A DNA stretch of 64,000 bases from the NCBI RefSeq assembly GCF_028369105.1, contig NZ_JAQNDO010000001.1, forward strand, positions 3,217,001 through 3,281,000, given 5' to 3'. Every line of letters starts with the position of its first letter. The first letter of the stretch is position 1. This document shows, in pieces, positions 1 to 64,000 of the stretch. A model generated the notes under the pieces. That model had not been told where the DNA came from, made no database searches, and was given only the letters and a program-made list of their open reading frames with translations. The stretch is from Polyangium mundeleinium (GTDB taxonomy: Bacteria > Myxococcota_A > Polyangia > Polyangiales > Polyangiaceae). The position numbers and the translations under genes were made by a program.

Positions 1-560
1 GCCTTGCGCAAGAGGTCTTGCCCGAGCGCACCCTCGCCCTCGGGCAGTGCGCCGACGCGCGTGATCTCCTGCGTGATCTCGCCGGCCTGCGCGAGCACCT
101 CGCCGCGGCGCCGCTTGTACGCGTCAGCGACGGCCTCGAGGATCGCCGGGAAGCCGGGCACGCCGTACTTGTCCGCCGGCGGGAAGTACGTTCCGGCGAA
201 GAACGGCTTTTGATCCGGCGTCAGGAACACGGTGAGCGGCCAGCCTCCGCTCCGGCCCATGAGCTGCACGACGAGCTGGTAGACCTGATCGAGATCCGGC
301 CGCTCCTCGCGATCGACCTTCACGTTCACGAAGAGCTCGTTCATGCGCGCCGCGATCGCGTCGTTCTCGAACGACTCGCGCTCCATCACGTGGCACCAGT
401 GACAGGCGGCGTAGCCGATCGAGAGCAGGATGGGTTTGTCCTCCCGCTTCGCGCGTTCGAGCGCCTCTGCGCCCCACGGATACCAGTCGACCGGGTTTCG
501 CGCGTGCTGCAGGAGGTACGGCGACTTCTCCTTCGCGAGCCTGTTCTCGTGGGCGCTCAT
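1..560 (-). CDS. DUF255 thioredoxin-fold protein (YyaL/SSP411-like), partial
   Basis: Only the first ~186 residues are in the window; the 3' part runs off the left edge. The N-terminus has the family signature: a short start, then the run [12 protein letters not shown] at about residues 19-30, then the thioredoxin-like CHWCHVM motif near residue 50, and later [12 protein letters not shown]. These are hallmarks of DUF255 (thioredoxin fold fused in full-length members, about 650-700 aa, to an alpha/alpha barrel like that of N-acylglucosamine epimerase). The biochemical role of the family is unsettled. The start ATG at 560 is the only one that precedes the conserved block closely. It lies downstream of, and codirectional with, the acyl-ligase/ketosynthase operon with a 68-bp gap, so cotranscription is possible but not shown. 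Confidence 0.9.
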
Positions 561-628
561 GCGAGAGCACCTAGGGCATCGTGCACCCGGCGGGAAGGTG
601 AATTCCCGGCTTTCCCCGAGGCCTGGTT

Positions 629-1870
629 TTAAGCTTTGCCGAGCACGAGCGCGCAGTTGTGCCCGCCGAAGCCGGCCGAGCACTTCGCCGCCCAGCCGAC
701 GGGTGCGGCCCTTCGGTCCCGCACGACGTCGAGCGCGCCGAGCTCTGGATCGAGCTCGTCGACGTTGATCGACGGGTGCAGCACTTGATCCCGCAGCGAA
801 CACACGACCGCGATCGTCTCGGCCGCACCGGCGCCGCCGAGCAGGTGGCCGATCATCGACTTCGTCGCCGAGATCGGGATCTGCGAGAGCCGCTCGCCGA
901 AGACGCGGCGGAACGCGAGGATCTCGGCCAGGTCGCCCTGCGGCGTCGAGGTCGCGTGCGGGTTGATGTAATCGATCGCCTCGGGGCCGATGCCGGCCCG
1001 CTGGATCGCGCGTTCCAGCGCAAGCGCGAGTCCGAGGCCTTCGGGGTGCGGGCGCGTGAGGTGCTCGGCGTCGGTCGTCATGCCAAAACCGCCGACGACC
1101 GCGAGCGCCTTCGCCCCGCGCCGCTTCGCGTGTTCTTCCTCTTCGAGCACGAGCACGCCCGCGCCCTCGCCCATGACGAACCCCTGGCGCCGCTTGTCGA
1201 ACGGCCGGCTCGCGCGGGTCGGATCTCCCTCGAACGCCTTCGAGAGTGCGCGCGCATTGCCGAAGCCCGCCACGGTGTTCATTCGCGTCGCTGCTTCCGC
1301 GCCGCCCGCGATCATCACGTCGGCCTCGCCCGCCTCGATGAGGAGCGCGCTCGTCGCGATCGAATGCGTGCCCGTCGCGCAGGCGCTCGCCAGGCTGTAG
1401 GACGGGCCCATGAAGCCATAACGCATCGAAATGAGCGCGGCCGCGCCGTTTGGCATGACGCCCGGCACGAAATACGGTGACACCGCACGCGGGCCGCGCT
1501 CATTGCTTCGAGCGATCTGCTCCTCGAAGATGTCGACCGATCCCATGCCGGTCGACATCAGGCAGCCGACGCGTGATCGCGCGGCGCCAGACTCCTTGTC
1601 GAGCCCGGCCATGAGCACAGCCTCGACGGCCGCGCCGAGGCTGAAATGCGTCACGCGGCCGTAGACCTCGGCCTCTTTCGGGGACATGTACCGCGAAACG
1701 TCGAAATCGCTCACGCTCGCGGCGATGTCGCTGCGGAGTTTGTCGGTGGGGAACTCGCGGATGTACGAGACGCCCGAGCGCCCGGCGAGCAGGCTCTCCC
1801 AGAAGGTCGGGACGTCGACGCCCACGGGGCTCACGACGCCCATTCCGGTCACGACGACGCGGCGGGGCAT
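629..1870 (-). CDS. Beta-ketoacyl-ACP synthase II (FabF-type)
   Basis: A 413-aa condensing enzyme that elongates an acyl chain on ACP with malonyl-ACP by decarboxylative Claisen condensation. The thiolase-fold catalytic triad is complete: Cys164 in SACATG, His305 in PHATSTP and His342 in [12 protein letters not shown]. Length is normal for FabF. It is the last gene of a leftward operon, 10 bp after the ACP gene, and probably works on that ACP. The acyl-AMP ligase two genes upstream suggests a starter fatty acid is activated, loaded on the ACP and then extended here. It could be a secondary-metabolism KS rather than the housekeeping FabF, because no fabD/fabG/fabH is nearby. Confidence 0.95.
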
Positions 1871-1880
1871 GGGGGCTGGA

Positions 1881-2144
1881 TCAGCCGCCGGCGGCGAGCC
1901 GGTCCTCCACCTTCTTGCAGAGATCGCCGACCGTGGTGAGCTCGACGAGGTCCTCGTCCGGGATCACGATCCCGAGCTCGGTCTCGAGCTCCCCGACGAT
2001 CTGCATCACGGAGAGCGAGTCGATGCCGAGCTCGCTGATCTTGGACGCAGGCGTCACGTTCGGGAAGGGGCGCTTGTCGACGCGCGCGGCCACGGTCTTG
2101 AACATCTCGAGCAGATCGCGCTTCTGGTTCATTGTCTCAGCCAA
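1881..2144 (-). CDS. Acyl carrier protein
   Basis: An 87-aa protein with the ACP phosphopantetheine site ELGIDSLSVMQ; Ser43 is the predicted 4'-phosphopantetheine attachment point. The four-helix ACP size and acidic character fit. Its ATG overlaps the 3' end of the methyltransferase gene by 8 nt, and the ketosynthase gene begins 10 bp after its stop, so it is embedded in the ligase-methyltransferase-ACP-ketosynthase operon. Most likely it is the carrier loaded by the fatty-acyl-AMP ligase and used by the ketosynthase. Confidence 0.95.
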   Translation of the reverse strand: MAETMNQKRDLLEMFKTVAARVDKRPFPNVTPASKISELGIDSLSVMQIVGELETELGIVIPDEDLVELTTVGDLCKKVEDRLAAGG

Positions 2145-3021
2145 TCCTCTGGAGCTCCATCTGGACGAGGGAGCTGTAGTGGATGTCGAATGCGCGGACG
2201 CAGGTGGAGAGGTACCGGTCGTAATCCTCGAAGACCTTGTCGCCCCACTTTGCCCGGATCGTCGTCTCGTTCAGGCGGAGGCGCCGGAGCCACTCCGCCG
2301 TCGTGCGCTGGTAATGCTCGCGCCGCGTGTGGAGCGTCTTGACCTCCCACCAGGGATTGATGGCCTGGATGAGCTCGTCGAGCCGCGGGTTCAGGCCGTT
2401 CGGGAAGATCTCCTTCGACGAGAACGAGAAATCTTCGAGGTCCTTCCGCGTATCGGCGGCGAGCCCGCCCCAGGGCCGCATCTTCGGCGTGCGGTTGCGC
2501 AAAATCGCCTGGAAGCCGAACGACGAGCCCGGCTTCGTGAGGCGCCAGCATTTCTCGAAATACCGCCGGTAGATGTCGACGGCCTTGCCCTGCCGCGCCT
2601 CGTCGAGCGAGCAGAGATGGTCGATCATGCAGATCGAGACGAGGCCGTCGAATTGCTCGGCCGTCTCCCATTGCATGAAATCGGCCGCGACACACTCCAC
2701 GCCCGGGATGTTTCGCTCATTGACCTCCGCGGCCATCGCGCGGGAGAGCGTGATTCCCACGGCCCGGTCGACCTTGCGCGTGGTCGCGAGGTACTCGACA
2801 CACGCGCCCCAGCCACAGCCGATGTCGAGCACGGATTTGCCCGGGCCGGCTTTCGCGTACTCGCTGAGGATCCGCAGCTTGTTGAGCTGCGCGGCCTCGA
2901 GCGATTGATCGGGCGACTCGAAGACCGCGCACGTGTAGTTCATGCGCTCGTCGAGCCAAAGGCGGAAGAACTCGTTGGAGACGTCGTAGCTGACTTCGAC
3001 GTCCGCTTGGCTGGATCCCAT
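2137..3021 (-). CDS. SAM-dependent methyltransferase, cyclopropane-fatty-acid-synthase family
   Basis: A 294-aa class I methyltransferase of the CFA/mycolic-acid-cyclopropane group. SAM-binding motif I is VLDIGCGWG (residues about 64-72), preceded by NYTCAVFE and LNKLRILSEY, which are typical for this family. Family members add a methylene or methyl group across a double bond in an acyl chain. The reading frame stays open further upstream, but ATG 3021 is chosen because it forms a TGATG stop/start overlap with the upstream ligase and matches the family N-terminus. It is shorter than E. coli Cfa (about 380 aa) and closer to the mycolate enzymes (about 290 aa). Encoded beside an ACP and a ligase, it may modify an ACP-bound or lipid acyl chain. 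Confidence 0.9.
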   Translation of the reverse strand: MGSSQADVEVSYDVSNEFFRLWLDERMNYTCAVFESPDQSLEAAQLNKLRILSEYAKAGPGKSVLDIGCGWGACVEYLATTRKVDRAVGITLSRAMAAEVNERNIPGVECVAADFMQWETAEQFDGLVSICMIDHLCSLDEARQGKAVDIYRRYFEKCWRLTKPGSSFGFQAILRNRTPKMRPWGGLAADTRKDLEDFSFSSKEIFPNGLNPRLDELIQAINPWWEVKTLHTRREHYQRTTAEWLRRLRLNETTIRAKWGDKVFEDYDRYLSTCVRAFDIHYSSLVQMELQRIG

Positions 3022-4787
3022 CAGAGAGCTCCTCGGGTTTCGGTCTCCCGGGCCGGCGCGCGGGGAGAAGGAACGGCGGGGGAATCGAAAGGCGCGCTCG
3101 CGTCGTCGCTCGGCTCCCCCACGAGATCGAGCTGCCCATTTTCGAGGCGTATCTTCGTCTCGCGGCGGCGCACCTTGCCGCTCGACGTCTTCGGCAGCGT
3201 GCCGCGCTTGATCAGCACGACCTCGGCGATCTGCACGCCGAGTTCGGCCCGCACCGCGTGCGTGACGGCCTCGACGAGCGCGCGTTTCGCCTCGCCCAGG
3301 CGCCGCGACTCCGCCACGAGCACCGCCTCCTCCGCGCCGCTCGCGCTCCGCCGCGCGAAGGCCACGCATTGCCCGTCGCGGATGCCGTCGATCGTGGAGG
3401 CCACGCGCTCGATGTCCTGCGGATAGTGGTTTTTCCCGTTCAGGATGATGAGGTCCTTCGAACGGCCGCAGATGTAGACATTTCCGTCGGCGCGATATCC
3501 GAGATCACCCGTGCGCAGATAGCCGTCGCCGAACGTCTCGGCCGTCGCCTCGGGATCCCCGAAATACCCCGCGGTCACGCTCGGCCCGCGCAGCCAGATC
3601 TCGCCCACCTGGCGCTCGCCGAGCGGCGCGCCGTCGGGGCCCACGATCCGGAGCTCGTGCCCGGGGAAGGGGCGTCCGCACGAGACGAGCTCCATCGACG
3701 GCGCTTCGTCCTTCGCCGGCGCGGCCTGGCCGCTCTTCATCGTGGCGAGGTCGATCCGATCCGTCGTGAGGGGCTTGCCGAGGTCGTGGAACGTCACGGC
3801 GAGCGTCGCCTCGGCCATGCCGTAGCAGGGCAGGATGCTCGCGGGCGAGAGCCCGTTTTTCGCGAACCTTTCGAGGAAGGCGCGCAGCACGTCGGCCTGG
3901 ATCGGCTCGGCGCCGCAGCCGAGCGCGCGCATGCACGAGAGATCCCAGCCGCCGGCCTGGGTCTCCGTCACGGCGCGTGTCGCCAGCGCGTACGCGAAGT
4001 TCGGCGCGAACGTGATCGTGCCGCGGAAGCGGTGGATCGAGTCGAGCCAGAGCGAGGGCCTGCGGATGAAGGACATCGTCGGCAGGAACATCACCTGCAC
4101 GAGCGCGTAGACGGGCGCGATCACGAAGCCGATGAGGCCCATGTCGTGGTAGAGCGGCAGCCACGAGACGCCGCGATCCTCGGGCGTCGAGCGCAGCCCG
4201 TCGAACATGATCGCGTGGCTGTTCACGCTCAGGTTCTCGTGCGTGACCATCACGCCTTTCGGGCGCGAGGTCGATCCCGAGGTGAACTGGAGGAACGCGA
4301 GATCCTCGCCGCGCACGTCGGGCAGCGTGGCGTGCGCGGAGCCTGGATCGATCGTCCCGAGCTCGCGTTCGAGCACGAGACGCGTGTCCGCGCTCTGCGA
4401 GCCCAGCAGGTGCTCCTGGATGAGCGGGCGCAGCGCGTCGTTCGTGACGACCACACGCGCGCCGGACGCCGCGAGCACGTGACGCACGGTGTCGCCGTAG
4501 GCTTCGAGCTTGGCGAGCGTCGCGGGCGGGTACATCGGCACGGCGACGAGGCCTGCCGTGAGCGCGGCGATGAAAGACAGGACGAACTCGTCGGGCTCCG
4601 GCAGGATCAGCGCGACGCGATCGCCTTTCGACAGGCCGAGGGCCTGCAGCGCGCGGGCGCGGCGGCTCGCTTCGGCCCAGAGCTCCGGATACACGACGCG
4701 GCGCTCCTGGCCGTTCGTGCGCACGAAAGTGACCGCACGGTCACCATGAATCGTGTTGTCGCGAAGGACATCGATGAACGTGCGCAT
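3021..4787 (-). CDS. Fatty-acyl-AMP ligase (FAAL-like)
   Basis: A 588-aa ANL-superfamily adenylating enzyme. The P-loop-like A3 motif FLQFTSGSTSRPKGV lies near residues 170-185. The YGMAEATLAVTF motif, the RTGDLGY hinge block and a C-terminal LPKTSSGKVRR are all present. The N-terminal PMYPP and the residues after YGMAEATL are typical of fatty-acyl-AMP ligases, which make an acyl-adenylate and pass it to an ACP rather than to CoA; a medium/long-chain acyl-CoA ligase is the alternative. It is first in the operon and is followed, through TGATG, by the methyltransferase, then the ACP and ketosynthase. The likely acceptor is the ACP at 1881-2144. Confidence 0.9.
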   Translation of the reverse strand: MRTFIDVLRDNTIHGDRAVTFVRTNGQERRVVYPELWAEASRRARALQALGLSKGDRVALILPEPDEFVLSFIAALTAGLVAVPMYPPATLAKLEAYGDTVRHVLAASGARVVVTNDALRPLIQEHLLGSQSADTRLVLERELGTIDPGSAHATLPDVRGEDLAFLQFTSGSTSRPKGVMVTHENLSVNSHAIMFDGLRSTPEDRGVSWLPLYHDMGLIGFVIAPVYALVQVMFLPTMSFIRRPSLWLDSIHRFRGTITFAPNFAYALATRAVTETQAGGWDLSCMRALGCGAEPIQADVLRAFLERFAKNGLSPASILPCYGMAEATLAVTFHDLGKPLTTDRIDLATMKSGQAAPAKDEAPSMELVSCGRPFPGHELRIVGPDGAPLGERQVGEIWLRGPSVTAGYFGDPEATAETFGDGYLRTGDLGYRADGNVYICGRSKDLIILNGKNHYPQDIERVASTIDGIRDGQCVAFARRSASGAEEAVLVAESRRLGEAKRALVEAVTHAVRAELGVQIAEVVLIKRGTLPKTSSGKVRRRETKIRLENGQLDLVGEPSDDASAPFDSPAVPSPRAPARETETRGAL

Positions 4788-4994
4788 GGCCCGGGAAGAA
4801 CGTCCTGGCTACCCGGTCTGGAAGCGACGGAAAGCCGAGACGCAGGCATAAGCGAATCCCGGACCAAATCAACCAGAAACGATAAATACTGGAAATCGAA
4901 AGGGAATCCAGCGGTCCTTCGGGGTGGGTGTGTCGGATTTTCGACAGGTGCGTTGCGTCAGAGAAAAGCTGTTCGCGTATGCCGACGCACCAAC
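4788..4994. promoter_or_regulatory. Probable promoter region of the acyl-ligase operon
   Basis: This 207-bp gap lies upstream of the leftward ligase operon and downstream of the leftward propeller gene. It contains an A/T-richer patch at about 4853-4915, unusual for this DNA. I could not place a confident -35/-10 pair. It is the only non-coding space available for an operon promoter. Confidence 0.35.
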
Positions 4995-7900
4995 TCAGGG
5001 CGCCCATACGTAGGTGCCAGGCTGGCTGTCGATGCTCTCGGGCACCTTGGCGCCGGGATCGAAGCGGCAGGCCATGGGGCGGTGCTCGATCGCGAGGGTC
5101 GTCGACGGCGCGTGCTTGCCGGCCGTCGGCGGCTTCGGGGGCGCAGGGCGGAAGACCCAGCTTTGCGCGAGGTTGCCCCCGAGGACGGCGACCACCGGGA
5201 CGCGGCCGAGGCCAAGCGCCTCCCACGCCGCGACACAAGGCGCTTCTTTCGTGCCGTGGAGGACGACGCCGGCCGTGAGCAGGGTCATCGGCTCGGTGAG
5301 CGGGAGGGGCTTGGCGGCGGACCTGCGTTCGAGGGACTCGCTGACGAGGACCGCGTGGCGGCGGCCGGGGTACATGGGCTCGCGGCCGAGGAACGCGTGC
5401 GCGGCGAAGCGGGGCGTCGTGCGGCGCTCGTCGGGTTTGCAGGCGCGCGGCGCGTCGGGCAGGTCGAACGGCGTCGGGACGGCGACGGCCGGGCCGAAGG
5501 TGCCGTCGCCGCGGAAGGGGTGGAACGAGGCCGCGGCGAAGCCCGCGTGAGGCTCGCTGTAGACCACGAGGTCGCCGAGCGTCGTGCCGCCGATGTAGCT
5601 CCAGTCGCTCCGTGCGAGCCGCTCGCCGTCGGCCGTCGTGCCCGGCGCGAGGGACATCGCGTGCGCGGACCAGGCGCCACCCTCGCCCTGCCGCGCGAGG
5701 AGAACGGTGATCGGGCCGGTGTCGTCGTCCGAGAATGTGGCGACGCCGAGGGGCTTGCCGTCGGCGAGCACGGCATCCATGCGGAAATCCACGACGCCCT
5801 TCGGCAGGAACGTGGACCAGGCGGGGTAGGGGAACGTCCTCGGTTTGCCCTTTGGATCGAGCAGGTACATGAGGTCCTGCCGTGACTCGGGGGCGTGTGG
5901 CCGGAGGAAGAGCGCGCCCGGCGAGACGGAGATGAGCGCCGTGTCGAGCAACCAGCGTGCGCCGTCGGCCTTGACGTCGCCGCTCGTGAAGGCGCCGGCT
6001 TCGGGGAGACGAACCTTGGCGGTCGTGCCGTCCATGTAGTTCTCCCAGGCGAGCTCGACGTCCCGCATCGGCCCCGCTGCGCGCGGGCCATCCGTCGTTT
6101 TCTGCGGCGGCAGTCGCACACGAGCGACGGCGTACCCTTCCATCTGATGCGAGACCTCCATCGCGACCTCCGCGCCCTGGGGCGCGGGTCCGAGGAGCGA
6201 ACGCGTGGTCACGCGCGCCTCGCCCTCGCCTCGCTCGGGGGCGAGCGCGGCCGTCACGCGCACGGCGCCCGTTTGAGCGTCGAACGAGAGTACGGACCAG
6301 AACGAGCGTCCCCGCGCGAACTGATCGACGCCGGGGAGCCCGAGCAGATGGATGGGATCCACGTCCTCGATGCGGCTCCAGTCGACGCGTGGATCGAGCT
6401 CGCAGACGATCGGCGTGCGCGGCGAAGGGACGCGGCGCGGCTCGGGCGGGCCCGCGGGCGGAGCCGTGAAGGGCTCGGCTTGCCCGTTCCAGCCGACGCG
6501 GCTCATCGTGTCGCCGACGAGACAACCGGCATCGCTGCACACGAGCGTCAGCGGCCCCGCGGAGATCTCGCGCGCGAGGCTTCGCGTCACGGGGATCTCG
6601 GTCCACGTCGCGCCGCCGTCGAGCGACTCCCAAGCGCCTGCGGGCTGCTCGCCGAGTGGCCGTTCGGGGAAGACCGAGAACGCGACCGCATGTCGGCCGG
6701 CCCCGCCGACGAGCCCCGGATCCACGGGCGGACGCGCCACGCCGAGCAAGCGACCGTCGTCGTCCGTCGTGACGTACACGAGCCCGCGCGGCGTGAGCAG
6801 CGTGAGCCCCACGGTGCCATCGTCGCCCGGCCGGAGCGCGGACTGATCACGCGGATCGAGGTCCGTGTCGGATTCCTCCGCGGGGACCTCGTCGCCCTCC
6901 TCGAACGAAGGTCCGTCGTTGTGATGCGCGCGTGACACGTCGAGCGCGCGCTCGCTGAACGTCTCGCCGCCGTCGTGTGACACGTAGAGCGCGAGCCTCT
7001 CGTCCTTGCCGCGGCGCGCGAGGAAATACGCCGAGCGCCCGTCGACGGAGAACGCCGGCGAGACCGGCGCGCCCGAGAGCGAAGGCGTCTCCGCGACTGT
7101 GACCACGAGCCTCCCGCCCTCGCGGCGCACGAGCAACGGTGAAGCGCCCGTGCATCCGCCCGATCCGGCCAGGGCCGCGCCCTGGGCCTTGCAGGCGCCC
7201 GTGACGAGCGCGCTCCCCTCGCGCGACACCGTGACGGAGGTGAACGCCTCGCCCGTGAGGAGCACGAGCGGCTCGCTGAAGCGCGCGCCGTCGTCGCTGC
7301 TGATGCGCACCTCGACGATGCCGCCGTCGTCGTCGTTTCGCTTCATGCAACCGAGCGCGACGTGCCGCCCGCGCGCGCCGAGCTTCAAGCTCGTGCATCC
7401 GCTCGTGCCAGGCAGGCGCTTCGCGGCGAGCGGCCCGTCGAGTGGGCCCGTCAGCAGCGCGTGATCCTCGCCCTCCTCGGGCAGCACGACCTCGAGGTAA
7501 CGATCGCCGTCGAGCACCGCGCGCCCTTCGAGCATCGAGCTCGCCGAGGGCGCGTACGAGGTCTCGAGCGCGATCAACCCCGGCCCCGTGTCGACGTCCG
7601 CGTCACGCCGCGCGAACGGCGCGCTCCCCTGCGGATCCCACACGAGCGTGCCTGTCATCCCCTGCACGGCGAGGTTTCCCTCGGCGGTGCGGCCGACGCG
7701 ACGCGCGCCGATCTGCGCGGCGCCGTTCGCCCGCGTCCACGTCTTTCCATCGTCGCTCGTGAGCAACGCCTCGGGCAGCGCGAGCGCGAGCGCGCGGCCC
7801 TCGTCCGACACGGCGACGTCGAACACGCGCTCTGCGATCGCCACGCGCTTCCACGCCGGCCCCTCATCGAGCTGGTAGAGCTCTCCGCTCGCCGTCGTAC

Positions 7901-8383
7901 CGAGCACCACGCGGCCTCCGCTCGCGACGTGCACGAACCGCGCGGGCGCGGGGATCGTTCGACGCAGCGGCGCGAGCGGCCCTTCGGCTTCGTAGAGGCG
8001 CCCACTCTCCCCCACGAAGAGCCACGCGTCTTTTCCTTGCGACGCGATCCCCACGATCGACTCCGGGGCCACGTCCGGCGCGGCTTCGGCGCGCCCGCGG
8101 CACGTCGTCGCGGCGCCGTCTTTCGTGGCGCGCGCAGCACGGAAGCGGTGCCCCTCGGCTGTCGCGAGCAGGCAGCCGCCGTCCTCGAGCGCGAGCGTCG
8201 CCGTGGCCGACGCCGGCATCGGCGGATGGAACGACCAGCGCGCGGGCGAGACGAACGGCGGCGACGGCGCTTCGGCGGCGGGCGGTGGGGGTTTGGGGCG
8301 TGCGGCGGGCGGGGGCTCGCCGGCTCCGCATCCCGCGGCGAGGAGGCTTCCGCCGAGGAACGTGAAGGCGCGCGAGCGAACGG

Positions 8384-8387
<4 letters not shown>
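4995..8387 (-). CDS. Large lipoprotein with BNR/Asp-box beta-propeller repeats
   Basis: An 1130-aa predicted secreted lipoprotein. The N-terminus MTVRSRAFTFLGG is followed by the lipobox LLAAGC and a Pro/Ala-rich linker. Several Asp-box-like motifs of BNR repeats are visible (TSDDGKTWT, SSDDGARFS, SHDGGETFS, SLDGGATWT), typical of sialidase-like or sortilin-like propellers. No sialidase catalytic set was recognised, so no enzymatic activity is claimed. The ORF stays open well upstream of the real start; ATG 8387 is chosen because it gives an ATGA overlap with the upstream gene and begins the signal peptide. It was probably cotranscribed with the PD40 lipoprotein at 8384-9574. Conserved within myxobacteria-type genomes is my guess only. 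Confidence 0.85.
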
Positions 8388-9574
<1,187 letters not shown>

Positions 9575-9626
9575 TCTAGCGCGCTTTCGTGACGAAGGTG
9601 GGGGAGGATCGTGCGGCCGCGCCTCA

Positions 9627-10112
9627 TCACGACGCGCGCACCTGGACCTTCTGGCGCGCCGTGTCCACGGCGATTCGGATCGGATGGGCGCCGAGGTCGG
9701 GCGCGAGCCACGCGGCGGCCACGTCGACCGAATGGAACACCCGATGGGGGAACGGCAGCTTCGCCATCAGTTGCAACCCCGTCGCCACGCCGCGCACGAG
9801 CGCGCTCCGGAACCCTCCGCCTTCGAAGCACACGGCCGAGCGCCGGAGCCGTTTTCCCGCGGCGCCCGTGGCCAGGGCGGCGAGCGCGTCTCGCGCCTCC
9901 TGCGAGGGCAGCGGCGCGTTTTCCGCAACGACCGTCAGGACCGCGATGCCGTCCGGATATTTTCGCTCCATCAACTCGAACGCCCGCCGGCAGGCCGCGA
10001 TGGCCGAGAGCGTCGTCTCGCGCTCGAACACGACGATGAGGACCCGGTTGAACACGGCGACCACGTGGTCCTTCGTCGCCTCGACGGTGAGGATGGCTTG
10101 CCCGTCCCGCAT
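9627..10112 (-). CDS. Hypothetical protein, 161 aa
   Basis: Not recognised. It is a soluble-looking mixed alpha/beta protein with no signal peptide or membrane segment. Its beginning alternates beta-like stretches (VVAVFNRVLIVVF, GIAVLTVVAENAPL), reminiscent of STAS-like or GTPase-activator-like small sensory domains common in Polyangiales, but no defining motif is present. It lies 52 bp upstream of, and codirectional with, the PD40 lipoprotein gene, and is divergent from the MBL hydrolase gene with a 162-bp intergenic region that must hold promoters for both. Start ATG 10112. Confidence 0.75.
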   Translation of the reverse strand: MRDGQAILTVEATKDHVVAVFNRVLIVVFERETTLSAIAACRRAFELMERKYPDGIAVLTVVAENAPLPSQEARDALAALATGAAGKRLRRSAVCFEGGGFRSALVRGVATGLQLMAKLPFPHRVFHSVDVAAAWLAPDLGAHPIRIAVDTARQKVQVRAS

Positions 10113-10274
10113 GGGAAGTTTGTCTAAGGGTGTGCTCCGCGCGCGGCAACACCAACCTCGATTCCCACTTCGTGGACGACGCGCGTCGCACCGTTCCGTC
10201 CGTGGAACGTCCTCGTACCAGGCTGGGCCGGCTGGCGTTTTTTCTCACCTTCGCGCAAGCTCTGGACACCCACC

Positions 10275-11369
10275 ATGTCTCGAGCTTCCTTGGAGCGCGA
10301 AACGACCGCTGCCCTCTCCCACGAGCGCGCCTACGCCCGCCGGGCGCGTATGGAGCGAGCCCCCCACTTCATCGAAGGCCGCTTCGTCAATCCGGCCGTC
10401 CAGCGTTCACCGCGCGTCGAGTTCGGCGTCCTGCGTGAATTCCTCGCCCCGCGCGTCTCCCGCAGGCCGCCCGCGGCTTTGCCCATGATCTCGCCGCTCG
10501 ACGGCTGGCGCGACCCGCCGCGGACCGGCCTCCGCACGGCTTGGCTCGGCCATTCCACCGTCCTGCTCGAAATCGACGGCGCGCGCATCCTCACCGACCC
10601 TGTATGGGCCGACCGCGCCTCCCCCACGCGCCTCGCCGGCCCCAAGCGCTTCCACGAGCCGCCCGTCGCCATTGCATCCCTCCCGCCGCTCGACGCCATC
10701 CTCGTCAGCCACGACCATTACGATCACCTCGACGCCGCCGCCGTCCGCCTCCTCGCGACCACCAGCCAGGCCCGTTTCTTCACGGCGCTCGGCGTCGGCG
10801 CCCGCCTCGAAGGGTTTGGCGTGCCACATGACCGCATCACCGAGCTCGACTGGTGGGAAGAGGCCCCGATTCCCGGCACCGACGTCGTCATCGCCGCGAC
10901 CCCCGCGCAACACTTCTCCGGCCGTGGCCCCTTCGATCGCAATACTACCCTCTGGGCCAGCTATGTCTTCCGCGGCCCTCGCCACCGCGTCTTTTTCTCC
11001 GGCGATACCGGCCCCGAGCCCACGCTCCCGCTCATTCGCAAGCGGTTCGGCCCCTTCGACCTCATCCTCCTCGAAGTCGGCGCTTTCCATCCTGCGTGGG
11101 GCGACATCCACCTCGGGCCCTGGCAAGCCATGGAGGCGCATCGCGCGCTCGGCGGCGGCCCGTTCTTGCCCGTCCACTGGAGCACGTTTGATCTCGCGCT
11201 GCATACGTGGGACGAGCCCATTGTCGTCCTCGAAGAGGGCGCGCGGGACGGCGGCTTCGACCTCCCCCTCGTCGCGCCGCGTATCGGCGAAGTCCGGGAC
11301 GTCCTCGATCCGGACGACATCCGCCGCTCGCTCGCGCGCCTCGACGCGTGGTGGCGCGAGGTGCGTTAG
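10275..11369 (+). CDS. MBL-fold metallo-hydrolase (NAPE-PLD/RomA-like)
   Basis: A 364-aa metallo-beta-lactamase-fold protein. The metal-binding motif is SHDHYDHLD (about residues 140-148), preceded by TAWLGHSTVLLEIDG and TDPVW, the typical start of the UlaG/NAPE-phospholipase-D-like branch; later GDTG and PVHW supply further metal ligands. Family members hydrolyse phosphodiester or ester bonds in lipids or nucleotides; the substrate here is unknown. The first ~70 residues form a charged leader rather than a signal peptide, so it is probably cytoplasmic. The gene is 52 bp upstream of the benzoate-CoA-ligase-like gene on the same strand, so an operon is possible. Confidence 0.9.
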   Translation: MSRASLERETTAALSHERAYARRARMERAPHFIEGRFVNPAVQRSPRVEFGVLREFLAPRVSRRPPAALPMISPLDGWRDPPRTGLRTAWLGHSTVLLEIDGARILTDPVWADRASPTRLAGPKRFHEPPVAIASLPPLDAILVSHDHYDHLDAAAVRLLATTSQARFFTALGVGARLEGFGVPHDRITELDWWEEAPIPGTDVVIAATPAQHFSGRGPFDRNTTLWASYVFRGPRHRVFFSGDTGPEPTLPLIRKRFGPFDLILLEVGAFHPAWGDIHLGPWQAMEAHRALGGGPFLPVHWSTFDLALHTWDEPIVVLEEGARDGGFDLPLVAPRIGEVRDVLDPDDIRRSLARLDAWWREVR

Positions 11370-11421
11370 ACCCCGCGAAACCGCTTGCTTGCCCGCGCCC
11401 CCTCGTCGCACCATCCCGCCC

Positions 11422-12966
11422 ATGGAGCGACCCTTCGAGATCCCCGAAGACCTCAACATGGCCGACTGGTTCCTCCGCGCGCGCCTGCGCGAGGGCCACG
11501 GTGATCGTGTCGCCATCCTCGCGGGGGATCGGCGCCTCACGTACGCCGACGTCGATCGCCTCGCGGCGCGCTTCGGCCACGTCCTCCGGGGTCTCGGCGT
11601 GCATCCCGAGGAGCGCGTCATCGTCGCCCTCCCCGACATTCCCGAGTTTGCCGGCGCCTTCTTCGGCACGCTCGCCCTCGGCGGCGTCGTCGTCATGGTG
11701 AATTGCCACCTCAAGCCCGACGAGATCGCCTATTTCTACGAATACACCCGCGCCCCCGTCGCGGTCGTCCACGCCGAGCACCTCGCCGCGTTCGTCGAGG
11801 CCTCGAAGGGCGCGCGGCACCTCCGCCGCATCCTCGTCGTCGGCGCTGAAAACGCGGACCCGCATGCCTCCTTCGAGGCCCTCGCCGCGGGTGTGCCGGA
11901 TACGATCGACCTCTTCCCGAGCCACCGCGACGACGCCGCGATCTGGATCTTCTCCGGCGGCACCACCGGCAGGCCCAAGGCCGCCGTCCAGACGCACGCC
12001 TCGTTCGTCAACACCACCGAGCTCTTCGGCAAGCGTGTCCTCGGGTATGGCCCCGACGACCGCACCCTCTCCGTCCCGAAGCTTTATTTCGGTTATGCCA
12101 CCGGCTGCAACCTCCTCTTTCCGTTCTCCGTCGGCGGGAGCTGCATTCTCTTCCCCGAGCGCTGTACGACCGAGGCCCTCTTCCAGCAGATCGAAAAGCA
12201 CCGCCCGACCCTTCTGATCAACGTCCCCACCATGGTGAACCACATGGTCTCGCACCCCGACGCCGCCGCGCAGGACCTCTCCTGCCTGCGCGTCGCGACC
12301 TCCGCGGGCGAGGCCCTGCCCGTCGAGCTCTACGACCGATGGAAAAAGGCCTTTGGCGTCGAGCTCTGCGACGGCCTTGGCACCGCCGAGATGTGGCACA
12401 TCTTCCTGACGAATCGCCCCGGCGACGTTCGTCCGGGCACCCTCGGCAAGGTCGTCCCCGGGTTCGAGGTCAAGGTCGCCGACGACGACGGCCGCGAAGT
12501 GCCCGACGGCGAGGTCGGCTGGCTCTGGGTGCGCGGAAATTCCCGCGCGATTGGGTACTGGCACGAGATGGAAAAGACGAAACGCGCCTTCCGCGGCGAG
12601 TGGTACGTCTCCGGCGACATGCTCCGCAAGGACGCGGACGGATACTTCACGTACTGCGGACGCGGCGACGACATGCTCAAGGTCGGCGGCAAATGGCTTG
12701 CGCCTGCCGAGGTGGAGAACTGCCTCCTCCGCCACCCGGCCGTCGCGGAGTGCGCCGTCGTCGGCGTCACCGACGAGAATGGGCTCACGAAGCCCCACGC
12801 CTACGTCCTCCCGCGGGAAAACCGGCCGGGCCTCGACCAGGAGCTCAAAACGTTCGTGAGGGAAAAACTCGAACCCTACAAGGCCCCGCGTGAGGTCTTC
12901 CTCGTCGACGCCTTGCCCCGCACCCACCTCGGCAAGATCGATCGCGGCAAGCTCCGCCGCGCCTGA
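11422..12966 (+). CDS. Benzoate-CoA ligase family protein
   Basis: A 514-aa adenylate-forming acyl-CoA ligase. The A3 motif is IFSGGTTGRPKAAVQTH (near residue 175), with GLGTAEMWHIF, GYWHEMEKTKRAFRGEWYVSGD and a C-terminal KIDRGKLRR (catalytic Lys). The phrases SVPKLYFGYATGCNLLFPF and ATSAGEALP are characteristic of the benzoate/4-hydroxybenzoate-CoA ligase branch. It would activate an aromatic or short carboxylic acid to its CoA thioester via an acyl-AMP. The reading frame extends 750 bp upstream, but ATG 11422 (MERPFEIPEDLNMADW) is the family-type start and lies after the MBL gene stop. No other aromatic-degradation genes are nearby, so it could instead supply a starter unit for biosynthesis. 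Confidence 0.92.
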   Translation: MERPFEIPEDLNMADWFLRARLREGHGDRVAILAGDRRLTYADVDRLAARFGHVLRGLGVHPEERVIVALPDIPEFAGAFFGTLALGGVVVMVNCHLKPDEIAYFYEYTRAPVAVVHAEHLAAFVEASKGARHLRRILVVGAENADPHASFEALAAGVPDTIDLFPSHRDDAAIWIFSGGTTGRPKAAVQTHASFVNTTELFGKRVLGYGPDDRTLSVPKLYFGYATGCNLLFPFSVGGSCILFPERCTTEALFQQIEKHRPTLLINVPTMVNHMVSHPDAAAQDLSCLRVATSAGEALPVELYDRWKKAFGVELCDGLGTAEMWHIFLTNRPGDVRPGTLGKVVPGFEVKVADDDGREVPDGEVGWLWVRGNSRAIGYWHEMEKTKRAFRGEWYVSGDMLRKDADGYFTYCGRGDDMLKVGGKWLAPAEVENCLLRHPAVAECAVVGVTDENGLTKPHAYVLPRENRPGLDQELKTFVREKLEPYKAPREVFLVDALPRTHLGKIDRGKLRRA

Positions 12967-13016
12967 ACCGCGCCGTTTCTTTCGCTACCTGAGTGTGTTA
13001 CACCACCCGCGCTCCG

Positions 13017-13910
13017 ATGACGCTCGCCTCCTCCGCCTACGGCCGCCCTCTCGGTCCCCCGTTCGCGCCGCTCGCCACGCAGGGCGCGCTCGCCGCGCTT
13101 GCGCCCAGCGCGCGCCTCGCGCTCGCCGCCGCGATTGCCGAGGGCCTCGGATGGGCCTTTGCACCCGGCGATACACTCGCGGGCGCGGCCGGTTTGCCCA
13201 CGGTCCTGCACCGGCCCACGGAGATACGATTCGTCGCTATTCCCGGCGGCACGTTCGTGATGGGGGTGTCCGACGCCGAGATGGCCGAGCTCACCGCCCT
13301 GTATGCCCCCCTCGGCCGCGCCGACGAGGCGCGCGACCTCGTACGCTGGTCGACCCAGCCGCCGCGCTGCGTCCGCGTCCGGCCTTTCCTTTGCGCGCTC
13401 ACGCCCGTCACCGATCGCCTCGCCCACGCGCGCCTCGCCGACATGTATCCCGGCGACGACGAGGGATACGTCCCTTCCGACGCGCCCGTCCCCTTCGCGC
13501 CGCGCCTCGCGGCCGAGCTCCGCGGCGTGCTCGGCTTCCGCCTTCTCTCCGAGGCCGAATGGGAATGGATCGCGCGCGAGGGAGGCGCCCGCGCCTGGCT
13601 CCGGGATCCCCCGGCATCCATCTCGCTCGCGCTCGATCCGACCCGTGACCCCTCGCCCCGCCCCAATGCCTTTGGCATCGACCTGCTCCAGACCGGCCTC
13701 GAATTCGTCGCCGACGCCTGGCACGAGGGGTATGCCGGCGCGCCTGAAGACGCGATCGCCTGGCACCCTCGCGCCATTCCCGACAACACGCGCGGCTGCC
13801 ATGGCGGGTTTCAGGACGAAATCGAGGCCGTCCGCCTCCACGCCGGCGTCCGCGAGGGCCGCCACGGCGACGAACCGGCCGCCGTGCGCTTCGCGATCGA
13901 CCTGCCCTGA
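13017..13910 (+). CDS. FGE/SUMF1-fold (formylglycine-generating-enzyme-like) protein
   Basis: A 297-aa protein with the sulfatase-modifying-factor fold: FVAIPGGTFVMG at the domain start, FRLLSEAEWEWIAR in the middle, and PNAFGIDLLQTGLEFVADAW near the end, where canonical members have PNxFGLYDMxGNVWEW. The canonical GNVWEW is degraded and the Cys pair of true formylglycine-generating enzymes is not visible. It may therefore be a non-catalytic or divergent family member, as are many bacterial SUMF1 homologues. A GTG at 12993 is an alternative start; ATG 13017 is preferred. It converges with the next gene, with only 3 bp between stops. Confidence 0.82.
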   Translation: MTLASSAYGRPLGPPFAPLATQGALAALAPSARLALAAAIAEGLGWAFAPGDTLAGAAGLPTVLHRPTEIRFVAIPGGTFVMGVSDAEMAELTALYAPLGRADEARDLVRWSTQPPRCVRVRPFLCALTPVTDRLAHARLADMYPGDDEGYVPSDAPVPFAPRLAAELRGVLGFRLLSEAEWEWIAREGGARAWLRDPPASISLALDPTRDPSPRPNAFGIDLLQTGLEFVADAWHEGYAGAPEDAIAWHPRAIPDNTRGCHGGFQDEIEAVRLHAGVREGRHGDEPAAVRFAIDLP

Positions 13911-13913
13911 CGC

Positions 13914-14705
13914 TCAGGGCTTCACTTCGAGCGCCTGCACCATCCCGTCGAAGAACCGCTCAGGCGTGCACTCCATCCCCGTGTAGAACGCGACGAACGT
14001 CGTCTTCACGTGGTGGATCTTCCAGCTCCCCACCTGCACCGTCCCACCGCTCGGGATCTCCTCCTCATCATTCCCGGCGACGGCATTCACCGAATACAGC
14101 GTCCGGTACTCCGTCTCGGGACAATCTTTCTTCTGCTGGTTCACGCATTCGATCGTGAGCGAGAGCTGCGGCCCGCCGCCCGGGATCGCCGGCAACATGG
14201 CCGGGATCTCCGCGTTCGCGTACCGCATCGCCACGGCTTGCCCTTTTGCGCCGCTCACCAGATACGATTGATTGTCCTGCTTCGCCGTCACCACGTCCCC
14301 CGCGGCGAACACCTCCCCGAGATTCGCGCCCTCCCAGGCGAACCGCGCGGGCATCCCTCCCGCATCGAATGCGAGCTCCATTCCGAGCGCATCCACCGCC
14401 GCCACCGTCGCCTGCGCCCCGCTCGTCAGATCCGGCGTCGGATCCTCGAACCCGAGCCAAGGCCACGATCCGAGCACGCGCTTGTCCTGCTCCGCCGTGC
14501 ACGCGGGCCCCGGCATCCCACCACCGCCGCCGGCCCCGCCCGCGCCGCCGTTCCCGTCTCCACCCGCGCCGCCGCTCCCTCCTGCGCCGCCGTTCCCATC
14601 TCCGCCCGCGCCGCCGCTCCCGCTCCCGCCGCCGTCTCCGCATCCCGCGAGGCACGCCGCCACGGCAATCACGAGCCCTGCCATCCAAGAAAATCGTCGG
14701 TCCAT
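13914..14705 (-). CDS. Secreted lipoprotein with Gly-rich linker, function unknown
   Basis: A 263-aa predicted lipoprotein. ATG 14705 begins MDRRFSW, a hydrophobic stretch and the lipobox CLAGC. Mature Cys is followed by about 45 residues of near-pure Gly with Asp/Asn/Ser/Ala (GGAGG-type repeats), a low-complexity tether shared with several other exported proteins in this window. The remaining ~190 residues are a globular domain with four or more Cys and no motif I recognise. Earlier in-frame codons upstream do not include a better start. It converges on the SUMF1-like gene and diverges from the phosphoesterase gene. Confidence 0.82.
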   Translation of the reverse strand: MDRRFSWMAGLVIAVAACLAGCGDGGGSGSGGAGGDGNGGAGGSGGAGGDGNGGAGGAGGGGGMPGPACTAEQDKRVLGSWPWLGFEDPTPDLTSGAQATVAAVDALGMELAFDAGGMPARFAWEGANLGEVFAAGDVVTAKQDNQSYLVSGAKGQAVAMRYANAEIPAMLPAIPGGGPQLSLTIECVNQQKKDCPETEYRTLYSVNAVAGNDEEEIPSGGTVQVGSWKIHHVKTTFVAFYTGMECTPERFFDGMVQALEVKP

Positions 14706-14812
14706 GCACCCATGAAGCGCATGCAATACAATCGGCGTCAATCCCTCAAAACTCCACTGAACCGCCACCGTCTCTCCCCTCGACCTCCCGGGGCGCGTGG
14801 TCTCCTCGCTGC

Positions 14813-15661
14813 ATGCACACAGCCCCTGCCGGCCGCGGCCTCCATTACTCTGCTGCGCGTGGGGTCGTGGAATCGGCGCTCCGTGTCCTCTTCCGCGGCG
14901 ATTGGCCTGCGCGCGCCTGGGGCCGTTTGCCCGTCGCCTCCTCCGTGCGTGTCGTCCACCGCCGCATCCCGCTCCTCGCGCCGCGACCTTCCCCCGTGCG
15001 CATCGCATTCGCCTCCGACCTCCACCTCGGCCCCACCACCTCCCCGCGCACCCTCGACGAGGCCTTTCGCCTCCTTTGCGACGCGCGCCCTGACGTCCTC
15101 GTCCTCGGCGGGGATTACGTCTTCCTCGACGCCACCCCCGCCCGCGCCCGCGAGCTCGAGGCCCGCGTCCGTGACGTCCCCGCGCGCCTCAAGGTCGCCG
15201 TCCTCGGCAACCACGACCTCTGGACGCACCATTCCCTCCTCGAAGACGCCCTCGCCCGCGCCGGCGCCACCGTCCTCGTCAATGCGGCCGCCCGCCTCGA
15301 CGACCTCGCCGTCGTGGGCCTCGACGACCCCTGGACCGGCACGCCGGACGGCGAACGCGCCTTTGCCGCGGCCGCGGGCGCGCCCCTCGTCATCGCCGTT
15401 TGCCATGCGCCCGGCGGCTTCCGCCATACCCGCGGCCGCGGCGCCCTGCTTTATCTATGCGGCCATACCCACGGCGGCCAGGTCGCGCTCCCCGGTGGCA
15501 TCCCCCTCCTCGTCCCCGGCGGCCGCCTCGCGCGCCGTTTCCCGCACGGCGTGCACCAGGTCGACGGCACCACCCTCTTCGTCTCCCGTGGCCTCGGCGG
15601 CGTCGAGATCCCCCTCCGCGCCTTCGCGCCTCCCGACATTGGAATCTTCGACCTCGGCTGA
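14813..15661 (+). CDS. Calcineurin-like metallophosphoesterase
   Basis: A 282-aa member of the metallophosphoesterase superfamily. The ordered metal-binding motifs are all present: SDLHLG (DxH), GGDY (GD), GNHD (GNHD), CHAP and GHTHGGQ (GHxH). The layout fits the YkuE/UDP-2,3-diacylglucosamine-hydrolase-like membrane-proximal group. It lacks a clear N-terminal transmembrane anchor. Substrate unknown; YkuE-type proteins have been linked to phosphoesters in the envelope. The reading frame runs upstream, but ATG 14813 gives the most plausible N-terminus. Convergent with the TPM-domain gene at 15677. Confidence 0.9.
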   Translation: MHTAPAGRGLHYSAARGVVESALRVLFRGDWPARAWGRLPVASSVRVVHRRIPLLAPRPSPVRIAFASDLHLGPTTSPRTLDEAFRLLCDARPDVLVLGGDYVFLDATPARARELEARVRDVPARLKVAVLGNHDLWTHHSLLEDALARAGATVLVNAAARLDDLAVVGLDDPWTGTPDGERAFAAAAGAPLVIAVCHAPGGFRHTRGRGALLYLCGHTHGGQVALPGGIPLLVPGGRLARRFPHGVHQVDGTTLFVSRGLGGVEIPLRAFAPPDIGIFDLG

Positions 15662-15676
15662 TTCTCCACGCCCCCT

Positions 15677-16414
15677 TTACCAGCCTCCGCGCGCCCCGCC
15701 GCCTCCCGAGCGACCTCCGCCGCCGGAGAACCCGCCGCCGTCCCCGCCGCCGCCTCCGCCGCGACCTCCGCGCATGAGGAACCACAGAATGGTGAGCGCG
15801 AGCGACGGGTTCACGGCGAACAACACCAGAAAAGCCACGACGGCCACGCCGATCCAGATGAGTTCGTGCCCCCGCTTCGCTTCCGGCTGCGTCGTGTGCC
15901 CGGGTCCGGGCTCGGACACGAAGGCGCGGCCCTCGATCGCTTGCAGCAAGGCCGACACGCCCGCGTCGACGGCGCCGTTCGGATCCCCTGCCTGAAGCCG
16001 CGGCGCCATCACCTCCCGGATGATCCGCGAGGCGATCGCGTCCGGCACGCGATCCTCCAGCCCATACCCCACTTCGATGTCGATCTTCCTGTCCTTGGCC
16101 AGGACGAACATCACGAGCCCGTCATCGAGCCCCTTCCGCCCGACCCCCCACGCCGCGAACGTCCGCACCGCCCAATCGTCGAGCGCCGCGCCCCCGATCG
16201 TATCGCCGATCCACACCACGACCTGGTGCCCCGTCTGCTGCTCGTATTGCGCGAGGCGCTCGTCGAGCCGATTCCTCGTCTCGGGCGAGAGAAACCCCAC
16301 CGTATCCGTGACGTGCTCGGTCGGCGCCGGGGGAATCGGCGCGGCTTGGCCCCGCGCGAGCCCGACGAACGTCAGCCACGCGGCGAGGACGAGGAACGTG
16401 ACGGCGCGAATCAT
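15677..16414 (-). CDS. TPM-domain (YgcG-like) membrane protein
   Basis: A 245-aa protein with a signal peptide (MIRAVTFLVLAAWLTFVGLA, cleavage after the ARGQA region) and a TPM/DUF477 domain, seen in TVGFLSPETRNRLDERL, VVVWIGD and DGLVMFVLAKDRKIDIEVGYGLEDRVPD. A transmembrane helix (about residues 190-212) precedes a C-terminal tail rich in Gly, with GGGGGDGGGFSGGGGRSGGGG, the classic TPM_phosphatase family ending. Family members associate with membranes and in bacteria are usually encoded with LemA, as here: the LemA gene lies 9 bp upstream. Molecular role remains poorly defined (photosystem-repair phosphatase relatives occur in plants). Confidence 0.92.
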   Translation of the reverse strand: MIRAVTFLVLAAWLTFVGLARGQAAPIPPAPTEHVTDTVGFLSPETRNRLDERLAQYEQQTGHQVVVWIGDTIGGAALDDWAVRTFAAWGVGRKGLDDGLVMFVLAKDRKIDIEVGYGLEDRVPDAIASRIIREVMAPRLQAGDPNGAVDAGVSALLQAIEGRAFVSEPGPGHTTQPEAKRGHELIWIGVAVVAFLVLFAVNPSLALTILWFLMRGGRGGGGGGDGGGFSGGGGRSGGGGARGGW

Positions 16415-16423
16415 GGTTGCCGG

Positions 16424-17047
16424 TCAGAACTGCACGGCCGGCGGCCGCTCGGCGCCGCCCGTGGCCCGGAAAAACGTCTTCGTGGCGAAGCGATCCCCGA
16501 ACATGTCGGCGATGAGCGTCGTCGGGAAGCGATTGCGCGCCGTGTTGAACTCCCGCGCCGCCTCGTTGTACCGCATGCGCTCGACGCTGATCCGATTCTC
16601 GGTCCCCTCGAGCTGCGCCTGGAGATCCCGGAAGTTCTGCGTCGCCGAGAGCTCGGGATACCGCTCGACGACCACGAGCAGGCGACCCAGCGCCGTCGAG
16701 AGCTGATCCTGCGCGGCCTGGAATCGCTCCATCGCGGCGGGATCCTCGGTCGCCTTCACGGCCTCGCCGCGCGCCGCCGTGCCGCCGCCCGTCAAGGCTG
16801 CGGCGCGGGTCCGCGCCTCGGCCACCTGGACGAACGTATCCCGCTCGAAATTCGCCGCGCCGCGGACGGTCTCGACGAGGTTCGGCACGAGATCGAGGCG
16901 TCGCTGGTAGACGTTCTCGACCTGCGCCCATTGCTGCTCGACGGCTTGATCGAGCGAGACGAGCCGATTGTACGTGCTGATTCCTGCGCCCGCGACCACG
17001 AGCACCAGGATGAGGACGCCTGCGAGGACGAAGAGCGCCTGCTTCAT
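16424..17047 (-). CDS. lemA: LemA family protein
   Basis: A 207-aa LemA protein with one N-terminal membrane helix (LFVLAGVLILVLVVAGAG), then STYNRLVSLDQAVEQQWAQVENVYQRRLDLVPNL and, near the C-terminus, YNEAAREFNTARNRFP, the family signatures. The rest is a long antiparallel helical bundle. ATG 17047 (MKQALF) is preferred over an upstream in-frame codon at 17065 because it starts right at the membrane helix. It is the first gene of a two-gene operon with the TPM-domain protein; the pair is widespread and presumed to act together at the membrane. Confidence 0.93.
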   Translation of the reverse strand: MKQALFVLAGVLILVLVVAGAGISTYNRLVSLDQAVEQQWAQVENVYQRRLDLVPNLVETVRGAANFERDTFVQVAEARTRAAALTGGGTAARGEAVKATEDPAAMERFQAAQDQLSTALGRLLVVVERYPELSATQNFRDLQAQLEGTENRISVERMRYNEAAREFNTARNRFPTTLIADMFGDRFATKTFFRATGGAERPPAVQF

Positions 17048-17134
17048 CGATACCCCCGTGCACACGGCGGATGCCGCGCCACACGGGGGGATGCACGGAT
17101 CGTGCTGGACGCCCTCGTCGAAGGAAGGGCCCGG

Positions 17135-19843
17135 TCAGCCCCTCCGCTTGCGGCGCCGGAGCGCCATCAACGCCATTCCGGCGAGGACCCCGAGGCCGCC
17201 CGCCGCGCCCGCCTCGCGCCCGGCGGCCCGGCAATCGCAGCCGCTCTCGTCCGGCGGATACGTCAGCACGCCTCCGCTGCCGCCCGCGCCGCCACGCCCG
17301 CCCGCGCCGCCGCCTCCGCCTGCGCCGCCGCTGCCGCCCGCGCCGCCTGCGCCGCCGCTGCCACCTGCGCCTCCGCTGCCGCCCGCGCCGCCGCTCCCGC
17401 AATCGGGGATCGGCACGTACTGGCAGCCCGCTTGGGGATCACATGAATCGACCGTACACGGATCGCCGTCCACGCAGACCCTCAATCGCCCCGTGCAGAC
17501 CCCGAACGCGCAGGCGTCGTCGAGCGTGCACGCATTCCCGTCGTTGCATCCGGCCGCATTCGCCGTGTGCTTGCATCCGAGCTGCGGATCACATGCATCG
17601 TCCGTGCACAGGTTCCCATCGTCGCACCCCGTGGCCATCCCGCCGGCACACACGCCCCCCGCGCACGTCTCGCCCGTCGTGCAGGCATCGCCGTCGGCGC
17701 AGGCATCCCCGTCGCTCGCGCCGGCGTCCTGACAGACGTCCTTCACCACGAGCTCGGACCGCGTCATCTCGATCGGCGCCGCGCCCGGCACGTCCTTGTT
17801 GTGCTCCCAGAGCTGCCAGATCGTATCGCCCCAGGCCCGGAGCTGCCCGAAGAACGGGTCCGTCTGCGCGATGTACGCCTTGGGCTCCCCCGAGGGCGTC
17901 GGGCTCTTGAGCGACGTCCCCGTCCCGAGGATCTCGTCCCGCAAGAACTCCGCGTATTCGCGGCTCGTCGTCTGGTAATAGAGCCGCACCTCCACGCGGC
18001 TCCCGCCCGCCGGCAACGTCAAGCTCACGTCGTCGTAGCCGCCCGTGTACTCCTCCGCCGAATACAGGTTTGGCGAAACCGACCCCTCCCAGACCGGCTC
18101 GGACAGGCGCTTGCTGGCTTCGGCGATCCGGAATCCCTTCGGCGGGATGCGGTTGTCCTTCGACCGGTCCGTCCCGAGGAGGAAGTGGAACGATTTCGTC
18201 TGTCCCGTCAGCGAGCTCGCCATCTTCACCTCGTAGACGAGCCCCTCGTCGTGGGTCTCGTTCGGCCCGAGCGGCGGGCTCGACGGCGCGTGCGCGGGAT
18301 CGAGCCCGCGGAGCGTGCCCACGGCGTCGTCGTACGGGTTCACCTCGTGCAGCAGCGTCTCCCCGTCGAACACCCGCACATTGAGGAACATGCGCCGGCC
18401 CTCGGGATACCCCGTGATGAGCTTGTGCCCCGTATTGTTCCGGACCCGGAATGCCGTCGCGCCGCTCAGCGGATCGTACGCCAGCGAGAGGATCGTCGCC
18501 GCGCGGCCGAGCGTCCATTTCGCGCGGTTCGACCCTGCGAGCAGCGCCCCCGCGTCGAGCCGCGTCCCCTCGTCGAGCGAGAGCGTCAGCGCCGCCGCGC
18601 CTTGCCCGAGCAGCGCCGCGTTCGTCGCGTCGTAGTTTGGCGACGACGGCACCGTGCTCGCGAGCAGCCACGGCACGAACGCATTGCCGCCCGTGAGATC
18701 GTGCAACGGCTGCCCGCTCGAAGGATGCTCCACGCTGTCCGTTGGTCGAATCACGGACCCGACGATCGACGCCCCCGCGCCCACGCCGTCCGGCATGTGG
18801 CAATCCTGGCACGACGCGATTGTATTGCCCGGCTGCCCCGTCTCGAACGCGCCCGGCGCATACGGCCCCATGCCCGGCGCGCCGCCGGGCAGCCCGTAAT
18901 CGCTCAACATGAACTCCGACCACGTCCGCTCCACATGCGCATACTCGGCCGGCGACTGGGTCTCCGTGGGCAGCACCGTCGTCCCATCGTTCGGCATCGT
19001 GCCCTTCGCCGCCATGTTGGCGAGGACCGGGTTCGACACGTCGTGGCACGTCCCGCAGTAATACTTGCTCTTGTGGTACCGGCTGTACTGCATCGGGTGG
19101 AACGCCTGCGCGTCCGCGAACGAGCCGCGCCGCTCCGCCTTGTCGCTCACGTAATATTGCCCCGCCCCGTTCTCCAGGTACGTCGCGCTCACGGGCCGAT
19201 GATCCGCGCCGTACATCGGATTCCCATTGAAGAGCGTGTGCGACTGCGATTGCACGATGTCCGCCTCGCGTGTCTTCTCCGCCGCGACCGACGACATCGA
19301 CCCGCTCATGTTCGTCTCGTCCCAGTACCCCGCCCAGTCGTTCCCCTCGCGGGTCCCCTGGAACGTGTCCTCGAAGAACGGGTCCACCATGCGGTGACAG
19401 AAGTCGCATTGCACGCCGTCGAAATCGGGGCCGTCCATCGCCTGCCCGTTCGTCGGATCACTCCTGAGCTCCAGCCACCCCTTCGGCATGTGGCAACGCA
19501 GGCAGATATCGGTCCCGTTCGGGTTGCCGAGCGCCCATATCGAATCCTGCGCGGCGACCGTCAGCGCGGCCCAGAAAAACGGATCACGCGCCGCCTGCCC
19601 CATCATCGACCCTTTCCACCCGAACCCCGGCTCGATGGCCGGCGCATACCCCGCGTGGCAGCCGAGGCACTGCGAGGGCGGCTCGATCGCCATCTCCGGC
19701 CGCGGCTGCGTCCCCGGCATGCGGATCAGCGGATCGTATTGCACGATCATCGGCTCCCACGCCCACGCGAGGGCGGGCGCGGCGGCGAGCGTGAAGGCGA
19801 GCAGGGCAGGGGTCTTGATGCGGGGGGAAGCGCGTTTCGTCAT
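17135..19843 (-). CDS. Secreted multihaem cytochrome with Cys-rich repeats and MYXO-CTERM-like tail
   Basis: A 902-aa exported protein. A signal peptide (LLAFTLAAAPALAWAWA-type) is followed by five CxxCH haem-c motifs: CLGCH, CLRCH, CDFCH, CGTCH and CQDCH, spread over roughly the first 350 residues. The middle is a beta-rich region. Residues about 700-800 hold Dickkopf-like repeats of the form DGNACTxDxC, often seen in myxobacterial exoproteins. A long GGAGG-type linker follows, and the C-terminus has a Cys pair (GCDC), a hydrophobic helix and RRRKRRG, matching the MYXO-CTERM style of sorting signal. It is probably a surface-anchored electron carrier or oxidoreductase. TTG at 19849 is an alternative to ATG 19843. 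Confidence 0.88.
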   Translation of the reverse strand: MTKRASPRIKTPALLAFTLAAAPALAWAWEPMIVQYDPLIRMPGTQPRPEMAIEPPSQCLGCHAGYAPAIEPGFGWKGSMMGQAARDPFFWAALTVAAQDSIWALGNPNGTDICLRCHMPKGWLELRSDPTNGQAMDGPDFDGVQCDFCHRMVDPFFEDTFQGTREGNDWAGYWDETNMSGSMSSVAAEKTREADIVQSQSHTLFNGNPMYGADHRPVSATYLENGAGQYYVSDKAERRGSFADAQAFHPMQYSRYHKSKYYCGTCHDVSNPVLANMAAKGTMPNDGTTVLPTETQSPAEYAHVERTWSEFMLSDYGLPGGAPGMGPYAPGAFETGQPGNTIASCQDCHMPDGVGAGASIVGSVIRPTDSVEHPSSGQPLHDLTGGNAFVPWLLASTVPSSPNYDATNAALLGQGAAALTLSLDEGTRLDAGALLAGSNRAKWTLGRAATILSLAYDPLSGATAFRVRNNTGHKLITGYPEGRRMFLNVRVFDGETLLHEVNPYDDAVGTLRGLDPAHAPSSPPLGPNETHDEGLVYEVKMASSLTGQTKSFHFLLGTDRSKDNRIPPKGFRIAEASKRLSEPVWEGSVSPNLYSAEEYTGGYDDVSLTLPAGGSRVEVRLYYQTTSREYAEFLRDEILGTGTSLKSPTPSGEPKAYIAQTDPFFGQLRAWGDTIWQLWEHNKDVPGAAPIEMTRSELVVKDVCQDAGASDGDACADGDACTTGETCAGGVCAGGMATGCDDGNLCTDDACDPQLGCKHTANAAGCNDGNACTLDDACAFGVCTGRLRVCVDGDPCTVDSCDPQAGCQYVPIPDCGSGGAGGSGGAGGSGGAGGAGGSGGAGGGGGAGGRGGAGGSGGVLTYPPDESGCDCRAAGREAGAAGGLGVLAGMALMALRRRKRRG

Positions 19844-19891
19844 GACCAAGCTCCGAGGCCGGTCATGCTCGCACGATGCCGCCCCCGTCCG

Positions 19892-21028
19892 CTACCGCGA
19901 AGGCTTGCGCCGCCGTTCCGCGTAGAACGCGAGGTTCTGCTGGAGCCGCGCGTCGTTCGGCCGCGCCTTCGCGGCCTTCTTTGCGGCCGCCTCGCCCACG
20001 GCGAACTCCCCGAGGAAGTAGGCGGACGACGCCACGAGATCGGCCATCTTCCACCTGTACACGTCCTCGTCCACGAAGAGCCTGTCCTCGACCGGCAGCG
20101 GCAGCTCGTCGCCGCGGCGCGCGTAGAGGTACGTGAGCGCGTGCTCCTTGCGCGTGTCGTGGTGCAGCGCGATCGCGTAGAGCGGCTCGGCCCGGTGCGG
20201 CGCCGCGAGGTGCGCGTCGAGCCAGCGCGAGAGCACCCGCGGCCAGGGCAGATGCTGCCCCACCCCGCACCGCGCGATTCCCATTTTCGACTCGAAGACC
20301 TCCTCCGCCCATCCCCCCATCGCGATCCGCCGCGAGAATGCGGCCTCGGCCTCCTGGAATCGGCCGAGCCAGAGCAACGTCTCGGCGAGGTAAAACGCCG
20401 CGCGCGCGTTCGTCGGATCCTCGGCGAGCGCCCGCTCGAGCAGCCCCACGTCGCGCTCCCAGCGCTTCTTGCTCCGCTCCGCCGACACCTCGCCGCGGTG
20501 GTGCCGGATGAGCACGTCGGGCACCCGCAGGCTCGGCGGCGGCCGATCGTCGTGCATCAGCACCTCGTGCACCACGCCGCGGAACCGCCACCCTGCGCGG
20601 CTCCGCGCGATTCGCGGTGAATCGAACTGGATCCCGAGCGCCACGCGCACGTAGTACGCCTCGCGCTCGGGCCCCTCGGCCGCCCGCTCCCGTTCGAGGA
20701 ACACGCGCAGCGCCTTGCCATTCTCGATCTCGTCGTCCGCGTCGAGCCAGAGCACGAACGCCGTCGCCTCGCCCGCCAGCTCGAGCGCGCGATTCCGTGT
20801 CGTCGCGAAATCGACGAACGGCTCCTCGAAGAGCTCCCCGGGCACCCCTTCCATTGCGCGACGAACCACCTCTTGCGTGCCGTCCGTCGAGCCCGTGTCG
20901 AGGATGACCCAGCGATCCACGAAGGGTTTCGCGCTTGCCAGCGTCCGCGCGATCGTCGCCGCCTCGTCCTTCACGATCATCGAAAGCGTGAGCAGGCTCC
21001 CGGGCTTGTTCGGCATGGCGGGGGCCAT
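19892..21028 (-). CDS. Family 2 glycosyltransferase with TPR-like C-terminal region
   Basis: A 378-aa protein (362-378 aa depending on start). It opens with LLTLSMIVKDEAATIARTL and has DTGSTDGTQEVV and FVLWLDADDEIE, which are the nucleotide-binding and DxD motifs of the GT-A fold (GT2, 'SunS/TPR glycosyltransferase' branch). After about residue 200 come helical repeats (DPTNARAAFYLAETLLWLGRF, RPNDARLQQNLAFY) like TPRs. No membrane helix, so a cytosolic transferase acting on protein, lipid carrier or another sugar acceptor. ATGs at 21028 and 21016 are both possible. It is divergent from the small Gly-rich protein gene at 21126. Confidence 0.9.
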   Translation of the reverse strand: MAPAMPNKPGSLLTLSMIVKDEAATIARTLASAKPFVDRWVILDTGSTDGTQEVVRRAMEGVPGELFEEPFVDFATTRNRALELAGEATAFVLWLDADDEIENGKALRVFLERERAAEGPEREAYYVRVALGIQFDSPRIARSRAGWRFRGVVHEVLMHDDRPPPSLRVPDVLIRHHRGEVSAERSKKRWERDVGLLERALAEDPTNARAAFYLAETLLWLGRFQEAEAAFSRRIAMGGWAEEVFESKMGIARCGVGQHLPWPRVLSRWLDAHLAAPHRAEPLYAIALHHDTRKEHALTYLYARRGDELPLPVEDRLFVDEDVYRWKMADLVASSAYFLGEFAVGEAAAKKAAKARPNDARLQQNLAFYAERRRKPSR

Positions 21029-21086
21029 GAAAGCCCGTGGAGCGGGGGGCTTGTCAAGCGCGGAGGGAGCGAGGCCCAGCATGCGA

Positions 21087-21470
21087 GCTCTTGTCGTCCG
21101 CGTTCGTTTCTGTTCTCCTCGGCACATGCGTAAATTCTTGTTTGTCCTGGGTATCCTCGCGCCTCTCGCCCTCTCCCTGCCCGCCCGCGCGGACATCCCC
21201 CCCGCGACCTCGTCTGGGAGCGGCACCGGCGGCGCCGGCGGCAACGGTGGCAACGGCGGCAACGGCGGCAACGGCGGCAACGGCGGCAACGGCGGCAACG
21301 GCGGCAACGGCGGCGCCACGAGCTCGACGGGCGGCTCCACGGAGCAACCGAAGACGGACGAAGGCAGTTGCTCCGTCGTGGCCCCCGGCGCCGTGACCTA
21401 CGGCGCCACGGGCGCCTGGATCCTCGGCCTCGGCGCGCTGCTCTACAGCCGCAGGTCCCGCCGTCGTTGA
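21087..21470 (+). repeat. Direct duplication, copy 1
   Basis: From 21087 the DNA closely matches 22387-22779, including about 39 bp upstream of the start codon and the whole small Gly/Asn-repeat gene. The corresponding starts are exactly 1300 bp apart. Differences are scattered substitutions plus fewer AAC-GGC-GGC triplet units in copy 2. Confidence 0.85.
21126..21470 (+). CDS. Small exported Gly/Asn-repeat protein with MYXO-CTERM-like tail (copy 1)
   Basis: A 114-aa predicted surface protein. Signal peptide MRKFLFVLGILAPLALSLPARA, a short Ser/Thr linker, eight consecutive Asn-Gly-Gly triplets, a second Ser/Thr linker, then GSCSVVAPGA, a hydrophobic helix (ATGAWILGLGALLY) and an Arg-rich end. 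Cys followed by helix and Arg tail resembles the MYXO-CTERM sorting signal. There is no globular domain, so a spacer or surface-coat role is the most that can be inferred. The frame is open upstream but ATG 21126 is the obvious signal-peptide start. A near-identical paralog lies 1.3 kb downstream. Confidence 0.8.
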   Translation: MRKFLFVLGILAPLALSLPARADIPPATSSGSGTGGAGGNGGNGGNGGNGGNGGNGGNGGNGGATSSTGGSTEQPKTDEGSCSVVAPGAVTYGATGAWILGLGALLYSRRSRRR

Positions 21471-21583
21471 GGGCGGCTTCGCCGCGCGCTGCATGCCGCA
21501 GCGCGAGCGAAATCGGGGGGTATCGATTGATGGAAGGGGCCCTTCATCGGTTCCGCCGATGAGGACGGCCCAGGAGGAAGGGG

Positions 21584-22012
21584 GTCGTCGCCCTCTGCCG
21601 ACCTGGGTCGTCGCCTCGACGAGGACGTCGCAACCCTCCCCGGACAGGGGGCCGAGCCCTCGGCCCGCCTGTCGCAACCTTCTCCCAGCAGGGTCCGAGC
21701 CATTGGCAAGGGGGTCACAACCCTCCCCGGACCGGGTCCGAACTCTCTTCAGGCATGTTGCAGCCCACCCCCGACAGGGTCCGAGCCCGCGGCAAGGGGG
21801 TCGTGACCCTCTGCGGACAGGGATCATCGCCTCTGCGGGGAGGGTCGTGACTCTATGCGGACAGGGGTCCGAGCCTCTGCGAGGGTGTTGCAGCCCACGC
21901 CCCACAGGGTCCGAGGTCTCTCCAGGCGTGTCGCGACCCTCCCCCGGCAGGGTCCGAACCCTCGGCAAGGGGGTCGTGACCCCCTGCGGACAGGGGTCGT
22001 AGCCTCCATCAT
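21584..22012. repeat. 43-bp tandem repeat (minisatellite), about 10 imperfect units
   Basis: Units start at about 21584, 21627, 21671, 21714, 21757, 21800, 21844, 21887, 21930 and 21973, a period of 43 bp with occasional 44. Each unit opens with GTCG(C/T)(A/G)ACCC or GTTGCAGCCC and contains the core ACAGGGTCCGAGC near its middle, then a variable GC-rich tail ending in GGGG or CAGGCGT. Alternate units look more alike than neighbours, hinting at a higher-order pattern. Short spurious ORFs cross it on both strands. It lies between the two copies of the small Gly/Asn-repeat gene, in the only long gene-free stretch of the window (21471-22042). Confidence 0.85.
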
Positions 22013-22042
22013 CGCCGTAGCGCGCCCGAAGCTACTGGCTCG

Positions 22043-22380
22043 TCATGAACTCCGTTCGGCGATCAGCGCCCACGCGGCGTCGGTGAGAGACGACCATTGC
22101 ATGAGGGCTTGCCAGGAGCTCCAGGGGCAGAGCTGCTGGACTTCTTCAAGAACGAAGACGACTTCGTGCAAGGTCTCCGCTTCGGCTGGGACAGGGCTGC
22201 CCTCCTTTCGCTCAACCATCAGGAGCGATGCTTCCGCTTCGACGGCGAAACCGATTTGCGCGCAAAGACTTCGACGACGACATTGGACGCGATGCGGTGC
22301 AGTTCCTCGGCCGCACGGGTTTCCTCCTCGGGAGTCGCGGCAAAGCCGCGGAAGACGTCGCGCCTCGCGCGTGGGGACCG
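22043..22380 (-). pseudogene. Frameshifted remnant of an unrecognised protein gene
   Basis: Two adjacent minus-strand frames look like halves of one protein. The upstream half (about 22380 to 22262) reads DVFRGFAATPEEETRAAEEL then a helical segment ending VVVEVFA. The downstream half (about 22262 to 22043) reads QIGFAVEAEASLLMVERKEG through LMQWSSLTDAAWALIAERSS and a stop. The frame changes around 22250-22262, in a GCGCGCAAA stretch, so a one- or two-base indel would join them. The 5' end abuts the duplicated segment starting at 22387, which carries the other gene in the opposite direction, so the original start may have been lost to that duplication. Function unknown. Confidence 0.5.
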
Positions 22381-22386
22381 CGCCGG

Positions 22387-22779
22387 GCTCTTGTCGTCCG
22401 CGCTGGTTTCTGCTCTCCTCGTCACATGCGTAAATTCTTGTTTGTCCTGGGTATCCTCGCACCGCTCGCGCTCTCCCTGCCCGCCCGCGCGGACATCCCC
22501 CCCGCGACCTCGTCCGGAAGCGGCACCGGCGGCGCTGGCGGCACCGGGGGTAACGGTGGCAACGGCGGCAACGGTGGCAACGGCGGCAACGGCGGCAACG
22601 GCGGCGCCACGAGCTCGACGGGCGGCTCCACGGAGCAACCGAAAGAGGACGAGGGGAGCTGCTCGGTCGTGGCCCCCGGCGCCATGACCTACGGCGCCAC
22701 GGGCGCTTGGATCCTCGGCCTCGGCGCGCTTCTCTACAGCCGCAAGGCCCGCCGCGCCGCGACTCGACGCCGCGCGTGA
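22387..22779 (+). repeat. Direct duplication, copy 2
   Basis: Second copy of the segment at 21087-21470, including the same sequence before the start codon. It carries six Asn-Gly-Gly codon triplets where copy 1 has eight, and a slightly longer 3' end (ARRAATRRRA against RSRRR). Confidence 0.85.
22426..22779 (+). CDS. Small exported Gly/Asn-repeat protein with MYXO-CTERM-like tail (copy 2)
   Basis: A 117-aa paralog of the protein at 21126-21470: same signal peptide, six Asn-Gly-Gly triplets preceded by GAGGTGG, the GSCSVVAPGA motif, the same hydrophobic helix and a longer Arg-rich end. Its stop codon overlaps the GTG start of the ABC permease gene (GTGA), so this copy is translationally coupled to a membrane-transport operon. 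Copy 1 stands alone. Whether the coupling is meaningful or a by-product of where the duplicate landed is not clear. Confidence 0.8.
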   Translation: MRKFLFVLGILAPLALSLPARADIPPATSSGSGTGGAGGTGGNGGNGGNGGNGGNGGNGGATSSTGGSTEQPKEDEGSCSVVAPGAMTYGATGAWILGLGALLYSRKARRAATRRRA

Positions 22780-23954
22780 GGGTCCTTTTTTATCTCGCTT
22801 TTCGCACCCTCGTCCGCAGCCGGATCTCGTTCGTCCTCCTGCTCGCTGCGGTGACGGCGGGGCTCGGCTTTCAGATCCCGAACACCGCCAACATCGAAGG
22901 CTACACCCAAGAGCTCCGCGAAAAGGGCCTCTCGCGCGACACGGGCCACGTCGTCATCACGGCGCGGTCCGGCGGCACGTTCGAAGGCGCGGAGGCCCTC
23001 GCCGCGCGGATCGACCAGGAGCCTTTCGTCCGCGCCACGACGGTCCGGCTCGTCCACGTGGGCTCCTTGTTCCTCGGCGAACGCACGGACTCCGCGAGCG
23101 TCGTCGGCATCGATCCGGCCGCGGAAGACCGCGCCGCCGCGTTTTGCCAGGAGCTCGCGGAGGGCCGCTGCATGGCCGCGGGCGACGAACGACCCGCGGT
23201 CGTCGGGTTCCATCTCGCCGAGCAGCTCGGCGCGCGCGTGGGCTCCTCGATCAAGGTCGCCTTGCCTTTTTCGGTCGGCGACGACGTGCGTTTGGTCTCC
23301 GCCGTCTTCCGCGTCGTCGGCATCCTCCGCGGCTCGGGCGGCTTCCGCGCCGATTACGAGTTTTTCGTCCCCGTCGGCGCCCTGCGCGACCTCTTCGGCA
23401 AGGCCGGCGTTTCCAGCGAGATCCGCGTCTTTTCGACGGACGACGCCCGCGCCGGTGAATGGGCGAAGCGGATCGCCGAGCTCGCGCCCGCGCAGAAGGT
23501 CGAGCCCTGGTGGGAGGCCAAGGCGTTCGTCAAGAACGCCATCGACGGCAACCGCGCCCTCTCCGCCATTTCGACCACGATGGTCGTCGTCGCGGTCATG
23601 ATCCCCGTCCTCGCGCTCCTCTACATCCACGTCCTCCACGAGCGCCGCCGCATCGCCACGATCGCCGCGCTCGGCTTCAGCCGCCGCGAAATCTTCCTCA
23701 TTCACCTCTTCGAGGCCCTGCTCGTCGGCGGGATCGGCACCGTCCTCGGCAGCGGTCTCGGGTATGCCCTCTGCCGGTATTTTCAGGACAACCCCATTTT
23801 CTCCCATGAGGGGTTCGTCGTCCTCCCCAGCATCACGCTCCGCTCGTTTTCCATCCCGGCCCTCGTCCTTTTTGGCACCACGCTCCTCGCGGGCATCGTC
23901 CCGGCCATTCTCGCCTCGCGCGCCGAGCCGGCCGTCGAGCTCCGGAGGGAATGA
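22776..23954 (+). CDS. ABC transporter permease, FtsX/MacB/LolC type
   Basis: A 392-aa permease with the MacB/LolCE layout: one N-terminal helix after VRVLFYLAFRTLVRSR, a large extracytoplasmic domain (about residues 45-270), then three C-terminal helices (MVVVAVMIPVLALLYIHV, EALLVGGIGTVLGSGLGYAL, ALVLFGTTLLAGIVPAIL). ERRRIATIAALGFSRREIFLIHLFEALLVG is the conserved FtsX-domain cytoplasmic loop. GTG 22776 is chosen from the GTGA overlap with the preceding gene. Such systems (type VII ABC) move lipids, lipoproteins or peptides across the envelope by mechanotransmission. It pairs with the ATPase encoded next; both precede lipid-type enzymes. Confidence 0.92.
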   Translation: MRVLFYLAFRTLVRSRISFVLLLAAVTAGLGFQIPNTANIEGYTQELREKGLSRDTGHVVITARSGGTFEGAEALAARIDQEPFVRATTVRLVHVGSLFLGERTDSASVVGIDPAAEDRAAAFCQELAEGRCMAAGDERPAVVGFHLAEQLGARVGSSIKVALPFSVGDDVRLVSAVFRVVGILRGSGGFRADYEFFVPVGALRDLFGKAGVSSEIRVFSTDDARAGEWAKRIAELAPAQKVEPWWEAKAFVKNAIDGNRALSAISTTMVVVAVMIPVLALLYIHVLHERRRIATIAALGFSRREIFLIHLFEALLVGGIGTVLGSGLGYALCRYFQDNPIFSHEGFVVLPSITLRSFSIPALVLFGTTLLAGIVPAILASRAEPAVELRRE

Positions 23955-24637
23955 CCGTGGCCGCGACGCCCTTGCTTTACGAACTCGCCTCGGTCACGCG
24001 GACCTTCCGCACGCCGGGGCTCGAGGTCCGCGCCCTCGAAGACGTCTCGTTCACGCTCGCCGAGGGCGAACTCGTGGCCATCGCCGGCCCGAGCGGCTCC
24101 GGCAAGAGCACGCTGCTCGCCGTCCTCGGCCTGCTCGACGCGGACGTTTCGGGCGAGGTCACGATGCGCGGCCAGAGCGTCCGGCGCATGACGAGCCGCG
24201 AGCGGGCCCGCGCGCGCCTCGAAGGCATTGGCCTCGTCTTCCAGACCTTTCACCTGCTGCCGGCGCTCGACGTGCGCCACAACGTCGCGCTCCCTCACTG
24301 GAAGCTCCACGGCCATCACGGCCGCGCCCTCGCGCGGGCCGAGGCGCTGCTCGCCGAGCTCGGCCTCGAAGCGCGCATTCGGCACGACGTCACGCGCCTC
24401 TCCGGCGGCGAAATGCAGCGCGTCGCCATCGCCCGCGCGCTCGTCAACGACCCGGCCGTCGTGCTCGCCGACGAGCCCACGGCGAACCTCGACGAGGCCA
24501 GCGCCGGGGCCGTCGTCTCGCTCCTTCGCCGCGCGAACGCCCGCGGCGCGGCCGTCGTCGTCTGCACGCACGACACGGAGCTGCTCGCCTCGTTCCCGCG
24601 CGTCCTTCGCATGCGGCATGGTAGAATGGCCCCGTGA
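23951..24637 (+). CDS. ABC transporter ATP-binding protein (LolD/MacB-type)
   Basis: A 228-aa nucleotide-binding subunit. Walker A GPSGSGKST (about residues 40-48), Q-loop VFQTFHLLPAL, signature LSGGEMQRVAIARAL and Walker B VVLADEPTANLDE, then the H-loop CTHD. The set and length match LolD-like ATPases that power MacB/LolCE permeases. ATGA overlap with the permease gene upstream and GTGA overlap with the membrane-protein gene downstream place it in the middle of a translationally coupled operon. Confidence 0.95.
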   Translation: MTVAATPLLYELASVTRTFRTPGLEVRALEDVSFTLAEGELVAIAGPSGSGKSTLLAVLGLLDADVSGEVTMRGQSVRRMTSRERARARLEGIGLVFQTFHLLPALDVRHNVALPHWKLHGHHGRALARAEALLAELGLEARIRHDVTRLSGGEMQRVAIARALVNDPAVVLADEPTANLDEASAGAVVSLLRRANARGAAVVVCTHDTELLASFPRVLRMRHGRMAP

Positions 24638-25785
24638 AGGCCGGATGGATCGGGGGGCGCCGCTTCGACCTCGCGTTTTTCTTCGGCAGCGCGCTTCTCG
24701 CCGCGCTCGTCGGGGCCTTCGCGCTCGTCGTCCCGCGGGCGGTCGTGCCGCTCTTCGTGGCCTTCCTCGTCCTCGTCGACGGCCCGCACCTCGCGGCGAC
24801 CTGGGCCCGCACCTACCTCGACCCAGGCTTTCGCGCGCGCCGCGGCCGCTTGCTCGTCGCGAGCCTCGCGTGGCTCCTGCCCGGCCTCGCCGCGTGGTCG
24901 ATCTCCCGCGCCACGGGCCTGCGCGCCCCGATGGATCTCTTCCTCCTCGCCGCGGCGCTCTGGAGTTTTCACCATGCCGTCCGGCAATCGTATGGCGTCC
25001 TCGCCATCTACCAGCACCACGCGCGCACCGCGCTGCCTGCGCGCAAGACCGATCGCCTCTTCTTGCACGGCGCCCTCTGGCTCGCCTTTGGCCTTTTTTC
25101 GTTTGGCCATCCGCAAAGTCGTGTCTTCCTCGGTTTGCCCGCGGAGCCGCCGCGCCTCCTCGCCACGCTTGGCCTCGCCCTCCTCGGCCTGCTCCTCGTC
25201 GCGACGGTCGTTTATGGGATCTACCGTCGAACCCGCTTCCGCGGCGAGGATGAACGTCCGCTCCTGTATCTCCTCGGCCCCACGCTCGGCCTCCAGCTCT
25301 TCGCGCTTTTCGTCGTCGGCTCGTTCGAGCCGCTCGTCCCGCGCCCCGCGGATCCGGAGCAGGCGTTCATGGCGTCCACGGTCGTCGGGGGAATCGTGCA
25401 CGGCGTGAATTACCTCGGCATCGCCTTTGCCGTCTCCCGGCGCCGTTTCGAGGGCAGCGACGCGCGCACGCTCGTGGCGTTTTTCGGCCGTCGCCCGCTC
25501 GGGGCGTATGCCGCGTTCGTCCTCGTCTCGCTCGGCTACCTCGCGCTGAATGCGGCGCGTGGTGTCCTTCCGAGCCTCGCGCCCGTCCCGCGCGGCGCCG
25601 CGCTCCCCGAGCTTTTCCTCGTGCTTTACTGGGGCATCTTCTTCCACCATTACTACATCGATCAAAAGATCTGGCACGTGCGCGAGGATCAAACGCTGCG
25701 GTTCGAGCTGGGGCTTGGGGGCGCAGCTCCGCTCGCCGGAGCGGAGCCCCCAAACGTTGACCGACCTCTGGAGGGAGCTTCGTGA
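24634..25785 (+). CDS. Polytopic membrane protein with paired-His motifs
   Basis: A 383-aa protein with about eight to nine hydrophobic helices. Its notable feature is clustered histidines at conserved-looking sites: His52 in DGPHLAATW, SFHHAVRQSYG (His113-114), YQHH (128-129) and FFHHYYIDQKIWH (His338-339, His348). Such clusters resemble metal-binding sites of membrane di-iron desaturases/hydroxylases or the Brp/Blh-type proteins, but spacing does not match a family I can name. In the operon it follows the ABC transporter genes and precedes SDR and radical SAM genes, so an oxidative step on a lipid-like product is plausible but unproven. GTG start, GTGA overlaps on both sides. Confidence 0.8.
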   Translation: MKAGWIGGRRFDLAFFFGSALLAALVGAFALVVPRAVVPLFVAFLVLVDGPHLAATWARTYLDPGFRARRGRLLVASLAWLLPGLAAWSISRATGLRAPMDLFLLAAALWSFHHAVRQSYGVLAIYQHHARTALPARKTDRLFLHGALWLAFGLFSFGHPQSRVFLGLPAEPPRLLATLGLALLGLLLVATVVYGIYRRTRFRGEDERPLLYLLGPTLGLQLFALFVVGSFEPLVPRPADPEQAFMASTVVGGIVHGVNYLGIAFAVSRRRFEGSDARTLVAFFGRRPLGAYAAFVLVSLGYLALNAARGVLPSLAPVPRGAALPELFLVLYWGIFFHHYYIDQKIWHVREDQTLRFELGLGGAAPLAGAEPPNVDRPLEGAS

Positions 25786-26495
25786 CCGACGCCCGTCGCG
25801 CGCTCGTGCTCGGCGGCAGCGGCTACGTGGGCCGCGAGGTCGTGCGCGCACTCGCGTCCACAGGCGCCCGGGTCGCATTCACGTACCTGCGCGGCGCCGC
25901 CCTCTCGGAATCCCTCGCCGCCGAGACGGGCGCGCGCGCTTTCCAGACGAACCTCGCCGAGCCCGCCGCGATCCGCGCGCTTTTCGACACGCTCCATGCG
26001 GAGGACACCGCGCCTGATCTGCTCGTGCATGCCGCTGTCGTCTCCGGCACGGGCGCGCTCGCGGACGTCACGGACGCGCTTTGGGACGAGATGCACGCGG
26101 TCAACGTCCGCTCCGTGTACGTCGCGATGCAATCGTTCGCCGCGCGGCTTGGGGGTCGTCCGGGGGACGTGGTCCTCACGGCGGCGCTCGACGGAATCGC
26201 AAAAATCCCGACCGCGGTGCATTTCGCCGCGACCCAGTCCGCGCGGCTCGGCATGACGCAGGCCCTCGCCAAGGAGCTTGGTCCGAAGGACGTCCGGGTG
26301 AACCTGGTCCTTCTCGGCGCGCTCGGCGGCGGCATCTCCGAGGGCCTCGATCCGGCGCGGCTCGCCGATTACAAGCGGTACAGCGCGCTCCAGCGCGTCG
26401 GCACGCCCGTGGAGGCCGCGCGCGCCATCACGCGCCTCGCGCTCCACAATCGATGGATGACGGGCTCCGTCCTGCCCATCACGGGGGGCCTGTGA
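25782..26495 (+). CDS. SDR-family protein, catalytically degenerate (FabG-like)
   Basis: A 237-aa Rossmann-fold protein of FabG length and layout. The N-terminal nucleotide-binding motif is altered (GGSGYVGREV, not TGxxxGIG), and the catalytic residues look lost: the usual Ser is absent from VVLTAALDG and the YxxxK motif is FAATQ in AVHFAATQSARLG. The conserved ALAKELG and the C-terminal MTGSVLPITGG are retained. It probably binds but does not reduce, acting as a structural partner or regulator, or it has changed chemistry. GTG start overlaps the previous stop; its own stop overlaps the next GTG. Neighbours are membrane and radical SAM genes. Confidence 0.88.
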   Translation: MTDARRALVLGGSGYVGREVVRALASTGARVAFTYLRGAALSESLAAETGARAFQTNLAEPAAIRALFDTLHAEDTAPDLLVHAAVVSGTGALADVTDALWDEMHAVNVRSVYVAMQSFAARLGGRPGDVVLTAALDGIAKIPTAVHFAATQSARLGMTQALAKELGPKDVRVNLVLLGALGGGISEGLDPARLADYKRYSALQRVGTPVEAARAITRLALHNRWMTGSVLPITGGL

Positions 26496-27052
26496 CGCCG
26501 CGCTGGGTCGGGCTCCTGCTCCTCGTCGTCCTCGTCCTGCACGCGGTCATCGCGAAAATGCCGTACGGGCTCCTGCCCGAAATGCTCTATGCCTGCCACG
26601 TGGCGACCGCCGTCCTCGTTGTCGGCGTGCTCCTCCGCAAGCCCGCGCTCGTCCTCTTTGGTTTTTCTTTCCATCTCGGCGCCGGCCTCTGGGGATACCT
26701 CTTCGACCTCTGCGAGACCCGCACGACGTCGTGGACCTCGGTCCTCGTGCACGTCGCGCCGCTCGTCGTCGGCGCGCTCGAGGTCCGCCGCTCGGGCCTG
26801 CCGCGCTGGGCTCCGTGGGCCTCGTTCGCCTTCCTCGCGTCGATGGTCGTGCTCGCGTATTACGCGACGCCGCCGACGCTCAACGTGAACCTCGCGCACC
26901 GGCCCTTTCCGCCCGTCGCGCGGATCACCCCGGCCCTGTGGGCCACCTGGGTGACGAACCTCATCTTCGGATTTTTTCTCATCCACACGACGGATTTCGT
27001 GGTCCGGAAATGGCTGAAGCGGCAATGGCAGACCGAACAGGCGAAGGCGTGA
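26492..27052 (+). CDS. Integral membrane protein, function unknown
   Basis: A 186-aa protein with about five to six hydrophobic helices: LLLLVVLVLHAVIA at the start, then TAVLVVGVLL, ALVLFGFSFHLGAGLWGYLF, SVLVHVAPLVVGALEV, ASFAFLASMVVLAYYA and LWATWVTNLIFGFFLI. It ends in a basic tail. The reading frame extends upstream into the SDR gene, but GTG 26492 makes the GTGA overlap that recurs throughout the operon. No family recognised. Its strict coupling to the radical SAM gene that follows suggests a shared pathway, perhaps a membrane partner for a lipid-modifying enzyme. Confidence 0.78.
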   Translation: MTPRWVGLLLLVVLVLHAVIAKMPYGLLPEMLYACHVATAVLVVGVLLRKPALVLFGFSFHLGAGLWGYLFDLCETRTTSWTSVLVHVAPLVVGALEVRRSGLPRWAPWASFAFLASMVVLAYYATPPTLNVNLAHRPFPPVARITPALWATWVTNLIFGFFLIHTTDFVVRKWLKRQWQTEQAKA

Positions 27053-28323
27053 TCCTCGGCGCCACGACGGGCCTCTGCGGGACGTGCAAGCGCACCGTTC
27101 CGGCCGAGACCGTGCGCGCCTCCGGCAAGATCGTCCTGCGCAAGCGCTGCGAGCTGCACGGGCCGGAAGAGGTGCTCGTATCGAGCTCCGCGGACTGGTA
27201 CGAGGACACCGTCCGCCACGCCTCCGTCCTCGATCGCCCCGCCGCGCCGCGCCCCGTCTCCGCCGGCTGCCCCTACGATTGCGGCCCCTGCGAGCAGCAC
27301 GAGCAACGCAATCACCTCCCGGTCGTCCCGATCACCTCGAAATGCGACCTCGATTGCCCGATCTGCTACACGCACAACAAAAACGAGGGCGCCTACCACA
27401 TGTCCGAGGGCGAGCTCGCGGCCATTCTGCGCCACCTCGACCACGTCGCCCCGGATCGGCGCATCATCAACCTCACGGGCGGCGAACCCACGCAGCACCC
27501 CGATTTCGAGCGCCTCGTCGAGATGTGCGTCTCGGCCGGCGTCCGGCGCGTCACCGTCTCCACGCACGGCCTGCGTTTCCTCCGCGACGAGGCGCTGCTC
27601 GAACGCCTCGCCCGTATCGACGCCCGTGTCATTCTCTCGTTCGACTCCTTCGAGGCCGAGGCCAACAAGAAGATGCTCGGCGGCCATCACCTGAACGCCA
27701 AGCTCAGGATCCTCGAACTGCTGGAGAAACACGGCGTGGCCACGACGCTCCTGCCCGTGCTCGCGCGCGGCGTGAACGATCACGAGGTCTCGGCGTTCAT
27801 CGACCTCGCGCTCGCGAAGGATTTCATCCGCTCCGTCGAGTTCCACCCCATGACGTTCACGGGCCAGAGCGGCGTGAGCTTCGAGCGCAGCGCGCGCTAC
27901 ACCGCGTTCGACGCGCTCTCCGACATCGAGCGCCAATCGGGCGGGCGGCTTGCGGTCCGCGATTTCGTCCCTTCGCCGCTCGCGCACCCGCTCTGTTACC
28001 AGATCGCTTATCTGCTCCGCCTGAAGGACGGCCGCTGGCTGCCGTTCACCCGCTTCATGGGCCGCGACGATCTCCGGAGCCTCCTCTCGCAGGAGCTTTA
28101 CATCGTGCCGGGCCCCGAGATGGAGCAGATTCTCGCGGACGTGCTCAATCGCCTGTGGGCGGGCGACATCGAATGCGAGGAGACCGACGCGGTCCTCTCC
28201 GCCTTGAAGGACCTCGTCGAGCGCATGTTCGCGCCCGGCACCGACGAGGCCATCCGCATGCGGATCGCCGAGATGCACACGAAGGCCATTTACGTGCACA
28301 CCCACATGGACGAGGAGACGTGA
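27049..28323 (+). CDS. Radical SAM enzyme, MJ0619/tetraether-synthase-like (copy 1)
   Basis: A 424-aa radical SAM protein. The cluster-binding CxxxCxxC is CDLDCPIC (Cys99, 103, 106). Before it stand a Zn-ribbon-like CGTC...CELHG region (residues 10-38) and CPYDCGPCEQH (74-84). After it come LTGGEPTQHPDF, SFDSFEAEANKKMLGG and LARGVNDHEV, then HPMTFTGQSG and PFTRFMG. This order matches, from memory, the MJ0619 family that includes archaeal tetraether synthase Tes, which joins alkyl chains by radical chemistry; its activity here is inferred. Starts at GTG 27049, 27025 (ATG) or 27010 (ATG) are possible; 27049 keeps the GTGA overlap. One Cys of the C-terminal PCSHPQC found in copy 2 is missing here (PLAHPLC). 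Confidence 0.9.
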   Translation: MILGATTGLCGTCKRTVPAETVRASGKIVLRKRCELHGPEEVLVSSSADWYEDTVRHASVLDRPAAPRPVSAGCPYDCGPCEQHEQRNHLPVVPITSKCDLDCPICYTHNKNEGAYHMSEGELAAILRHLDHVAPDRRIINLTGGEPTQHPDFERLVEMCVSAGVRRVTVSTHGLRFLRDEALLERLARIDARVILSFDSFEAEANKKMLGGHHLNAKLRILELLEKHGVATTLLPVLARGVNDHEVSAFIDLALAKDFIRSVEFHPMTFTGQSGVSFERSARYTAFDALSDIERQSGGRLAVRDFVPSPLAHPLCYQIAYLLRLKDGRWLPFTRFMGRDDLRSLLSQELYIVPGPEMEQILADVLNRLWAGDIECEETDAVLSALKDLVERMFAPGTDEAIRMRIAEMHTKAIYVHTHMDEET

Positions 28324-28345
28324 AGCCGCGGGCGCCTCGCCGCTC

Positions 28346-28909
28346 GTGCTCAAGGGCTCGGTCTCGGACGCGGCGCATGTGGCGGCGGCCGTGAAGGCGG
28401 TGGAGGCCGCGTACGGCGGCATCGACGTGCTCGTGAACAATGCGGCGCTGACGCAGGTCCTCCCGATCGCGCTCCTGGAAGAGGCGGAGTGGGACGCGGC
28501 GATGGACACGAACGTGAAGGGGCCGTATCTGTTCTCGCGCGCGGCGCTGAAATCGATGATCCGCGCGAAGAAGGGCCACATCCTGAACGTGGGCTCGTTC
28601 GGCGCGGACCGCGTCCTCGACGCGCCGGTGCATTACGCGGCCTCGAAGGCGGCGCTCGTCGGGTTTTCCCTCGCGCTCGCGAAGGAGATCGGCCGGTACG
28701 GAATCGCGGTGAATTGCCTGGTCCCGGGCCTGCTCGAAACGGGATTGTCCGCGCGGCTGCCGAAGCACCGCGTCGAGAGTTACGTGGCGCAGTCGGCGCT
28801 GGGGAGGCTCGGCACGGTGGAGGAGGTCGCGGATCTCGCGGCGTGGCTCGTCTCGGACGAGAACTCGTTCATGACGGGCGGACAAGTCGTCATCGACGGC
28901 GGACTTTGA
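28346..28909 (+). pseudogene. SDR/FabG-like gene lacking its 5' end
   Basis: A 187-codon frame from a GTG. It holds the SDR core NNA (VLVNNAALTQV), the Ser in NVGSFGAD, the YxxxK of VHYAASKAALVG, and the C-terminal SFMTGGQVVIDGG. The first ~55 residues of a normal SDR, with the TGxxxGIG cofactor-binding motif, are absent. The frame begins homology just after the radical SAM stop codon (28321-28323), whereas the paralogous locus at 49582 has a full SDR in an ATGA overlap with its radical SAM. A deletion therefore appears to have removed the start. A short GTG ORF at 28320 in another frame may be the leftover original start. A functional truncated product cannot be excluded. Confidence 0.7.
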
Positions 28910-28922
28910 ACCGCCGCGTTCC

Positions 28923-29342
28923 TCAAACCACCACGCCCCGCTTCTTCGCTTCCACCATGTTCACGAACGTCTGCACCGAGAAGAGCCCCAGGATCTGCAC
29001 GGCCCGAAGCCCCGGCGCGATGCGGTCTTTCGCTTCCGGCATCAGCTCGCGCAGCCGTTCGAGGCCCTTGTCGCTGACGACGCCGCCCGGCGCGAACTCC
29101 TCGTCGCTCATGTCTCCGCGCGCGGCCTTTTGCATCTCGCCCCGCGTGATCTGGATGCCGAACGTCCGCTCGATCTTGAACACGATATCAAGGTAATCGA
29201 GCGACTCGGCGCCGAGGTCGGCCATGAGGAGCGACTCGTTCTTCACCGCGGCCGGATCGAGGGCGAGCGCCTCGGCGACGATGAGGCGGACCTTCTCGGC
29301 GATCTCGGGATCGGAGGCGGGGATCGGGGCGGCTTCGGACAT
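28923..29342 (-). CDS. Acyl carrier protein, extended form
   Basis: A 139-aa ACP. The prosthetic-group site is DLGAESLDYLD with the attachment Ser at about residue 49 (ESL in place of the usual DSL), followed by the typical IVFKIERTFGIQI. Compared with an ordinary ACP (75-90 aa) there are about 50 extra residues, mostly a helical C-terminal region after RGEMQKAA, seen in specialised ACPs that serve dedicated lipid pathways. It converges with the truncated SDR gene 13 bp away and is therefore close to, but transcribed opposite to, the radical SAM operon. It is a candidate carrier for that pathway. Confidence 0.88.
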   Translation of the reverse strand: MSEAAPIPASDPEIAEKVRLIVAEALALDPAAVKNESLLMADLGAESLDYLDIVFKIERTFGIQITRGEMQKAARGDMSDEEFAPGGVVSDKGLERLRELMPEAKDRIAPGLRAVQILGLFSVQTFVNMVEAKKRGVVV

Positions 29343-29361
29343 CGAGCGCGAGCCTACGCGA

Positions 29362-30318
29362 TCACCAGTCCCACATCAATCCGGGCGGCAGGGAATCCGA
29401 GACGACCCGCCCGATCCGGTCGATCTCCGCGAGGTCCGCCGCGACGAGCGAGACGTCTCCGGCGAGCGCATTCGCCTTCGCCTGCGCCTCGTTCCTCGCG
29501 CCCACGATCGCGCCCACGCCCGTCTGCGCGACGAGCCAACCAAGCGCGAGGTTGGCCAGCGTGACGCCGTTCCTCGCGGCGATCGGCCGGAGCGCATCGA
29601 GCGCCGCGAGCGCGTTCGCGAACGTCTCGCCCTTGAAGAGCCGGTTGTCCGCGCGGTTGTCGCCCTCGGCGAACACGTGCCCGCGCCCGAATTTGCCCGT
29701 GAGCAGCCCCTGGGCGAGCGGCGAATACGCGAGCACCGTGATCCCGTTCTCCTCGCAATACAAGAGCGTGTCCTCCACCGCCTTGCGGAAGAACAGCGAA
29801 TAACAGGGTTGCAGGCTGTCCACCGCGCCCACGCGGCGCGCGGCCTCGATCTGCGATCGATCGAAGTTGGATACGCCGATCGCCCGGATCTTCCCCTGCG
29901 CCTTCAGGTCCAGAAGCGCGCCCATCGTCTCCTCGATGGGCACCACGTCACTGCCGAAGCTCCCGGCCGGCCAGTGGATCTGGTAGAGGTCGATCCGGTC
30001 CGTCCCGAGGTTTCGGAGCGAGCGCTCGCACGCCTCGATCACCTTGGCGCGGCGCAGGTGGTTCCAGGACACCTTCGTCAAGATCACGATCCGCTCGCGC
30101 TCGCCCACGAGCGCCTTCGCGAGAATACGCTCGCTGTGCCCGGCCCCGTATTCTTCGGCCGTGTCGAACGTCGTCACGCCCGCGTCGAAGGCCGCCCGGT
30201 GCGCGGCGATCTGCGCCTGGTCGTCGATGCCGACCCACGACTCCTTGCCCGCCTGCCAGCCGCCGAACACGACGGCGCTCACCTCAATCGATGTCGTCCC
30301 GAGCTTTTTGTGCTTCAT
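29362..30318 (-). CDS. Aldo/keto reductase
   Basis: A 318-aa NAD(P)H-dependent aldo/keto reductase. The TIM-barrel catalytic tetrad is present: Asp in TFDTAEEYG, Tyr in EEYG, Lys in ILTKVSW and His in IHWP, then GVSNFDRSQ and YSPLAQGLL. The N-terminus MKHKKLGTTSIEVS and length are standard for the AKR family. Substrate not predictable. The first 35 nt overlap the 3' end of cutA, and the ACP gene follows downstream, 19 bp after the stop. Cotranscription with CutA is likely. Confidence 0.93.
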   Translation of the reverse strand: MKHKKLGTTSIEVSAVVFGGWQAGKESWVGIDDQAQIAAHRAAFDAGVTTFDTAEEYGAGHSERILAKALVGERERIVILTKVSWNHLRRAKVIEACERSLRNLGTDRIDLYQIHWPAGSFGSDVVPIEETMGALLDLKAQGKIRAIGVSNFDRSQIEAARRVGAVDSLQPCYSLFFRKAVEDTLLYCEENGITVLAYSPLAQGLLTGKFGRGHVFAEGDNRADNRLFKGETFANALAALDALRPIAARNGVTLANLALGWLVAQTGVGAIVGARNEAQAKANALAGDVSLVAADLAEIDRIGRVVSDSLPPGLMWDW

Positions 30319-30655
30319 CGCCTTCGTGCTCCCGCGTGCTCGTGTTCTCGTCGATCCAGGCGAGGAACTCCGGCAGGCCCAGGGCGATCGGCGTCGCCAC
30401 GATCTGCGGGAGCTCGTAGGAATGGTTCGCCCGGACGAATGCGACGATCACGTCCCAGAGCGCCGCGCGCGTGAAGAGCGTCACGCGGTGCTCGGGGTGC
30501 GCGTGGATCGCGCCTCTCCAGCGGTAATGGCTGGTCGTGATCGGCTCGACCTGGGCCGAGGCGGCGAGCCTCCGCGCGACGGCGGCCGCGCCGAGCGCCT
30601 CGGCCTCTTCGGCCGAGCGTGTCGTGATGTGGACGAGGATGTGGCCGGAGGGCAT
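30284..30655 (-). CDS. cutA: CutA-like divalent-cation-tolerance protein
   Basis: A 123-aa CutA1 homologue, about 15 residues longer than usual. It has the trimer-forming core, from MPSGHILVHITTRSAEEAE through TSHYRWRGAI to the diagnostic YELPQIVATPI and FLAWIDENT. The last ~18 residues (REHEGDEAQKARDDID) are a charged tail encoded in the part that overlaps the aldo/keto reductase gene, so they probably reflect overlap rather than domain content. The family is ubiquitous and linked to copper/divalent metal tolerance, but the biochemical role is unclear. Confidence 0.92.
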   Translation of the reverse strand: MPSGHILVHITTRSAEEAEALGAAAVARRLAASAQVEPITTSHYRWRGAIHAHPEHRVTLFTRAALWDVIVAFVRANHSYELPQIVATPIALGLPEFLAWIDENTSTREHEGDEAQKARDDID

Positions 30656-30658
30656 GGC

Positions 30659-31531
30659 TCAGCCCCCGAAGCCTGGATCCCAGCAGATCCCTTCGATGCA
30701 GTCGTTCGTGGCGCAGTCGGTCGGGACCACGCACGGCGAGCCGACCCCGCAGCCGGCGCAGCCGCCGCCGCAATCCAGGTTCGTCTCGCCGTGATTCTGC
30801 TGCCCGTCCGTGCAATAGTTCACGCAGGTCGTGCCCACGCAGACCATCGTCCCGCCGCCGCAATGCGCGGTCTCCAGGCAACCCACGCAAGTGCCATTGC
30901 CGTCGCAGACGCCGCCAGGACAGCCAGCCCCGGCGTCCCGAGGCGCGCTCTGCGGCACGCCCTCCATGCACGCCGTCGCGATGCACGGGGACGGGGGCTC
31001 GGGGGGATCGGCCGCGAACACCGTCACGGCCACGCCATTCGTGCCGCAAGCAGGCGCCATGCAATCGCCCGGGGTCGGATCGGGCAAGGGGGTCCCGGGG
31101 GGCGAGGCGTTCGTCACGCAGATCCCCTGCTGGCACGTGATCGGCGCACACGGGTGGGCGGGGCCGCCCTGGCATGCCATGTCGTCCATGCAGCCCTGGC
31201 ATTTGCCCGCGCCGTCGCACCGGAGGAGCCCATCGAGCCCACACGGCGAATCCACGGGGCGCGGCGTGTTCCTGGGCGTCGTGCCCTCGCAGACGTCCTC
31301 CGTGCATTCGTTCACGTCGGCAAGGATGTCGTCCGGATCCGGCTCGGTCACGAGCTCGCCGTCCTTGCAGACCTCACGCTGGCAATCGGCGGGCGTCGTA
31401 TTGGAGACCTCGCCCTCCTCGCAGGCCGCGAGGCGCAACTCCGACTCGATGCCGAGCACGACCTGGCAACCCCCGAGCACGCCGAGGGCGACGAGGGGCG
31501 CGAGGCGGGAGAAGCGGGGCTTCATGGTCAT
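30659..31531 (-). CDS. Cys-rich secreted lipoprotein
   Basis: A 290-aa exported protein. The signal MTMKPRFSRLAPLVALGVLGGC ends in a lipobox with a Cys. It has some 38 cysteines in total, in patterns such as CKDGE, CDGAGKCQGC and CTDGQQNHGETNLDCGGGCAGCG, the last a motif common in myxobacterial surface proteins with Dickkopf-like repeats. No enzyme domain. ATG 31531 is preferred because it makes an ATGA overlap with the stop of the upstream aldo/keto reductase, so the two genes are coupled. A long open reading frame continues upstream, but only this part is coding. Confidence 0.85.
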   Translation of the reverse strand: MTMKPRFSRLAPLVALGVLGGCQVVLGIESELRLAACEEGEVSNTTPADCQREVCKDGELVTEPDPDDILADVNECTEDVCEGTTPRNTPRPVDSPCGLDGLLRCDGAGKCQGCMDDMACQGGPAHPCAPITCQQGICVTNASPPGTPLPDPTPGDCMAPACGTNGVAVTVFAADPPEPPSPCIATACMEGVPQSAPRDAGAGCPGGVCDGNGTCVGCLETAHCGGGTMVCVGTTCVNYCTDGQQNHGETNLDCGGGCAGCGVGSPCVVPTDCATNDCIEGICWDPGFGG

Positions 31532-32526
31532 GCCTTGAAATAAGAATATTCGTCGGCCCGCGGCGCGAGCCTCCGCTCGAGCGATGCGAGCGCCTCTTGC
31601 GTCTGCGGCGTGAGCGCCCGGCCAATGCCGAGGTTCTGCCGCACCTCGGCCGGGCTCCGCATGCCCACGATGACCGTGTCCGCGTAATGGGCGCCATACC
31701 CGATGAGCTCCTCGGGCGTCGCCGCGCCGTCCGCGAGGATCTTCCCCGCGGCCATCACCTTCATGCCGATCACGCCCATGCCGCGCCGCCGCGCCTCGGG
31801 CACCACCGTGGTCAGGAACGGGAGCCGCGCCGGATCGGAGGGATTGATGGCGCAAAGCACCGTATCGAAATCGTACCGCTGCATCGCCTCGACCAGGATG
31901 GCCGGATCGTGATGCCCGGTGATCCCGACGAACCGGATCCGGCCGTCCTTCCGGGCCGCCTCGACGGCCTGGATCGCGCCGCCCTTGCTGAAGATATCGT
32001 CGAGATCCTCCCGGGTGCGCAGGTCGTGGAGCTGCCAGAGGTCGAGGCGGCTGGTCCCGAGCCGCTTGAGGCTTTCGTCGAGCAGGCGCAAGCTCGCGTC
32101 GCGGCCCCGCTCGTGGGTCTTCGAGGCGAGAAAGACCTGATCCCGCGCGCCGGGCGGCGCCTGCCGGAACGCCTCGCCGTAATAATCCAGCGAGCCCGCG
32201 TAGGCCGGCGCGGTATCGCAATAACGTACCCCGAGCCGCAAAGCTTCGAGGATCATCGGCACGGCCTCGCGCTCGCGGTTCCACGTCCGCAAGATCCCCT
32301 CGCCGCCGAGCGACACCGACTCGACGAGCGCGCCCGTGCGTCCGAGCGTCCGCGTGGCCGATGGCGCCGATGCCCCGGGGGCCGGCAGCGCCGCGGAGGC
32401 CGGCGGCGCCGTGCTTGTCTCGCCCGTACCTGCCGTGGTCCCGCTGCTCGTGGTTTTGCAGCCCGCGACTGCCGCCGCCGCTGCCACGAACTTGAGCACG
32501 CCCCGCCTCGAAAGCTCGTCCGCCAT
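31528..32526 (-). CDS. Aldo/keto reductase with Tat-type lipoprotein signal
   Basis: A 332-aa protein. The N-terminus SRRGVLKFVAAAAAVAGC is a twin-arginine signal that ends in a lipobox-like AGC, so the enzyme is predicted to be folded in the cytosol, exported and lipid-anchored. After a Ser/Thr/Pro linker (to about residue 55), the AKR barrel follows: CDTAPAYAGSL, ASKTHERG, WQLHDL and GITGHHDP. The catalytic Asp, Tyr, Lys and His can be matched. It is first in a coupled pair with the Cys-rich lipoprotein (ATGA). The extracytoplasmic location is unusual for an NADPH-dependent family. Confidence 0.9.
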   Translation of the reverse strand: MADELSRRGVLKFVAAAAAVAGCKTTSSGTTAGTGETSTAPPASAALPAPGASAPSATRTLGRTGALVESVSLGGEGILRTWNREREAVPMILEALRLGVRYCDTAPAYAGSLDYYGEAFRQAPPGARDQVFLASKTHERGRDASLRLLDESLKRLGTSRLDLWQLHDLRTREDLDDIFSKGGAIQAVEAARKDGRIRFVGITGHHDPAILVEAMQRYDFDTVLCAINPSDPARLPFLTTVVPEARRRGMGVIGMKVMAAGKILADGAATPEELIGYGAHYADTVIVGMRSPAEVRQNLGIGRALTPQTQEALASLERRLAPRADEYSYFKA

Positions 32527-32688
32527 CGTTCCCTCGCTTCACGAAAAGGATGGACCGGAACGACCGCCGCGGGAAGACCTTCTCGACGATCGAGCACGCG
32601 CGAGGCAGCCCGCCATGACGTTCGAGACGTCGAGGCTCCTCGCGCGGCCGTTCGAGGGGAGCCGGACGCGCTCGTCCCGCCTCCCGTT

Positions 32689-34065
32689 TTACAGGCAAAA
32701 CCTGCGCACGACGTCGAAGAGGAGCTCGGTCCCCCATTTCAACCCGTCGACCGGGATGCGCTCGTCGTGGCCGTGGAAGAGGTCGGCGAAGCGCAGGCCC
32801 TTCGGCATCTTCACGGGGGAAAACCCGTACCATTTCGCGCCGAGCTGCGTGAAATACTTCGCGTCCGTGAAGCCCGGGATCATGTAGGGCACGACGGTGG
32901 CCCCGGGCTCGCGGTCGAGGATCGCCGCGCGCATCGTGCTGAAGAGCGGGGAATCGACGGGGTCGGTCGTCGTGGGCGGCGCGCTCTTCACGATCTCCAG
33001 CGAGACCTCGGGGCCGAGGACCGCGCCGAGCTCGCGCAGGAAATCGGCCTCGGTTTGGCCGGGCAGCGTGCGCCCGTCGATCTCGGCCTCGGCGAAGCCG
33101 GGGATGACGTTCACCTTCGTGCCCGCGCGCAGGATCGTCGGCGACGCCGTGTTCGAGAGCATCGCGCCGAAGCTCCGCGCCATCGAGCGATCGGGCAGGG
33201 CGCGCAGGACGTGCGGCGCGATCGCGGGGTGGAGGAGCCGGCGCAGGAGGGCGCGCAGCGGCGCGGGTTGCTTCGCCGCGAGGCCGTCCACGAAATCGCG
33301 GACGTAGGGCGTGACGTGCACGGGCAGCGGCTTCTCGCCGAGCCGCGCGATGGCGTCCGCGAGCTTGATGACGGCCGAGTCCTCGCGCGGCATCGAGCCG
33401 TGTCCGGGCTCGCCGCGGACGCGCGCGCGTACCCAGCAGAGGCCCTTCTCCGCGACCTGGATCGGGTAAAACGTGGCCTTGCCGAGGTGCAGCGTGTAGC
33501 CGCCGCTCTCGCCGATCGCGTACTCGGCGCGCACGAGATCCGGATGGTTCTCCACGAGGAACCGCGAGCCGTAGTCGCACCCCGCCTCCTCGTCCGCGAC
33601 GGCCGCGAAGATGACGTCGCGGCGCAGGCGCGTCTTCTCGCGGGCGAGGCGCGTGAGGATCGCGACCGACATCGCGGCCATGTTCTTCATGTCGATCGCG
33701 CCGCGCCCCCAGAGGCAACCCTCCGCGACGGCGCCCGAGAAGGGCGGGTGTTTCCACGACGAGGCCTCGGCCTCGACGACGTCGAGGTGCGCCGTGAGCA
33801 GGATCGGAGGCAACTCGCCCGTGCCGCGCAGGCGCGCGACCACGTTCGTGCGCTCGGGCGCGCTCTCGAGGGTGATCGGCTCGAGCCCCGCGGCGGCGAG
33901 CTCGCCGGCCACGACCTCCGCTGCGGCGCGCTCGCGGCCCGGCGGGTTCGTGGTGTCGATGCGGAGGAGCGTCTGGCAGAGTCGGAAAGCGTGCTCGCCG
34001 AGCTCACGATCGGGCGTTTGAGGGGAGGGATCCTGCGCGGAAGCGGACGTCATGGCGGTGCGCAT
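32689..34065 (-). CDS. M20 family metallopeptidase
   Basis: A 454-458-aa zinc-dependent amidohydrolase/peptidase. Metal-binding motifs are LLTAHLDVV, GRGAIDMKN and ADEEAGCDYGS (with the catalytic Glu), and later HGSMPRED and FHGHDERIP. The dimerisation (lid) domain sits in the middle, about residues 210-330. This matches the ArgE/DapE/carboxypeptidase G2 group; the exact substrate is unknown. ATGs at 34065 and 34053 both precede MTSASAQ; 34065 is given. A long open frame upstream is not coding. It is divergent from the 34165 gene with a 99-bp gap, and separated from the aldo/keto reductase downstream by 162 bp in which I see nothing. Confidence 0.92.
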   Translation of the reverse strand: MRTAMTSASAQDPSPQTPDRELGEHAFRLCQTLLRIDTTNPPGRERAAAEVVAGELAAAGLEPITLESAPERTNVVARLRGTGELPPILLTAHLDVVEAEASSWKHPPFSGAVAEGCLWGRGAIDMKNMAAMSVAILTRLAREKTRLRRDVIFAAVADEEAGCDYGSRFLVENHPDLVRAEYAIGESGGYTLHLGKATFYPIQVAEKGLCWVRARVRGEPGHGSMPREDSAVIKLADAIARLGEKPLPVHVTPYVRDFVDGLAAKQPAPLRALLRRLLHPAIAPHVLRALPDRSMARSFGAMLSNTASPTILRAGTKVNVIPGFAEAEIDGRTLPGQTEADFLRELGAVLGPEVSLEIVKSAPPTTTDPVDSPLFSTMRAAILDREPGATVVPYMIPGFTDAKYFTQLGAKWYGFSPVKMPKGLRFADLFHGHDERIPVDGLKWGTELLFDVVRRFCL

Positions 34066-34164
34066 CCTATCAACCACGCGGCGCGAGGGTAGGCCTTTTC
34101 CGACGGCCGTCTTGCCGAGTGCCTGCGAGAGCGCGTATCCTCGAACGGTACGAGGCGCGAGATC

Positions 34165-34734
34165 ATGCACGGCAAGAAATGGCGCATCAGCACGCTCTCG
34201 GACGTCGTATGGATCGTGCCGCGCCTCGGCGCCGGCGCCGTGCCCGAGGGCGCTTCGTCCGTCCCCCGCGGCCTCGCGGCCTGGCTCGTCGACGGCTGGT
34301 TCCCGGACGAGCCGCGCGCGCATGCCCTCGTCGCCGACATCACGGCCTTCCTCGCGGGGCCACTCGGCGCGCGGGAGGGCGCGTCGTTCGCCGCGCAGCG
34401 CACGCGCGTCCGGCGGGCGCTCGAGGCCGGCGAGCTGCGCGCGTTCAAGATGGAGATGCAGTTCGTCCTCGCGGCGGGTGGCCGCAAGGAGGAGCCGAAG
34501 GGCGAGAAGGTCGCAGGACGGGAGGAAAAAACCTGGTTCGGCATCGAGCTCGTCGACGACGACGATCCGCCGAAGCCCGTGCCGTTCAAGCGATACCGCG
34601 TCGAGCTGCCGGACGGCGCGACGAGCGAGGGCATGCTCGACGCGAAGGGCCGGGCGCGCATCACGGGGATCGACCCGGGCCAATGCACGGTCACGTTCCC
34701 CGATTTCCACGGCGAGGATTGGCGCCGGCTCTAG
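34165..34734 (+). CDS. Hypothetical protein with beta-rich C-terminal domain
   Basis: A 189-aa protein. The first ~115 residues are helical with an Arg/Lys-rich stretch and no signal peptide. The last ~70 (KTWFGIELVDDDDPPKPVPF, RVELPDGATSEGMLDAKGRA, ITGIDPGQCTVTFPDFHGEDW) form an Ig/transthyretin-like domain. Domains of this wording are frequent on VgrG/PAAR-associated proteins of type VI secretion systems, but no other T6SS gene is present here. It lies 14 bp before the start of the small protein gene at 34749. Confidence 0.72.
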   Translation: MHGKKWRISTLSDVVWIVPRLGAGAVPEGASSVPRGLAAWLVDGWFPDEPRAHALVADITAFLAGPLGAREGASFAAQRTRVRRALEAGELRAFKMEMQFVLAAGGRKEEPKGEKVAGREEKTWFGIELVDDDDPPKPVPFKRYRVELPDGATSEGMLDAKGRARITGIDPGQCTVTFPDFHGEDWRRL

Positions 34735-34748
34735 CCGGCAACGGAGAC

Positions 34749-34961
34749 ATGGGCGTGGGCAAGGAGCTCGTGCAGGTCGTGGAATTCGTTCGCGGGCGCG
34801 CCCGCGGGAGCGCCGTGGTGGAGCTGGCGCGGCTCAACTTGCTCGTCGGGCGCGCGTTGTCGCGCAACGCCGAGTCGATCCCGGACGACCCGGAGCTCGT
34901 CGCGCGCGCGTGGGTCTGCGCGCGCGAGATCCTGGAACACGAAAGGAAGGCAAAACGATGA
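34749..34961 (+). CDS. Small helical protein, first gene of V4R cassette
   Basis: A 70-aa soluble, mostly helical protein (MGVGKELVQVVEFVRGRARG, then an alternation of charged and hydrophobic residues, ending EHERKAKR). No family recognised. Its stop overlaps the next ATG (ATGA), and the next genes follow in the same way, so it is the lead gene of the V4R-PAS-STAS cassette. A longer open frame upstream is not supported because it overlaps the preceding gene in another frame. Confidence 0.65.
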   Translation: MGVGKELVQVVEFVRGRARGSAVVELARLNLLVGRALSRNAESIPDDPELVARAWVCAREILEHERKAKR

Positions 34962-35476
34962 GCTTTCACCTCGCTCCGCAGGCGGACCTCGAGCGCGGCA
35001 TCACCACGCTCGGCGGACGCCGTCTTGTGTTCCATTGTCACCATTACAACGTCTTTCTCCAGCGCACGATCGAGGACGCCTTGCAGGAGCGGGCCCCGAG
35101 GCTGCTCGTGGCCGCGGGGATGGAGGCCTCGCGCTCGATGCTGCAAGGGCGCGAAGGGGAGGCGCAGAGCGGCTCGGCCGCGGACGCCTTGCGGCGCGCG
35201 GCGGACACGTTCGCGGCGCAAGGGTTTGGCCGGGTCGACGTCCGCCAGCTCGGCGAGGGCGGCGGGCGGGCGACGCTCGACCACTCGCATTATGCGGTCG
35301 GCTGGGTCTCGCGCTGGGGCAAGCGGGCGGCGCCGGGCTGCTTCTTCGCCGCGGGGTTCCTCGCCGGCGCGGTCGCGGTCGCCTACCGCCTCGCGCCCGA
35401 GCGCGTCACGAGCCGTGAGATCGAGTGCGTCGCCGCGGGGGACGAGCGGTGCTCCTTCCGCGTGGAGGTGTGGTGA
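34958..35476 (+). CDS. V4R-domain protein (hydrocarbon-binding fold), 172 aa
   Basis: A 172-aa protein ending in the V4R signature CVAAGDERCSFRVE (two Cys around a GD). V4R domains bind small hydrocarbons or tetrapyrrole precursors, and in some regulators bind phenolic ligands. The N-terminal half (LVFHCHHYNVFLQRTIED) has a His cluster. The ATG 34958 overlaps the stop of the 70-aa gene, and its own stop overlaps the next gene by TGATG. It probably functions as a ligand sensor with the companion protein at 35476. Confidence 0.82.
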   Translation: MSFHLAPQADLERGITTLGGRRLVFHCHHYNVFLQRTIEDALQERAPRLLVAAGMEASRSMLQGREGEAQSGSAADALRRAADTFAAQGFGRVDVRQLGEGGGRATLDHSHYAVGWVSRWGKRAAPGCFFAAGFLAGAVAVAYRLAPERVTSREIECVAAGDERCSFRVEVW

Positions 35477-36129
35477 TGGCCATTGACGAGCGTGTGATCG
35501 TCGAGACCGTCACCGGAATGGGCCTCGCCGGCAACGAGGAGGGCCTCATCCCGGCCTTTGGTCTGTACCTGACGAACCATTACGCGGATTTCTACAACCG
35601 GATCTCGTTTGGTGTTCTCGGCGCGCTCGTGCGGGAAAACCCCGAGCTCACGGAGGACGCGGTCGCGCTCCTCACGGAAGCCGCGCACGTCTGCGCGTTC
35701 CATACGTTCGGCGGGATCATGTCGTCGGTCGAGTGGGACGCGCTCGTCCAGCCCATGATCGAGAGCCGCGAGGATTGGGTCCTCGGCATGATGGCGGTGG
35801 TGAACGCCTTCGGCTGGGGCCGTTTTCGAGTCGCCGAGCTCCTGCCGGGCGAGCGGCTCGTCGTCGAGCTGCGCGATAGCTACGAGTCGTCCGGGTACCT
35901 CGAATCGTATCCGCAGGCCGACGGGCCTCGTTGCTTTTTGGCGAACGGCGGGATGGCGGGGCTCATGAACCTCGTCTACCAGGGCGACATCACGCGCAGG
36001 CCCACGCTCACCGAGGAGCTTTATCGCGAGGTGTTCAGCGACCCGCGATCCTTCCGCTCCCACGAGCGTCTTTGCGCCGCGAAGGGTGATTCGCACTGCG
36101 AGTTCGTCGTGGAGCGAATGCAGGGATGA
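35476..36129 (+). CDS. V4R-like protein, 217 aa
   Basis: A 217-aa protein with no membrane helix. The C-terminus carries a second copy of the V4R motif: CAAKGDSHCEFVVE. The body is helical, with ISFGVLGALVRENPEL and AHVCAFHTFGGIM. It is about 45 residues longer than its partner gene product, with low overall similarity apart from the Cys motif. Translation is coupled on both sides (TGATG at 35474-35478, ATGA with 36126). The four genes from 34749 to 36518 look like one signalling unit. Confidence 0.8.
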   Translation: MAIDERVIVETVTGMGLAGNEEGLIPAFGLYLTNHYADFYNRISFGVLGALVRENPELTEDAVALLTEAAHVCAFHTFGGIMSSVEWDALVQPMIESREDWVLGMMAVVNAFGWGRFRVAELLPGERLVVELRDSYESSGYLESYPQADGPRCFLANGGMAGLMNLVYQGDITRRPTLTEELYREVFSDPRSFRSHERLCAAKGDSHCEFVVERMQG

Positions 36130-36518
36130 CCGTGGACGCCGGGCAGGACCGGCGGAGCTTCGCTTCGTACGGAGAGGTCCTCGACGTGGTCGACGTCGGC
36201 CGCGTGCGGATCACGCGGCGTTACGGCTGCATCCGGCGTGATCAGTTCGAGATCGTGACAAAGGAGCCATTTCCTCCGGCGTTTCGCGATTGGATCGCGT
36301 CACGCGGGGAGCTCCGCGAGCGGCCCGCGTTCTACGTGATCGAGGCGCCGGGCGCATTTCAGCTCACGGTCGCGCCGCGCGCGGGCCGCGCGATTTTGAT
36401 CCCTCGCCTTGCAACGGACCTCACGTGGCAAGCGCAGGCCGCGCGCGAGATCGCCGAGGCCCTCGACGGCATGCTGAATCACGGCTCCTGCCTGGCGAAC
36501 GCGCCACAAGCGGGGTAG
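36126..36518 (+). CDS. Hypothetical protein, 130 aa
   Basis: Not recognised. A 130-aa soluble protein; RVRITRRYGCIRRDQFEIVTKE suggests a small beta-sheet domain, followed by a helical end with ATDLTWQAQAAREIAEALDG. The ATG overlaps the stop of the second V4R gene (ATGA), and the PAS-STAS gene starts 10 bp after its stop. It may be a regulatory subunit of the V4R cassette. Confidence 0.7.
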   Translation: MTVDAGQDRRSFASYGEVLDVVDVGRVRITRRYGCIRRDQFEIVTKEPFPPAFRDWIASRGELRERPAFYVIEAPGAFQLTVAPRAGRAILIPRLATDLTWQAQAAREIAEALDGMLNHGSCLANAPQAG

Positions 36519-36528
36519 AAGGGCCAAC

Positions 36529-37443
36529 GTGGACGTCGTGGACATGCAGTCGCGAATCGCGGCGCTCGAGGCGCGGCTCGCCGAGGAGATGCAGGCCCGG
36601 CAGCTCCTCACCGAGGAGCTCGACCTGCTCCGGGCTGTGATCGACGAGATGCCCGTGGGCGTGATCGTCGAGGATACGTCGGGCCGGCGCCGCATGTACA
36701 ACGCGCATATGCGGGCCATCGCGGGCGAGCCCGGGGCGCGGCGTGTATTCGTCTCGGATGGCGTCTCGCCGGCGCCCCCGGAGCGCGATCCGACGCGGCG
36801 CGCGCTCGGCGGCGAGGTGGTCGAGAACCTGGAGAGTTTGCTCGGCGCGACCGACGAAGAGGGCCCCGGCACGTGGATCTCGCAGTCGTCGCGGCCGCTC
36901 TTCGGCGCGGACGGCGTGGTGCGCGCGGCGGTGACGGTGACCCGCGACGTGACCGAGCACAAGGACATCCTGCGCGAGCTCGACGAGGCGATCGTGGCGA
37001 GCGATGACGAGAAGCGCGCGCTCATCGATCGGCTGGAGGCCGGGATCGACGCGCTCTCGACGCCCATCATCGAGGTATGGGAGGACGTGCTCGCGCTCCC
37101 TGTGATCGGCGCAGTGGACGAGCGGCGCGGCGCGGAGATCACGTCGCGGCTGCTCGACGCGGTCGTCGCGCGGGGCTCGCGTTTCGTGATCATCGACTGG
37201 ACCGGCGTCGATACGATGGACACGAACAGCGCGCGTCATTTGATGGATCTCGTGCGCGCCGTGGAACTCGTGGGCGCCGAGTGCATCCTGACCGGCATTC
37301 GCCCGGCCGTCGCCGTTTCTTTGCTCCACCTCGACGTGCGGTTCGAGCACCTCCGCCTCCTGCGGAGCGTGAAATACGGCTTGCGGCATTGCTTCGCGCG
37401 GCTCGGCCGGGGCGTCGGAATGCGCCGGCGCAGCGCGGGGTAA
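36529..37443 (+). CDS. PAS-STAS sensory protein (RsbR-like)
   Basis: A 304-aa protein. A coiled-coil (IAALEARLAEEMQARQLL) leads to a PAS-like domain (AVIDEMPVGVIVEDTSGR, about residues 40-150) and then, after DEKRALIDRLEAGIDALSTPIIEVWEDVLALPVIG, a STAS domain with IIDWTGVDTMDTNSARHLMDLV, where the Thr/Ser cluster matches the phosphorylation region of RsbR/RsbS proteins. It should relay a signal through partner switching. Starts: GTG 36529, or ATG 36544. It is last in the V4R cassette and convergent with the hybrid kinase gene (13-bp gap), so the V4R proteins may feed it. Confidence 0.88.
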   Translation: MDVVDMQSRIAALEARLAEEMQARQLLTEELDLLRAVIDEMPVGVIVEDTSGRRRMYNAHMRAIAGEPGARRVFVSDGVSPAPPERDPTRRALGGEVVENLESLLGATDEEGPGTWISQSSRPLFGADGVVRAAVTVTRDVTEHKDILRELDEAIVASDDEKRALIDRLEAGIDALSTPIIEVWEDVLALPVIGAVDERRGAEITSRLLDAVVARGSRFVIIDWTGVDTMDTNSARHLMDLVRAVELVGAECILTGIRPAVAVSLLHLDVRFEHLRLLRSVKYGLRHCFARLGRGVGMRRRSAG

Positions 37444-37456
37444 ACCCCGGCAGGGC

Positions 37457-39598
37457 TCAGCGCGGCCGCGACGACGTCATCGACGGCAGGAGGGGCACAC
37501 GCATGACGAAGACGGCGCCCTTGCCGGTCCCATCGCTGTGCGCGGTGATGGTCCCGTGGTGCAGCTCGACCAGGTGCTTGACGATCGCGAGGCCGAGGCC
37601 GAGGCCGCCGTGCGAACGGGTCATTCCACTGTCGGCCTGCTTGAACTTGTCGAACACGTGCGGCAGGAATGCCGGCGTGATGCCTTGACCGTTATCCGCG
37701 ACGGAGAGCTCGATCGACCCGTCCACGCGGCGCAGATGCGCGCGCACCCAGCCGCCCTTCGGCGTGAACTTGATCGCGTTGCCGAGCAGGTTCGTCACGA
37801 TCTGGAGCAGCCGGCCCGGGTCCCCCTGGACGCGCTCCTGGGTTTCGATCAGGCCCTCGAGGCTGATGGTTTTGGCCTCCGCCGCGGGGCGGACGGCCTC
37901 GATCGCCGATTCGACGATGCCCGAAAGCTCGAGCGGCTGGATGCTGTTCAGTTGCAGTTTGCCCGCGACGATACGCGAGACGTCGAGCAAGTCCTCGATG
38001 AGCGCGACCTGCGCGCGGATGTTCCGCTCGACCGTGGCGAGCGCGCGCTCCCGCTTCTCGGCGGGGAGGATGTTGTCGCGGAGCATCGTGGTCCAGCCGA
38101 GCGAGGCATTGAGGGGGCTGCGCAGTTCGTGGCTCAGCAGGGCGAGAAACTCGTCTTTCGCGCGATTCGCGGTCTCCGCCTCGGCGCGCGCCCTGGCCTC
38201 GGCGTCGTAGAGGCGCGCGCGCTCCATGGCCTGCGCGCACAGGCGCGCGAGCGTCGTGAGCAACGCCCGGTCCGCCTCGCTGAACCCGCGGCGTTCGTCG
38301 AAGGAGAGGACCAGGGATCCGAGCCTGCGCTCCTCGAACAGCAGGGGGACGGCCGCGAGGGCCTCGTCGCCGGGGGTACGCAAGGGCGCGATCTCGGGAT
38401 ATCGCTCGGCCACCGCGGCGCCTGACTCGAAGTAGAGCGGGCGCCGCTCCCGGATCGCGTCCGTCATCGGGATCGGGTGAGAAAGAGGCACGCTTACCCA
38501 GCGCGCGATCTGCGCTTCGTCGTACCCGACCGATTGCAAGATCGTGGTCGTCGTCTCCCCCTCCGAGAGCACGCCCAGGGCGGCTCGCTCGGCGCCGAGG
38601 ATCGCGCGACCCTGGCTCACCGCCACCTCGGCCACCTGCAAGCTCGTGTGCGCCTCGGACAGGGACGCGGCCACGCTCATCAACCGGTGCAGGTTCTGGC
38701 GTTTGGTGGCGGCGCGCGCCTCGGCTGCGCGGAGGGCCGTCACGTCGACGACCGTCATGGCCACGCGCGCGACGCGTCCCTCCACGCGCACGGGAAAGTA
38801 ACTCGTGAGCGAGTATTGATGGCCCGACTGCCCGGGGACGCGCCGGGCGACCTCGAGGTTGAGCAGCGGCTCGCCCGTGTCGAAGACCCGCTCCAGGCGC
38901 TCGATCGTGACGGACGTCTCGGGGCCTTCGGGGAGCGTCTCGCCGAGCGTGCGTCCGACGTGCGCGTCGGCGGGCGCGCCGTGCATCGCCGCGAGCGCCG
39001 CGTTGATGCGCTCGCAGCGCAGGTGCGCGTCGAAGATGGCGATGCCGATGGGCGCGCCCGCGACGACGGCGTCGAGCACGGCGGCGCTGCTCGCGGCCTC
39101 GGCCTGGGCGCGCTTTTCGCGGGCGAGCAGCTCCGCCCGCTCCCGTTCGAAGAGCTCGGCCTCGCGGACGCGGAGGTTCTCGGCGCGGCGCCAGAGCTCG
39201 GCGAACGCGGCGACCTTCGCCCGCAGCACGTCGGGGTTGAAGGGTTTGGGCAGGTAGTCGACCGCGCCGTGCGCATACCCCTTGGCTTGGTAGGCGTCGT
39301 CGCGGTGAAACGCGGAGACGAAGATGATCGGGATGTCCCGCGTGCGTTCGAGCCTGCGCACCAGGTCTGCGGTCTCGAACCCGTCCATGTCGGGCATGTG
39401 GACGTCGAGCACGATGACCGCGAACTCGTTGCTCAAGAGCTGCCGGAGCGCGTCTCGGCCCGAGCTCGCGCGCATCAAATGCAGCCCGAGGGGTTCCAGC
39501 ACCACCTCCAGGGCGAGCAGGTTCGCCGGGTGGTCGTCGACCAGAAGCACGCAGGGGACAGGGGACGGTGTGGACGGCGGGCAGGTGTCCTGGCTCAT
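37457..39598 (-). CDS. Hybrid REC-PAS-GAF sensor histidine kinase
   Basis: A 713-aa two-component protein with an unusual N-terminal receiver: LLVDDHPANLLAL, phospho-acceptor Asp65 in VIVLDVHMPD, then SAFHRDD and the Lys in LPKPFNPDVL. A PAS domain (about residues 170-290) and a GAF domain (about 305-460) follow. HisKA has LSHELRSPLN near residue 490 (phospho-His). The HATPase has N box LLGNAIKF, G1 DNGQG, and G2 GGLGLGLAIVKHL. No membrane helix; it is a cytosolic kinase regulated by its own receiver. It is divergent from the gene at 39879, 280 bp away, and is closely related over the first half to 40321-41169. Confidence 0.95.
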   Translation of the reverse strand: MSQDTCPPSTPSPVPCVLLVDDHPANLLALEVVLEPLGLHLMRASSGRDALRQLLSNEFAVIVLDVHMPDMDGFETADLVRRLERTRDIPIIFVSAFHRDDAYQAKGYAHGAVDYLPKPFNPDVLRAKVAAFAELWRRAENLRVREAELFERERAELLAREKRAQAEAASSAAVLDAVVAGAPIGIAIFDAHLRCERINAALAAMHGAPADAHVGRTLGETLPEGPETSVTIERLERVFDTGEPLLNLEVARRVPGQSGHQYSLTSYFPVRVEGRVARVAMTVVDVTALRAAEARAATKRQNLHRLMSVAASLSEAHTSLQVAEVAVSQGRAILGAERAALGVLSEGETTTTILQSVGYDEAQIARWVSVPLSHPIPMTDAIRERRPLYFESGAAVAERYPEIAPLRTPGDEALAAVPLLFEERRLGSLVLSFDERRGFSEADRALLTTLARLCAQAMERARLYDAEARARAEAETANRAKDEFLALLSHELRSPLNASLGWTTMLRDNILPAEKRERALATVERNIRAQVALIEDLLDVSRIVAGKLQLNSIQPLELSGIVESAIEAVRPAAEAKTISLEGLIETQERVQGDPGRLLQIVTNLLGNAIKFTPKGGWVRAHLRRVDGSIELSVADNGQGITPAFLPHVFDKFKQADSGMTRSHGGLGLGLAIVKHLVELHHGTITAHSDGTGKGAVFVMRVPLLPSMTSSRPR

Positions 39599-39676
39599 GA
39601 GGTCAGGGTCGGCACACAGGGTGGGACGTCGTCGCAGCCCGAGTGTAAAACATTTGTGAATTGGAACCGTTACGGA

Positions 39677-39694
39677 TTCGAAAGAATCTTCGAA
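39677..39694. promoter_or_regulatory. Paired TTCGAA sites, candidate operator
   Basis: TTCGAA occurs at 39677-39682 and 39689-39694, separated by 6 bp. The two palindromes sit in an AT-rich stretch of the 280-bp intergenic region between the divergent hybrid kinase gene and the gene at 39879. Their spacing (12 bp centre to centre) would fit one helical turn. No start-proximal -35/-10 pair was clear, so its role as an operator is an inference. Confidence 0.35.
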
Positions 39695-39878
39695 CCACCT
39701 CGGCTGTTGTGAGGGATACTATGCCAATACGATGTTCCGGAGGTTTCGTCCGAGACGAAGCAACGGCGATGAGGGTGGGCCTCCACAATTCGAGGTGCCG
39801 CGGGAGAATCCCGACGCGTGACTGGGGCAGGGTCCGCATGGATCGGCTGTGTGTCCGTGGCTTATCGTCACTCCTGGA

Positions 39879-40262
39879 ATGAAGGTGCTTCCCGTAGGCG
39901 ACGGGTCTCTCACGAGCTTCCTCATGCGCGCCATCGAGGCGTCGCTCAAGGGGCCCCTCGCGCACGCATTTCGCAACACACGTGTGCCTGATCCCGTGGT
40001 GCTGGTGTTGTGCAAAGAGGAGGGACCGGACGCCGGAACCATCGAATGCGCCGTCGAGTCGACGGAACGCGCCGCCAAGGTGCTCGTCGATATGGCCGCC
40101 GCGCGCGGGGACGACCGGCCCGCCCGGGTCGCTCGGGTGCTCCGCACCCTGGAAAGGCCCATCGGTTTTGTCCCCTGCGTCGCGGGGGCCGACGACAAGA
40201 TCGTGCTCGTGCTCCTCGAGCAAGCCGCCCTCGAAAGCATCCGTGGCAACAATGCTCCTTGA
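39879..40262 (+). CDS. Hypothetical protein, 127 aa
   Basis: A 127-aa soluble protein of mixed alpha/beta type (PVVLVLCKEEGPDAG, ECAVESTERAAKVLVDM, IGFVPCVAGADDKIVLVLLEQ). Family unknown; the size and beta-alpha look resemble small sensory modules. ATG 39879 is used, with a GTG at 39849 as an alternative. It is divergent from the hybrid kinase gene and 58 bp upstream of the REC-PAS gene in the same direction, so the two may be cotranscribed. Confidence 0.68.
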   Translation: MKVLPVGDGSLTSFLMRAIEASLKGPLAHAFRNTRVPDPVVLVLCKEEGPDAGTIECAVESTERAAKVLVDMAAARGDDRPARVARVLRTLERPIGFVPCVAGADDKIVLVLLEQAALESIRGNNAP

Positions 40263-40320
40263 CGAGCCTGCTCGAACGCATGCGCCGAAAGGTCGTTCAT
40301 GAGCAAGGAACCGAGACCCC

Positions 40321-41169
40321 ATGACACCGCGCACCCTCGTCCCCAGCATCCTGCTCGTCGATGACCATCCCTCGAACCTGCTCGCGCTGGGGGCCGTGCT
40401 CGAACCGCTCGGGATGCACCTCGTGCGGGCGAGCTCGGGGAAGGAGGCGCTGACGCACCTGCTCCGCGAGGAGTTCGCGGCCATCGTGCTCGACGTGCAG
40501 ATGCCGGACATGGACGGATTCGAGGTCGCCGCCCTGATCCGCAGGCGCGAGCGCACGAGGGAAGTGCCGATCATCTTCATCTCGGCGATTCACCGCGACG
40601 ACAATCATCAAGCCAAAGGTTATGCGCACGGCGCGGTGGATTACCTGCCCAAGCCGTTCAGCCCCGACGTCCTCCGCGCGAAGGTCTCGGCGCTGGCCGA
40701 CCTCTGGCGCCGCGGCGAGGTCAATCGGATGCGCGAGGCCATGCAATTCGAGCGGGAGCGGGCGGAGCTGCTCGCCCGCGAGAGGCGCGCCCATACCGAG
40801 GCCGCAAGGAGCGCCTCGGTGCTCGATGTGGTGGTCGGGCGAGCGCCGATCGGCATCGCCATCGTCGACGCGGACCTTCGCTGCGAGCGCATCAATGCCC
40901 CCCTCGCCGCGACGAGCAGCGGCGCGCACACCGAGCCCCACATCGGCCTGCCGCTTGCCGAGGTCCTCCCCGAGGGGTCGGACACGGTCCTGCTCGCCGA
41001 GCGCCTTCGGCAGGTCTTCGCCACAGGCGAGCCGCTCTTGAACGTGGAGGTCGGCTGGCAGGTGGACCGCCGCGCGCTCGCGAACTGCTATCCCGTGTAC
41101 GTGGAGGGCCACGTCGAGCGGGTTGCGCTGATGGTGGTCGAGGCGACGCGCGGCCGCGCCGAGGATTGA
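40321..41169 (+). CDS. REC-PAS response regulator, kinase-less paralog of the hybrid kinase
   Basis: A 282-aa protein. The receiver (residues about 8-130) has LLVDDHPSNLLAL, Asp58 in VLDVQMPDMDG, SAIHRDD, and Lys in LPKPFSPDV. A helical linker with FERERAELLARERRA and a PAS domain (about 160-275) follow; the protein then stops. Both domains closely match the first ~300 residues of the kinase at 37457-39598, read in the opposite direction across the same intergenic region. It has neither GAF nor kinase domains, so it may be a regulatory decoy or partner of the kinase's phosphorelay, or the surviving half of a duplication. Confidence 0.9.
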   Translation: MTPRTLVPSILLVDDHPSNLLALGAVLEPLGMHLVRASSGKEALTHLLREEFAAIVLDVQMPDMDGFEVAALIRRRERTREVPIIFISAIHRDDNHQAKGYAHGAVDYLPKPFSPDVLRAKVSALADLWRRGEVNRMREAMQFERERAELLARERRAHTEAARSASVLDVVVGRAPIGIAIVDADLRCERINAPLAATSSGAHTEPHIGLPLAEVLPEGSDTVLLAERLRQVFATGEPLLNVEVGWQVDRRALANCYPVYVEGHVERVALMVVEATRGRAED

Positions 41170-41175
41170 AGCGCG

Positions 41176-41841
41176 TCAGTCCTCCACCCATTGCACGACG
41201 CGATCGATGGGCTTTCGCCCGGGCGGCGGCGCGTCGCCCAGGGGGTATCCGATCGCCACGGCGCCGACCATCCGGAACGGCTCCTTGATGCCGAGCAGCG
41301 CCTCGATTTCGGGCTTCGCGATCATCGGGCCCGCCATCCAGCAGGCGCCGAGGCCCTCGGCGTGCGCCTGGAGCAGCATCGCCATCACGGCCGCGCTCGT
41401 CGAGCAGAGCTCGGCCTGCATGCTGCGGGCCGTGTGGTACTGCGCCGGATCCCCGCCGCCCGAGGTGATGAGGTCGGCGATGAGATCGGGATAGTCGCGC
41501 CATTGCGGAACCGCGATCGCGGCGGCGCTCTCCAGCGGCTCGTGGAAAAAGTCGCCGTAATTGGCGAAATCCTCGGCGTGGTGCCCGCGGTGGATGATGG
41601 CCTTGATCTCCTCGGCCCGCGCCCGCACGGCCGCGGCGATTTGCTTGCGTATGTCCTCGGCCGTGACGACCGTGAAGCGCCAGGGCTGGCGGTTCGTGTT
41701 CGAGGGTGCAGTGATCGCGGCTTGCACGAGCCGGGCGAGCACCTCCTTCGGCACGGGTTCGTCCGCGAATTCGCGGCGCGACCGCCGCGTCTCCAGCCAC
41801 GCCAGCATCCCCGGGCCCTGTACCCCGCCCGGGCCGCTCAT
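41176..41841 (-). CDS. Nitroreductase-family flavoprotein
   Basis: A 221-aa FMN-dependent nitroreductase-fold protein: [39 protein letters not shown] (FMN binding) and near the end GLGACWMAG and IGYPLGD. Dimeric FMN enzymes of this fold reduce or oxidise diverse substrates (nitro groups, quinones, enones), and in biosynthetic clusters often act as oxidase or enoyl-reductase-type partners. ATG 41841 makes an ATGA overlap with the stop of the upstream FabG-type gene, so it is the final gene in the ketosynthase operon. An upstream ATG at 41871 is less likely. Confidence 0.92.
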
Positions 41842-42593
41842 TCCAGCTTGAATCCGCCGTCCACGTTCCATATCTGTCCCGTCACGTAGCTCGCCTCGTC
41901 CGAGACGAGGAAGGCGACCACCGCCGCGATTTCCTCGGGCCGGCCAACGCGCTTGAGCAGGATGCGTTTCGCGAGCTCGTCGGGCGCGAGGGCCCGGAGC
42001 TCGGCCGTCATGTCGGTCTCGACGAGGCCCGGCGCCACTGCATTCACGCGTACGCCGCGCGGCGCGAGCTCGACCGCGAGCGCGCGGGTGAACGATTCGA
42101 CGGCGCCCTTCGACGCAGCATAAAGCGACTGCCCGCGGCCCGGGCGCTGCGCCGCCACGCTGGAGACGTTGACGATCACGCCGCGGCGCCGCGAGATGAA
42201 GCGTCGTGCGGCCTCGCGGCAGCAGGCGACGACGCCCGCGGCGTTCGTGTCGAAGACGTGATCGTAATCGTCGTCCGTGCTCGCGCCGAGGAGGCCGTCA
42301 CGCGTGACGCCGGCATTGCAGACGAGCGCGTCGAGCGGTCCGAGCGTGGTTTCCGCTTGCTCGAAGAGCGACACGACCTCCGCGGGGCGCGAGACATCGG
42401 CGCGGAGAGCGACGGCCCGCGCCCCGAGCGCGTCCACGGCGGCCACGGTCTGCCGGGCCGCGTCCTCGTCGTGGCGATAATCGACGGCGACGGCATATCC
42501 GCGTCGCCCGAGCGCCTCCGCAATGGCGCGCCCGATTCCGCGCGAGGCGCCCGTGACGAGCGCGACGCGGGATCGCTCCTTGGTTTCGCTCAT
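41838..42593 (-). CDS. 3-ketoacyl-ACP-reductase-like SDR (FabG-type)
   Basis: A 251-aa classical SDR. It has the [15 protein letters not shown] cofactor motif near the N-terminus, NAG in [15 protein letters not shown] (Ser), YAASKGAVE (Tyr-x-x-x-Lys), PGLVETDM and a C-terminal [13 protein letters not shown]. All catalytic residues are intact. It would reduce a 3-ketoacyl-ACP to the 3-hydroxyacyl-ACP for the operon's ketosynthases. ATG 42593 overlaps the ketosynthase-like gene at 42590, and ATGA links it to the nitroreductase downstream. Confidence 0.93.
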
Positions 42594-43780
42594 GGAACCT
42601 CCACGCGCAGGGCGCCGGCGAGCCCCGGCATGCCGGCCGAGAGGGCCAGGGCCGAGCGGGCGCGTGTCTCCTCGGCACGCACGAGCGGACGGAGCGGGCC
42701 CGCCGAAGGACGATCGAGGCCCGCAATGGGCGGCAGCGCTCCCGCGCGGAGCGCCTCGGCGAGAAGGATCGCCTGCACGACCGCCGTCGCGCCGCCGAGA
42801 TGGCCCGTGGAAGCCGTCAAGGCGAGCAGCGCGGCCGATGGGCCGAGCACGTCGGCGAGCGCCGCGCGTTCGGCCGTATCACGCTCGGGCGAGGCGAGCG
42901 CGGCTCCATCGACGATCGTGTCGCCCGCGGCGAGATTGGCCGCGAGGGAGGCGAGCGCGCGGGGGCTGGGAAAGCCTTCGGCGCCGTCGGCCGTCGCTGC
43001 GGCCGAGATGAACGAGATCGCGCGATCGCCCGCGTCGTCGGGCCGCTCCAGCACGACGGCCGCGGCCGCCTCGCCGGGCACGATCCCCGCCGCGCCCTCG
43101 TCGTACGGGGCGATGACCGCCTCCGCGGTCGCGGCGCTCGTCGCGGCGCCGGACATGCCGAGCGAGAGGAGCGTCTCCGGCTCGACGAGCGAGTCGTACG
43201 CGAAGACGAGCGCCGCATCGACGCTGCCCACGGCGAGGGCGATGCTGGCCGCCCGGAGCGCCTGCGCCCCTGCATTCGAGCCCGCCGTGGTCGTGCCGTC
43301 GCCCTTGCCGCCGACGTCGATCGACAGGAGCGCGTGCGCGTTGTTCGACAGGTGAAAGAGCATCCAGAACGGGTGCAGCAAGGAAAACCCCTGCGCCCAT
43401 GCGCCCGTCGCGCGCGCGTCGCCCGTTTGTCGTTCGAGCACGGGCATCAGATCGTCCCAGTGCGCGCGCAGGCCGCCATAGCCGCAAAAAAGCCCGAGCC
43501 GCGCGCCTTTCGCCGGGGCGCCCGCGCGGGTGAGGGCCTCGGCCCCGACCTCCATGCCGAAGAGCCCCATCCGTTTGACGAATTTGCGGTGTTTCGTCGG
43601 CCGGGGCGCGCCGGGGATCGTGGCGGCGAGGCGGCAGGTGTAGGTGCTCGCGTCGAAATGGGCGTTCGGGGCCGCCGCGCGCTCGCCTGCGAGGAGCCTT
43701 TGGAGCACGGCCGCGGCGTCGTCGCCGAGCGGGGTGCGCAGGGAACACCCCGTCACGGCCATCCGGCCCGCGTGGGTCAT
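42590..43780 (-). CDS. Ketosynthase-like protein with Cys-to-Ser replacement (chain-length-factor-like)
   Basis: A 396-aa thiolase-fold protein. At the place where active ketosynthases have the Cys of ACASG it has Ser168 ([11 protein letters not shown]). The first catalytic His block (HGTGT) also appears lost (ASPERD region), while a GHLGGA block remains near residue 320. It cannot perform the normal condensation. In type II polyketide and aryl-polyene systems such inactive partners form heterodimers with the true KS and control chain length, so I infer a similar role with the protein at 43777. ATG 43780 overlaps that gene's stop by ATGA. The frame continues upstream but is not coding. Confidence 0.85.
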
Positions 43781-45054
43781 CGAGGTCTCCCGAGGACCAC
43801 GCTCACGTTTTGCCCGCCAAACCCGAAGGAGTTCGAGAGCACGTACTCGACGCGTTGCTTGAGGGGCTGGGGGCCGATCACGTGGATCGGGCACTCCGGA
43901 TCCGGCTCCTCGAAATGCGCCGTCCCGGGGAGCAGGTCGCGCGTGAAGGCGAGCAGGCACGCGGCGAGCTCGATCGCGCCGGCGGCGGCCATGAGGTGGC
44001 CGACGGCGCCCTTGATGCTCGACGTGGGCACGTCGCCGAAGAGCGCGTGGATCGCCTTCGCCTCGGCCATGTCGTTGAGCGGCGTCCCCGTACCGTGGGC
44101 ATTGACGTACCCGATGTCCGAAGGCACGAGGTTGGCACGACGAACGGCTCGTTCCATGGCCGCGAGCGCGCGCGAGCCGTCGGGGCGGGGCGCCGTCGCG
44201 CGGTAGGCGTCTTGCGTGGTCGCGGCGCCGGCGATGACCGCGAGGAGATCCGCGCCGCGCGCCCGCGCCCGTGACTCCTCCTCGACCACGAACATCGCCG
44301 CGCCTTCGCCCACGACGAGCCCGTCGCGCCGACGATCGAAGGGCCTGCACGCCGAGGGCTCGGCGCGCGGCGAGGGAGCGCCGAGGCGCGACATGCCGCC
44401 GATGCCGAGCGGGTTGACCATCGAGTCGGACGCGCCGCAAAGCACAACGTCGGCCGCGCCCCGCTCGATCTGCGAGGCCGCGTGCGCGACGGCCGTGCCG
44501 CCCGCCGCACATGCCGACACGTGCACGGCGACGCGGCCCGACAGGCCGAGCACGCCGCGGATCTTCTCGGCCGTGAGGTCGACACGCGAGCGGAACCGAA
44601 CGCCCTCCGGGCCCGCGAGATCCCCCGCGCCGACGCGGATCTCGTCGCCGTCGAGCGCCGTAGCGAGGTCCTCCAAAAACGCCTGTTCGAGCCCGAGCCC
44701 GATGGAGAGCGCGGCCTTGCGCTCGGCCGTCCCGCACCGCGCGTGGCGCCACGCCTCGGCCGCTGCGATGAGGCCAAAACACACCTTGCGATCACGCAGG
44801 AGGCCCGAGTGCTCCCACGCCGCGGCCTCGCCGACGTGAAGCAGGACGCCGCGGTGTTTTTCCAGGAGCGAGGCGCTCGTCTTTTCGATCGGCACTTCGC
44901 CCGCGACACGCGTGGGGAAGGTGCGCGCGTCGAAGTTTCGGATCGGACCGATCGCGCTCCGGCCCGCGGCGAGGCCGTTCGCGAGCGCGTCGTAGCCGAC
45001 GCCGAACGCGCTGACGGCGCCGACGCCCGTGATGACTGCGCGCCGCCCGGCCAT
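43777..45054 (-). CDS. Beta-ketoacyl synthase, catalytically complete
   Basis: A 425-aa condensing enzyme with all catalytic residues: Cys182 in SACAAGG, His in NAHGTGTPLND, and His in KGAVGHLMAAAG. The N-terminus MAGRRAVITGVGAVSAFG is typical. GTG 45057 precedes the chosen ATG 45054, but 45054 forms a TGATG-type overlap with the upstream gene. It probably forms a heterodimer with the Cys-less protein at 42590. It sits mid-operon between two ketosynthase-fold partners with altered active sites. Resembles the KS-alpha/FabF family from type II polyketide or aryl-polyene clusters. Confidence 0.92.
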   Translation of the reverse strand: MAGRRAVITGVGAVSAFGVGYDALANGLAAGRSAIGPIRNFDARTFPTRVAGEVPIEKTSASLLEKHRGVLLHVGEAAAWEHSGLLRDRKVCFGLIAAAEAWRHARCGTAERKAALSIGLGLEQAFLEDLATALDGDEIRVGAGDLAGPEGVRFRSRVDLTAEKIRGVLGLSGRVAVHVSACAAGGTAVAHAASQIERGAADVVLCGASDSMVNPLGIGGMSRLGAPSPRAEPSACRPFDRRRDGLVVGEGAAMFVVEEESRARARGADLLAVIAGAATTQDAYRATAPRPDGSRALAAMERAVRRANLVPSDIGYVNAHGTGTPLNDMAEAKAIHALFGDVPTSSIKGAVGHLMAAAGAIELAACLLAFTRDLLPGTAHFEEPDPECPIHVIGPQPLKQRVEYVLSNSFGFGGQNVSVVLGRPR

Positions 45055-46118
45055 CACGCGCCCCCTTTCGCGAGCACGACCACGCCGAGATCACCGTCCG
45101 GGCCCGCGGAGAGCACGAGCGCGCGGGGTTTGTTGAGGTGCGCGAGCAGGTCGAGCGTGAGCGCCCAGGCGAGCGCGGGCGTCGCGGCCAGGGATTCGCC
45201 AAGGGTGAGCGAGGTGTCCACCGAGATCTCCGCTTCGAGCACCTGGGGCAGATCCAGGAGCGCCTCGCGCGCAGGCGTGCCCCAGGGCGCGAGCACGACC
45301 ACGTCGCACGGCTGATCTTCGAGCGCGTCGAGCGCGGCAGGCACGGCCGCGTCGCGCAGGACGCCCGTGCGGGGCACGAGCGTGCCGCGAGGGCGTTCGA
45401 CGGGAAACACGCGCACCGCTTCCACGTAGCCGAGCGGCGCTTCGGCCGTGCTCGTGATCGCGAGCGCCGCGGCGCCTTCGGCCGGCGTGAGCCCTTGCCG
45501 CAAGAACCCTTCCCGTTCGAGCTCGGCCATCGTGATCGGGTGTAGGGCCGTGTCCGCGCCGCCGACGAGCGCGCGCTCGCACGCGCCCGACGTGATCGCG
45601 GCGCACGCCTCTTCGAGCGCCGTCACCGTGCCCGTGCCGCGCGAGAAAAACGCGGCGTTCGGGCCGGCGAGGCCTTCGAGGATCGCCCCGTGGCAGAGCG
45701 TGAAGTTGTTCATGATCTGGAACGCGAACAGGGGGTTGCACGCGTCGAGCCCCTCGCGGCCGCACCGCGCGAGCGAGAACTGGCCGTCCTCCATGCTCGC
45801 CACGATGAGCCGCGCGACCTCGTCCATCTCCGCGCCCGAGGCGCCGACGCCGAAGAACGCGCCGATCTCGGCGCGCGCCTCGTTCCACCGCGCCTCTTCG
45901 AGCGCGCCGCGCATCACGAGCGCCGAGAACCACGCGGCGCGCGACATCAGCTTCTTTTGCCGGATGTCCTCGGGCCGCGACGGCGCGGGCGCGGCGAGCT
46001 CGGACGGGCGCGGATGGCCGCCTTCGAGCACGCGCTGGGCGAGCCCGCGGCCCGCGAGGCCAGCTGCGGTCAGCGTCGAGACCGCGATCACGGGGAGGCC
46101 CTTTCCATCTAGGCGCAT
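45054..46118 (-). CDS. Ketosynthase-fold protein lacking the catalytic Cys
   Basis: A 354-aa protein with the thiolase-fold layout but shorter than its neighbours by about 60 residues. The region that should hold the nucleophile reads SRGTGTVTALEEACAAI; no ACxxG motif is found there, and neither HGTGT nor the GHL block could be matched. It resembles non-catalytic 'beta-ketoacyl synthase N-terminal-like' members that accompany active KS enzymes. Start ATG 46118 overlaps the preceding ketosynthase gene by 10 nt. The N-terminus MRLDGKGLPVIAVSTLTAAG retains the KS-like opening. A structural or initiation role is inferred. Confidence 0.8.
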   Translation of the reverse strand: MRLDGKGLPVIAVSTLTAAGLAGRGLAQRVLEGGHPRPSELAAPAPSRPEDIRQKKLMSRAAWFSALVMRGALEEARWNEARAEIGAFFGVGASGAEMDEVARLIVASMEDGQFSLARCGREGLDACNPLFAFQIMNNFTLCHGAILEGLAGPNAAFFSRGTGTVTALEEACAAITSGACERALVGGADTALHPITMAELEREGFLRQGLTPAEGAAALAITSTAEAPLGYVEAVRVFPVERPRGTLVPRTGVLRDAAVPAALDALEDQPCDVVVLAPWGTPAREALLDLPQVLEAEISVDTSLTLGESLAATPALAWALTLDLLAHLNKPRALVLSAGPDGDLGVVVLAKGGA

Positions 46119-47338
46119 CGGCTCACCACGAGGCTCGTGTTGGCGCCGCCGAACGCGAAGGCGTTGACGAGCGCTGCTTCCACGGGTTTTCGCTTTGCCG
46201 CGCCCACGACATGGGGCAAGGCGCACGCCGGATCCGGCTCGGTGAGGCCCGCCGTCGGCAAGCAGATTCCTTCCTCGACGGCTTCGAGCGCGCACAAGAA
46301 GCCGATCGCTCCTGCGCCCGCGACCCAGTGCCCGACCGCGCCTTTTACTGCGCCGACGTGCACGTTCGGGAGCGCGTCGCCGAGCGTCCTCCGGATCGCC
46401 GCGGCCTCCACGGCGTCGTTGAGCTGCGTGCTCGTACCGTGCGCCTGGACGTACCCGACCTCCACGCGCCCCGCGTCGTCGAGCGCGCCGCGCATCGCCC
46501 GCTCGGCCCCATCCCCCGCTTGATCGGGCGCCGTCAGATGAAACGCGTCGAGCGTCCGCGCGGCCCCCGCGACCTCGGCGCGCGCCTCGCCCCGCTCCGC
46601 CGCGAGCACCACGAACGCCGCGCCTTCGCCCACGACGAACCCGTCGCGCCGCACATCGAACGGGCACGACACGCCGCGCGCGCTGAGCGCGCCGAGCAGG
46701 CCGAATCCTACGAGCATGAACGGATCGACGTCCGCGCCCACGCCGCCCGCGAGCGCGACGTCGCAGAGCCCGAGCCGGATCGCCTGCGTGGCCGAGACGA
46801 TCGCCGCCGCGCCCGATGCGCAGGCGAGCGAGATCGTCTCGACGGGCCCTTCGGCGCCGATGCGCGCTGCGAGCGCCGAGGCGACCGCGGCAGGCGAGAC
46901 CGCGGCCGCGTGCACGGCCGTCGCGAGAGCCCGCGCGTCCTCGCCGAAGCGCGCGTGATCGAAGCGTGCGCCGCCACCCGCCGCGCGCGAGAGCGCGAAG
47001 ATCGTCCCGTACGTGGCCCGACCGCTCTCGGCGCCGACGAACACGCCGATGCGCGAGGGCGCGGCGCTCACCTGCGCCTCGGCCCACGCCTCGTCCGCGG
47101 CGCGCCGGGCGAGCGCGAGGCGGCGATCCTCGGCTTCGTCGAGGGGGAAGGGGACCGTCGCCGCGACCTGCGACGGATATCCTTCGACGTCGAAATGCCG
47201 GACGGGCCCGACGGCCGATCGGCCTTCGGCGAGCGCGTCCCTCGATGCGGGCCACGTCTCGCCGAGCGGCGTGATCGCGCCTCGACCGCGCACGAAGACA
47301 CGTCGCTTCAAGGCTCCTCCGCGGCTCCGGTCAGCCAT
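46109..47338 (-). CDS. Beta-ketoacyl synthase, catalytically complete
   Basis: A 409-aa condensing enzyme. Catalytic Cys173 in SLACASGAAA, His in QAHGTSTQLND, and His in KGAVGHWVAGAG are present. ATG 47338 has a reasonable Shine-Dalgarno-like GAGGTG 8 nt upstream. TTG 47311 (LKRRVFVRG) would give a TTGA overlap with the dehydratase stop and is the main alternative. It differs from the other active KS in the operon by sequence around the acyl pocket, so two different chain-extension steps, or two substrates, are possible. It is second in the operon, right after the dehydratase gene. Confidence 0.9.
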   Translation of the reverse strand: MADRSRGGALKRRVFVRGRGAITPLGETWPASRDALAEGRSAVGPVRHFDVEGYPSQVAATVPFPLDEAEDRRLALARRAADEAWAEAQVSAAPSRIGVFVGAESGRATYGTIFALSRAAGGGARFDHARFGEDARALATAVHAAAVSPAAVASALAARIGAEGPVETISLACASGAAAIVSATQAIRLGLCDVALAGGVGADVDPFMLVGFGLLGALSARGVSCPFDVRRDGFVVGEGAAFVVLAAERGEARAEVAGAARTLDAFHLTAPDQAGDGAERAMRGALDDAGRVEVGYVQAHGTSTQLNDAVEAAAIRRTLGDALPNVHVGAVKGAVGHWVAGAGAIGFLCALEAVEEGICLPTAGLTEPDPACALPHVVGAAKRKPVEAALVNAFAFGGANTSLVVSRCA

Positions 47339-47775
47339 ATGTCGAGCACCTCGCGCCGCCGCGCGAGCACCTTCGGGTTCGTCACGCGCGTGAACGCGAA
47401 GCCGAGCTCGGCCGTCGCCACGACCTCACCGTCGACCCGCGCTTTGCCTTTCACCTGCCCGCCTTCTTCGCGTGCGAGGATCGTCTCCGCTTCGAGCTCG
47501 AGTTTGTCCCCGGGCCGGACGATGCGCCGGAAGCGGGCGTGATCGATCATCGTGAGCAGCGCGTGCACGTCCTCGTGCCCCTCGGCGCGCCGGGTCGCTT
47601 CGAGCAGCACGCCGCCGAGCTGCGCGAGCGCCTCGATCACGAGCGCGCCGGGCATCATGGGGTGGCCCGGGAAATGGTCCGCGAAGGTGTCGTCGGAGAG
47701 CGACACACACTTGACACCCATCGCGAGGCGCGGCGGTTCGAGCCGCGTGATCCGATCGAGGAGCAGGTAACGCAC
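47308..47775 (-). CDS. 3-hydroxyacyl-ACP dehydratase (FabZ-type hot-dog)
   Basis: A 155-aa hot-dog-fold dehydratase. The signature FADHFPGHPMMPGALVIEALAQLGG supplies the catalytic His and Glu in the correct spacing, and DRITRLEP opens the domain. It removes water from 3-hydroxyacyl-ACP to give the trans-2-enoyl-ACP. GTG 47775 (VRYLLLDRI) matches the family start; the open frame upstream is not coding. First gene of the leftward operon and divergent from the radical SAM gene at 47840 with only 64 bp between starts, so the two operons could share a control region. Confidence 0.92.
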   Translation of the reverse strand: MRYLLLDRITRLEPPRLAMGVKCVSLSDDTFADHFPGHPMMPGALVIEALAQLGGVLLEATRRAEGHEDVHALLTMIDHARFRRIVRPGDKLELEAETILAREEGGQVKGKARVDGEVVATAELGFAFTRVTNPKVLARRREVLDIWLTGAAEEP

Positions 47776-47839
47776 GTGCGGCGAGAATAGCAGAGCTCTT
47801 CCGGCTCGAATTGACGGCCGAGGTCCCAAAGGAGGTAAG

Positions 47840-49585
47840 ATGCGTGCTCACGAGGGGAGCACCATGGATTGCGTTAGCTGTATCACTCCGACCCGGCAGG
47901 ACCGTCCGCATACGTTTTTCCACCACGAGCGGGCGGCGTGTCCGACGTGCCGCGAGACGCACGAGGGGCGCGTGGTGCTTCGCGGCGACAGCCCCGTGCG
48001 GCTCCTGCTTTGCCCCACGTGTGGCCCTTCGGAAGAAATTCTTCCCGGCACTGCAAATGCCTATGTCGACGGTTTCCTCGCCCGTGGCGAGGTGCCCGAG
48101 GGGTTCGAGGGCGAGATCGAGTTCAAGGAGACGACGTCCACCTGCCCGAGTTGCCTGACGCTGCTGCCTGCGAAGGTCGTGATCCGCGAAGGCCGCGTGT
48201 ATTTCAAGAAAAACTGCGCGGCGTGTGGCCCTTCGGAGGCGCTCGTCTCGGAGGACGCGAAATATTACGTGCGAGCGTATGCGTTTGCGCGCGCGGGCAC
48301 CGAGCCCTTGAAGTTCGCCACGAAGGTCGAGCACGGCTGTCCCACGGATTGTGGGACCTGCAATGATCACGAGCAGCACACCTGCCTGCCGATCATCGAG
48401 GTCACCGACCACTGCAACCTCGAGTGCCCGATCTGCATCGTCGACAACCAGTACTCGAACCACATCGATCTCGACACCTTTACGCGCATGATCGACACCC
48501 TCGTGATGAACGAGGGGCAGTGCGAGTCGGTGGCGCTCTCCGGCGGCGAACCCACGAGCCACCCGCAGATCCTCGACCTCGTGCGCATCGCGAGCCGCCC
48601 CGAGATCGGCCGCGTCGTGGTCATCACGAACGGCATCCGGCTCGGCAAGGACCGGGCTTTCGCGAAGGCTCTGAAGGAGAGCGGCGCTTACGTGGGCCTG
48701 CAGCTCGACGGTTTTACCGCCGATACCCACGAGAAGATCCGCGGGCGTGATCTCGTGAAGGAGAAGGAGGCGGCGCTCGCCGTGCTGCGCGAGCTCCAGA
48801 TCCCGACGCAGATCATCTTCGTGGCGACGCGCGGGGTGAACGACGATCAGATCGGAAAGGTCGTCGAGTTGTTCCTCTCGGGGGATCATTTCCTCTCGCT
48901 GAACTTCCAGCCCGCCGCGTACACGGGCCACGGCGGCGGTCTCTTTGACCACGATCCGATGGATCGACTCACGATCCCGGGCGTCGTGCGGCGCGTGGAC
49001 GAGCAGACGGGCGGCAAGCTCAAGGTGGAGGATTTTTTCCCGCTGCCCTGCTCGCACCCGCAATGCGTGTCGCTCACGTATCTGCTCCGCCTCGAAGACG
49101 GGACGTTCCTGCCGTTCTCGCGGTTCGTCGATTTCACGAAGCACGGCTCGCTCCTCCGTTCGAGCGCGACGCTCCCCGCGACGCCGGAGATGGAGCAGAC
49201 GCTCCAGGACGTGCTTTACGACGTCTACGCGCGGCAGGACGAGATCGAGCGCGGGCCGGAGATCCTCGCGGCGCTCAAGCGCACGCTGAAGGTGATGTTC
49301 CCGGATCGGCCGATGACGCAAAAGGAGAGCCTGCTCATCGGCGAGCAGCAGGCGAAATCGATCTTCCTGCACCATTACATGGATCGGCACGATTTCGATC
49401 TCGAGCGCCTGCGCAAATGCTGCCACCATTACCCGCAGACAGACGGGCGCATCATGCCGGCGTGTGGCTTCAACATGTTCCACCGCGGCGCAGCGAAGGG
49501 GCCGGGGACGCAGACGCCGTCCTGGGGCAAGAAGCCCTGGGTCAAGGAAAACGGGACGACGCGCCTCTCGATCCTGTCCTCATGA
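47840..49585 (+). CDS. Radical SAM enzyme, MJ0619/tetraether-synthase-like (copy 2)
   Basis: A 581-aa radical SAM protein. CxxxCxxC is CNLECPIC (Cys192, 196, 199). Upstream of it are two tandem CxxC Zn-ribbon/rubredoxin-like modules (CVSC, CPTC, CPTCG; then CPSC, CAACG) and CPTDCGTCNDH. Downstream are LSGGEPTSHPQ, LQLDGFTADTHEKIRGRD, TRGVNDDQIGKV, NFQPAAYTG, a second Cys pair in PCSHPQC, RFVDFTKHGS and a C-terminal RKCCHHYPQTDGRIMPACGFN. This is the MJ0619/Tes layout as I recall it, with an extra N-terminal module. Family members couple or modify alkyl chains. ATG 47840 follows AAAGGAGGT by 4 nt; ATG 47864 is an alternative. It overlaps the SDR gene downstream by ATGA. Confidence 0.92.
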   Translation: MRAHEGSTMDCVSCITPTRQDRPHTFFHHERAACPTCRETHEGRVVLRGDSPVRLLLCPTCGPSEEILPGTANAYVDGFLARGEVPEGFEGEIEFKETTSTCPSCLTLLPAKVVIREGRVYFKKNCAACGPSEALVSEDAKYYVRAYAFARAGTEPLKFATKVEHGCPTDCGTCNDHEQHTCLPIIEVTDHCNLECPICIVDNQYSNHIDLDTFTRMIDTLVMNEGQCESVALSGGEPTSHPQILDLVRIASRPEIGRVVVITNGIRLGKDRAFAKALKESGAYVGLQLDGFTADTHEKIRGRDLVKEKEAALAVLRELQIPTQIIFVATRGVNDDQIGKVVELFLSGDHFLSLNFQPAAYTGHGGGLFDHDPMDRLTIPGVVRRVDEQTGGKLKVEDFFPLPCSHPQCVSLTYLLRLEDGTFLPFSRFVDFTKHGSLLRSSATLPATPEMEQTLQDVLYDVYARQDEIERGPEILAALKRTLKVMFPDRPMTQKESLLIGEQQAKSIFLHHYMDRHDFDLERLRKCCHHYPQTDGRIMPACGFNMFHRGAAKGPGTQTPSWGKKPWVKENGTTRLSILSS

Positions 49586-50325
49586 CCAAACTTTGCGAAG
49601 GGCACATCGCCTTGGTGACGGGCGGTTCCAAGGGCCTCGGGCGGGCGATCGCCGTGACGCTCGCCCGCGAAGGGGCGCACGTCGGGTTCAACTGGACGAA
49701 ATCGGAGGTCGAGGCGAAGGAGACGCTCGCCGAGATCGAGGCGCACGGGGTGCGGGGGTTTTCCTTTCGAACGAGCGTGCTCGACAAACAGGGCCTCGCC
49801 GCGGCCGTGAAGGAGATGGAGGGCGCGGTGGGGACCGTGGACATCCTCGTGAACAACGCGGGCGTCTCCGACGTGGTTCCGCTCGCCTTGATGGACGAGG
49901 ACGACTGGGACCGCGTGATGGATACGAACGTGAAAGGCACGTTCCTCGCCACGCAGGCCGTCCTGCGGGGCATGGTCAAGCTCCGGCGCGGGCGCATTCT
50001 CAACATCGGCTCACTCGCCGGGGTGAAGATGATGCAGGCACCGGTGCATTACTGCACGGCAAAGGCGGCCATCAAGGGGTTTACGGAGTCGCTCGCCAAG
50101 GAGATCGGGCGCTACGGGATCACGGTGAACAACCTCGCGCCCGGGGTGCTGGAAGGCGGGGTCAGCGTGAATTTGCCCAAAGGTCGGCTCGACGAGTACC
50201 TCCGGCATACCGCGCTCGGGCGGCTCGGCACGTTTCAGGAGGTCGCCGAAATGGCGGCGTTTCTGGTGTCGGATCGATCGTCGTACGTGAATGGAGCGAC
50301 CATTCTGGTGGACGGCGCGGTGTAA
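49582..50325 (+). CDS. Classical SDR / 3-ketoacyl-ACP-reductase-like, intact
   Basis: A 247-aa SDR. It has TGGSKGLGRAIAVTL (cofactor), NNAGVSDV, NIGSLAGVK (Ser), VHYCTAKAAIKGF (Tyr-x-x-x-Lys), and SYVNGATILVDGA. ATG 49582 makes an ATGA overlap with the radical SAM gene. It is about 40 percent or more similar by eye over the core to the truncated SDR at 28346, which also follows a radical SAM gene. This is the full version of the conserved pair. It may reduce a ketone left by, or upstream of, the radical step. Confidence 0.93.
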   Translation: MTKLCEGHIALVTGGSKGLGRAIAVTLAREGAHVGFNWTKSEVEAKETLAEIEAHGVRGFSFRTSVLDKQGLAAAVKEMEGAVGTVDILVNNAGVSDVVPLALMDEDDWDRVMDTNVKGTFLATQAVLRGMVKLRRGRILNIGSLAGVKMMQAPVHYCTAKAAIKGFTESLAKEIGRYGITVNNLAPGVLEGGVSVNLPKGRLDEYLRHTALGRLGTFQEVAEMAAFLVSDRSSYVNGATILVDGAV

Positions 50326-50348
50326 GGGCGCGCAATGGGAGAAAACGC

Positions 50349-50909
50349 GTGGAAGAACCCGAGAAAACGAAGCGGAAGAAGCGAAGCGAGCCGAAGATCC
50401 AGATCCCCCTCCGCAAGCCCTACTGGCAGCTCGTCCCCAGCTTCCTCCTGTTCGCCCTCTGCGCTGCGTTTTTCTTCCATCGTTCGAGCGTCAATGATCG
50501 GGGCCTCATCCTGAACGGCATCCTCCACTTCGAGCCGGACGGGGCGGACGTGTTTTACGCGGTGCTCGGCGTGTTCTCCGTAGGCCTGAGCGTGATGGGC
50601 CTGCTCGGCATCGTTCGCTTCTCGCAGCTCGAACCCTTCGAACTCGTCCTCGGGGCCAAGTCCTTGTCGCTCCCCGCGGGACGTCCGATGTCGATGCGGG
50701 TGATCACGGTGCCGATACGCGACATCCTTTCGGTTGGGCTGCAACCGCCGGAGTGGCCGAAATCGATCGCCGTGCAGGTTCGTGACGGCAACGTGTACTG
50801 GATCCCGAGCTACTGGCTGCCGAAGGAGTGGACCGTGCAGGACCTCAATGCCGCGCTCGTCGAGCGTCTCCGGCGGCCCGAGGACGAGAGCGCCGCGGGA
50901 GGCGGATAG
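50349..50909 (+). CDS. Membrane protein, function unknown, 186 aa
   Basis: A 186-aa protein with a basic N-terminus (EEPEKTKRKKRSEPK), two hydrophobic helices (LVPSFLLFALCAAFFF; DVFYAVLGVFSVGLSVMGLLGIV) and a C-terminal PH-like region (FELVLGAKSLSLPAGR, IAVQVRDGNVYWIPSYWL). Its layout resembles small membrane proteins with a bacterial PH-type domain, but I cannot name a family. The start at GTG 50349 is the most probable, 24 bp after the SDR gene; the frame is open upstream. It could be part of the radical SAM operon. Confidence 0.72.
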   Translation: MEEPEKTKRKKRSEPKIQIPLRKPYWQLVPSFLLFALCAAFFFHRSSVNDRGLILNGILHFEPDGADVFYAVLGVFSVGLSVMGLLGIVRFSQLEPFELVLGAKSLSLPAGRPMSMRVITVPIRDILSVGLQPPEWPKSIAVQVRDGNVYWIPSYWLPKEWTVQDLNAALVERLRRPEDESAAGGG

Positions 50910-50960
50910 AGCGTCGAGGCGCCTCCCCGAGCAAGCTCGATCGTGCTAGAGGCTGCCGTC

Positions 50961-52007
50961 ATGACCGTTCCGTTTGATCCCAACGCGCCCGCGGCCGCGG
51001 ACTCCGGCATTTATGGATTGCCTTTCACGGAGGATGAGGCGGCCGTCGTGCTCGTGCCCGTCCCCTGGGAAGTGACGACGTCGTACGGCGGCGGCACGTC
51101 GGGCGGCCCCGCGGCGATCCTCGCGGCGAGCCGGCAGGTGGACCTCTACGACCTCGACGTGGAGAAACCTTATGCGCCCGGCATTTTCATGCAGGACGAG
51201 GCCGAAGAGATCGTCCGCTGGAACGAGGAAGGGCGGGCGCTCGCGCAGAAGATCATCGAAGTGGGCGGCGTCGTCGAGACGGACGAGCTCCGCGCGGCCC
51301 TCGCGCGGGTGAACGAGCTCGGCGCGAAGCTCAATGCGCGGGTCGAAGCCGAGACGGAGCGGCTCGTGGCGAAGGGAAAGATCGTGGGCATCGTGGGCGG
51401 CGATCACGCCGTGCCGCTCGGCGCGATCGATGTGCTCGCCCGGCGGCGCCCAGGGCTCGGCGTCCTGCATTTCGACGCGCATTCGGACACGCGCAACGCC
51501 TACGAAGGGTTTTCCTTCTCGCACGCTTCGATCATGCACAACGTGCTCTCGCGCGTGCCGGGCGTCGCGAAGCTCGTTCAGGTCGGGATTCGCGACGTGT
51601 GCGAGGAAGAAATGGAGTACGTCGCGTCGCAGGGTGAGCGCGTGCAGGTGTTTTTTGATCGCGATCTCGCGCGGCGCAAGCTCGGGGGCGAGACGTTCGC
51701 CGCCGTGGCGCGGGAGATCGTGAACGCTCTGCCGCACGAGGTGTGGATCTCGTTCGACGTCGATGGGCTCGATCCGCGGTACTGCCCGCACACGGGCACG
51801 CCCGTGCCCGGCGGGCTCGATTTCCACGAGGCGGTGTACGTGATCGGTGAGGTGGTGCGGTCCGGACGCACGATCGTGGGATTCGACCTCAACGAGGTCG
51901 CCCCGGGGCCGGACGGCGACGAGTGGGATGCGAACGTGGGGGCGCGGCTGCTTTACAAGCTGATCGGATTCACGGTAGCGAGCCAGGGCAAGGCCAAGCT
52001 GCGCTGA
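50961..52007 (+). CDS. Arginase/agmatinase-family ureohydrolase
   Basis: A 348-aa binuclear-manganese hydrolase of the ureohydrolase fold. Metal ligands are in GGDHAVPLG, FDAHSDTR and SFDVDGLDP; further conserved runs are TSYGGGTSGGPAAIL and DLNEVAP. It would release urea from a guanidino compound; agmatine, arginine, guanidinobutyrate or formimidoylglutamate are alternatives and the sequence alone does not choose. An insert with a charged helix (residues about 90-150) is longer than in typical agmatinases. ATG 50961 is preferred to 50943. Ends 6 bp before the convergent lipoprotein gene. Confidence 0.92.
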   Translation: MTVPFDPNAPAAADSGIYGLPFTEDEAAVVLVPVPWEVTTSYGGGTSGGPAAILAASRQVDLYDLDVEKPYAPGIFMQDEAEEIVRWNEEGRALAQKIIEVGGVVETDELRAALARVNELGAKLNARVEAETERLVAKGKIVGIVGGDHAVPLGAIDVLARRRPGLGVLHFDAHSDTRNAYEGFSFSHASIMHNVLSRVPGVAKLVQVGIRDVCEEEMEYVASQGERVQVFFDRDLARRKLGGETFAAVAREIVNALPHEVWISFDVDGLDPRYCPHTGTPVPGGLDFHEAVYVIGEVVRSGRTIVGFDLNEVAPGPDGDEWDANVGARLLYKLIGFTVASQGKAKLR

Positions 52008-52013
52008 ATCGAA

Positions 52014-52760
52014 TCAAGGGACCTTGGCGGGCTTGGGCACGGTCGTCCCGGTCCGCACGGCGTCCACGACGAGATCGTTCAGCGCCTTATCGGCCTTCTC
52101 GCATTTCGCGGAGACCGCGCCCATCGTCGCGCCCTTGCATTCCTTCTTGCGCTCCGTCGCCACCTTTGCGAGCGCCTCGTTTTGCTTGAGCGCCTCCTGG
52201 GTCGCGTCCTCGAGGATGCGCCACGGAATGACGGCGTGCTTGGGCTTCGACGGGGCCTGGAAGCGGACCTCCTCGGTCGACAAGGTCGCGCACGTGCCGT
52301 CCCAGCGGAGCACGTCGACGCTGCCCGTCGCGCCGCTCACCTGCATGCCGCCCGTGTCCGCCTTCATCTGGCTGAGCACGAGCAGCTCCTCGTCGAGCGT
52401 GAGCTTCTCCTCCGCGCTCGGGCCGCCGAGCCCGTTGAACGGCGCGACCTCCTTCGCGGAGACGTAGGCGCGGCGCCAGGGCGAGCCTTTCTGGAAGAGA
52501 TACAGCGCGAGCTCCGGGTGGACGCCGTTGCAAAGGCGCTTGACGAAGCCCTTCGGCATGACACACGCGGCCTTGTCGTCACCCGCGCAGGCCTCGGGGA
52601 TCCCCTTCGGCTCTTCCTCGGCCTTGGGCGCGTCGGCGGTCTCGGTCTTCGTTTCCGTGGCAGCTTCCGCCTGGGTCTCGGTCTTCGGCTCCTCGGCCGG
52701 AGGAGTGCTCGACCCACAACCGACGAGGACGAGCAGAATCAGGGCCATCGAATGTCGCAT
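52014..52760 (-). CDS. Lipoprotein, function unknown
   Basis: A 248-aa predicted lipoprotein: short signal MRHSMALILLVLVGC, then an acidic low-complexity linker rich in Glu, Thr, Lys and Ala (to about residue 50). The mature domain (about 190 residues) has Cys residues at ACAGDDKAACVMPKG, LCNG, GTC and later KECKG, KCEK, consistent with disulfides. No family recognised. It is convergent with the ureohydrolase gene. 55 bp separate its start from the alcohol dehydrogenase gene on the same strand, so it may end the operon upstream. Confidence 0.78.
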   Translation of the reverse strand: MRHSMALILLVLVGCGSSTPPAEEPKTETQAEAATETKTETADAPKAEEEPKGIPEACAGDDKAACVMPKGFVKRLCNGVHPELALYLFQKGSPWRRAYVSAKEVAPFNGLGGPSAEEKLTLDEELLVLSQMKADTGGMQVSGATGSVDVLRWDGTCATLSTEEVRFQAPSKPKHAVIPWRILEDATQEALKQNEALAKVATERKKECKGATMGAVSAKCEKADKALNDLVVDAVRTGTTVPKPAKVP

Positions 52761-52814
52761 GGCCGAACCCTATCAAAGACCTGGGGCCGCCGTGAAGCGT
52801 GATGATCGAAGCGC

Positions 52815-53999
52815 TCAGGCCGCCCTCGGGCCAAGCGAGCGAGCGAGGATTTCTTCGAGCTCAGCGTCCGTGAGCTCGATCGGATTCGAACGCATGCTGC
52901 CCGCCCGCGAGCCCGCGATGATGGAGGCGAGGTCGGTCTCGCCGACCCCATACGATCGGAGCGGCGGGACGCCGAGTTTGTCGCGTAAACCTTCAAACGT
53001 ATCGGCGGCGCGCTCGGGGCTGCGGTCGCGTGCGTCCGGAGGCAAAAGGAGGTCGGCGACCTCGTGTGCGCGGGCGAGCGCGGGGTGCGCGGGCGCGCGG
53101 GCGCGCAAGGCAGCGACATTCGTGGCGAAGGTGGCCGGCAAGAGGCAACCGCAGCCGGCGCCGTGCGGGACGCCGCAGAGGCCGCCGAGCGGCGCGACGA
53201 GGCCATGTACGGCGCCGAGGCCCGCATTGGCGAGCGCAATGCCGCCCCATAACGCTGCGAGCGCCATGGCCTCGTGGGACTCGTCCGTGGCGCGATCCTC
53301 GGCGAGCGCGACGAGCGCGCGGTAGGCGAGCGTGATGCCGGGGACGACGAGGACGTCGGTCATCGGCTGCGCGCCTTTCGAGAGATAGGCCTCGACGAGG
53401 TGCGTGAGCGCGTCGAGCCCGGAGGAGGCCGCGACGCTCTTCGGCGCGGTGGCGATGAGGGAAGGGTCCACGAGGGCGACACGCGGGACCATGAGATCGC
53501 TGCGGATGCTGCGCTTGACGCGGAGGTCGGGGACGCGGAGGACGCTGTTTTTCGTGACCTCCGAACCGCTGCCCGCCGTCGTGGGGACGGCGACGAGCGG
53601 CAAAGGCGCCTTCTCGATCGTGCGGCCGGCGCCCACGGCCTCGACGTAATCGATCGCCGATCCCTCGTTCGTCGCGAGCGCAGCCGCCGCCTTTGCGGCG
53701 TCGATCACGCTGCCGCCGCCGATCGCGAGGACGACGTCATATCCCCCCTCGCGGGCGACGCGGGCGCCCTCGTCCGCGACCGCGAGGTCCGGCTCGCCAG
53801 AGGCGCAAAACCGCGCCATCGAGACGCCCCGCGTGCGGAGCCCCTCCTCGATCGCCGCGAGCTTGCCCGAGCGTTCGAGCGAGTGTTTGCCGGAGACGAG
53901 GAGGCAACGCTTGCCGAGGCGGGCGACGGCCGCCGGCGCTTCGCCGAGGGTGCCCGCGCCGAAGTGGATCTCGGGCGCCGTGCGGAACGCGAACTTCAC
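52815..53999 (-). CDS. Iron-containing alcohol dehydrogenase
   Basis: A 394-aa member of the Fe-ADH (group III) family. NAD-binding GGGSVIDAAKA, VPTTAGSGSEVT, and the metal-region HGLVAPLG and HGAGCG with the His residues are present. Length fits the family. The short N-terminus MKFAFRTAPEIHFGAG is typical. Group members range from propanediol to hydroxybutyrate dehydrogenases and maleylacetate reductases, so the substrate is open. It is the last of three closely spaced leftward genes (18 bp after the monooxygenase-like gene). Confidence 0.92.
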   Translation of the reverse strand: MKFAFRTAPEIHFGAGTLGEAPAAVARLGKRCLLVSGKHSLERSGKLAAIEEGLRTRGVSMARFCASGEPDLAVADEGARVAREGGYDVVLAIGGGSVIDAAKAAAALATNEGSAIDYVEAVGAGRTIEKAPLPLVAVPTTAGSGSEVTKNSVLRVPDLRVKRSIRSDLMVPRVALVDPSLIATAPKSVAASSGLDALTHLVEAYLSKGAQPMTDVLVVPGITLAYRALVALAEDRATDESHEAMALAALWGGIALANAGLGAVHGLVAPLGGLCGVPHGAGCGCLLPATFATNVAALRARAPAHPALARAHEVADLLLPPDARDRSPERAADTFEGLRDKLGVPPLRSYGVGETDLASIIAGSRAGSMRSNPIELTDAELEEILARSLGPRAA

Positions 54000-54017
54000 G
54001 GGATCACGCGGCAGGCG

Positions 54018-54320
54018 TCAGGCCCAGGGCTCGGGGAACAAGGACGCGTATTTCTCGCCCACGCGAGGGGCGGCCATCATCGGCGCGACGCGCTCTTTCC
54101 AGCGGAGGTAATGCGCCGTCTGCTGGTGCGCCTTGAAATCGGCCTCGGTCTGGTAGACCTCGTACAGGAAAAACCGCGTGGGATCGTCCGCGCCCCGGAG
54201 GACGTCGAAGCGGACGTTGCCGGGTTCGGCGCGCGTGCCACGAGCGTTGTCGAGCGTCGCTTCCGCGAAGGCGTCGACGTGATCGGCGAGCACGGAGACC
54301 TTGACGCAAACGACGTACAC
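54018..54320 (-). CDS. Antibiotic-biosynthesis-monooxygenase (ABM) domain protein, LsrG-like
   Basis: A 100-aa protein of the ABM/LsrG dimeric alpha-beta fold. Typical features are MYVVCVKVSVLADHVDAFAEATLDNARGTRAEPGN-type opening, RFDVLRGADDPTRFFLYEVY and AHYLRWKERV. Relatives act as cofactor-free quinol monooxygenases or isomerases. The active His usually found in YRxH-type segments may be the one at HYLRW. It sits 12 bp after the gene at 54333 and 18 bp before the Fe-ADH gene, so the three are probably cotranscribed. Confidence 0.88.
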   Translation of the reverse strand: MYVVCVKVSVLADHVDAFAEATLDNARGTRAEPGNVRFDVLRGADDPTRFFLYEVYQTEADFKAHQQTAHYLRWKERVAPMMAAPRVGEKYASLFPEPWA

Positions 54321-54332
54321 GGGCGGCTCCCT

Positions 54333-54836
54333 TCAGCGTTGCGGCGCGACGAGCAGCGGCATGAGGCCGTCGAGCTCGGCGGGAGAGAGCAAGGGGCGGA
54401 GGGCCTTGATGAGCTTCTCGGCGACGACGGGCTCGTCCACGCTTGACGAATCGAAGCTGCGGAGGTTGACGCCGGTGACGAGGATGAGCCGCGAGATGAA
54501 GAACGAGCCGTGCTTCTGGTCGAGGAGCCGCACGGCCTGGTAGATGCCACCCTTGGTGCGCCGGACGCCCGAGCTCGGTTGGCCCGACGCAGGGGTGCTC
54601 GAAGGCCCGCTGGTCGGCATGGTGCCCGACGAAGGCGGGAGGCGGCTCGACGGGACGCTTGGCGGCGAGCCCCTGTCCCCCCGCACCGAGATGGGCACCG
54701 CATCGAAGCCCCGCGCGATCACACCCGAGAACGACGTCGACGTAGGCGGCTGGCTGTCCGGGCCCGTGCGCGGATCATCGACGCCCGGATCGCTCCGGCG
54801 AGGGCCACGATCCGGGGGTCTTTGTGGATTGCTCAC
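54333..54836 (-). CDS. Hypothetical protein, 167 aa
   Basis: Not recognised. It starts at GTG 54836. The first ~90 residues are a disordered Ser/Pro/Thr/Gly-rich region (PSSRLPPSSGTMPTSGP, repeats of PSSG), and the last ~75 are a compact domain: GGIYQAVRLLDQKHGSFFIS, TGVNLRSFDSS and KLIKALRPLLSPAEL. No signal peptide. A longer frame in the same phase extends further, but only this part shows protein-like composition. First gene of the probable ABM/Fe-ADH operon. Confidence 0.65.
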   Translation of the reverse strand: MSNPQRPPDRGPRRSDPGVDDPRTGPDSQPPTSTSFSGVIARGFDAVPISVRGDRGSPPSVPSSRLPPSSGTMPTSGPSSTPASGQPSSGVRRTKGGIYQAVRLLDQKHGSFFISRLILVTGVNLRSFDSSSVDEPVVAEKLIKALRPLLSPAELDGLMPLLVAPQR

Positions 54837-55149
54837 GGCTGCGATTTTCGGACAACACGGGAGCAAAGTCCATGAGGAAGCGAAGGGGCGTGTGTGTGAG
54901 GGGGGGCACGCCTCATGCGCGGTGACGTCCAGGCCGCAGAGGGCAGGGTGGGGGGTTCGGGGACAAACCGCGGGGGACAAACGGTCTTCGGGGGCTGTTC
55001 TCGTCGGGCCGGAATGTCGCTCGGATGTCAACGGAAATGGCAATACGCGCGCGAACGAGCGTGCGGGAATCGAGCGTCGAAGGCGGGCCCTCGAATGCCG
55101 GCGCTGCCGCGTCTTGACTTGTCGCGTGAGTCGGTTGAGATGGCGCCTC
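54837..55149. other. Intergenic region, divergent, 313 bp
   Basis: It separates the leftward ABM/Fe-ADH operon from the rightward kinase gene. The one clear feature is a direct repeat, GGGGACAAAC at 54959-54968 and 54973-54982, 14 bp apart. A TTGACT at 55114-55119 could be a -35 element but no matching -10 is evident. I see no gene in it. Confidence 0.4.
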
Positions 55150-56631
55150 ATGAGCCAGATGCCCGTCAAGCCCGGCGATCTCCTGGCGCGAAAGTATCGC
55201 GTGGAGCGCGTGCTCGGCTCGGGCGCGATGGGCGTCGTCGTGGCCGCAAGGCACGTGGATCTCGGGCAGCTCGTCGCCGTGAAGTCGCTCCTCACGGGTC
55301 GCGTCGTGAGCCCGGAGCAACGCGAACGGTTCCTCCGCGAGGCGCGCGCCGCCGTGCTCCTGAAGAGCAACCACGTCGCGCGTGTGCTCGACGTCGGGGC
55401 CGACGACAACGACGCGCCGTACATCGTGATGGAGTACCTCGACGGGCAAGACCTCGCCGCGACGTTGAAGGCGCGCAGGCAACTGCCTTTCGAGGAGGCC
55501 GTCGAGTACGTTCTGCAAGCCTGCGAGGCCGTCGGCGAGGCGCACGCGGCGGGGATCGTGCACCGGGATCTCAAGCCGGCGAACCTGTTCCTGACGCAAG
55601 ACGTGAGCGGCGCGGCGTGCGTGAAGGTGCTGGATTTCGGGATCTCGAAGCTCGCTTCGTCGGACGTGGCGCTGACGCACGAGTCGCAGATGCTCGGCTC
55701 GCCGCTCTACATGTCGCCGGAGCAGATGAACACGCCGAAGAGCGTGGACGCGCGGAGCGATGTGTGGGCCCTCGGGATCATCCTGTACCAGCTCGCCTGC
55801 GGGAAGACGCCGTTCCACGCAGAGACGATCCAGGCCGTCTGCGGGCTCGTGCTGGCCGGTCAACCGACGCCGCTCGGGCAGTATCGACTCGATGCGCCGC
55901 CGGGGTTCGAGGCGGTGATCCTGCGGTGTCTTGCGCGGAATCGAGAGGAGAGGTTTCGCGATGTCGGGGAGCTCGCGGCGGCGCTCGCGCCGTACGCGCT
56001 GGCGCATGCGCGGGTGTACGTGGAGCGGGTCGGGCGGGTGGTTCGAGGGAGAGGCGGCCGGATGGGATCGATGGCCGACACGCCCTCGACGTTCCCCGAG
56101 TACACCGCAGCGCGAGCCATGACATCGGCGACATCGGGGACGGCGGCGACGGAGCCGTTGGCGGCGGTGGTCACGCCGGGGGCGAGTTCGTCGTCACGCA
56201 CGAAGGGCGCGAATCCGATGCGGCTCGTGGTGCTCGGGGTGGCGCTGGCGGTCGTGGGGGGTGTGCTGGGGATCGCCGTGGTGTTGTTCTCGGGTCCAGG
56301 CGCGGGTGGGACGAGCGGGGCGACAGGTCAGGAGACGGCCCCGGTGCGGAGTGAGGCCGCGGCGAAGGCGGCGCCGTCGGGTGAGGTACGTGGGGTGGAG
56401 CCGGTGATCGTCGCGCCGATGGGGAGCGCGGCGTCCGCGGAGGGGAACTCGCACGCGGCAGCGAGGACGAGCGCGACGGCGCCGAGCGTGGTTTCGTCGT
56501 CGGTGGCGACGAGTGCGCCTTCGGTGCGCGCATCGTCGGTGGTCAAACCATCGGCGACGAGCAAAGCCGCGGGGACGAGTACGGGGGGACCTCGGCCCAC
56601 GAAGAAGAACGACGATCTCTACGCCCCCTGA
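55150..56631 (+). CDS. Ser/Thr protein kinase with a C-terminal membrane helix
   Basis: A 493-aa eukaryotic-like kinase. It has the P-loop LGSGAMGVV (residues 23-31), Lys45 (AVKSLL), HRDLKPAN with Asp140, DFG with Asp162, and activation-segment SPLYMSPEQM. A juxtamembrane region rich in Ser/Thr/Ala precedes a transmembrane helix (MRLVVLGVALAVVGGVLGIAVVLF, about residues 355-378). The rest (about 110 residues) is an extracytoplasmic, disordered Ala/Ser/Thr/Pro tail ending KKNDDLYAP. The upstream frame is open but ATG 55150 begins MSQMPVKPGDLLARKYRVERVLG, the usual kinase start. It is followed by the S-TPR-like gene at 56690. Confidence 0.94.
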   Translation: MSQMPVKPGDLLARKYRVERVLGSGAMGVVVAARHVDLGQLVAVKSLLTGRVVSPEQRERFLREARAAVLLKSNHVARVLDVGADDNDAPYIVMEYLDGQDLAATLKARRQLPFEEAVEYVLQACEAVGEAHAAGIVHRDLKPANLFLTQDVSGAACVKVLDFGISKLASSDVALTHESQMLGSPLYMSPEQMNTPKSVDARSDVWALGIILYQLACGKTPFHAETIQAVCGLVLAGQPTPLGQYRLDAPPGFEAVILRCLARNREERFRDVGELAAALAPYALAHARVYVERVGRVVRGRGGRMGSMADTPSTFPEYTAARAMTSATSGTAATEPLAAVVTPGASSSSRTKGANPMRLVVLGVALAVVGGVLGIAVVLFSGPGAGGTSGATGQETAPVRSEAAAKAAPSGEVRGVEPVIVAPMGSAASAEGNSHAAARTSATAPSVVSSSVATSAPSVRASSVVKPSATSKAAGTSTGGPRPTKKNDDLYAP

Positions 56632-56689
56632 CGGCGTGTGCTGACGGGTGGGGTTCGCCTTGGTAAGGTGCTCCGCCGAGGTTCATTGC

Positions 56690-57697
56690 ATGCGTGTGAA
56701 GGGGTCTTTGCTGGGGGTCGTCGTTCTCGTTTGCCTGTGTGGGGGACGCGCAGAGGCAGGGCCCGCAGAGGATCGCGCCGCAGCGGATGCATTGTTCCAG
56801 GAGGGGCGCGAGTTGTTGAAGGGAGGGCGAGCGGCGGAGGCGTGCCCGAAGCTCGCAGCGAGTCAGAAGCTGGATCCGCGGCCGGGGAGGTTGCTCGCGC
56901 TGGGGGATTGTTACGAGACGAACGGGGAGACGGCGAGCGCGTGGGCGACGTTCCGGGAGGCGGAGTCGACGGCGCGGGCCGCGAAGGATGAGCGTCGGAT
57001 GGTGGAAGCAGCGAGGCGGGCGGGGGAGCTCGAGCTGAAGCTGGCGAAGCTGGTGGTGGAGGTGGCGCCGGAGGCGAGGGTTGCGGGGCTGGAGGTCCGG
57101 CGGAACGGGAAGCGGGTCGAGGAGGCGGTGTGGGGAGCGGCCGTGCCGGTGGATCCGGGGGAGCAGCGGATCGAGGCGGCGGCGCCGGGGAAGAAGGGGT
57201 GGGCGGAGAAGATCGTGGTGGAGGGGAAGGCGGGGGTGACGACGGTGCGGGTGCCGGCGCTGGGGGATGAGGTGGTGGTGGAGCGGGTGGGGGCGATGAA
57301 GGAGGAGGGGGCGGGGAAGAATGGGGTGGCGATTGGGGTGGTGGCGGCACTCGGGGCTGTAGGGATCGGGACGGGGATTGGGCTTCTCGTTGCGGCGAGT
57401 AGCCTGGTCAGCGACGCGGACGCTCAGGACGATGCGATGCCCGATGGGGCATGTAGTCCGCTCCATCCTCGCAACGCCGAGTTCTCCGGCGCATGCGGCG
57501 AGTTGCGAGGCAAGCTGGAGCGCTCGCAAACCCTGCACAACGTAGGGCTCGGCGCGGCCATCGCGGGCGGCGTGATCGGCGTGGGCACACTCATCTATGC
57601 TCTGATGCCGTCGAAGAAGCCGGCAACGATGGGTTTCCAGGTGCTGCCCACAGTTGCGCCGACGTACGCGGGAATTTCTGCGATTGGACAATTCTGA
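56690..57697 (+). CDS. Exported TPR-like membrane protein with PEGA-like region (copy 1)
   Basis: A 335-aa protein. Signal peptide MRVKGSLLGVVVLVCLCGGRA, then TPR-like helices (ADALFQEGRELLKGGRAAEACPKLAASQKLDPRPGRLL), a beta-rich PEGA-like region (EVAPEARVAGLEVRRNGKRV) and a transmembrane-like helix (GVAIGVVAALGAVGIGTGIGLLVAAS), a Cys-containing loop (CSPLHPRNAEFSGACGEL), a second hydrophobic helix (VGLGAAIAGGVIGVGTLIYAL) and a C-terminal AISAIGQF ending. It matches, in order and detail, the protein encoded at 60998-61963. Its codons are unusually G-rich. It follows the kinase gene by 58 bp. Confidence 0.85.
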   Translation: MRVKGSLLGVVVLVCLCGGRAEAGPAEDRAAADALFQEGRELLKGGRAAEACPKLAASQKLDPRPGRLLALGDCYETNGETASAWATFREAESTARAAKDERRMVEAARRAGELELKLAKLVVEVAPEARVAGLEVRRNGKRVEEAVWGAAVPVDPGEQRIEAAAPGKKGWAEKIVVEGKAGVTTVRVPALGDEVVVERVGAMKEEGAGKNGVAIGVVAALGAVGIGTGIGLLVAASSLVSDADAQDDAMPDGACSPLHPRNAEFSGACGELRGKLERSQTLHNVGLGAAIAGGVIGVGTLIYALMPSKKPATMGFQVLPTVAPTYAGISAIGQF

Positions 57698-57706
57698 ACG
57701 CTGACG

Positions 57707-57726
57707 TGGGACGTCTTCTCGTCCCA
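57707..57726 (+). terminator. Hairpin after the S-TPR-like gene
   Basis: Inverted repeat TGGGACG (57707-57713) and CGTCCCA (57720-57726) with a 6-nt loop, 10 bp after the stop at 57697, followed after four bases by a pyrimidine-rich stretch with TTACTCTTTCTTT. This could act as a terminator or attenuator before the Gly-rich gene. The poly-U run is not strong. Confidence 0.35.
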
Positions 57727-57764
57727 GGCGCTTACTCTTTCTTTCACGCATAGGAGAGATTGCG

Positions 57765-59315
57765 ATGCGCAATGTTCACACGACCCTGGCGTTTCTGGGG
57801 CTCCTGGCCGCGACTGGGTTTGGGCAAGTCGTGGGTTGCGGGGTCGACCCGCATGATTGCTCGTTGAACAATCAGTGCTTGGAGGATGGAAAGCCCTACG
57901 GCAGCGTCGTGGAGCCTCCGCCAGGATGCTCGGCATCGCCAAGCAACGACGCGGCCGTGCTCCGCGACGAATGCGGCGTTTTCGTGAGCAACACCGTCAC
58001 CGGCAGCGGAACCGCGGGCAGCAGCGCAAACCCTTTCAAGACGATTGACGAGGCTGTCAAGGAAGCAACCAACAGAACAGCGCGCGTCTATGTGTGCGCG
58101 GACGGGGATTACAAGGAACGACTGGACATTCCGGCCGGCATCTCCGTCTTTGGTGGCCTCGATTGTGCTGGCGGCGCGTGGAGATACGACGGCACCACGA
58201 AGAGCAGAATCAACCCTGCCGCCCCTGGCACGGCCGATGGGTTGCAAGCATCGGTGCGGATAGCGGGGGAGAATGCGTCATCGCTCGAAGATCTCGAGAT
58301 CACCGCAGCGGATGCGAAGATTCCCGGCGGGTCATCCATTGCCATCATCGTCGATCGTGCGACGGTGCATTGGGCGCGAACCGAGATCACTGCGAGGAAC
58401 GGCGCTGCGGGGGATCAGGGCGCGACGCCGACGGACAACATCGGCCCCGACAATGCGGATGATTCCGCCATCCGTGGCAACAACGGCCAAAATGCTTGCA
58501 TGGGCGGGCCCGGCGGGAATCCTGGGGGGGCGACCAAGGCGAATCCCATTTGCAGCGAATCGAGCGGCGGCAAAGGTGGCAATGGCCAGGATACCTCGGG
58601 CGACGCCGGGGGGGACGGCATCCCCGCGCCCAATCCCAATCCGAGCAACAAAGGCATCGGCGGGCTCGGAGACATGGGGCAGGGGTGCGATCTCGGCCAG
58701 CCTGGCGCCAACGGCGCAAGCGGCAACGAAGGCGCCGGGGCCGTAGAAGACGGCACACTCGACGCAACCAAGGGGTACATCGGCGTGAGCGGCCAGCCCG
58801 GCACGAAGGGCGGAGTCGGACAAGGCGGCGGCGGCGGCGGCGGCGCGCGAGGCAAGTCGGCCTGCTACGGGGCCAGCGGCGGCAGCGGGGGAGCCGGTGG
58901 CTGCGGCGGAAATGGCGGGCTCGGGGGTACGGCGGGCGGATCGAGCATCGCCATCGTGAGTATCGCAGCCACGCTGTCCTTCGATGCGGTCGACATCACG
59001 ACGGGCACCGGGGGCCAAGGTGGCGACGGCGGCTTTGGCCAGCCAGGCGGGTTTGGCGGAAATGGGGGAAACGGAGGGAATGGAGCGTCGAGCGGTGGAG
59101 CGACGCCGAAAGCCTGCAACGGTGGTCCCGGCGGCAGCGGGGGTTTTGGGGGAACTGGCGGCGGCGGCCGAGGGGGTCACTCGGTCGGCATTGCCCACAA
59201 GGGCGGGAGCGTGTCGGACGAGGGCGTCACGATCATGAATGGTGCTCCTGGCACCGGTGGCACCGGCGGCGGTGCCACGGGCGGCATCGGCGCCATGACG
59301 CACGCATTGCCGTAA
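57765..59315 (+). CDS. Gly-rich exported lipoprotein with beta-helix-like start (copy 1)
   Basis: A 516-aa protein. The signal peptide MRNVHTTLAFLGLLAATGFG is followed by a lipobox-like VVGC. Mature N-terminal residues (to about 100) hold paired Cys and a right-handed-beta-helix-like 'FKTIDEAVKEA', VCADGDYKERLDIPAG and GGLDCAGG segment, typical of pectate-lyase-fold surface proteins. From about residue 220 it is over half Gly, with short GG-x-GG runs, a Cys-bearing YGASGGSGGAGGCGGNGG segment and polyglycine GGGGGGG. Related to bacterial PE_PGRS-like and silk-like surface proteins only in composition. A convergent paralog lies 67 bp from its end. Confidence 0.82.
   Translation: MRNVHTTLAFLGLLAATGFGQVVGCGVDPHDCSLNNQCLEDGKPYGSVVEPPPGCSASPSNDAAVLRDECGVFVSNTVTGSGTAGSSANPFKTIDEAVKEATNRTARVYVCADGDYKERLDIPAGISVFGGLDCAGGAWRYDGTTKSRINPAAPGTADGLQASVRIAGENASSLEDLEITAADAKIPGGSSIAIIVDRATVHWARTEITARNGAAGDQGATPTDNIGPDNADDSAIRGNNGQNACMGGPGGNPGGATKANPICSESSGGKGGNGQDTSGDAGGDGIPAPNPNPSNKGIGGLGDMGQGCDLGQPGANGASGNEGAGAVEDGTLDATKGYIGVSGQPGTKGGVGQGGGGGGGARGKSACYGASGGSGGAGGCGGNGGLGGTAGGSSIAIVSIAATLSFDAVDITTGTGGQGGDGGFGQPGGFGGNGGNGGNGASSGGATPKACNGGPGGSGGFGGTGGGGRGGHSVGIAHKGGSVSDEGVTIMNGAPGTGGTGGGATGGIGAMTHALP
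58623..58802 (+). repeat. Inverted repeat arm 1 (180 bp, within Gly-rich gene)
   Basis: This segment is, on visual comparison, identical base for base to the reverse complement of 59892-60071. It codes for the same protein stretch in both paralogs (PNPNPSNKGIGGLGDMGQG to IGVSGQPG), including all third positions. Flanking sequence diverges on both sides (A/T difference at 58803 and C/T at 58622). Confidence 0.85.
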
Positions 59316-59381
59316 TGGGGAGACGGAGGGGGAGCGAGCTTCGCCGGAAGCCTGGGATGGGCCTGTCCCGCCCAGCAGGGA

Positions 59382-60923
59382 TCAGGGGAAGGCGTGTGTC
59401 ATGGTGCCGATGCCGCCCGTGGCACCACCGCCGTTGCCGCCGTCGCCGGGGGTTCCGTTCACGATGGTGACGCCCATATCGGGGACGGTGCCACCTTTAT
59501 AGGCGATGCCGATGGCATGACCGCCCTTGCCACCGCCGCCGGTTCCGCCACTGCCGCCATTGCCGCCCTTGCCACCATTGCAACCCGCGGGCGTTGAGGG
59601 ACTACTCGCGCCCGTACCGCCGTTCCCGCCATTGCCGCCAGCCCCGCCGGACTGGCCAAAGCCGCCGTCGCCCCCTCGCCCCCCCGTACCTGTCGTAACG
59701 TCGACCATCTGGAAGGAGAGCTTGGCTCCAAGGCTCAGGATTCCGATGCTGGAACCGCCCGCCGTTCCTCCGAGCCCGCCATTGCCGCCACAGCCACCGG
59801 CTCCCCCGCTGCCGCCGCTGGCCCCGAAGCAGTCCGATTTCCCTTTCGAGCCGCCACCCCCGCCGCCGCCTTGCCCAACCGTGCCCTTCGAGCCGGGCTG
59901 GCCGCTCACGCCGATGTACCCCTTGGTTGCGTCGAGTGTGCCGTCTTCTACGGCCCCGGCGCCTTCGTTGCCGCTTGCGCCGTTGGCGCCAGGCTGGCCG
60001 AGATCGCACCCCTGCCCCATGTCTCCGAGCCCGCCGATGCCTTTGTTGCTCGGATTGGGATTGGGCGCGGGAATGCCGTCGCCACCGGCGTCCCCCGAAG
60101 CCTCCTGGCCATTGCCACCCTTCCCACCGGAGGACTCGCTGCAGATGGAATTGGCCTTTGCCGCGCCGCCCGTGTTTCCGGAAGCTCCTCCCATGCAAGC
60201 GTTCTTGCCGTCATTGCCACGGATGGCGGAGTCGTCCGGACTGGAGGGCCCAATGTCGTCCGTCGGCGTCGCGCCCTGATCCCCCGCAGCACCGTTCCCA
60301 GCGATGAGCGCGGTCCCCACGAAATTCACAGTCGCGCCGTCGACGATCACGGCGATCGCCGAACCCCCTGGCAACGTCGCATTCGCCGCCTCGATACGAA
60401 GACCCTCGAGCTGGCTGGTGTTGTTCCCGGCGACCCTCAGCGATGCTTGCACCTCATCCGGGGACGTGGGCGCAGGCGGGTTGATTCGCGCCTTCTTGCT
60501 CGCGTCGTATCTCCACTCGACGTCCTGGCAATCGAACCCGCCGAAGATGGATACGCCGGCCGGCACGTCGACACGCTCGGCATAATCACCGCACGCATAG
60601 ACCCGAGCCTTGTTCTTCCTTGCCGCTTCGATCGCGACCTTGAGCGTTTTGAAGGGCGCGGCCTCCGTGCCAGCGCCGTTGTCGTCGCCCTTCGATCCAT
60701 TCACGAAAAAGGCGCATTCGGTCTTGATGACATCCGGATTGCTGCTCGGTGAATCCGTGCACCCCGGCGGAGGCCCCACGACGAACGGCTGGCCATCGTC
60801 ATTGCAGATGTTGTTGCGGCTGCAGTCATCGGCATCTGCCGAGCACCCCGCCATCTGCAAGAAGCCCGCTGCAATGACGATACCCAGGGAAGCGATGGTG
60901 GTGTGACGCGTGCGCATGGGCAT
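59382..60923 (-). CDS. Gly-rich exported lipoprotein with beta-helix-like start (copy 2)
   Basis: A 513-aa paralog of 57765-59315 in the opposite orientation. Signal MPMRTRHTTIASLGIVIAAGF ends at a lipobox-like QMAGC. The same order follows: Cys-rich start, FKTLKVAIEAARKNKARVYACGDY, VFGGFDC-like block, then the Gly-rich half with GGSGGAGGCGGNGG and GGGGGGG. Sequence identity to the paralog is moderate in the N-terminal ~200 residues but very high in the middle, where DNA is identical over 180 bp. Starts ATG 60923 or 60917. It is 75 bp upstream-adjacent to the S-TPR-like gene, on the same strand as it. Confidence 0.82.
   Translation of the reverse strand: MPMRTRHTTIASLGIVIAAGFLQMAGCSADADDCSRNNICNDDGQPFVVGPPPGCTDSPSSNPDVIKTECAFFVNGSKGDDNGAGTEAAPFKTLKVAIEAARKNKARVYACGDYAERVDVPAGVSIFGGFDCQDVEWRYDASKKARINPPAPTSPDEVQASLRVAGNNTSQLEGLRIEAANATLPGGSAIAVIVDGATVNFVGTALIAGNGAAGDQGATPTDDIGPSSPDDSAIRGNDGKNACMGGASGNTGGAAKANSICSESSGGKGGNGQEASGDAGGDGIPAPNPNPSNKGIGGLGDMGQGCDLGQPGANGASGNEGAGAVEDGTLDATKGYIGVSGQPGSKGTVGQGGGGGGGSKGKSDCFGASGGSGGAGGCGGNGGLGGTAGGSSIGILSLGAKLSFQMVDVTTGTGGRGGDGGFGQSGGAGGNGGNGGTGASSPSTPAGCNGGKGGNGGSGGTGGGGKGGHAIGIAYKGGTVPDMGVTIVNGTPGDGGNGGGATGGIGTMTHAFP
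59892..60071 (-). repeat. Inverted repeat arm 2 (180 bp, within Gly-rich gene)
   Basis: Reverse complement of 58623-58802, identical by eye across 180 bp. The two arms are separated by 1089 bp and lie in paralogous, convergent genes. No transposase is near and the arms do not fall at the ends of genes, so they look like a gene-conversion tract rather than a mobile element. Confidence 0.85.
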
Positions 60924-60997
60924 GTCTCCCCTTTCCGAAAGTAAATGGAAGCAAGACGTGGAGATGCGGCTGCTGATGAGCAATCCGCGAGCGTCGC

Positions 60998-61963
60998 TCA
61001 GAACTGGCCCGTCGCCGCGAAGCCCGCGAAGGTGGGCGTCACCGAGGGCACCAACGTGAAGCCCATCGTGGCTTGCTTCTTCGTGGGCAACAACGCGTAG
61101 ACCACCGTGCCCACCGCGAGAACGCCGCCCGCGACGAGGGCGCCCGTGCCGATGTTGGTGAACGTGTCTTTGCGTTGCAGGGTGCTGAGCAACGTCGCGC
61201 AGTTGGCCTTGTTCGCGGCGTGGTCCGGGTGCGCAGGGTCGCATGCCGCGTCCGGCATGGCGCTGTCGAGCGCTTTGGCGTCGCTGTCCGCGCCGCTCGC
61301 TGCCACAAGGAGCCCAATCCCAGCCCCAATCCCCACCAGCGCAAGCCCACCGCCCACACCGATCAGGACCTTGCTCTTCCCCCCCGGCGCCCCACCAATC
61401 TTCGGCGCCAGCACCAGGTTCACCTCCTGGCTCTGCGCCTTCTCCACATCGACCGTCCTCAGCACGTCATCGTGCCCGGGCAACTTCGCCTCGATCACCC
61501 GCTTGCCCGCGTCCACGAACACCGGCTTCGCCAGCGGCGCCTGACCCACGAGCCGGCCGTCCACGAAGATCTTCGCGCCGCCGATGTTCGTGCCGATCGT
61601 CACCGTGCCGACTTGCTTCTTCGCCTCGTCCAGCCGCTTCTGAAGCGCCTCGCGCACCTCGGGCTTGCCGCCTGCCGGGAACTCCTCCAGCGCGTACGAC
61701 AGATGCTCCGCCGCGTCGCGGAACTGGCCCAACGTCATCTCCACGTCGCCCAGGTTCCCCGCGAGATCAAAGCTCTTTCGCAGATCCCACGCCGCCTGGT
61801 ACGACGCCTCCGCCTCGGCCCACTTCTGCTCGTCGAAGAGCTTGTTGCCCGTCGCGAAGAGCTCCGCTGCCCGCGACGCGTCGTCCGCGTACGCAGGCGC
61901 GGCCCCCGCGAGCACGAGCGCGAAGCTCACCGTCGAAAGCAGTGCCTTGGTTCGCATGCTCAT
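60998..61963 (-). CDS. Exported TPR-like membrane protein with PEGA-like region (copy 2)
   Basis: A 321-aa protein. Signal peptide MSMRTKALLSTVSFALVLAG, cleavage near AYADD. TPR-like helices (AAELFATGNKLFDEQKWAEAEASYQAAWDLRK, FDLAGNLGDVEMTLGQFRDAAEHLSYAL), a PEGA-like module with GGAKIFVDGRLVGQAPLAKPVFVDAGKR and then the same C-terminal half as the 56690 protein: VLIGVGGGLALVGIGAGIGLLVAAS, a Cys loop (CDPAHPDHAANKANC), GALVAGGVLAVGTVVYALL and FAATGQF. It lies on the other strand next to the Gly-rich lipoprotein gene, mirroring the first copy's arrangement. Its start at 61963 is 12 bp downstream of the gene at 61975. Confidence 0.88.
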   Translation of the reverse strand: MSMRTKALLSTVSFALVLAGAAPAYADDASRAAELFATGNKLFDEQKWAEAEASYQAAWDLRKSFDLAGNLGDVEMTLGQFRDAAEHLSYALEEFPAGGKPEVREALQKRLDEAKKQVGTVTIGTNIGGAKIFVDGRLVGQAPLAKPVFVDAGKRVIEAKLPGHDDVLRTVDVEKAQSQEVNLVLAPKIGGAPGGKSKVLIGVGGGLALVGIGAGIGLLVAASGADSDAKALDSAMPDAACDPAHPDHAANKANCATLLSTLQRKDTFTNIGTGALVAGGVLAVGTVVYALLPTKKQATMGFTLVPSVTPTFAGFAATGQF

Positions 61964-61974
61964 CCCTCCCGAAG

Positions 61975-62868
61975 CTAGAAAAGTCGCCGCGGCGTCGAGG
62001 CCGTCGTGGTCGGAGCGGCCGTCGTTGTCGGCGCTGTCTTCGTCGTCGTCGTCGTGGTCTTGCGTGGCACTGTCGTCACCGGCTTGACCCCGGTTTGCAC
62101 CGGCGCTGTCGTCGTGGGCGCCGCGTTCGGATCGACCGGATCGTCCGTGGGCGCAGGCTCTGCCGTCGCCGCGGGCTCGGCGGGGTCGGTGGGTGCAGGG
62201 TCGGCCGGCGCCGCCGTCACCGGCGGCAGCGGGATCTGCGTCGTCGCAGGCACCGTCACCGCGATCGGCGCGCTCGACGAAACACCCGTGCCGTTACCCC
62301 CGTTCGTGACCCGGCCGCGCAGCAGATACGCCGCGCCGCCGCCGAGCAGCGCCGCGATGACCACCACGCCGATCCAGATCCCGATGCCGCGCCCGCCTTC
62401 TTCCTCGTCTTGCGAGGCCTGCGGGGCCGCTGGGCGTGAGCCCGGGGCGGGGTTCGCCGGGCCGAGCGACGCGGAGGGCAGCATCGATCGATCGATGCCG
62501 CCGCTCGCGGTCCACGGGCTCGACGATGACGTCGGGTCCGCGATCTCGGCTTGCGGGGGTGGCGGCGGGGGACGGAGACCGCCGGGGGGCAGCTCCATCT
62601 TCGTCGTGGGCATGTGCCGCGCGTCCATGACCTCGACCTTCATGTCGGCCGAGATCCGCACCTTCGCCATGTCCATGGTCTTCAGGCGCTGGCGCCGCTT
62701 CGGCACCTCGATCGGCGCGACGTACGCGCGTGCTTCACGCTCGCCGTGCGTGGCGATCACGTTCTCGCCTTCGCCCGCCGGTGCCGCGGACGGCGCAGCG
62801 GGCGTGCCCGTGTCTGCTGCCGGTGCTCCGCTCGACGGGCCAGCTCCCTCGCGATTGTCGGCGCTCAC
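61975..62868 (-). CDS. Single-pass membrane protein with Pro/Thr-rich tail, resembling a kinase C-terminus
   Basis: A 297-aa protein. GTG 62868 (VSADNREGAG) has GGGAGGG just upstream. A disordered, charged N-terminal part (including AYVAPIEVPKRRQRLKTMDM and MKVEVMDARHM), a hydrophobic helix (GIGIWIGVVVIAALLGGGAAYLLR, about residues 165-190) and a long Ala/Pro/Thr-rich extracytoplasmic tail with TTTTTTKTAPTTTAAPTT. It has no kinase domain but its helix-plus-tail matches the organisation of the Ser/Thr kinase at 55150-56631. It heads the second copy of the kinase/S-TPR/Gly-rich module, so it may stand in for the kinase's membrane end. Confidence 0.75.
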   Translation of the reverse strand: MSADNREGAGPSSGAPAADTGTPAAPSAAPAGEGENVIATHGEREARAYVAPIEVPKRRQRLKTMDMAKVRISADMKVEVMDARHMPTTKMELPPGGLRPPPPPPQAEIADPTSSSSPWTASGGIDRSMLPSASLGPANPAPGSRPAAPQASQDEEEGGRGIGIWIGVVVIAALLGGGAAYLLRGRVTNGGNGTGVSSSAPIAVTVPATTQIPLPPVTAAPADPAPTDPAEPAATAEPAPTDDPVDPNAAPTTTAPVQTGVKPVTTVPRKTTTTTTKTAPTTTAAPTTTASTPRRLF

Positions 62869-63109
62869 GCGCTCCCTCCCGGGCCTTTCACGATCCAAGT
62901 GCTCCGCCGGACCATGATGCCCCGGATCGCCGCGTCAGCGCCACCTTCCGATCGTTCGTTCACGTCGCTCGTCTGGCCCTCGCGCACCTTGACGGGGGTA
63001 GCGCAATCGACCCCCCCGCGCCAAGGGGGTTTGGGGGCAAAGCACGGCTGGGCCCTCGTCGTTTCGCCGGCGCGATCTCGGACGCAAGCCCCCGGAGCCC
63101 TTTTATGGC

Positions 63110-64000
63110 ATGACGCTCGCCGTGCCTACGCCCCTGGCAAGCCGCCTTCCCGCCCCGGACGACGCCGATCCTACGCTCGTCTTCGACAGGTTCCTCGAGT
63201 ACGTCGCCGAGAAGGAGCTCGAACTCTACCCGGCCCAGGAAGAGGCCCTGCTCGAGATCGTTGGCGGCAAGAATGTGATTCTCAACACTCCGACGGGCTC
63301 GGGGAAGTCACTCGTGGCCACGGCGATGCACTTCCTTGCGATGTCGCAGGGCAAGCGCTCGTTCTACACGTGCCCGATCAAGGCGCTCGTCAGCGAGAAG
63401 TTCTTCGCGCTCTGCCGGGATTTCGGTCCGGACAACGTCGGCATGATGACGGGGGACGCGTCGGTGAACCGCGACGCGCCGATCATCTGCTGCACGGCCG
63501 AGATCCTCTCGAACATCGCGCTGCGCGAGGGGGAGCGCGCGGATGTCGATTACGTGATCATGGACGAGTTCCATTACTACGCGGACCGCGAGCGCGGCGT
63601 CGCGTGGCAGGTCCCGCTCTTGACGCTGCCGCAGGCGACGTACCTGCTCATGTCCGCGACGCTCGGGGGCGCGGACGCGTTCGCGAAAATCCTGACGAAG
63701 CTGAACGGCAAGGAGACCGCGCTCGTGCGCTCGCGCGAGCGGCCCGTCCCGCTCGATTTCGAGTACCGCGAGACGCCGCTGCACGAGACCGTGCACGACC
63801 TCGTCCAGAAGGGGCGCGCGCCGATCTACATCGTCAACTTCACGCAACGCGCGGCGGCCGAGGAGGCGCAGAACCTCATGAGCCTCGACTACGCGTCGAA
63901 GGACGACAAGCGCGCGATCGCGAAGGCGCTCGAAGGCGTGCGGCTCGACAGCCCCTACGGCAAGGAGTTCAGCCGCTTCGTGCGCCACGGGATCGGGCTG
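63110..64000 (+). CDS. DExH-box (Ski2-like) helicase, partial
   Basis: The first 297 residues of a superfamily 2 helicase; the gene continues past the right edge. Walker A TPTGSGKS follows a Q-motif-like [11 protein letters not shown], and the Walker B is DEFHYYAD (DEFH form of DExH), then MSATLGG (SAT) and the start of RecA domain 2 ([18 protein letters not shown]). The N-terminal [30 protein letters not shown] and DEFH box fit the DUF3516-type Ski2-like helicases of bacteria. RNA helicase or ATP-dependent translocase function is expected. An ATG at 63105 is out of frame (ATG GCA TGA), so ATG 63110 is used. 241 bp upstream contain no gene I can see. Confidence 0.93.

Follow-up and report, generated by a model that had tools for sequence, protein, structure and literature searches.

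The window considered here, i.e., the whole stretch of DNA that was analysed, comprises 64,000 nt of Polyangium mundeleinium (GCF_028369105.1, contig NZ_JAQNDO010000001.1, positions 3,217,001-3,281,000 of the forward strand). The host is a soil bacterium, and a similar gene set is common to many unrelated bacteria. The first-pass annotation had described a divergent cluster of nine genes at 41176-50325, all of which were found at or near their assigned positions. According to the gene coordinates, neighbours on the same strand share 4 to 34 bp at each of their seven junctions, and a Pfam scan supported the fold of every one of the nine genes. The boundaries of the cluster proved too narrow, since the region 24634-29342 holds more genes of the same system, encoding an acyl carrier protein (ACP), two membrane proteins, additional SDRs and a second paralogue of the radical SAM enzyme. 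A distance of about 12-15 kb within the window separates the operon from the genes of rSAM-beta, the ACP and the TMEM164-fold membrane protein. The name alpha-beta system is proposed for the following genes:

22707-24637, plus strand: genes of a LolC/LolD-like ABC transporter, overlapping mem1; perhaps an exporter, doubtful as part of the system
24634-25785, plus strand: mem1, His-rich multi-pass membrane protein; adjoins the ACP in five Massilia loci
25782-26495, plus strand: SDRb0, divergent SDR (PF13561, 1.6e-34)
26492-27052, plus strand: mem2, TMEM164-fold membrane protein and putative acyltransferase (AF2 model, fold match)
27010-28323, plus strand: rSAM-beta paralogue, 35% identical to rSAM-alpha; C-terminus lost in this genome
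28346-28909, plus strand: SDR-beta; N-terminus lost in this genome (comparison with relatives)
28923-29342, minus strand: ACP of the system (PF00550, 1.4e-06; LGAESLDYL motif)
41176-41871, minus strand: NTR, nitroreductase-family flavoprotein (PF00881, 6.2e-35)
41838-42593, minus strand: FabG-type ketoreductase (SDR; PF13561, 1.9e-67; TIGR01830, 256 bits, below the cut-off of 297.75)
42590-43780, minus strand: KS4L, ketosynthase-like protein of chain-length-factor type without catalytic Cys (PF00109, 1.1e-15; Cys site TTTAGSNAG)
43777-45057, minus strand: KS3, intact FabF-type ketosynthase (PF00109/PF02801; Cys, His and Lys-His motifs)
45054-46118, minus strand: KS2L, second protein of chain-length-factor type without catalytic Cys (PF00109, 1.2e-10; Cys site FSRGTGTVTA)
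46109-47338, minus strand: KS1, intact FabF-type ketosynthase (PF00109/PF02801; catalytic motifs kept)
47308-47829, minus strand: FabZ-type 3-hydroxyacyl-ACP dehydratase (PF07977, 2.8e-21; NF000582 FabZ, 120.7 bits, above the cut-off of 113)
47840-49585, plus strand: rSAM-alpha, Tes-superfamily radical SAM protein with an extra N-terminal ribbon-like repeat (PF04055, 1.2e-22; PF23545, 6.5e-17; 7tol, E 2.1e-62; trees)
49582-50325, plus strand: SDR-alpha, overlapping rSAM-alpha by 4 bp (PF00106, 5.5e-54)

In the minus-strand operon, two adjacent ketosynthase (KS) pairs are found, each consisting of an intact KS and a KS-like partner devoid of the catalytic Cys, as is characteristic of type II KS/chain-length factor (CLF) systems. 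The Cys, His and Lys-His motifs are intact in KS1 (46109) and KS3 (43777), and in KS2L (45054) the last His is also replaced by Glu, as judged by eye. Accordingly arranged, KS1-KS2L and KS3-KS4L presumably act as KS/CLF pairs. The best PDB match of KS3 is FabF 1j3n with 229 bits vs 134 bits for 6qsp, which we take to be the aryl-polyene KS ApeO; for KS1 the respective values are 190 and 116 bits. Both also score higher with FabF than with 6kxd, presumably an ishigamide KS. As far as such sequence scores can indicate, this proximity to FabF speaks against an aryl-polyene cluster. The nearest relatives of the FabZ are ordinary FabZ proteins. Its start was set at the TTG at 47829, with an in-frame GTG at 47775 being possible as well; the gap of 64 bp between FabZ and rSAM-alpha (47840) arises from the use of the latter codon. 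The solved relatives of NTR are a mixture of nitroreductases, BluB and iodotyrosine deiodinase, which does not tell reduction and desaturation apart, and none of the genes of the system was recognized as an enoyl reductase. Homologues of KS2L occur in 8 of 98 genomes of the host's family (1e-12), and the reverse test revealed the radical SAM gene in all eight.

The divergent rSAM-alpha can be aligned along its length with the tetraether synthase (Tes) of Methanocaldococcus jannaschii (7tol, E 2.1e-62). Compared with the cluster ligands of Tes given in the consulted part of PMC9433317, it keeps the CX3CX2CX2H, CX3CX2C and CC..C motifs and the equivalent of Tyr459, while the ribbon His is changed to Cys and Met439 to His. 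A second N-terminal ribbon-like repeat was recognized by eye; Pfam gives a single one at residues 96-137. The scores with the Tes model NF045702 (266.5 bits, curated cut-off 450) and the TrsS model NF045646 (274.6 bits, curated cut-off 490) both fall below the thresholds. In the tree, rSAM-alpha is part of a third clade, with a 100/100 branch between it and Tes plus TrsS; TrsS forms a separate 100/99 clade, and forcing Tes and alpha into one clade is rejected (p-AU 1.8e-76). HMM score and tree thus rule out that rSAM-alpha is a Tes orthologue or a TrsS member. The narrow Tes membership assumed at first was thereby refuted by the very phylogeny proposed for its examination. The third clade consists of an old paralogue pair, alpha (the 47840 gene) and beta (with the tyrosine lost), which co-occur in distant phyla with matching subgroups. 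Besides, the host genome carries a separate Tes-clade gene elsewhere (G000:C1:11558118).

In several loci, among them those of Massilia, homologues of the distal ACP are part of the cluster itself. Compared with relatives, rSAM-beta, which is devoid of the Tes tyrosine, and SDR-beta are shortened by a deletion in this genome, and therefore the pathway may be impaired here. A selenoprotein reading of the in-frame TGA of rSAM-beta was ruled out, as this codon is the stop of the deletion-shortened frame. For mem1, neither a Pfam nor an NCBIfam family was found, and a fold search with its uncertain model (pLDDT 65.4) gave no useful match. The AF2 model of mem2 reaches a pLDDT of 94.3 and matches TMEM164 (9lw1) with Z 13.8, rmsd 3.1 and 174 aligned, the next match having Z 7.2 and chance helical models reaching about 13. 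Foldseek alone gave E 0.33, sequence comparison with the PDB yielded nothing up to E 10, and a weak Pfam TMEM164 match was obtained for 2 of 15 mem2 sequences. In an alignment of 15 rows, C35 is nearly invariant, and H87, N131 and N133 are invariant. Accordingly modelled, mem2 is a putative TMEM164-type acyltransferase. Clear LolC matches were restricted to L043 (same genus) and L149, with a weak partial one in L114.

The linkage of these genes was followed among relatives, most of which derive from metagenome bins. A KS lies within 10 kb in 26 of 32 loci with full flanks, compared with 1/10 Tes/TrsS control loci; the five over-cut-off TrsS loci examined had no KS. The earlier claim that an MJ0619/Tes-superfamily radical SAM enzyme goes together with a type II KS cluster is thus borne out, and relatives and controls together support a linkage beyond chance. 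An NTR homologue occurs in 22/32 full-flank loci, 22 of the 30 loci numbered L090-L119 have an SDR-alpha homologue immediately behind rSAM-alpha, and linkage of KS, CLF, FabZ, NTR and ACP genes was seen across the relatives. Near-contiguous clusters were found in Massilia aquatica and a gammaproteobacterial MAG; a further radical SAM gene and aminotransferases of class III accompany the Massilia and gammaproteobacterial clusters, and some related clusters have fatty-acid-hydroxylase-like genes. The distribution is patchy, A-type genes occurring in both Polyangium and Massilia, and L116 and L123 feature the radical SAM pair with no KS within about 10 kb. Next to one related cluster is a gene that, judged by eye, encodes a phosphopantetheinyl transferase. 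A cysteine desulfurase-rhodanese fusion family is shared by L148, L153 and L156 (Pfam run on L148 only) and a rhodanese-domain family by eight loci (Pfam run on one member), with no member of either in L090-L119 and no match in the window. For high-GC loci, gene calling relied on a basic script that places starts approximately, and where SDRs, kinases or ABC proteins are concerned, matches assigned by name carry no meaning below about 40% identity. The SPASM radical SAM profile also matched other radical SAM proteins, and its count of 67/79 was left unused.

On balance, the locus probably represents the core of a dedicated type II fatty-acid or polyketide line, whose chain would undergo a Tes-like radical modification and be passed to a membrane acyltransferase. 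The earlier idea that an assembled chain is later modified radically is consistent with these findings. Gene content, active-site motifs, the separate clade, co-conservation and the TMEM164-like fold were observed directly; the KS/CLF pairing and the following substrates, steps and product are inferred. The two KS/CLF pairs, FabG and FabZ would build the chain on the ACP (28923-29342), with a reduction or desaturation possibly contributed by the flavin-dependent NTR. Cleaving SAM, rSAM-alpha would abstract hydrogen from the hydrophobic chain at a carbon that is not activated, hold the radical, by analogy with Tes, on its C-terminal auxiliary [4Fe-4S] cluster and join two chains, or two positions of one chain, by a new and most probably C-C bond. 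Without the Tes tyrosine, rSAM-beta may serve as partner or catalyze a second radical step. The head end might be finished by the SDRs, elsewhere also by the aminotransferases and the hydroxylase-like gene, and the TMEM164-fold protein mem2 could transfer the chain to a membrane acceptor. As rSAM-alpha stands outside the Tes clade, Tes chemistry may not carry over. Observations against this pathway are L116 and L123 without KS, the ribbon His and Met439 changes and the desulfurase-rhodanese genes, which would also fit sulfur insertion.

Among the alternatives, a polyene-like pigment or antibiotic is unlikely; here, a type II PKS of the highly reducing kind, lacking an enoyl reductase, would make a polyene, and the radical enzymes would tailor a secondary metabolite. 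Two KS/CLF-type pairs, KR, DH and ACP with no ER seen, the patchy occurrence of A-type genes and the putative phosphopantetheinyl transferase would suit this product. Against it, 6qsp and 6kxd score lower than FabF with KS1 and KS3, none of the scanned proteins was assigned to an ammonia-lyase or thioesterase family, and the TMEM164-like fold of mem2 points to a lipid. The same fold, together with the Tes-type cluster motifs and tyrosine of rSAM-alpha and the hydroxylase-like and aminotransferase genes of related clusters, would agree with a factory for membrane-spanning lipids, in which rSAM-alpha joins two long chains tail to tail, as Tes does, to a diabolic-acid/GDGT-like bolalipid. This appears rather improbable, however, as rSAM-alpha is not in the Tes clade, the genome has a separate Tes-clade gene, and Tes works on finished lipids according to the available part of PMC9433317, so that a linked KS line would be unneeded. 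Sulfur insertion into the acyl chain via the auxiliary cluster, as in LipA/BioB, is quite doubtful: the desulfurase-rhodanese and rhodanese-domain families and the C-S intermediate of Tes (PMC9433317, in part) speak for it, but both families are absent from L090-L119 and the window and may serve cluster repair.

Bacterial Tes homologues have been counted in surveys and, in the portions consulted, proposed as brGDGT makers without proof (PMC8941075; PMC11868695). From these homologues, a large bacterial non-Tes clade is now split off, which contains an old paralogue pair and is associated with ketosynthases of its own, an ACP and a membrane protein whose fold resembles that of an acyltransferase. 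Caution is thus advised when bacterial homologues of the alpha-beta clade are used as markers for membrane-spanning lipids, and a testable pathway is offered in cultured Massilia and Polyangium strains. The far-reaching notion of an unrecognised lipid pathway in many bacterial phyla, in which a dedicated KS line supplies a paired alpha-beta Tes-superfamily enzyme forming C-C bonds in the acyl chain of a cyclised or membrane-spanning amino lipid, is for now a doubtful one. If true, C-C-coupled lipids would be made by a third route, in addition to those via Tes and via the bacterial MSL synthase.

Among the matches listed by full-text searches, in which subscription papers and preprints were thinly covered, no title or abstract describes the gene set. 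With TMEM164 acyltransferase, mem2 has the fold in common, without a PDB sequence match to E 10. Aryl polyene and highly reducing type II PKS clusters likewise feature KS/CLF, KR, DH and ACP without ER; unlike in those clusters, the KSs are nearer FabF here, and a radical SAM pair and a nitroreductase are linked. The FASII clusters of Kuenenia proposed for ladderane synthesis, with relatives in Desulfotalea, are alike in several KS-like proteins, some without Cys, FabZ, FabG, ACP and radical SAM genes, whereas they list phytoene-dehydrogenase-like and methyltransferase genes, a comparison of gene content rather than radical SAM sequence (PMC2649909, as far as consulted). As a proxy for anammox bacteria, the hydrazine-synthase domain PF18582 matched 16 of 392 planctomycete genomes, 6 of which were matched by the radical SAM profile (1e-20) and 10 were not. 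This proxy is unreliable, as ketosynthase matches (1e-15) in the three best PF18582 genomes number no more than 3, 3 and 1, vs seven FabF paralogues in Kuenenia (PMC2649909, in part). From the TrsS radical SAM (seleno)protein family (NF045646), with which it scores similarly to Tes, rSAM-alpha differs by its score below 490, its separate clade and its KS linkage. Superfamily and domain order are shared with Tes/GDGT-MAS (MJ0619), as are the Tyr459 equivalent and all three cluster motifs (N-terminal, RS and C-terminal); unlike Tes, rSAM-alpha stands in its own clade, carries the extra ribbon-like repeat, Cys for the ribbon His and His for Met439, and has both KS genes and a paralogous beta gene linked to it.

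The Polyangium mundeleinium genome comprises 13.25 Mb, and the window shows a GC content of 69.5%. The radical SAM gene under study is carried by four further genomes of the genus Polyangium. The following features of the window are concerned:

24634-25785, membrane protein mem1
26492-27052, membrane protein mem2
27010-28323, plus strand, rSAM-beta, a paralogue of rSAM-alpha
28346-28909, plus strand, SDR-beta
28923-29342, ACP
41176-47829, minus strand, operon for FabZ, four ketosynthase-fold proteins, FabG and a nitroreductase (NTR)
47840-49585, plus strand, rSAM-alpha, the radical SAM enzyme under study, with SDR-alpha next to it

The operon and the divergent radical SAM-SDR pair of the first-pass annotation were borne out, with overlaps at seven same-strand junctions. 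Since two ketosynthases (KS) feature intact Cys, His and Lys-His motifs and their two KS-like neighbours have no Cys, the operon probably encodes two pairs of KS and chain-length factor (CLF). It further encodes a ketoreductase, a dehydratase and a nitroreductase-family flavoprotein, and neither an enoyl reductase nor an ACP was found within it. The response regulator-PAS gene adjoining the operon looks, on inspection by eye, like the N-terminal portion of an oppositely oriented hybrid histidine kinase (37457-39598 and 40321-41169), and the two are likely an inverted partial duplication. Elsewhere in the window, a 904-aa protein (17135-19849) showed a Pfam match to the Dictyostelium CTDC repeat family (PF00526), here in a bacterium.

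The description of rSAM-alpha as MJ0619/Tes-like holds for its sequence, which aligns with the archaeal tetraether synthase (Tes) of M. jannaschii (PDB 7tol; E 2.1e-62) over query residues 83-551, split into two stretches, but not for its placement. Using the cluster ligands described in the excerpted text of PMC9433317 and conserved positions counted by hand from the alignment, both enzymes share an N-terminal CX3CX2CX2H, the RS motif CX3CX2C, CC..C near the C-terminus and the counterpart of Tyr459, whereas rSAM-alpha features Cys for the ribbon His and His for Met439. A second ribbon-like repeat was seen by eye upstream in rSAM-alpha. The query was matched from residue 9 or earlier in 26/26 loci (L090-L115), which therefore share the N-terminal extension; the reading frames recovered for the 42-45% relatives leave scant room for the extra repeat. 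In a quick tree of 132 rows, rSAM-alpha fell within a 108-row group (SH-aLRT 99), apart from the Tes group (99) and the group of TrsS (99), another radical SAM family. A phylogeny of the kind proposed in the first-pass annotation, built carefully from 39 rows hand-picked from the quick tree, places the enzyme across a 100/100 branch of length 1.2 from Tes, separating 26/26 alpha and beta rows from 13/13 Tes and TrsS rows. A constrained tree uniting Tes and alpha as one clade was rejected (delta lnL 84, p-AU 1.8e-76). If a gene of this genome acts like a tetraether synthase, its fourth family member (G000:C1:11558118-11559629; L046, L060) is the better candidate: it groups with archaeal Tes in both trees, scores 349 bits against the Tes model, under the cut-off as rSAM-alpha is, and had no match to a KS-cluster gene in the surrounding 20 kb.

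Within the alpha-beta group, beta is firm (100/99 in the 39-row tree) and alpha monophyly weakly supported (73/52; SH-aLRT 88 in the 132-row tree). As rows from Bacillota, Elusimicrobiota, Phycisphaerales and Pelobacter group together inside alpha and beta alike, the trees fit joint inheritance of both over a long time. Where the C-terminal motif pattern matched, alpha-group rows featured CC-x-x-Tyr, except L168, and beta-group rows CCVG, CCVA, CCVS or CCDSN; many beta rows gave no match.

A profile search of genome contigs with the radical SAM alignment alone yielded at least 218 relatives, the best 80 of which gave 79 loci, many on short contigs. KS with the Cys motif occurred in 43/79 of these, CLF-type proteins in 44/79, FabZ in 51/79, NTR in 33/79, ACP in 41/79, beta in 44/79, mem2 in 22/79 and an aminotransferase in 27/79. 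Among the 32 of them with about 10 kb on either side, the corresponding counts were 26, 26, 25, 22, 23, 15, 9 and 13, and KS was found in 17/23 after omission of four Polyangium and five Massilia records. KS-fold proteins failing the Cys pattern (L128, L139) were scored as CLF-type; neither type was present in loci L112, L116, L123 and L165, the KS genes of L112 lying just beyond the locus. Ten control loci of the Tes/TrsS groups, three shortened by contig ends, contained KS in 1/10, FabZ in 1/10, and NTR and ACP in 0/10. In the reverse direction, the KS-like protein at 45054-46118 matched 8/98 genomes of the family (1e-12), and the radical SAM 24/98 (1e-60), including 8/8 of the former. According to record titles and lineages, loci combining radical SAM and KS cluster belong to Myxococcota, Pseudomonadota, Planctomycetota, Bacillota, Elusimicrobiota, Bdellovibrionales and others, although single placements may be wrong because most such records are metagenome bins.

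The system extends beyond 41176-50325. Two other clusters, those of Massilia aquatica (L171-L172) and of a gammaproteobacterial MAG (L169-L170), place the KS operon in near contiguity with genes for ACP, mem1, mem2, rSAM-beta, SDRs, a SPASM radical SAM and two class III aminotransferases. The MAG carries an additional gene with 29% identity to a Pfam-called fatty-acid hydroxylase; by eye, its cluster is split by an apparent type I restriction-modification island (L169:6656-14092) and adjoined by a phosphopantetheinyl-transferase-like gene. In the host, system genes occupy 41176-50325, 24634-29342 and a further site at G000:C1:10.29 Mb, where an SDR and an aminotransferase accompany a third paralogue; three paralogues were detected (1e-30) in 6/6 genomes of the genus searched. 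Compared with three of these (G005, G002, G004), 318 bp are absent between 28319 and 28322, replaced by 2 bp, leaving rSAM-beta without its C-terminal Cys region and SDR-beta without its start. The beta match extends to query residue 550 in the five other genomes of the genus versus 524 in the window, and relatives carry intact copies. The difference could reflect either a genuine deletion or an error of assembly. Besides, a gene family lies beside the radical SAM pair in L148, L153 and L156, its L148 member being a cysteine desulfurase-rhodanese fusion by Pfam, which may point to a role in supplying sulfur or repairing clusters.

The mem2 protein of the window had no Pfam match, and 2/15 homologues matched TMEM164 weakly (best E 0.013). 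Its predicted model (pLDDT 94.3) aligned with the TMEM164 structure 9lw1 over 174 residues (rmsd 3.1) at Z 13.8, a score to be read against the about 13 that helical models can reach; the next match scored 7.2, and Foldseek alone gave E 0.33 and probability 0.97. TMEM164 transfers an acyl chain from phospholipid to lyso-ether lipid, as stated in the part of PMC10474074 consulted. In an alignment of 15 rows, His87, Asn131 and Asn133 were invariant and Cys35 nearly so. We read mem2 as probably a membrane acyltransferase, for which we infer Cys35 to be catalytic.

Taken together, a chain would be assembled on the ACP, radically modified by alpha together with beta, provided with its finished head group and moved to the membrane, which is the likely order. 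The weakest step is the reaction type, which is borrowed by analogy from Tes; the chemistry may instead be sulfur insertion or secondary-metabolite tailoring. Bacterial Tes homologues of unproven function appear in excerpts of two surveys (PMC8941075, PMC11868695), and PMC9433317 remarks that some bacteria with homologues are not known to be producers of such chains. Another archaeal lipid-coupling enzyme, Gms, is a SPASM-type radical SAM according to the portion of PMC11186832 seen. No description of this gene set stood among the titles and abstracts listed by the literature searches. Judged from the excerpted source, the closest published idea is the FASII loci proposed for ladderanes (PMC2649909), which likewise combine KS-like proteins with radical SAM genes, a likeness by gene content.
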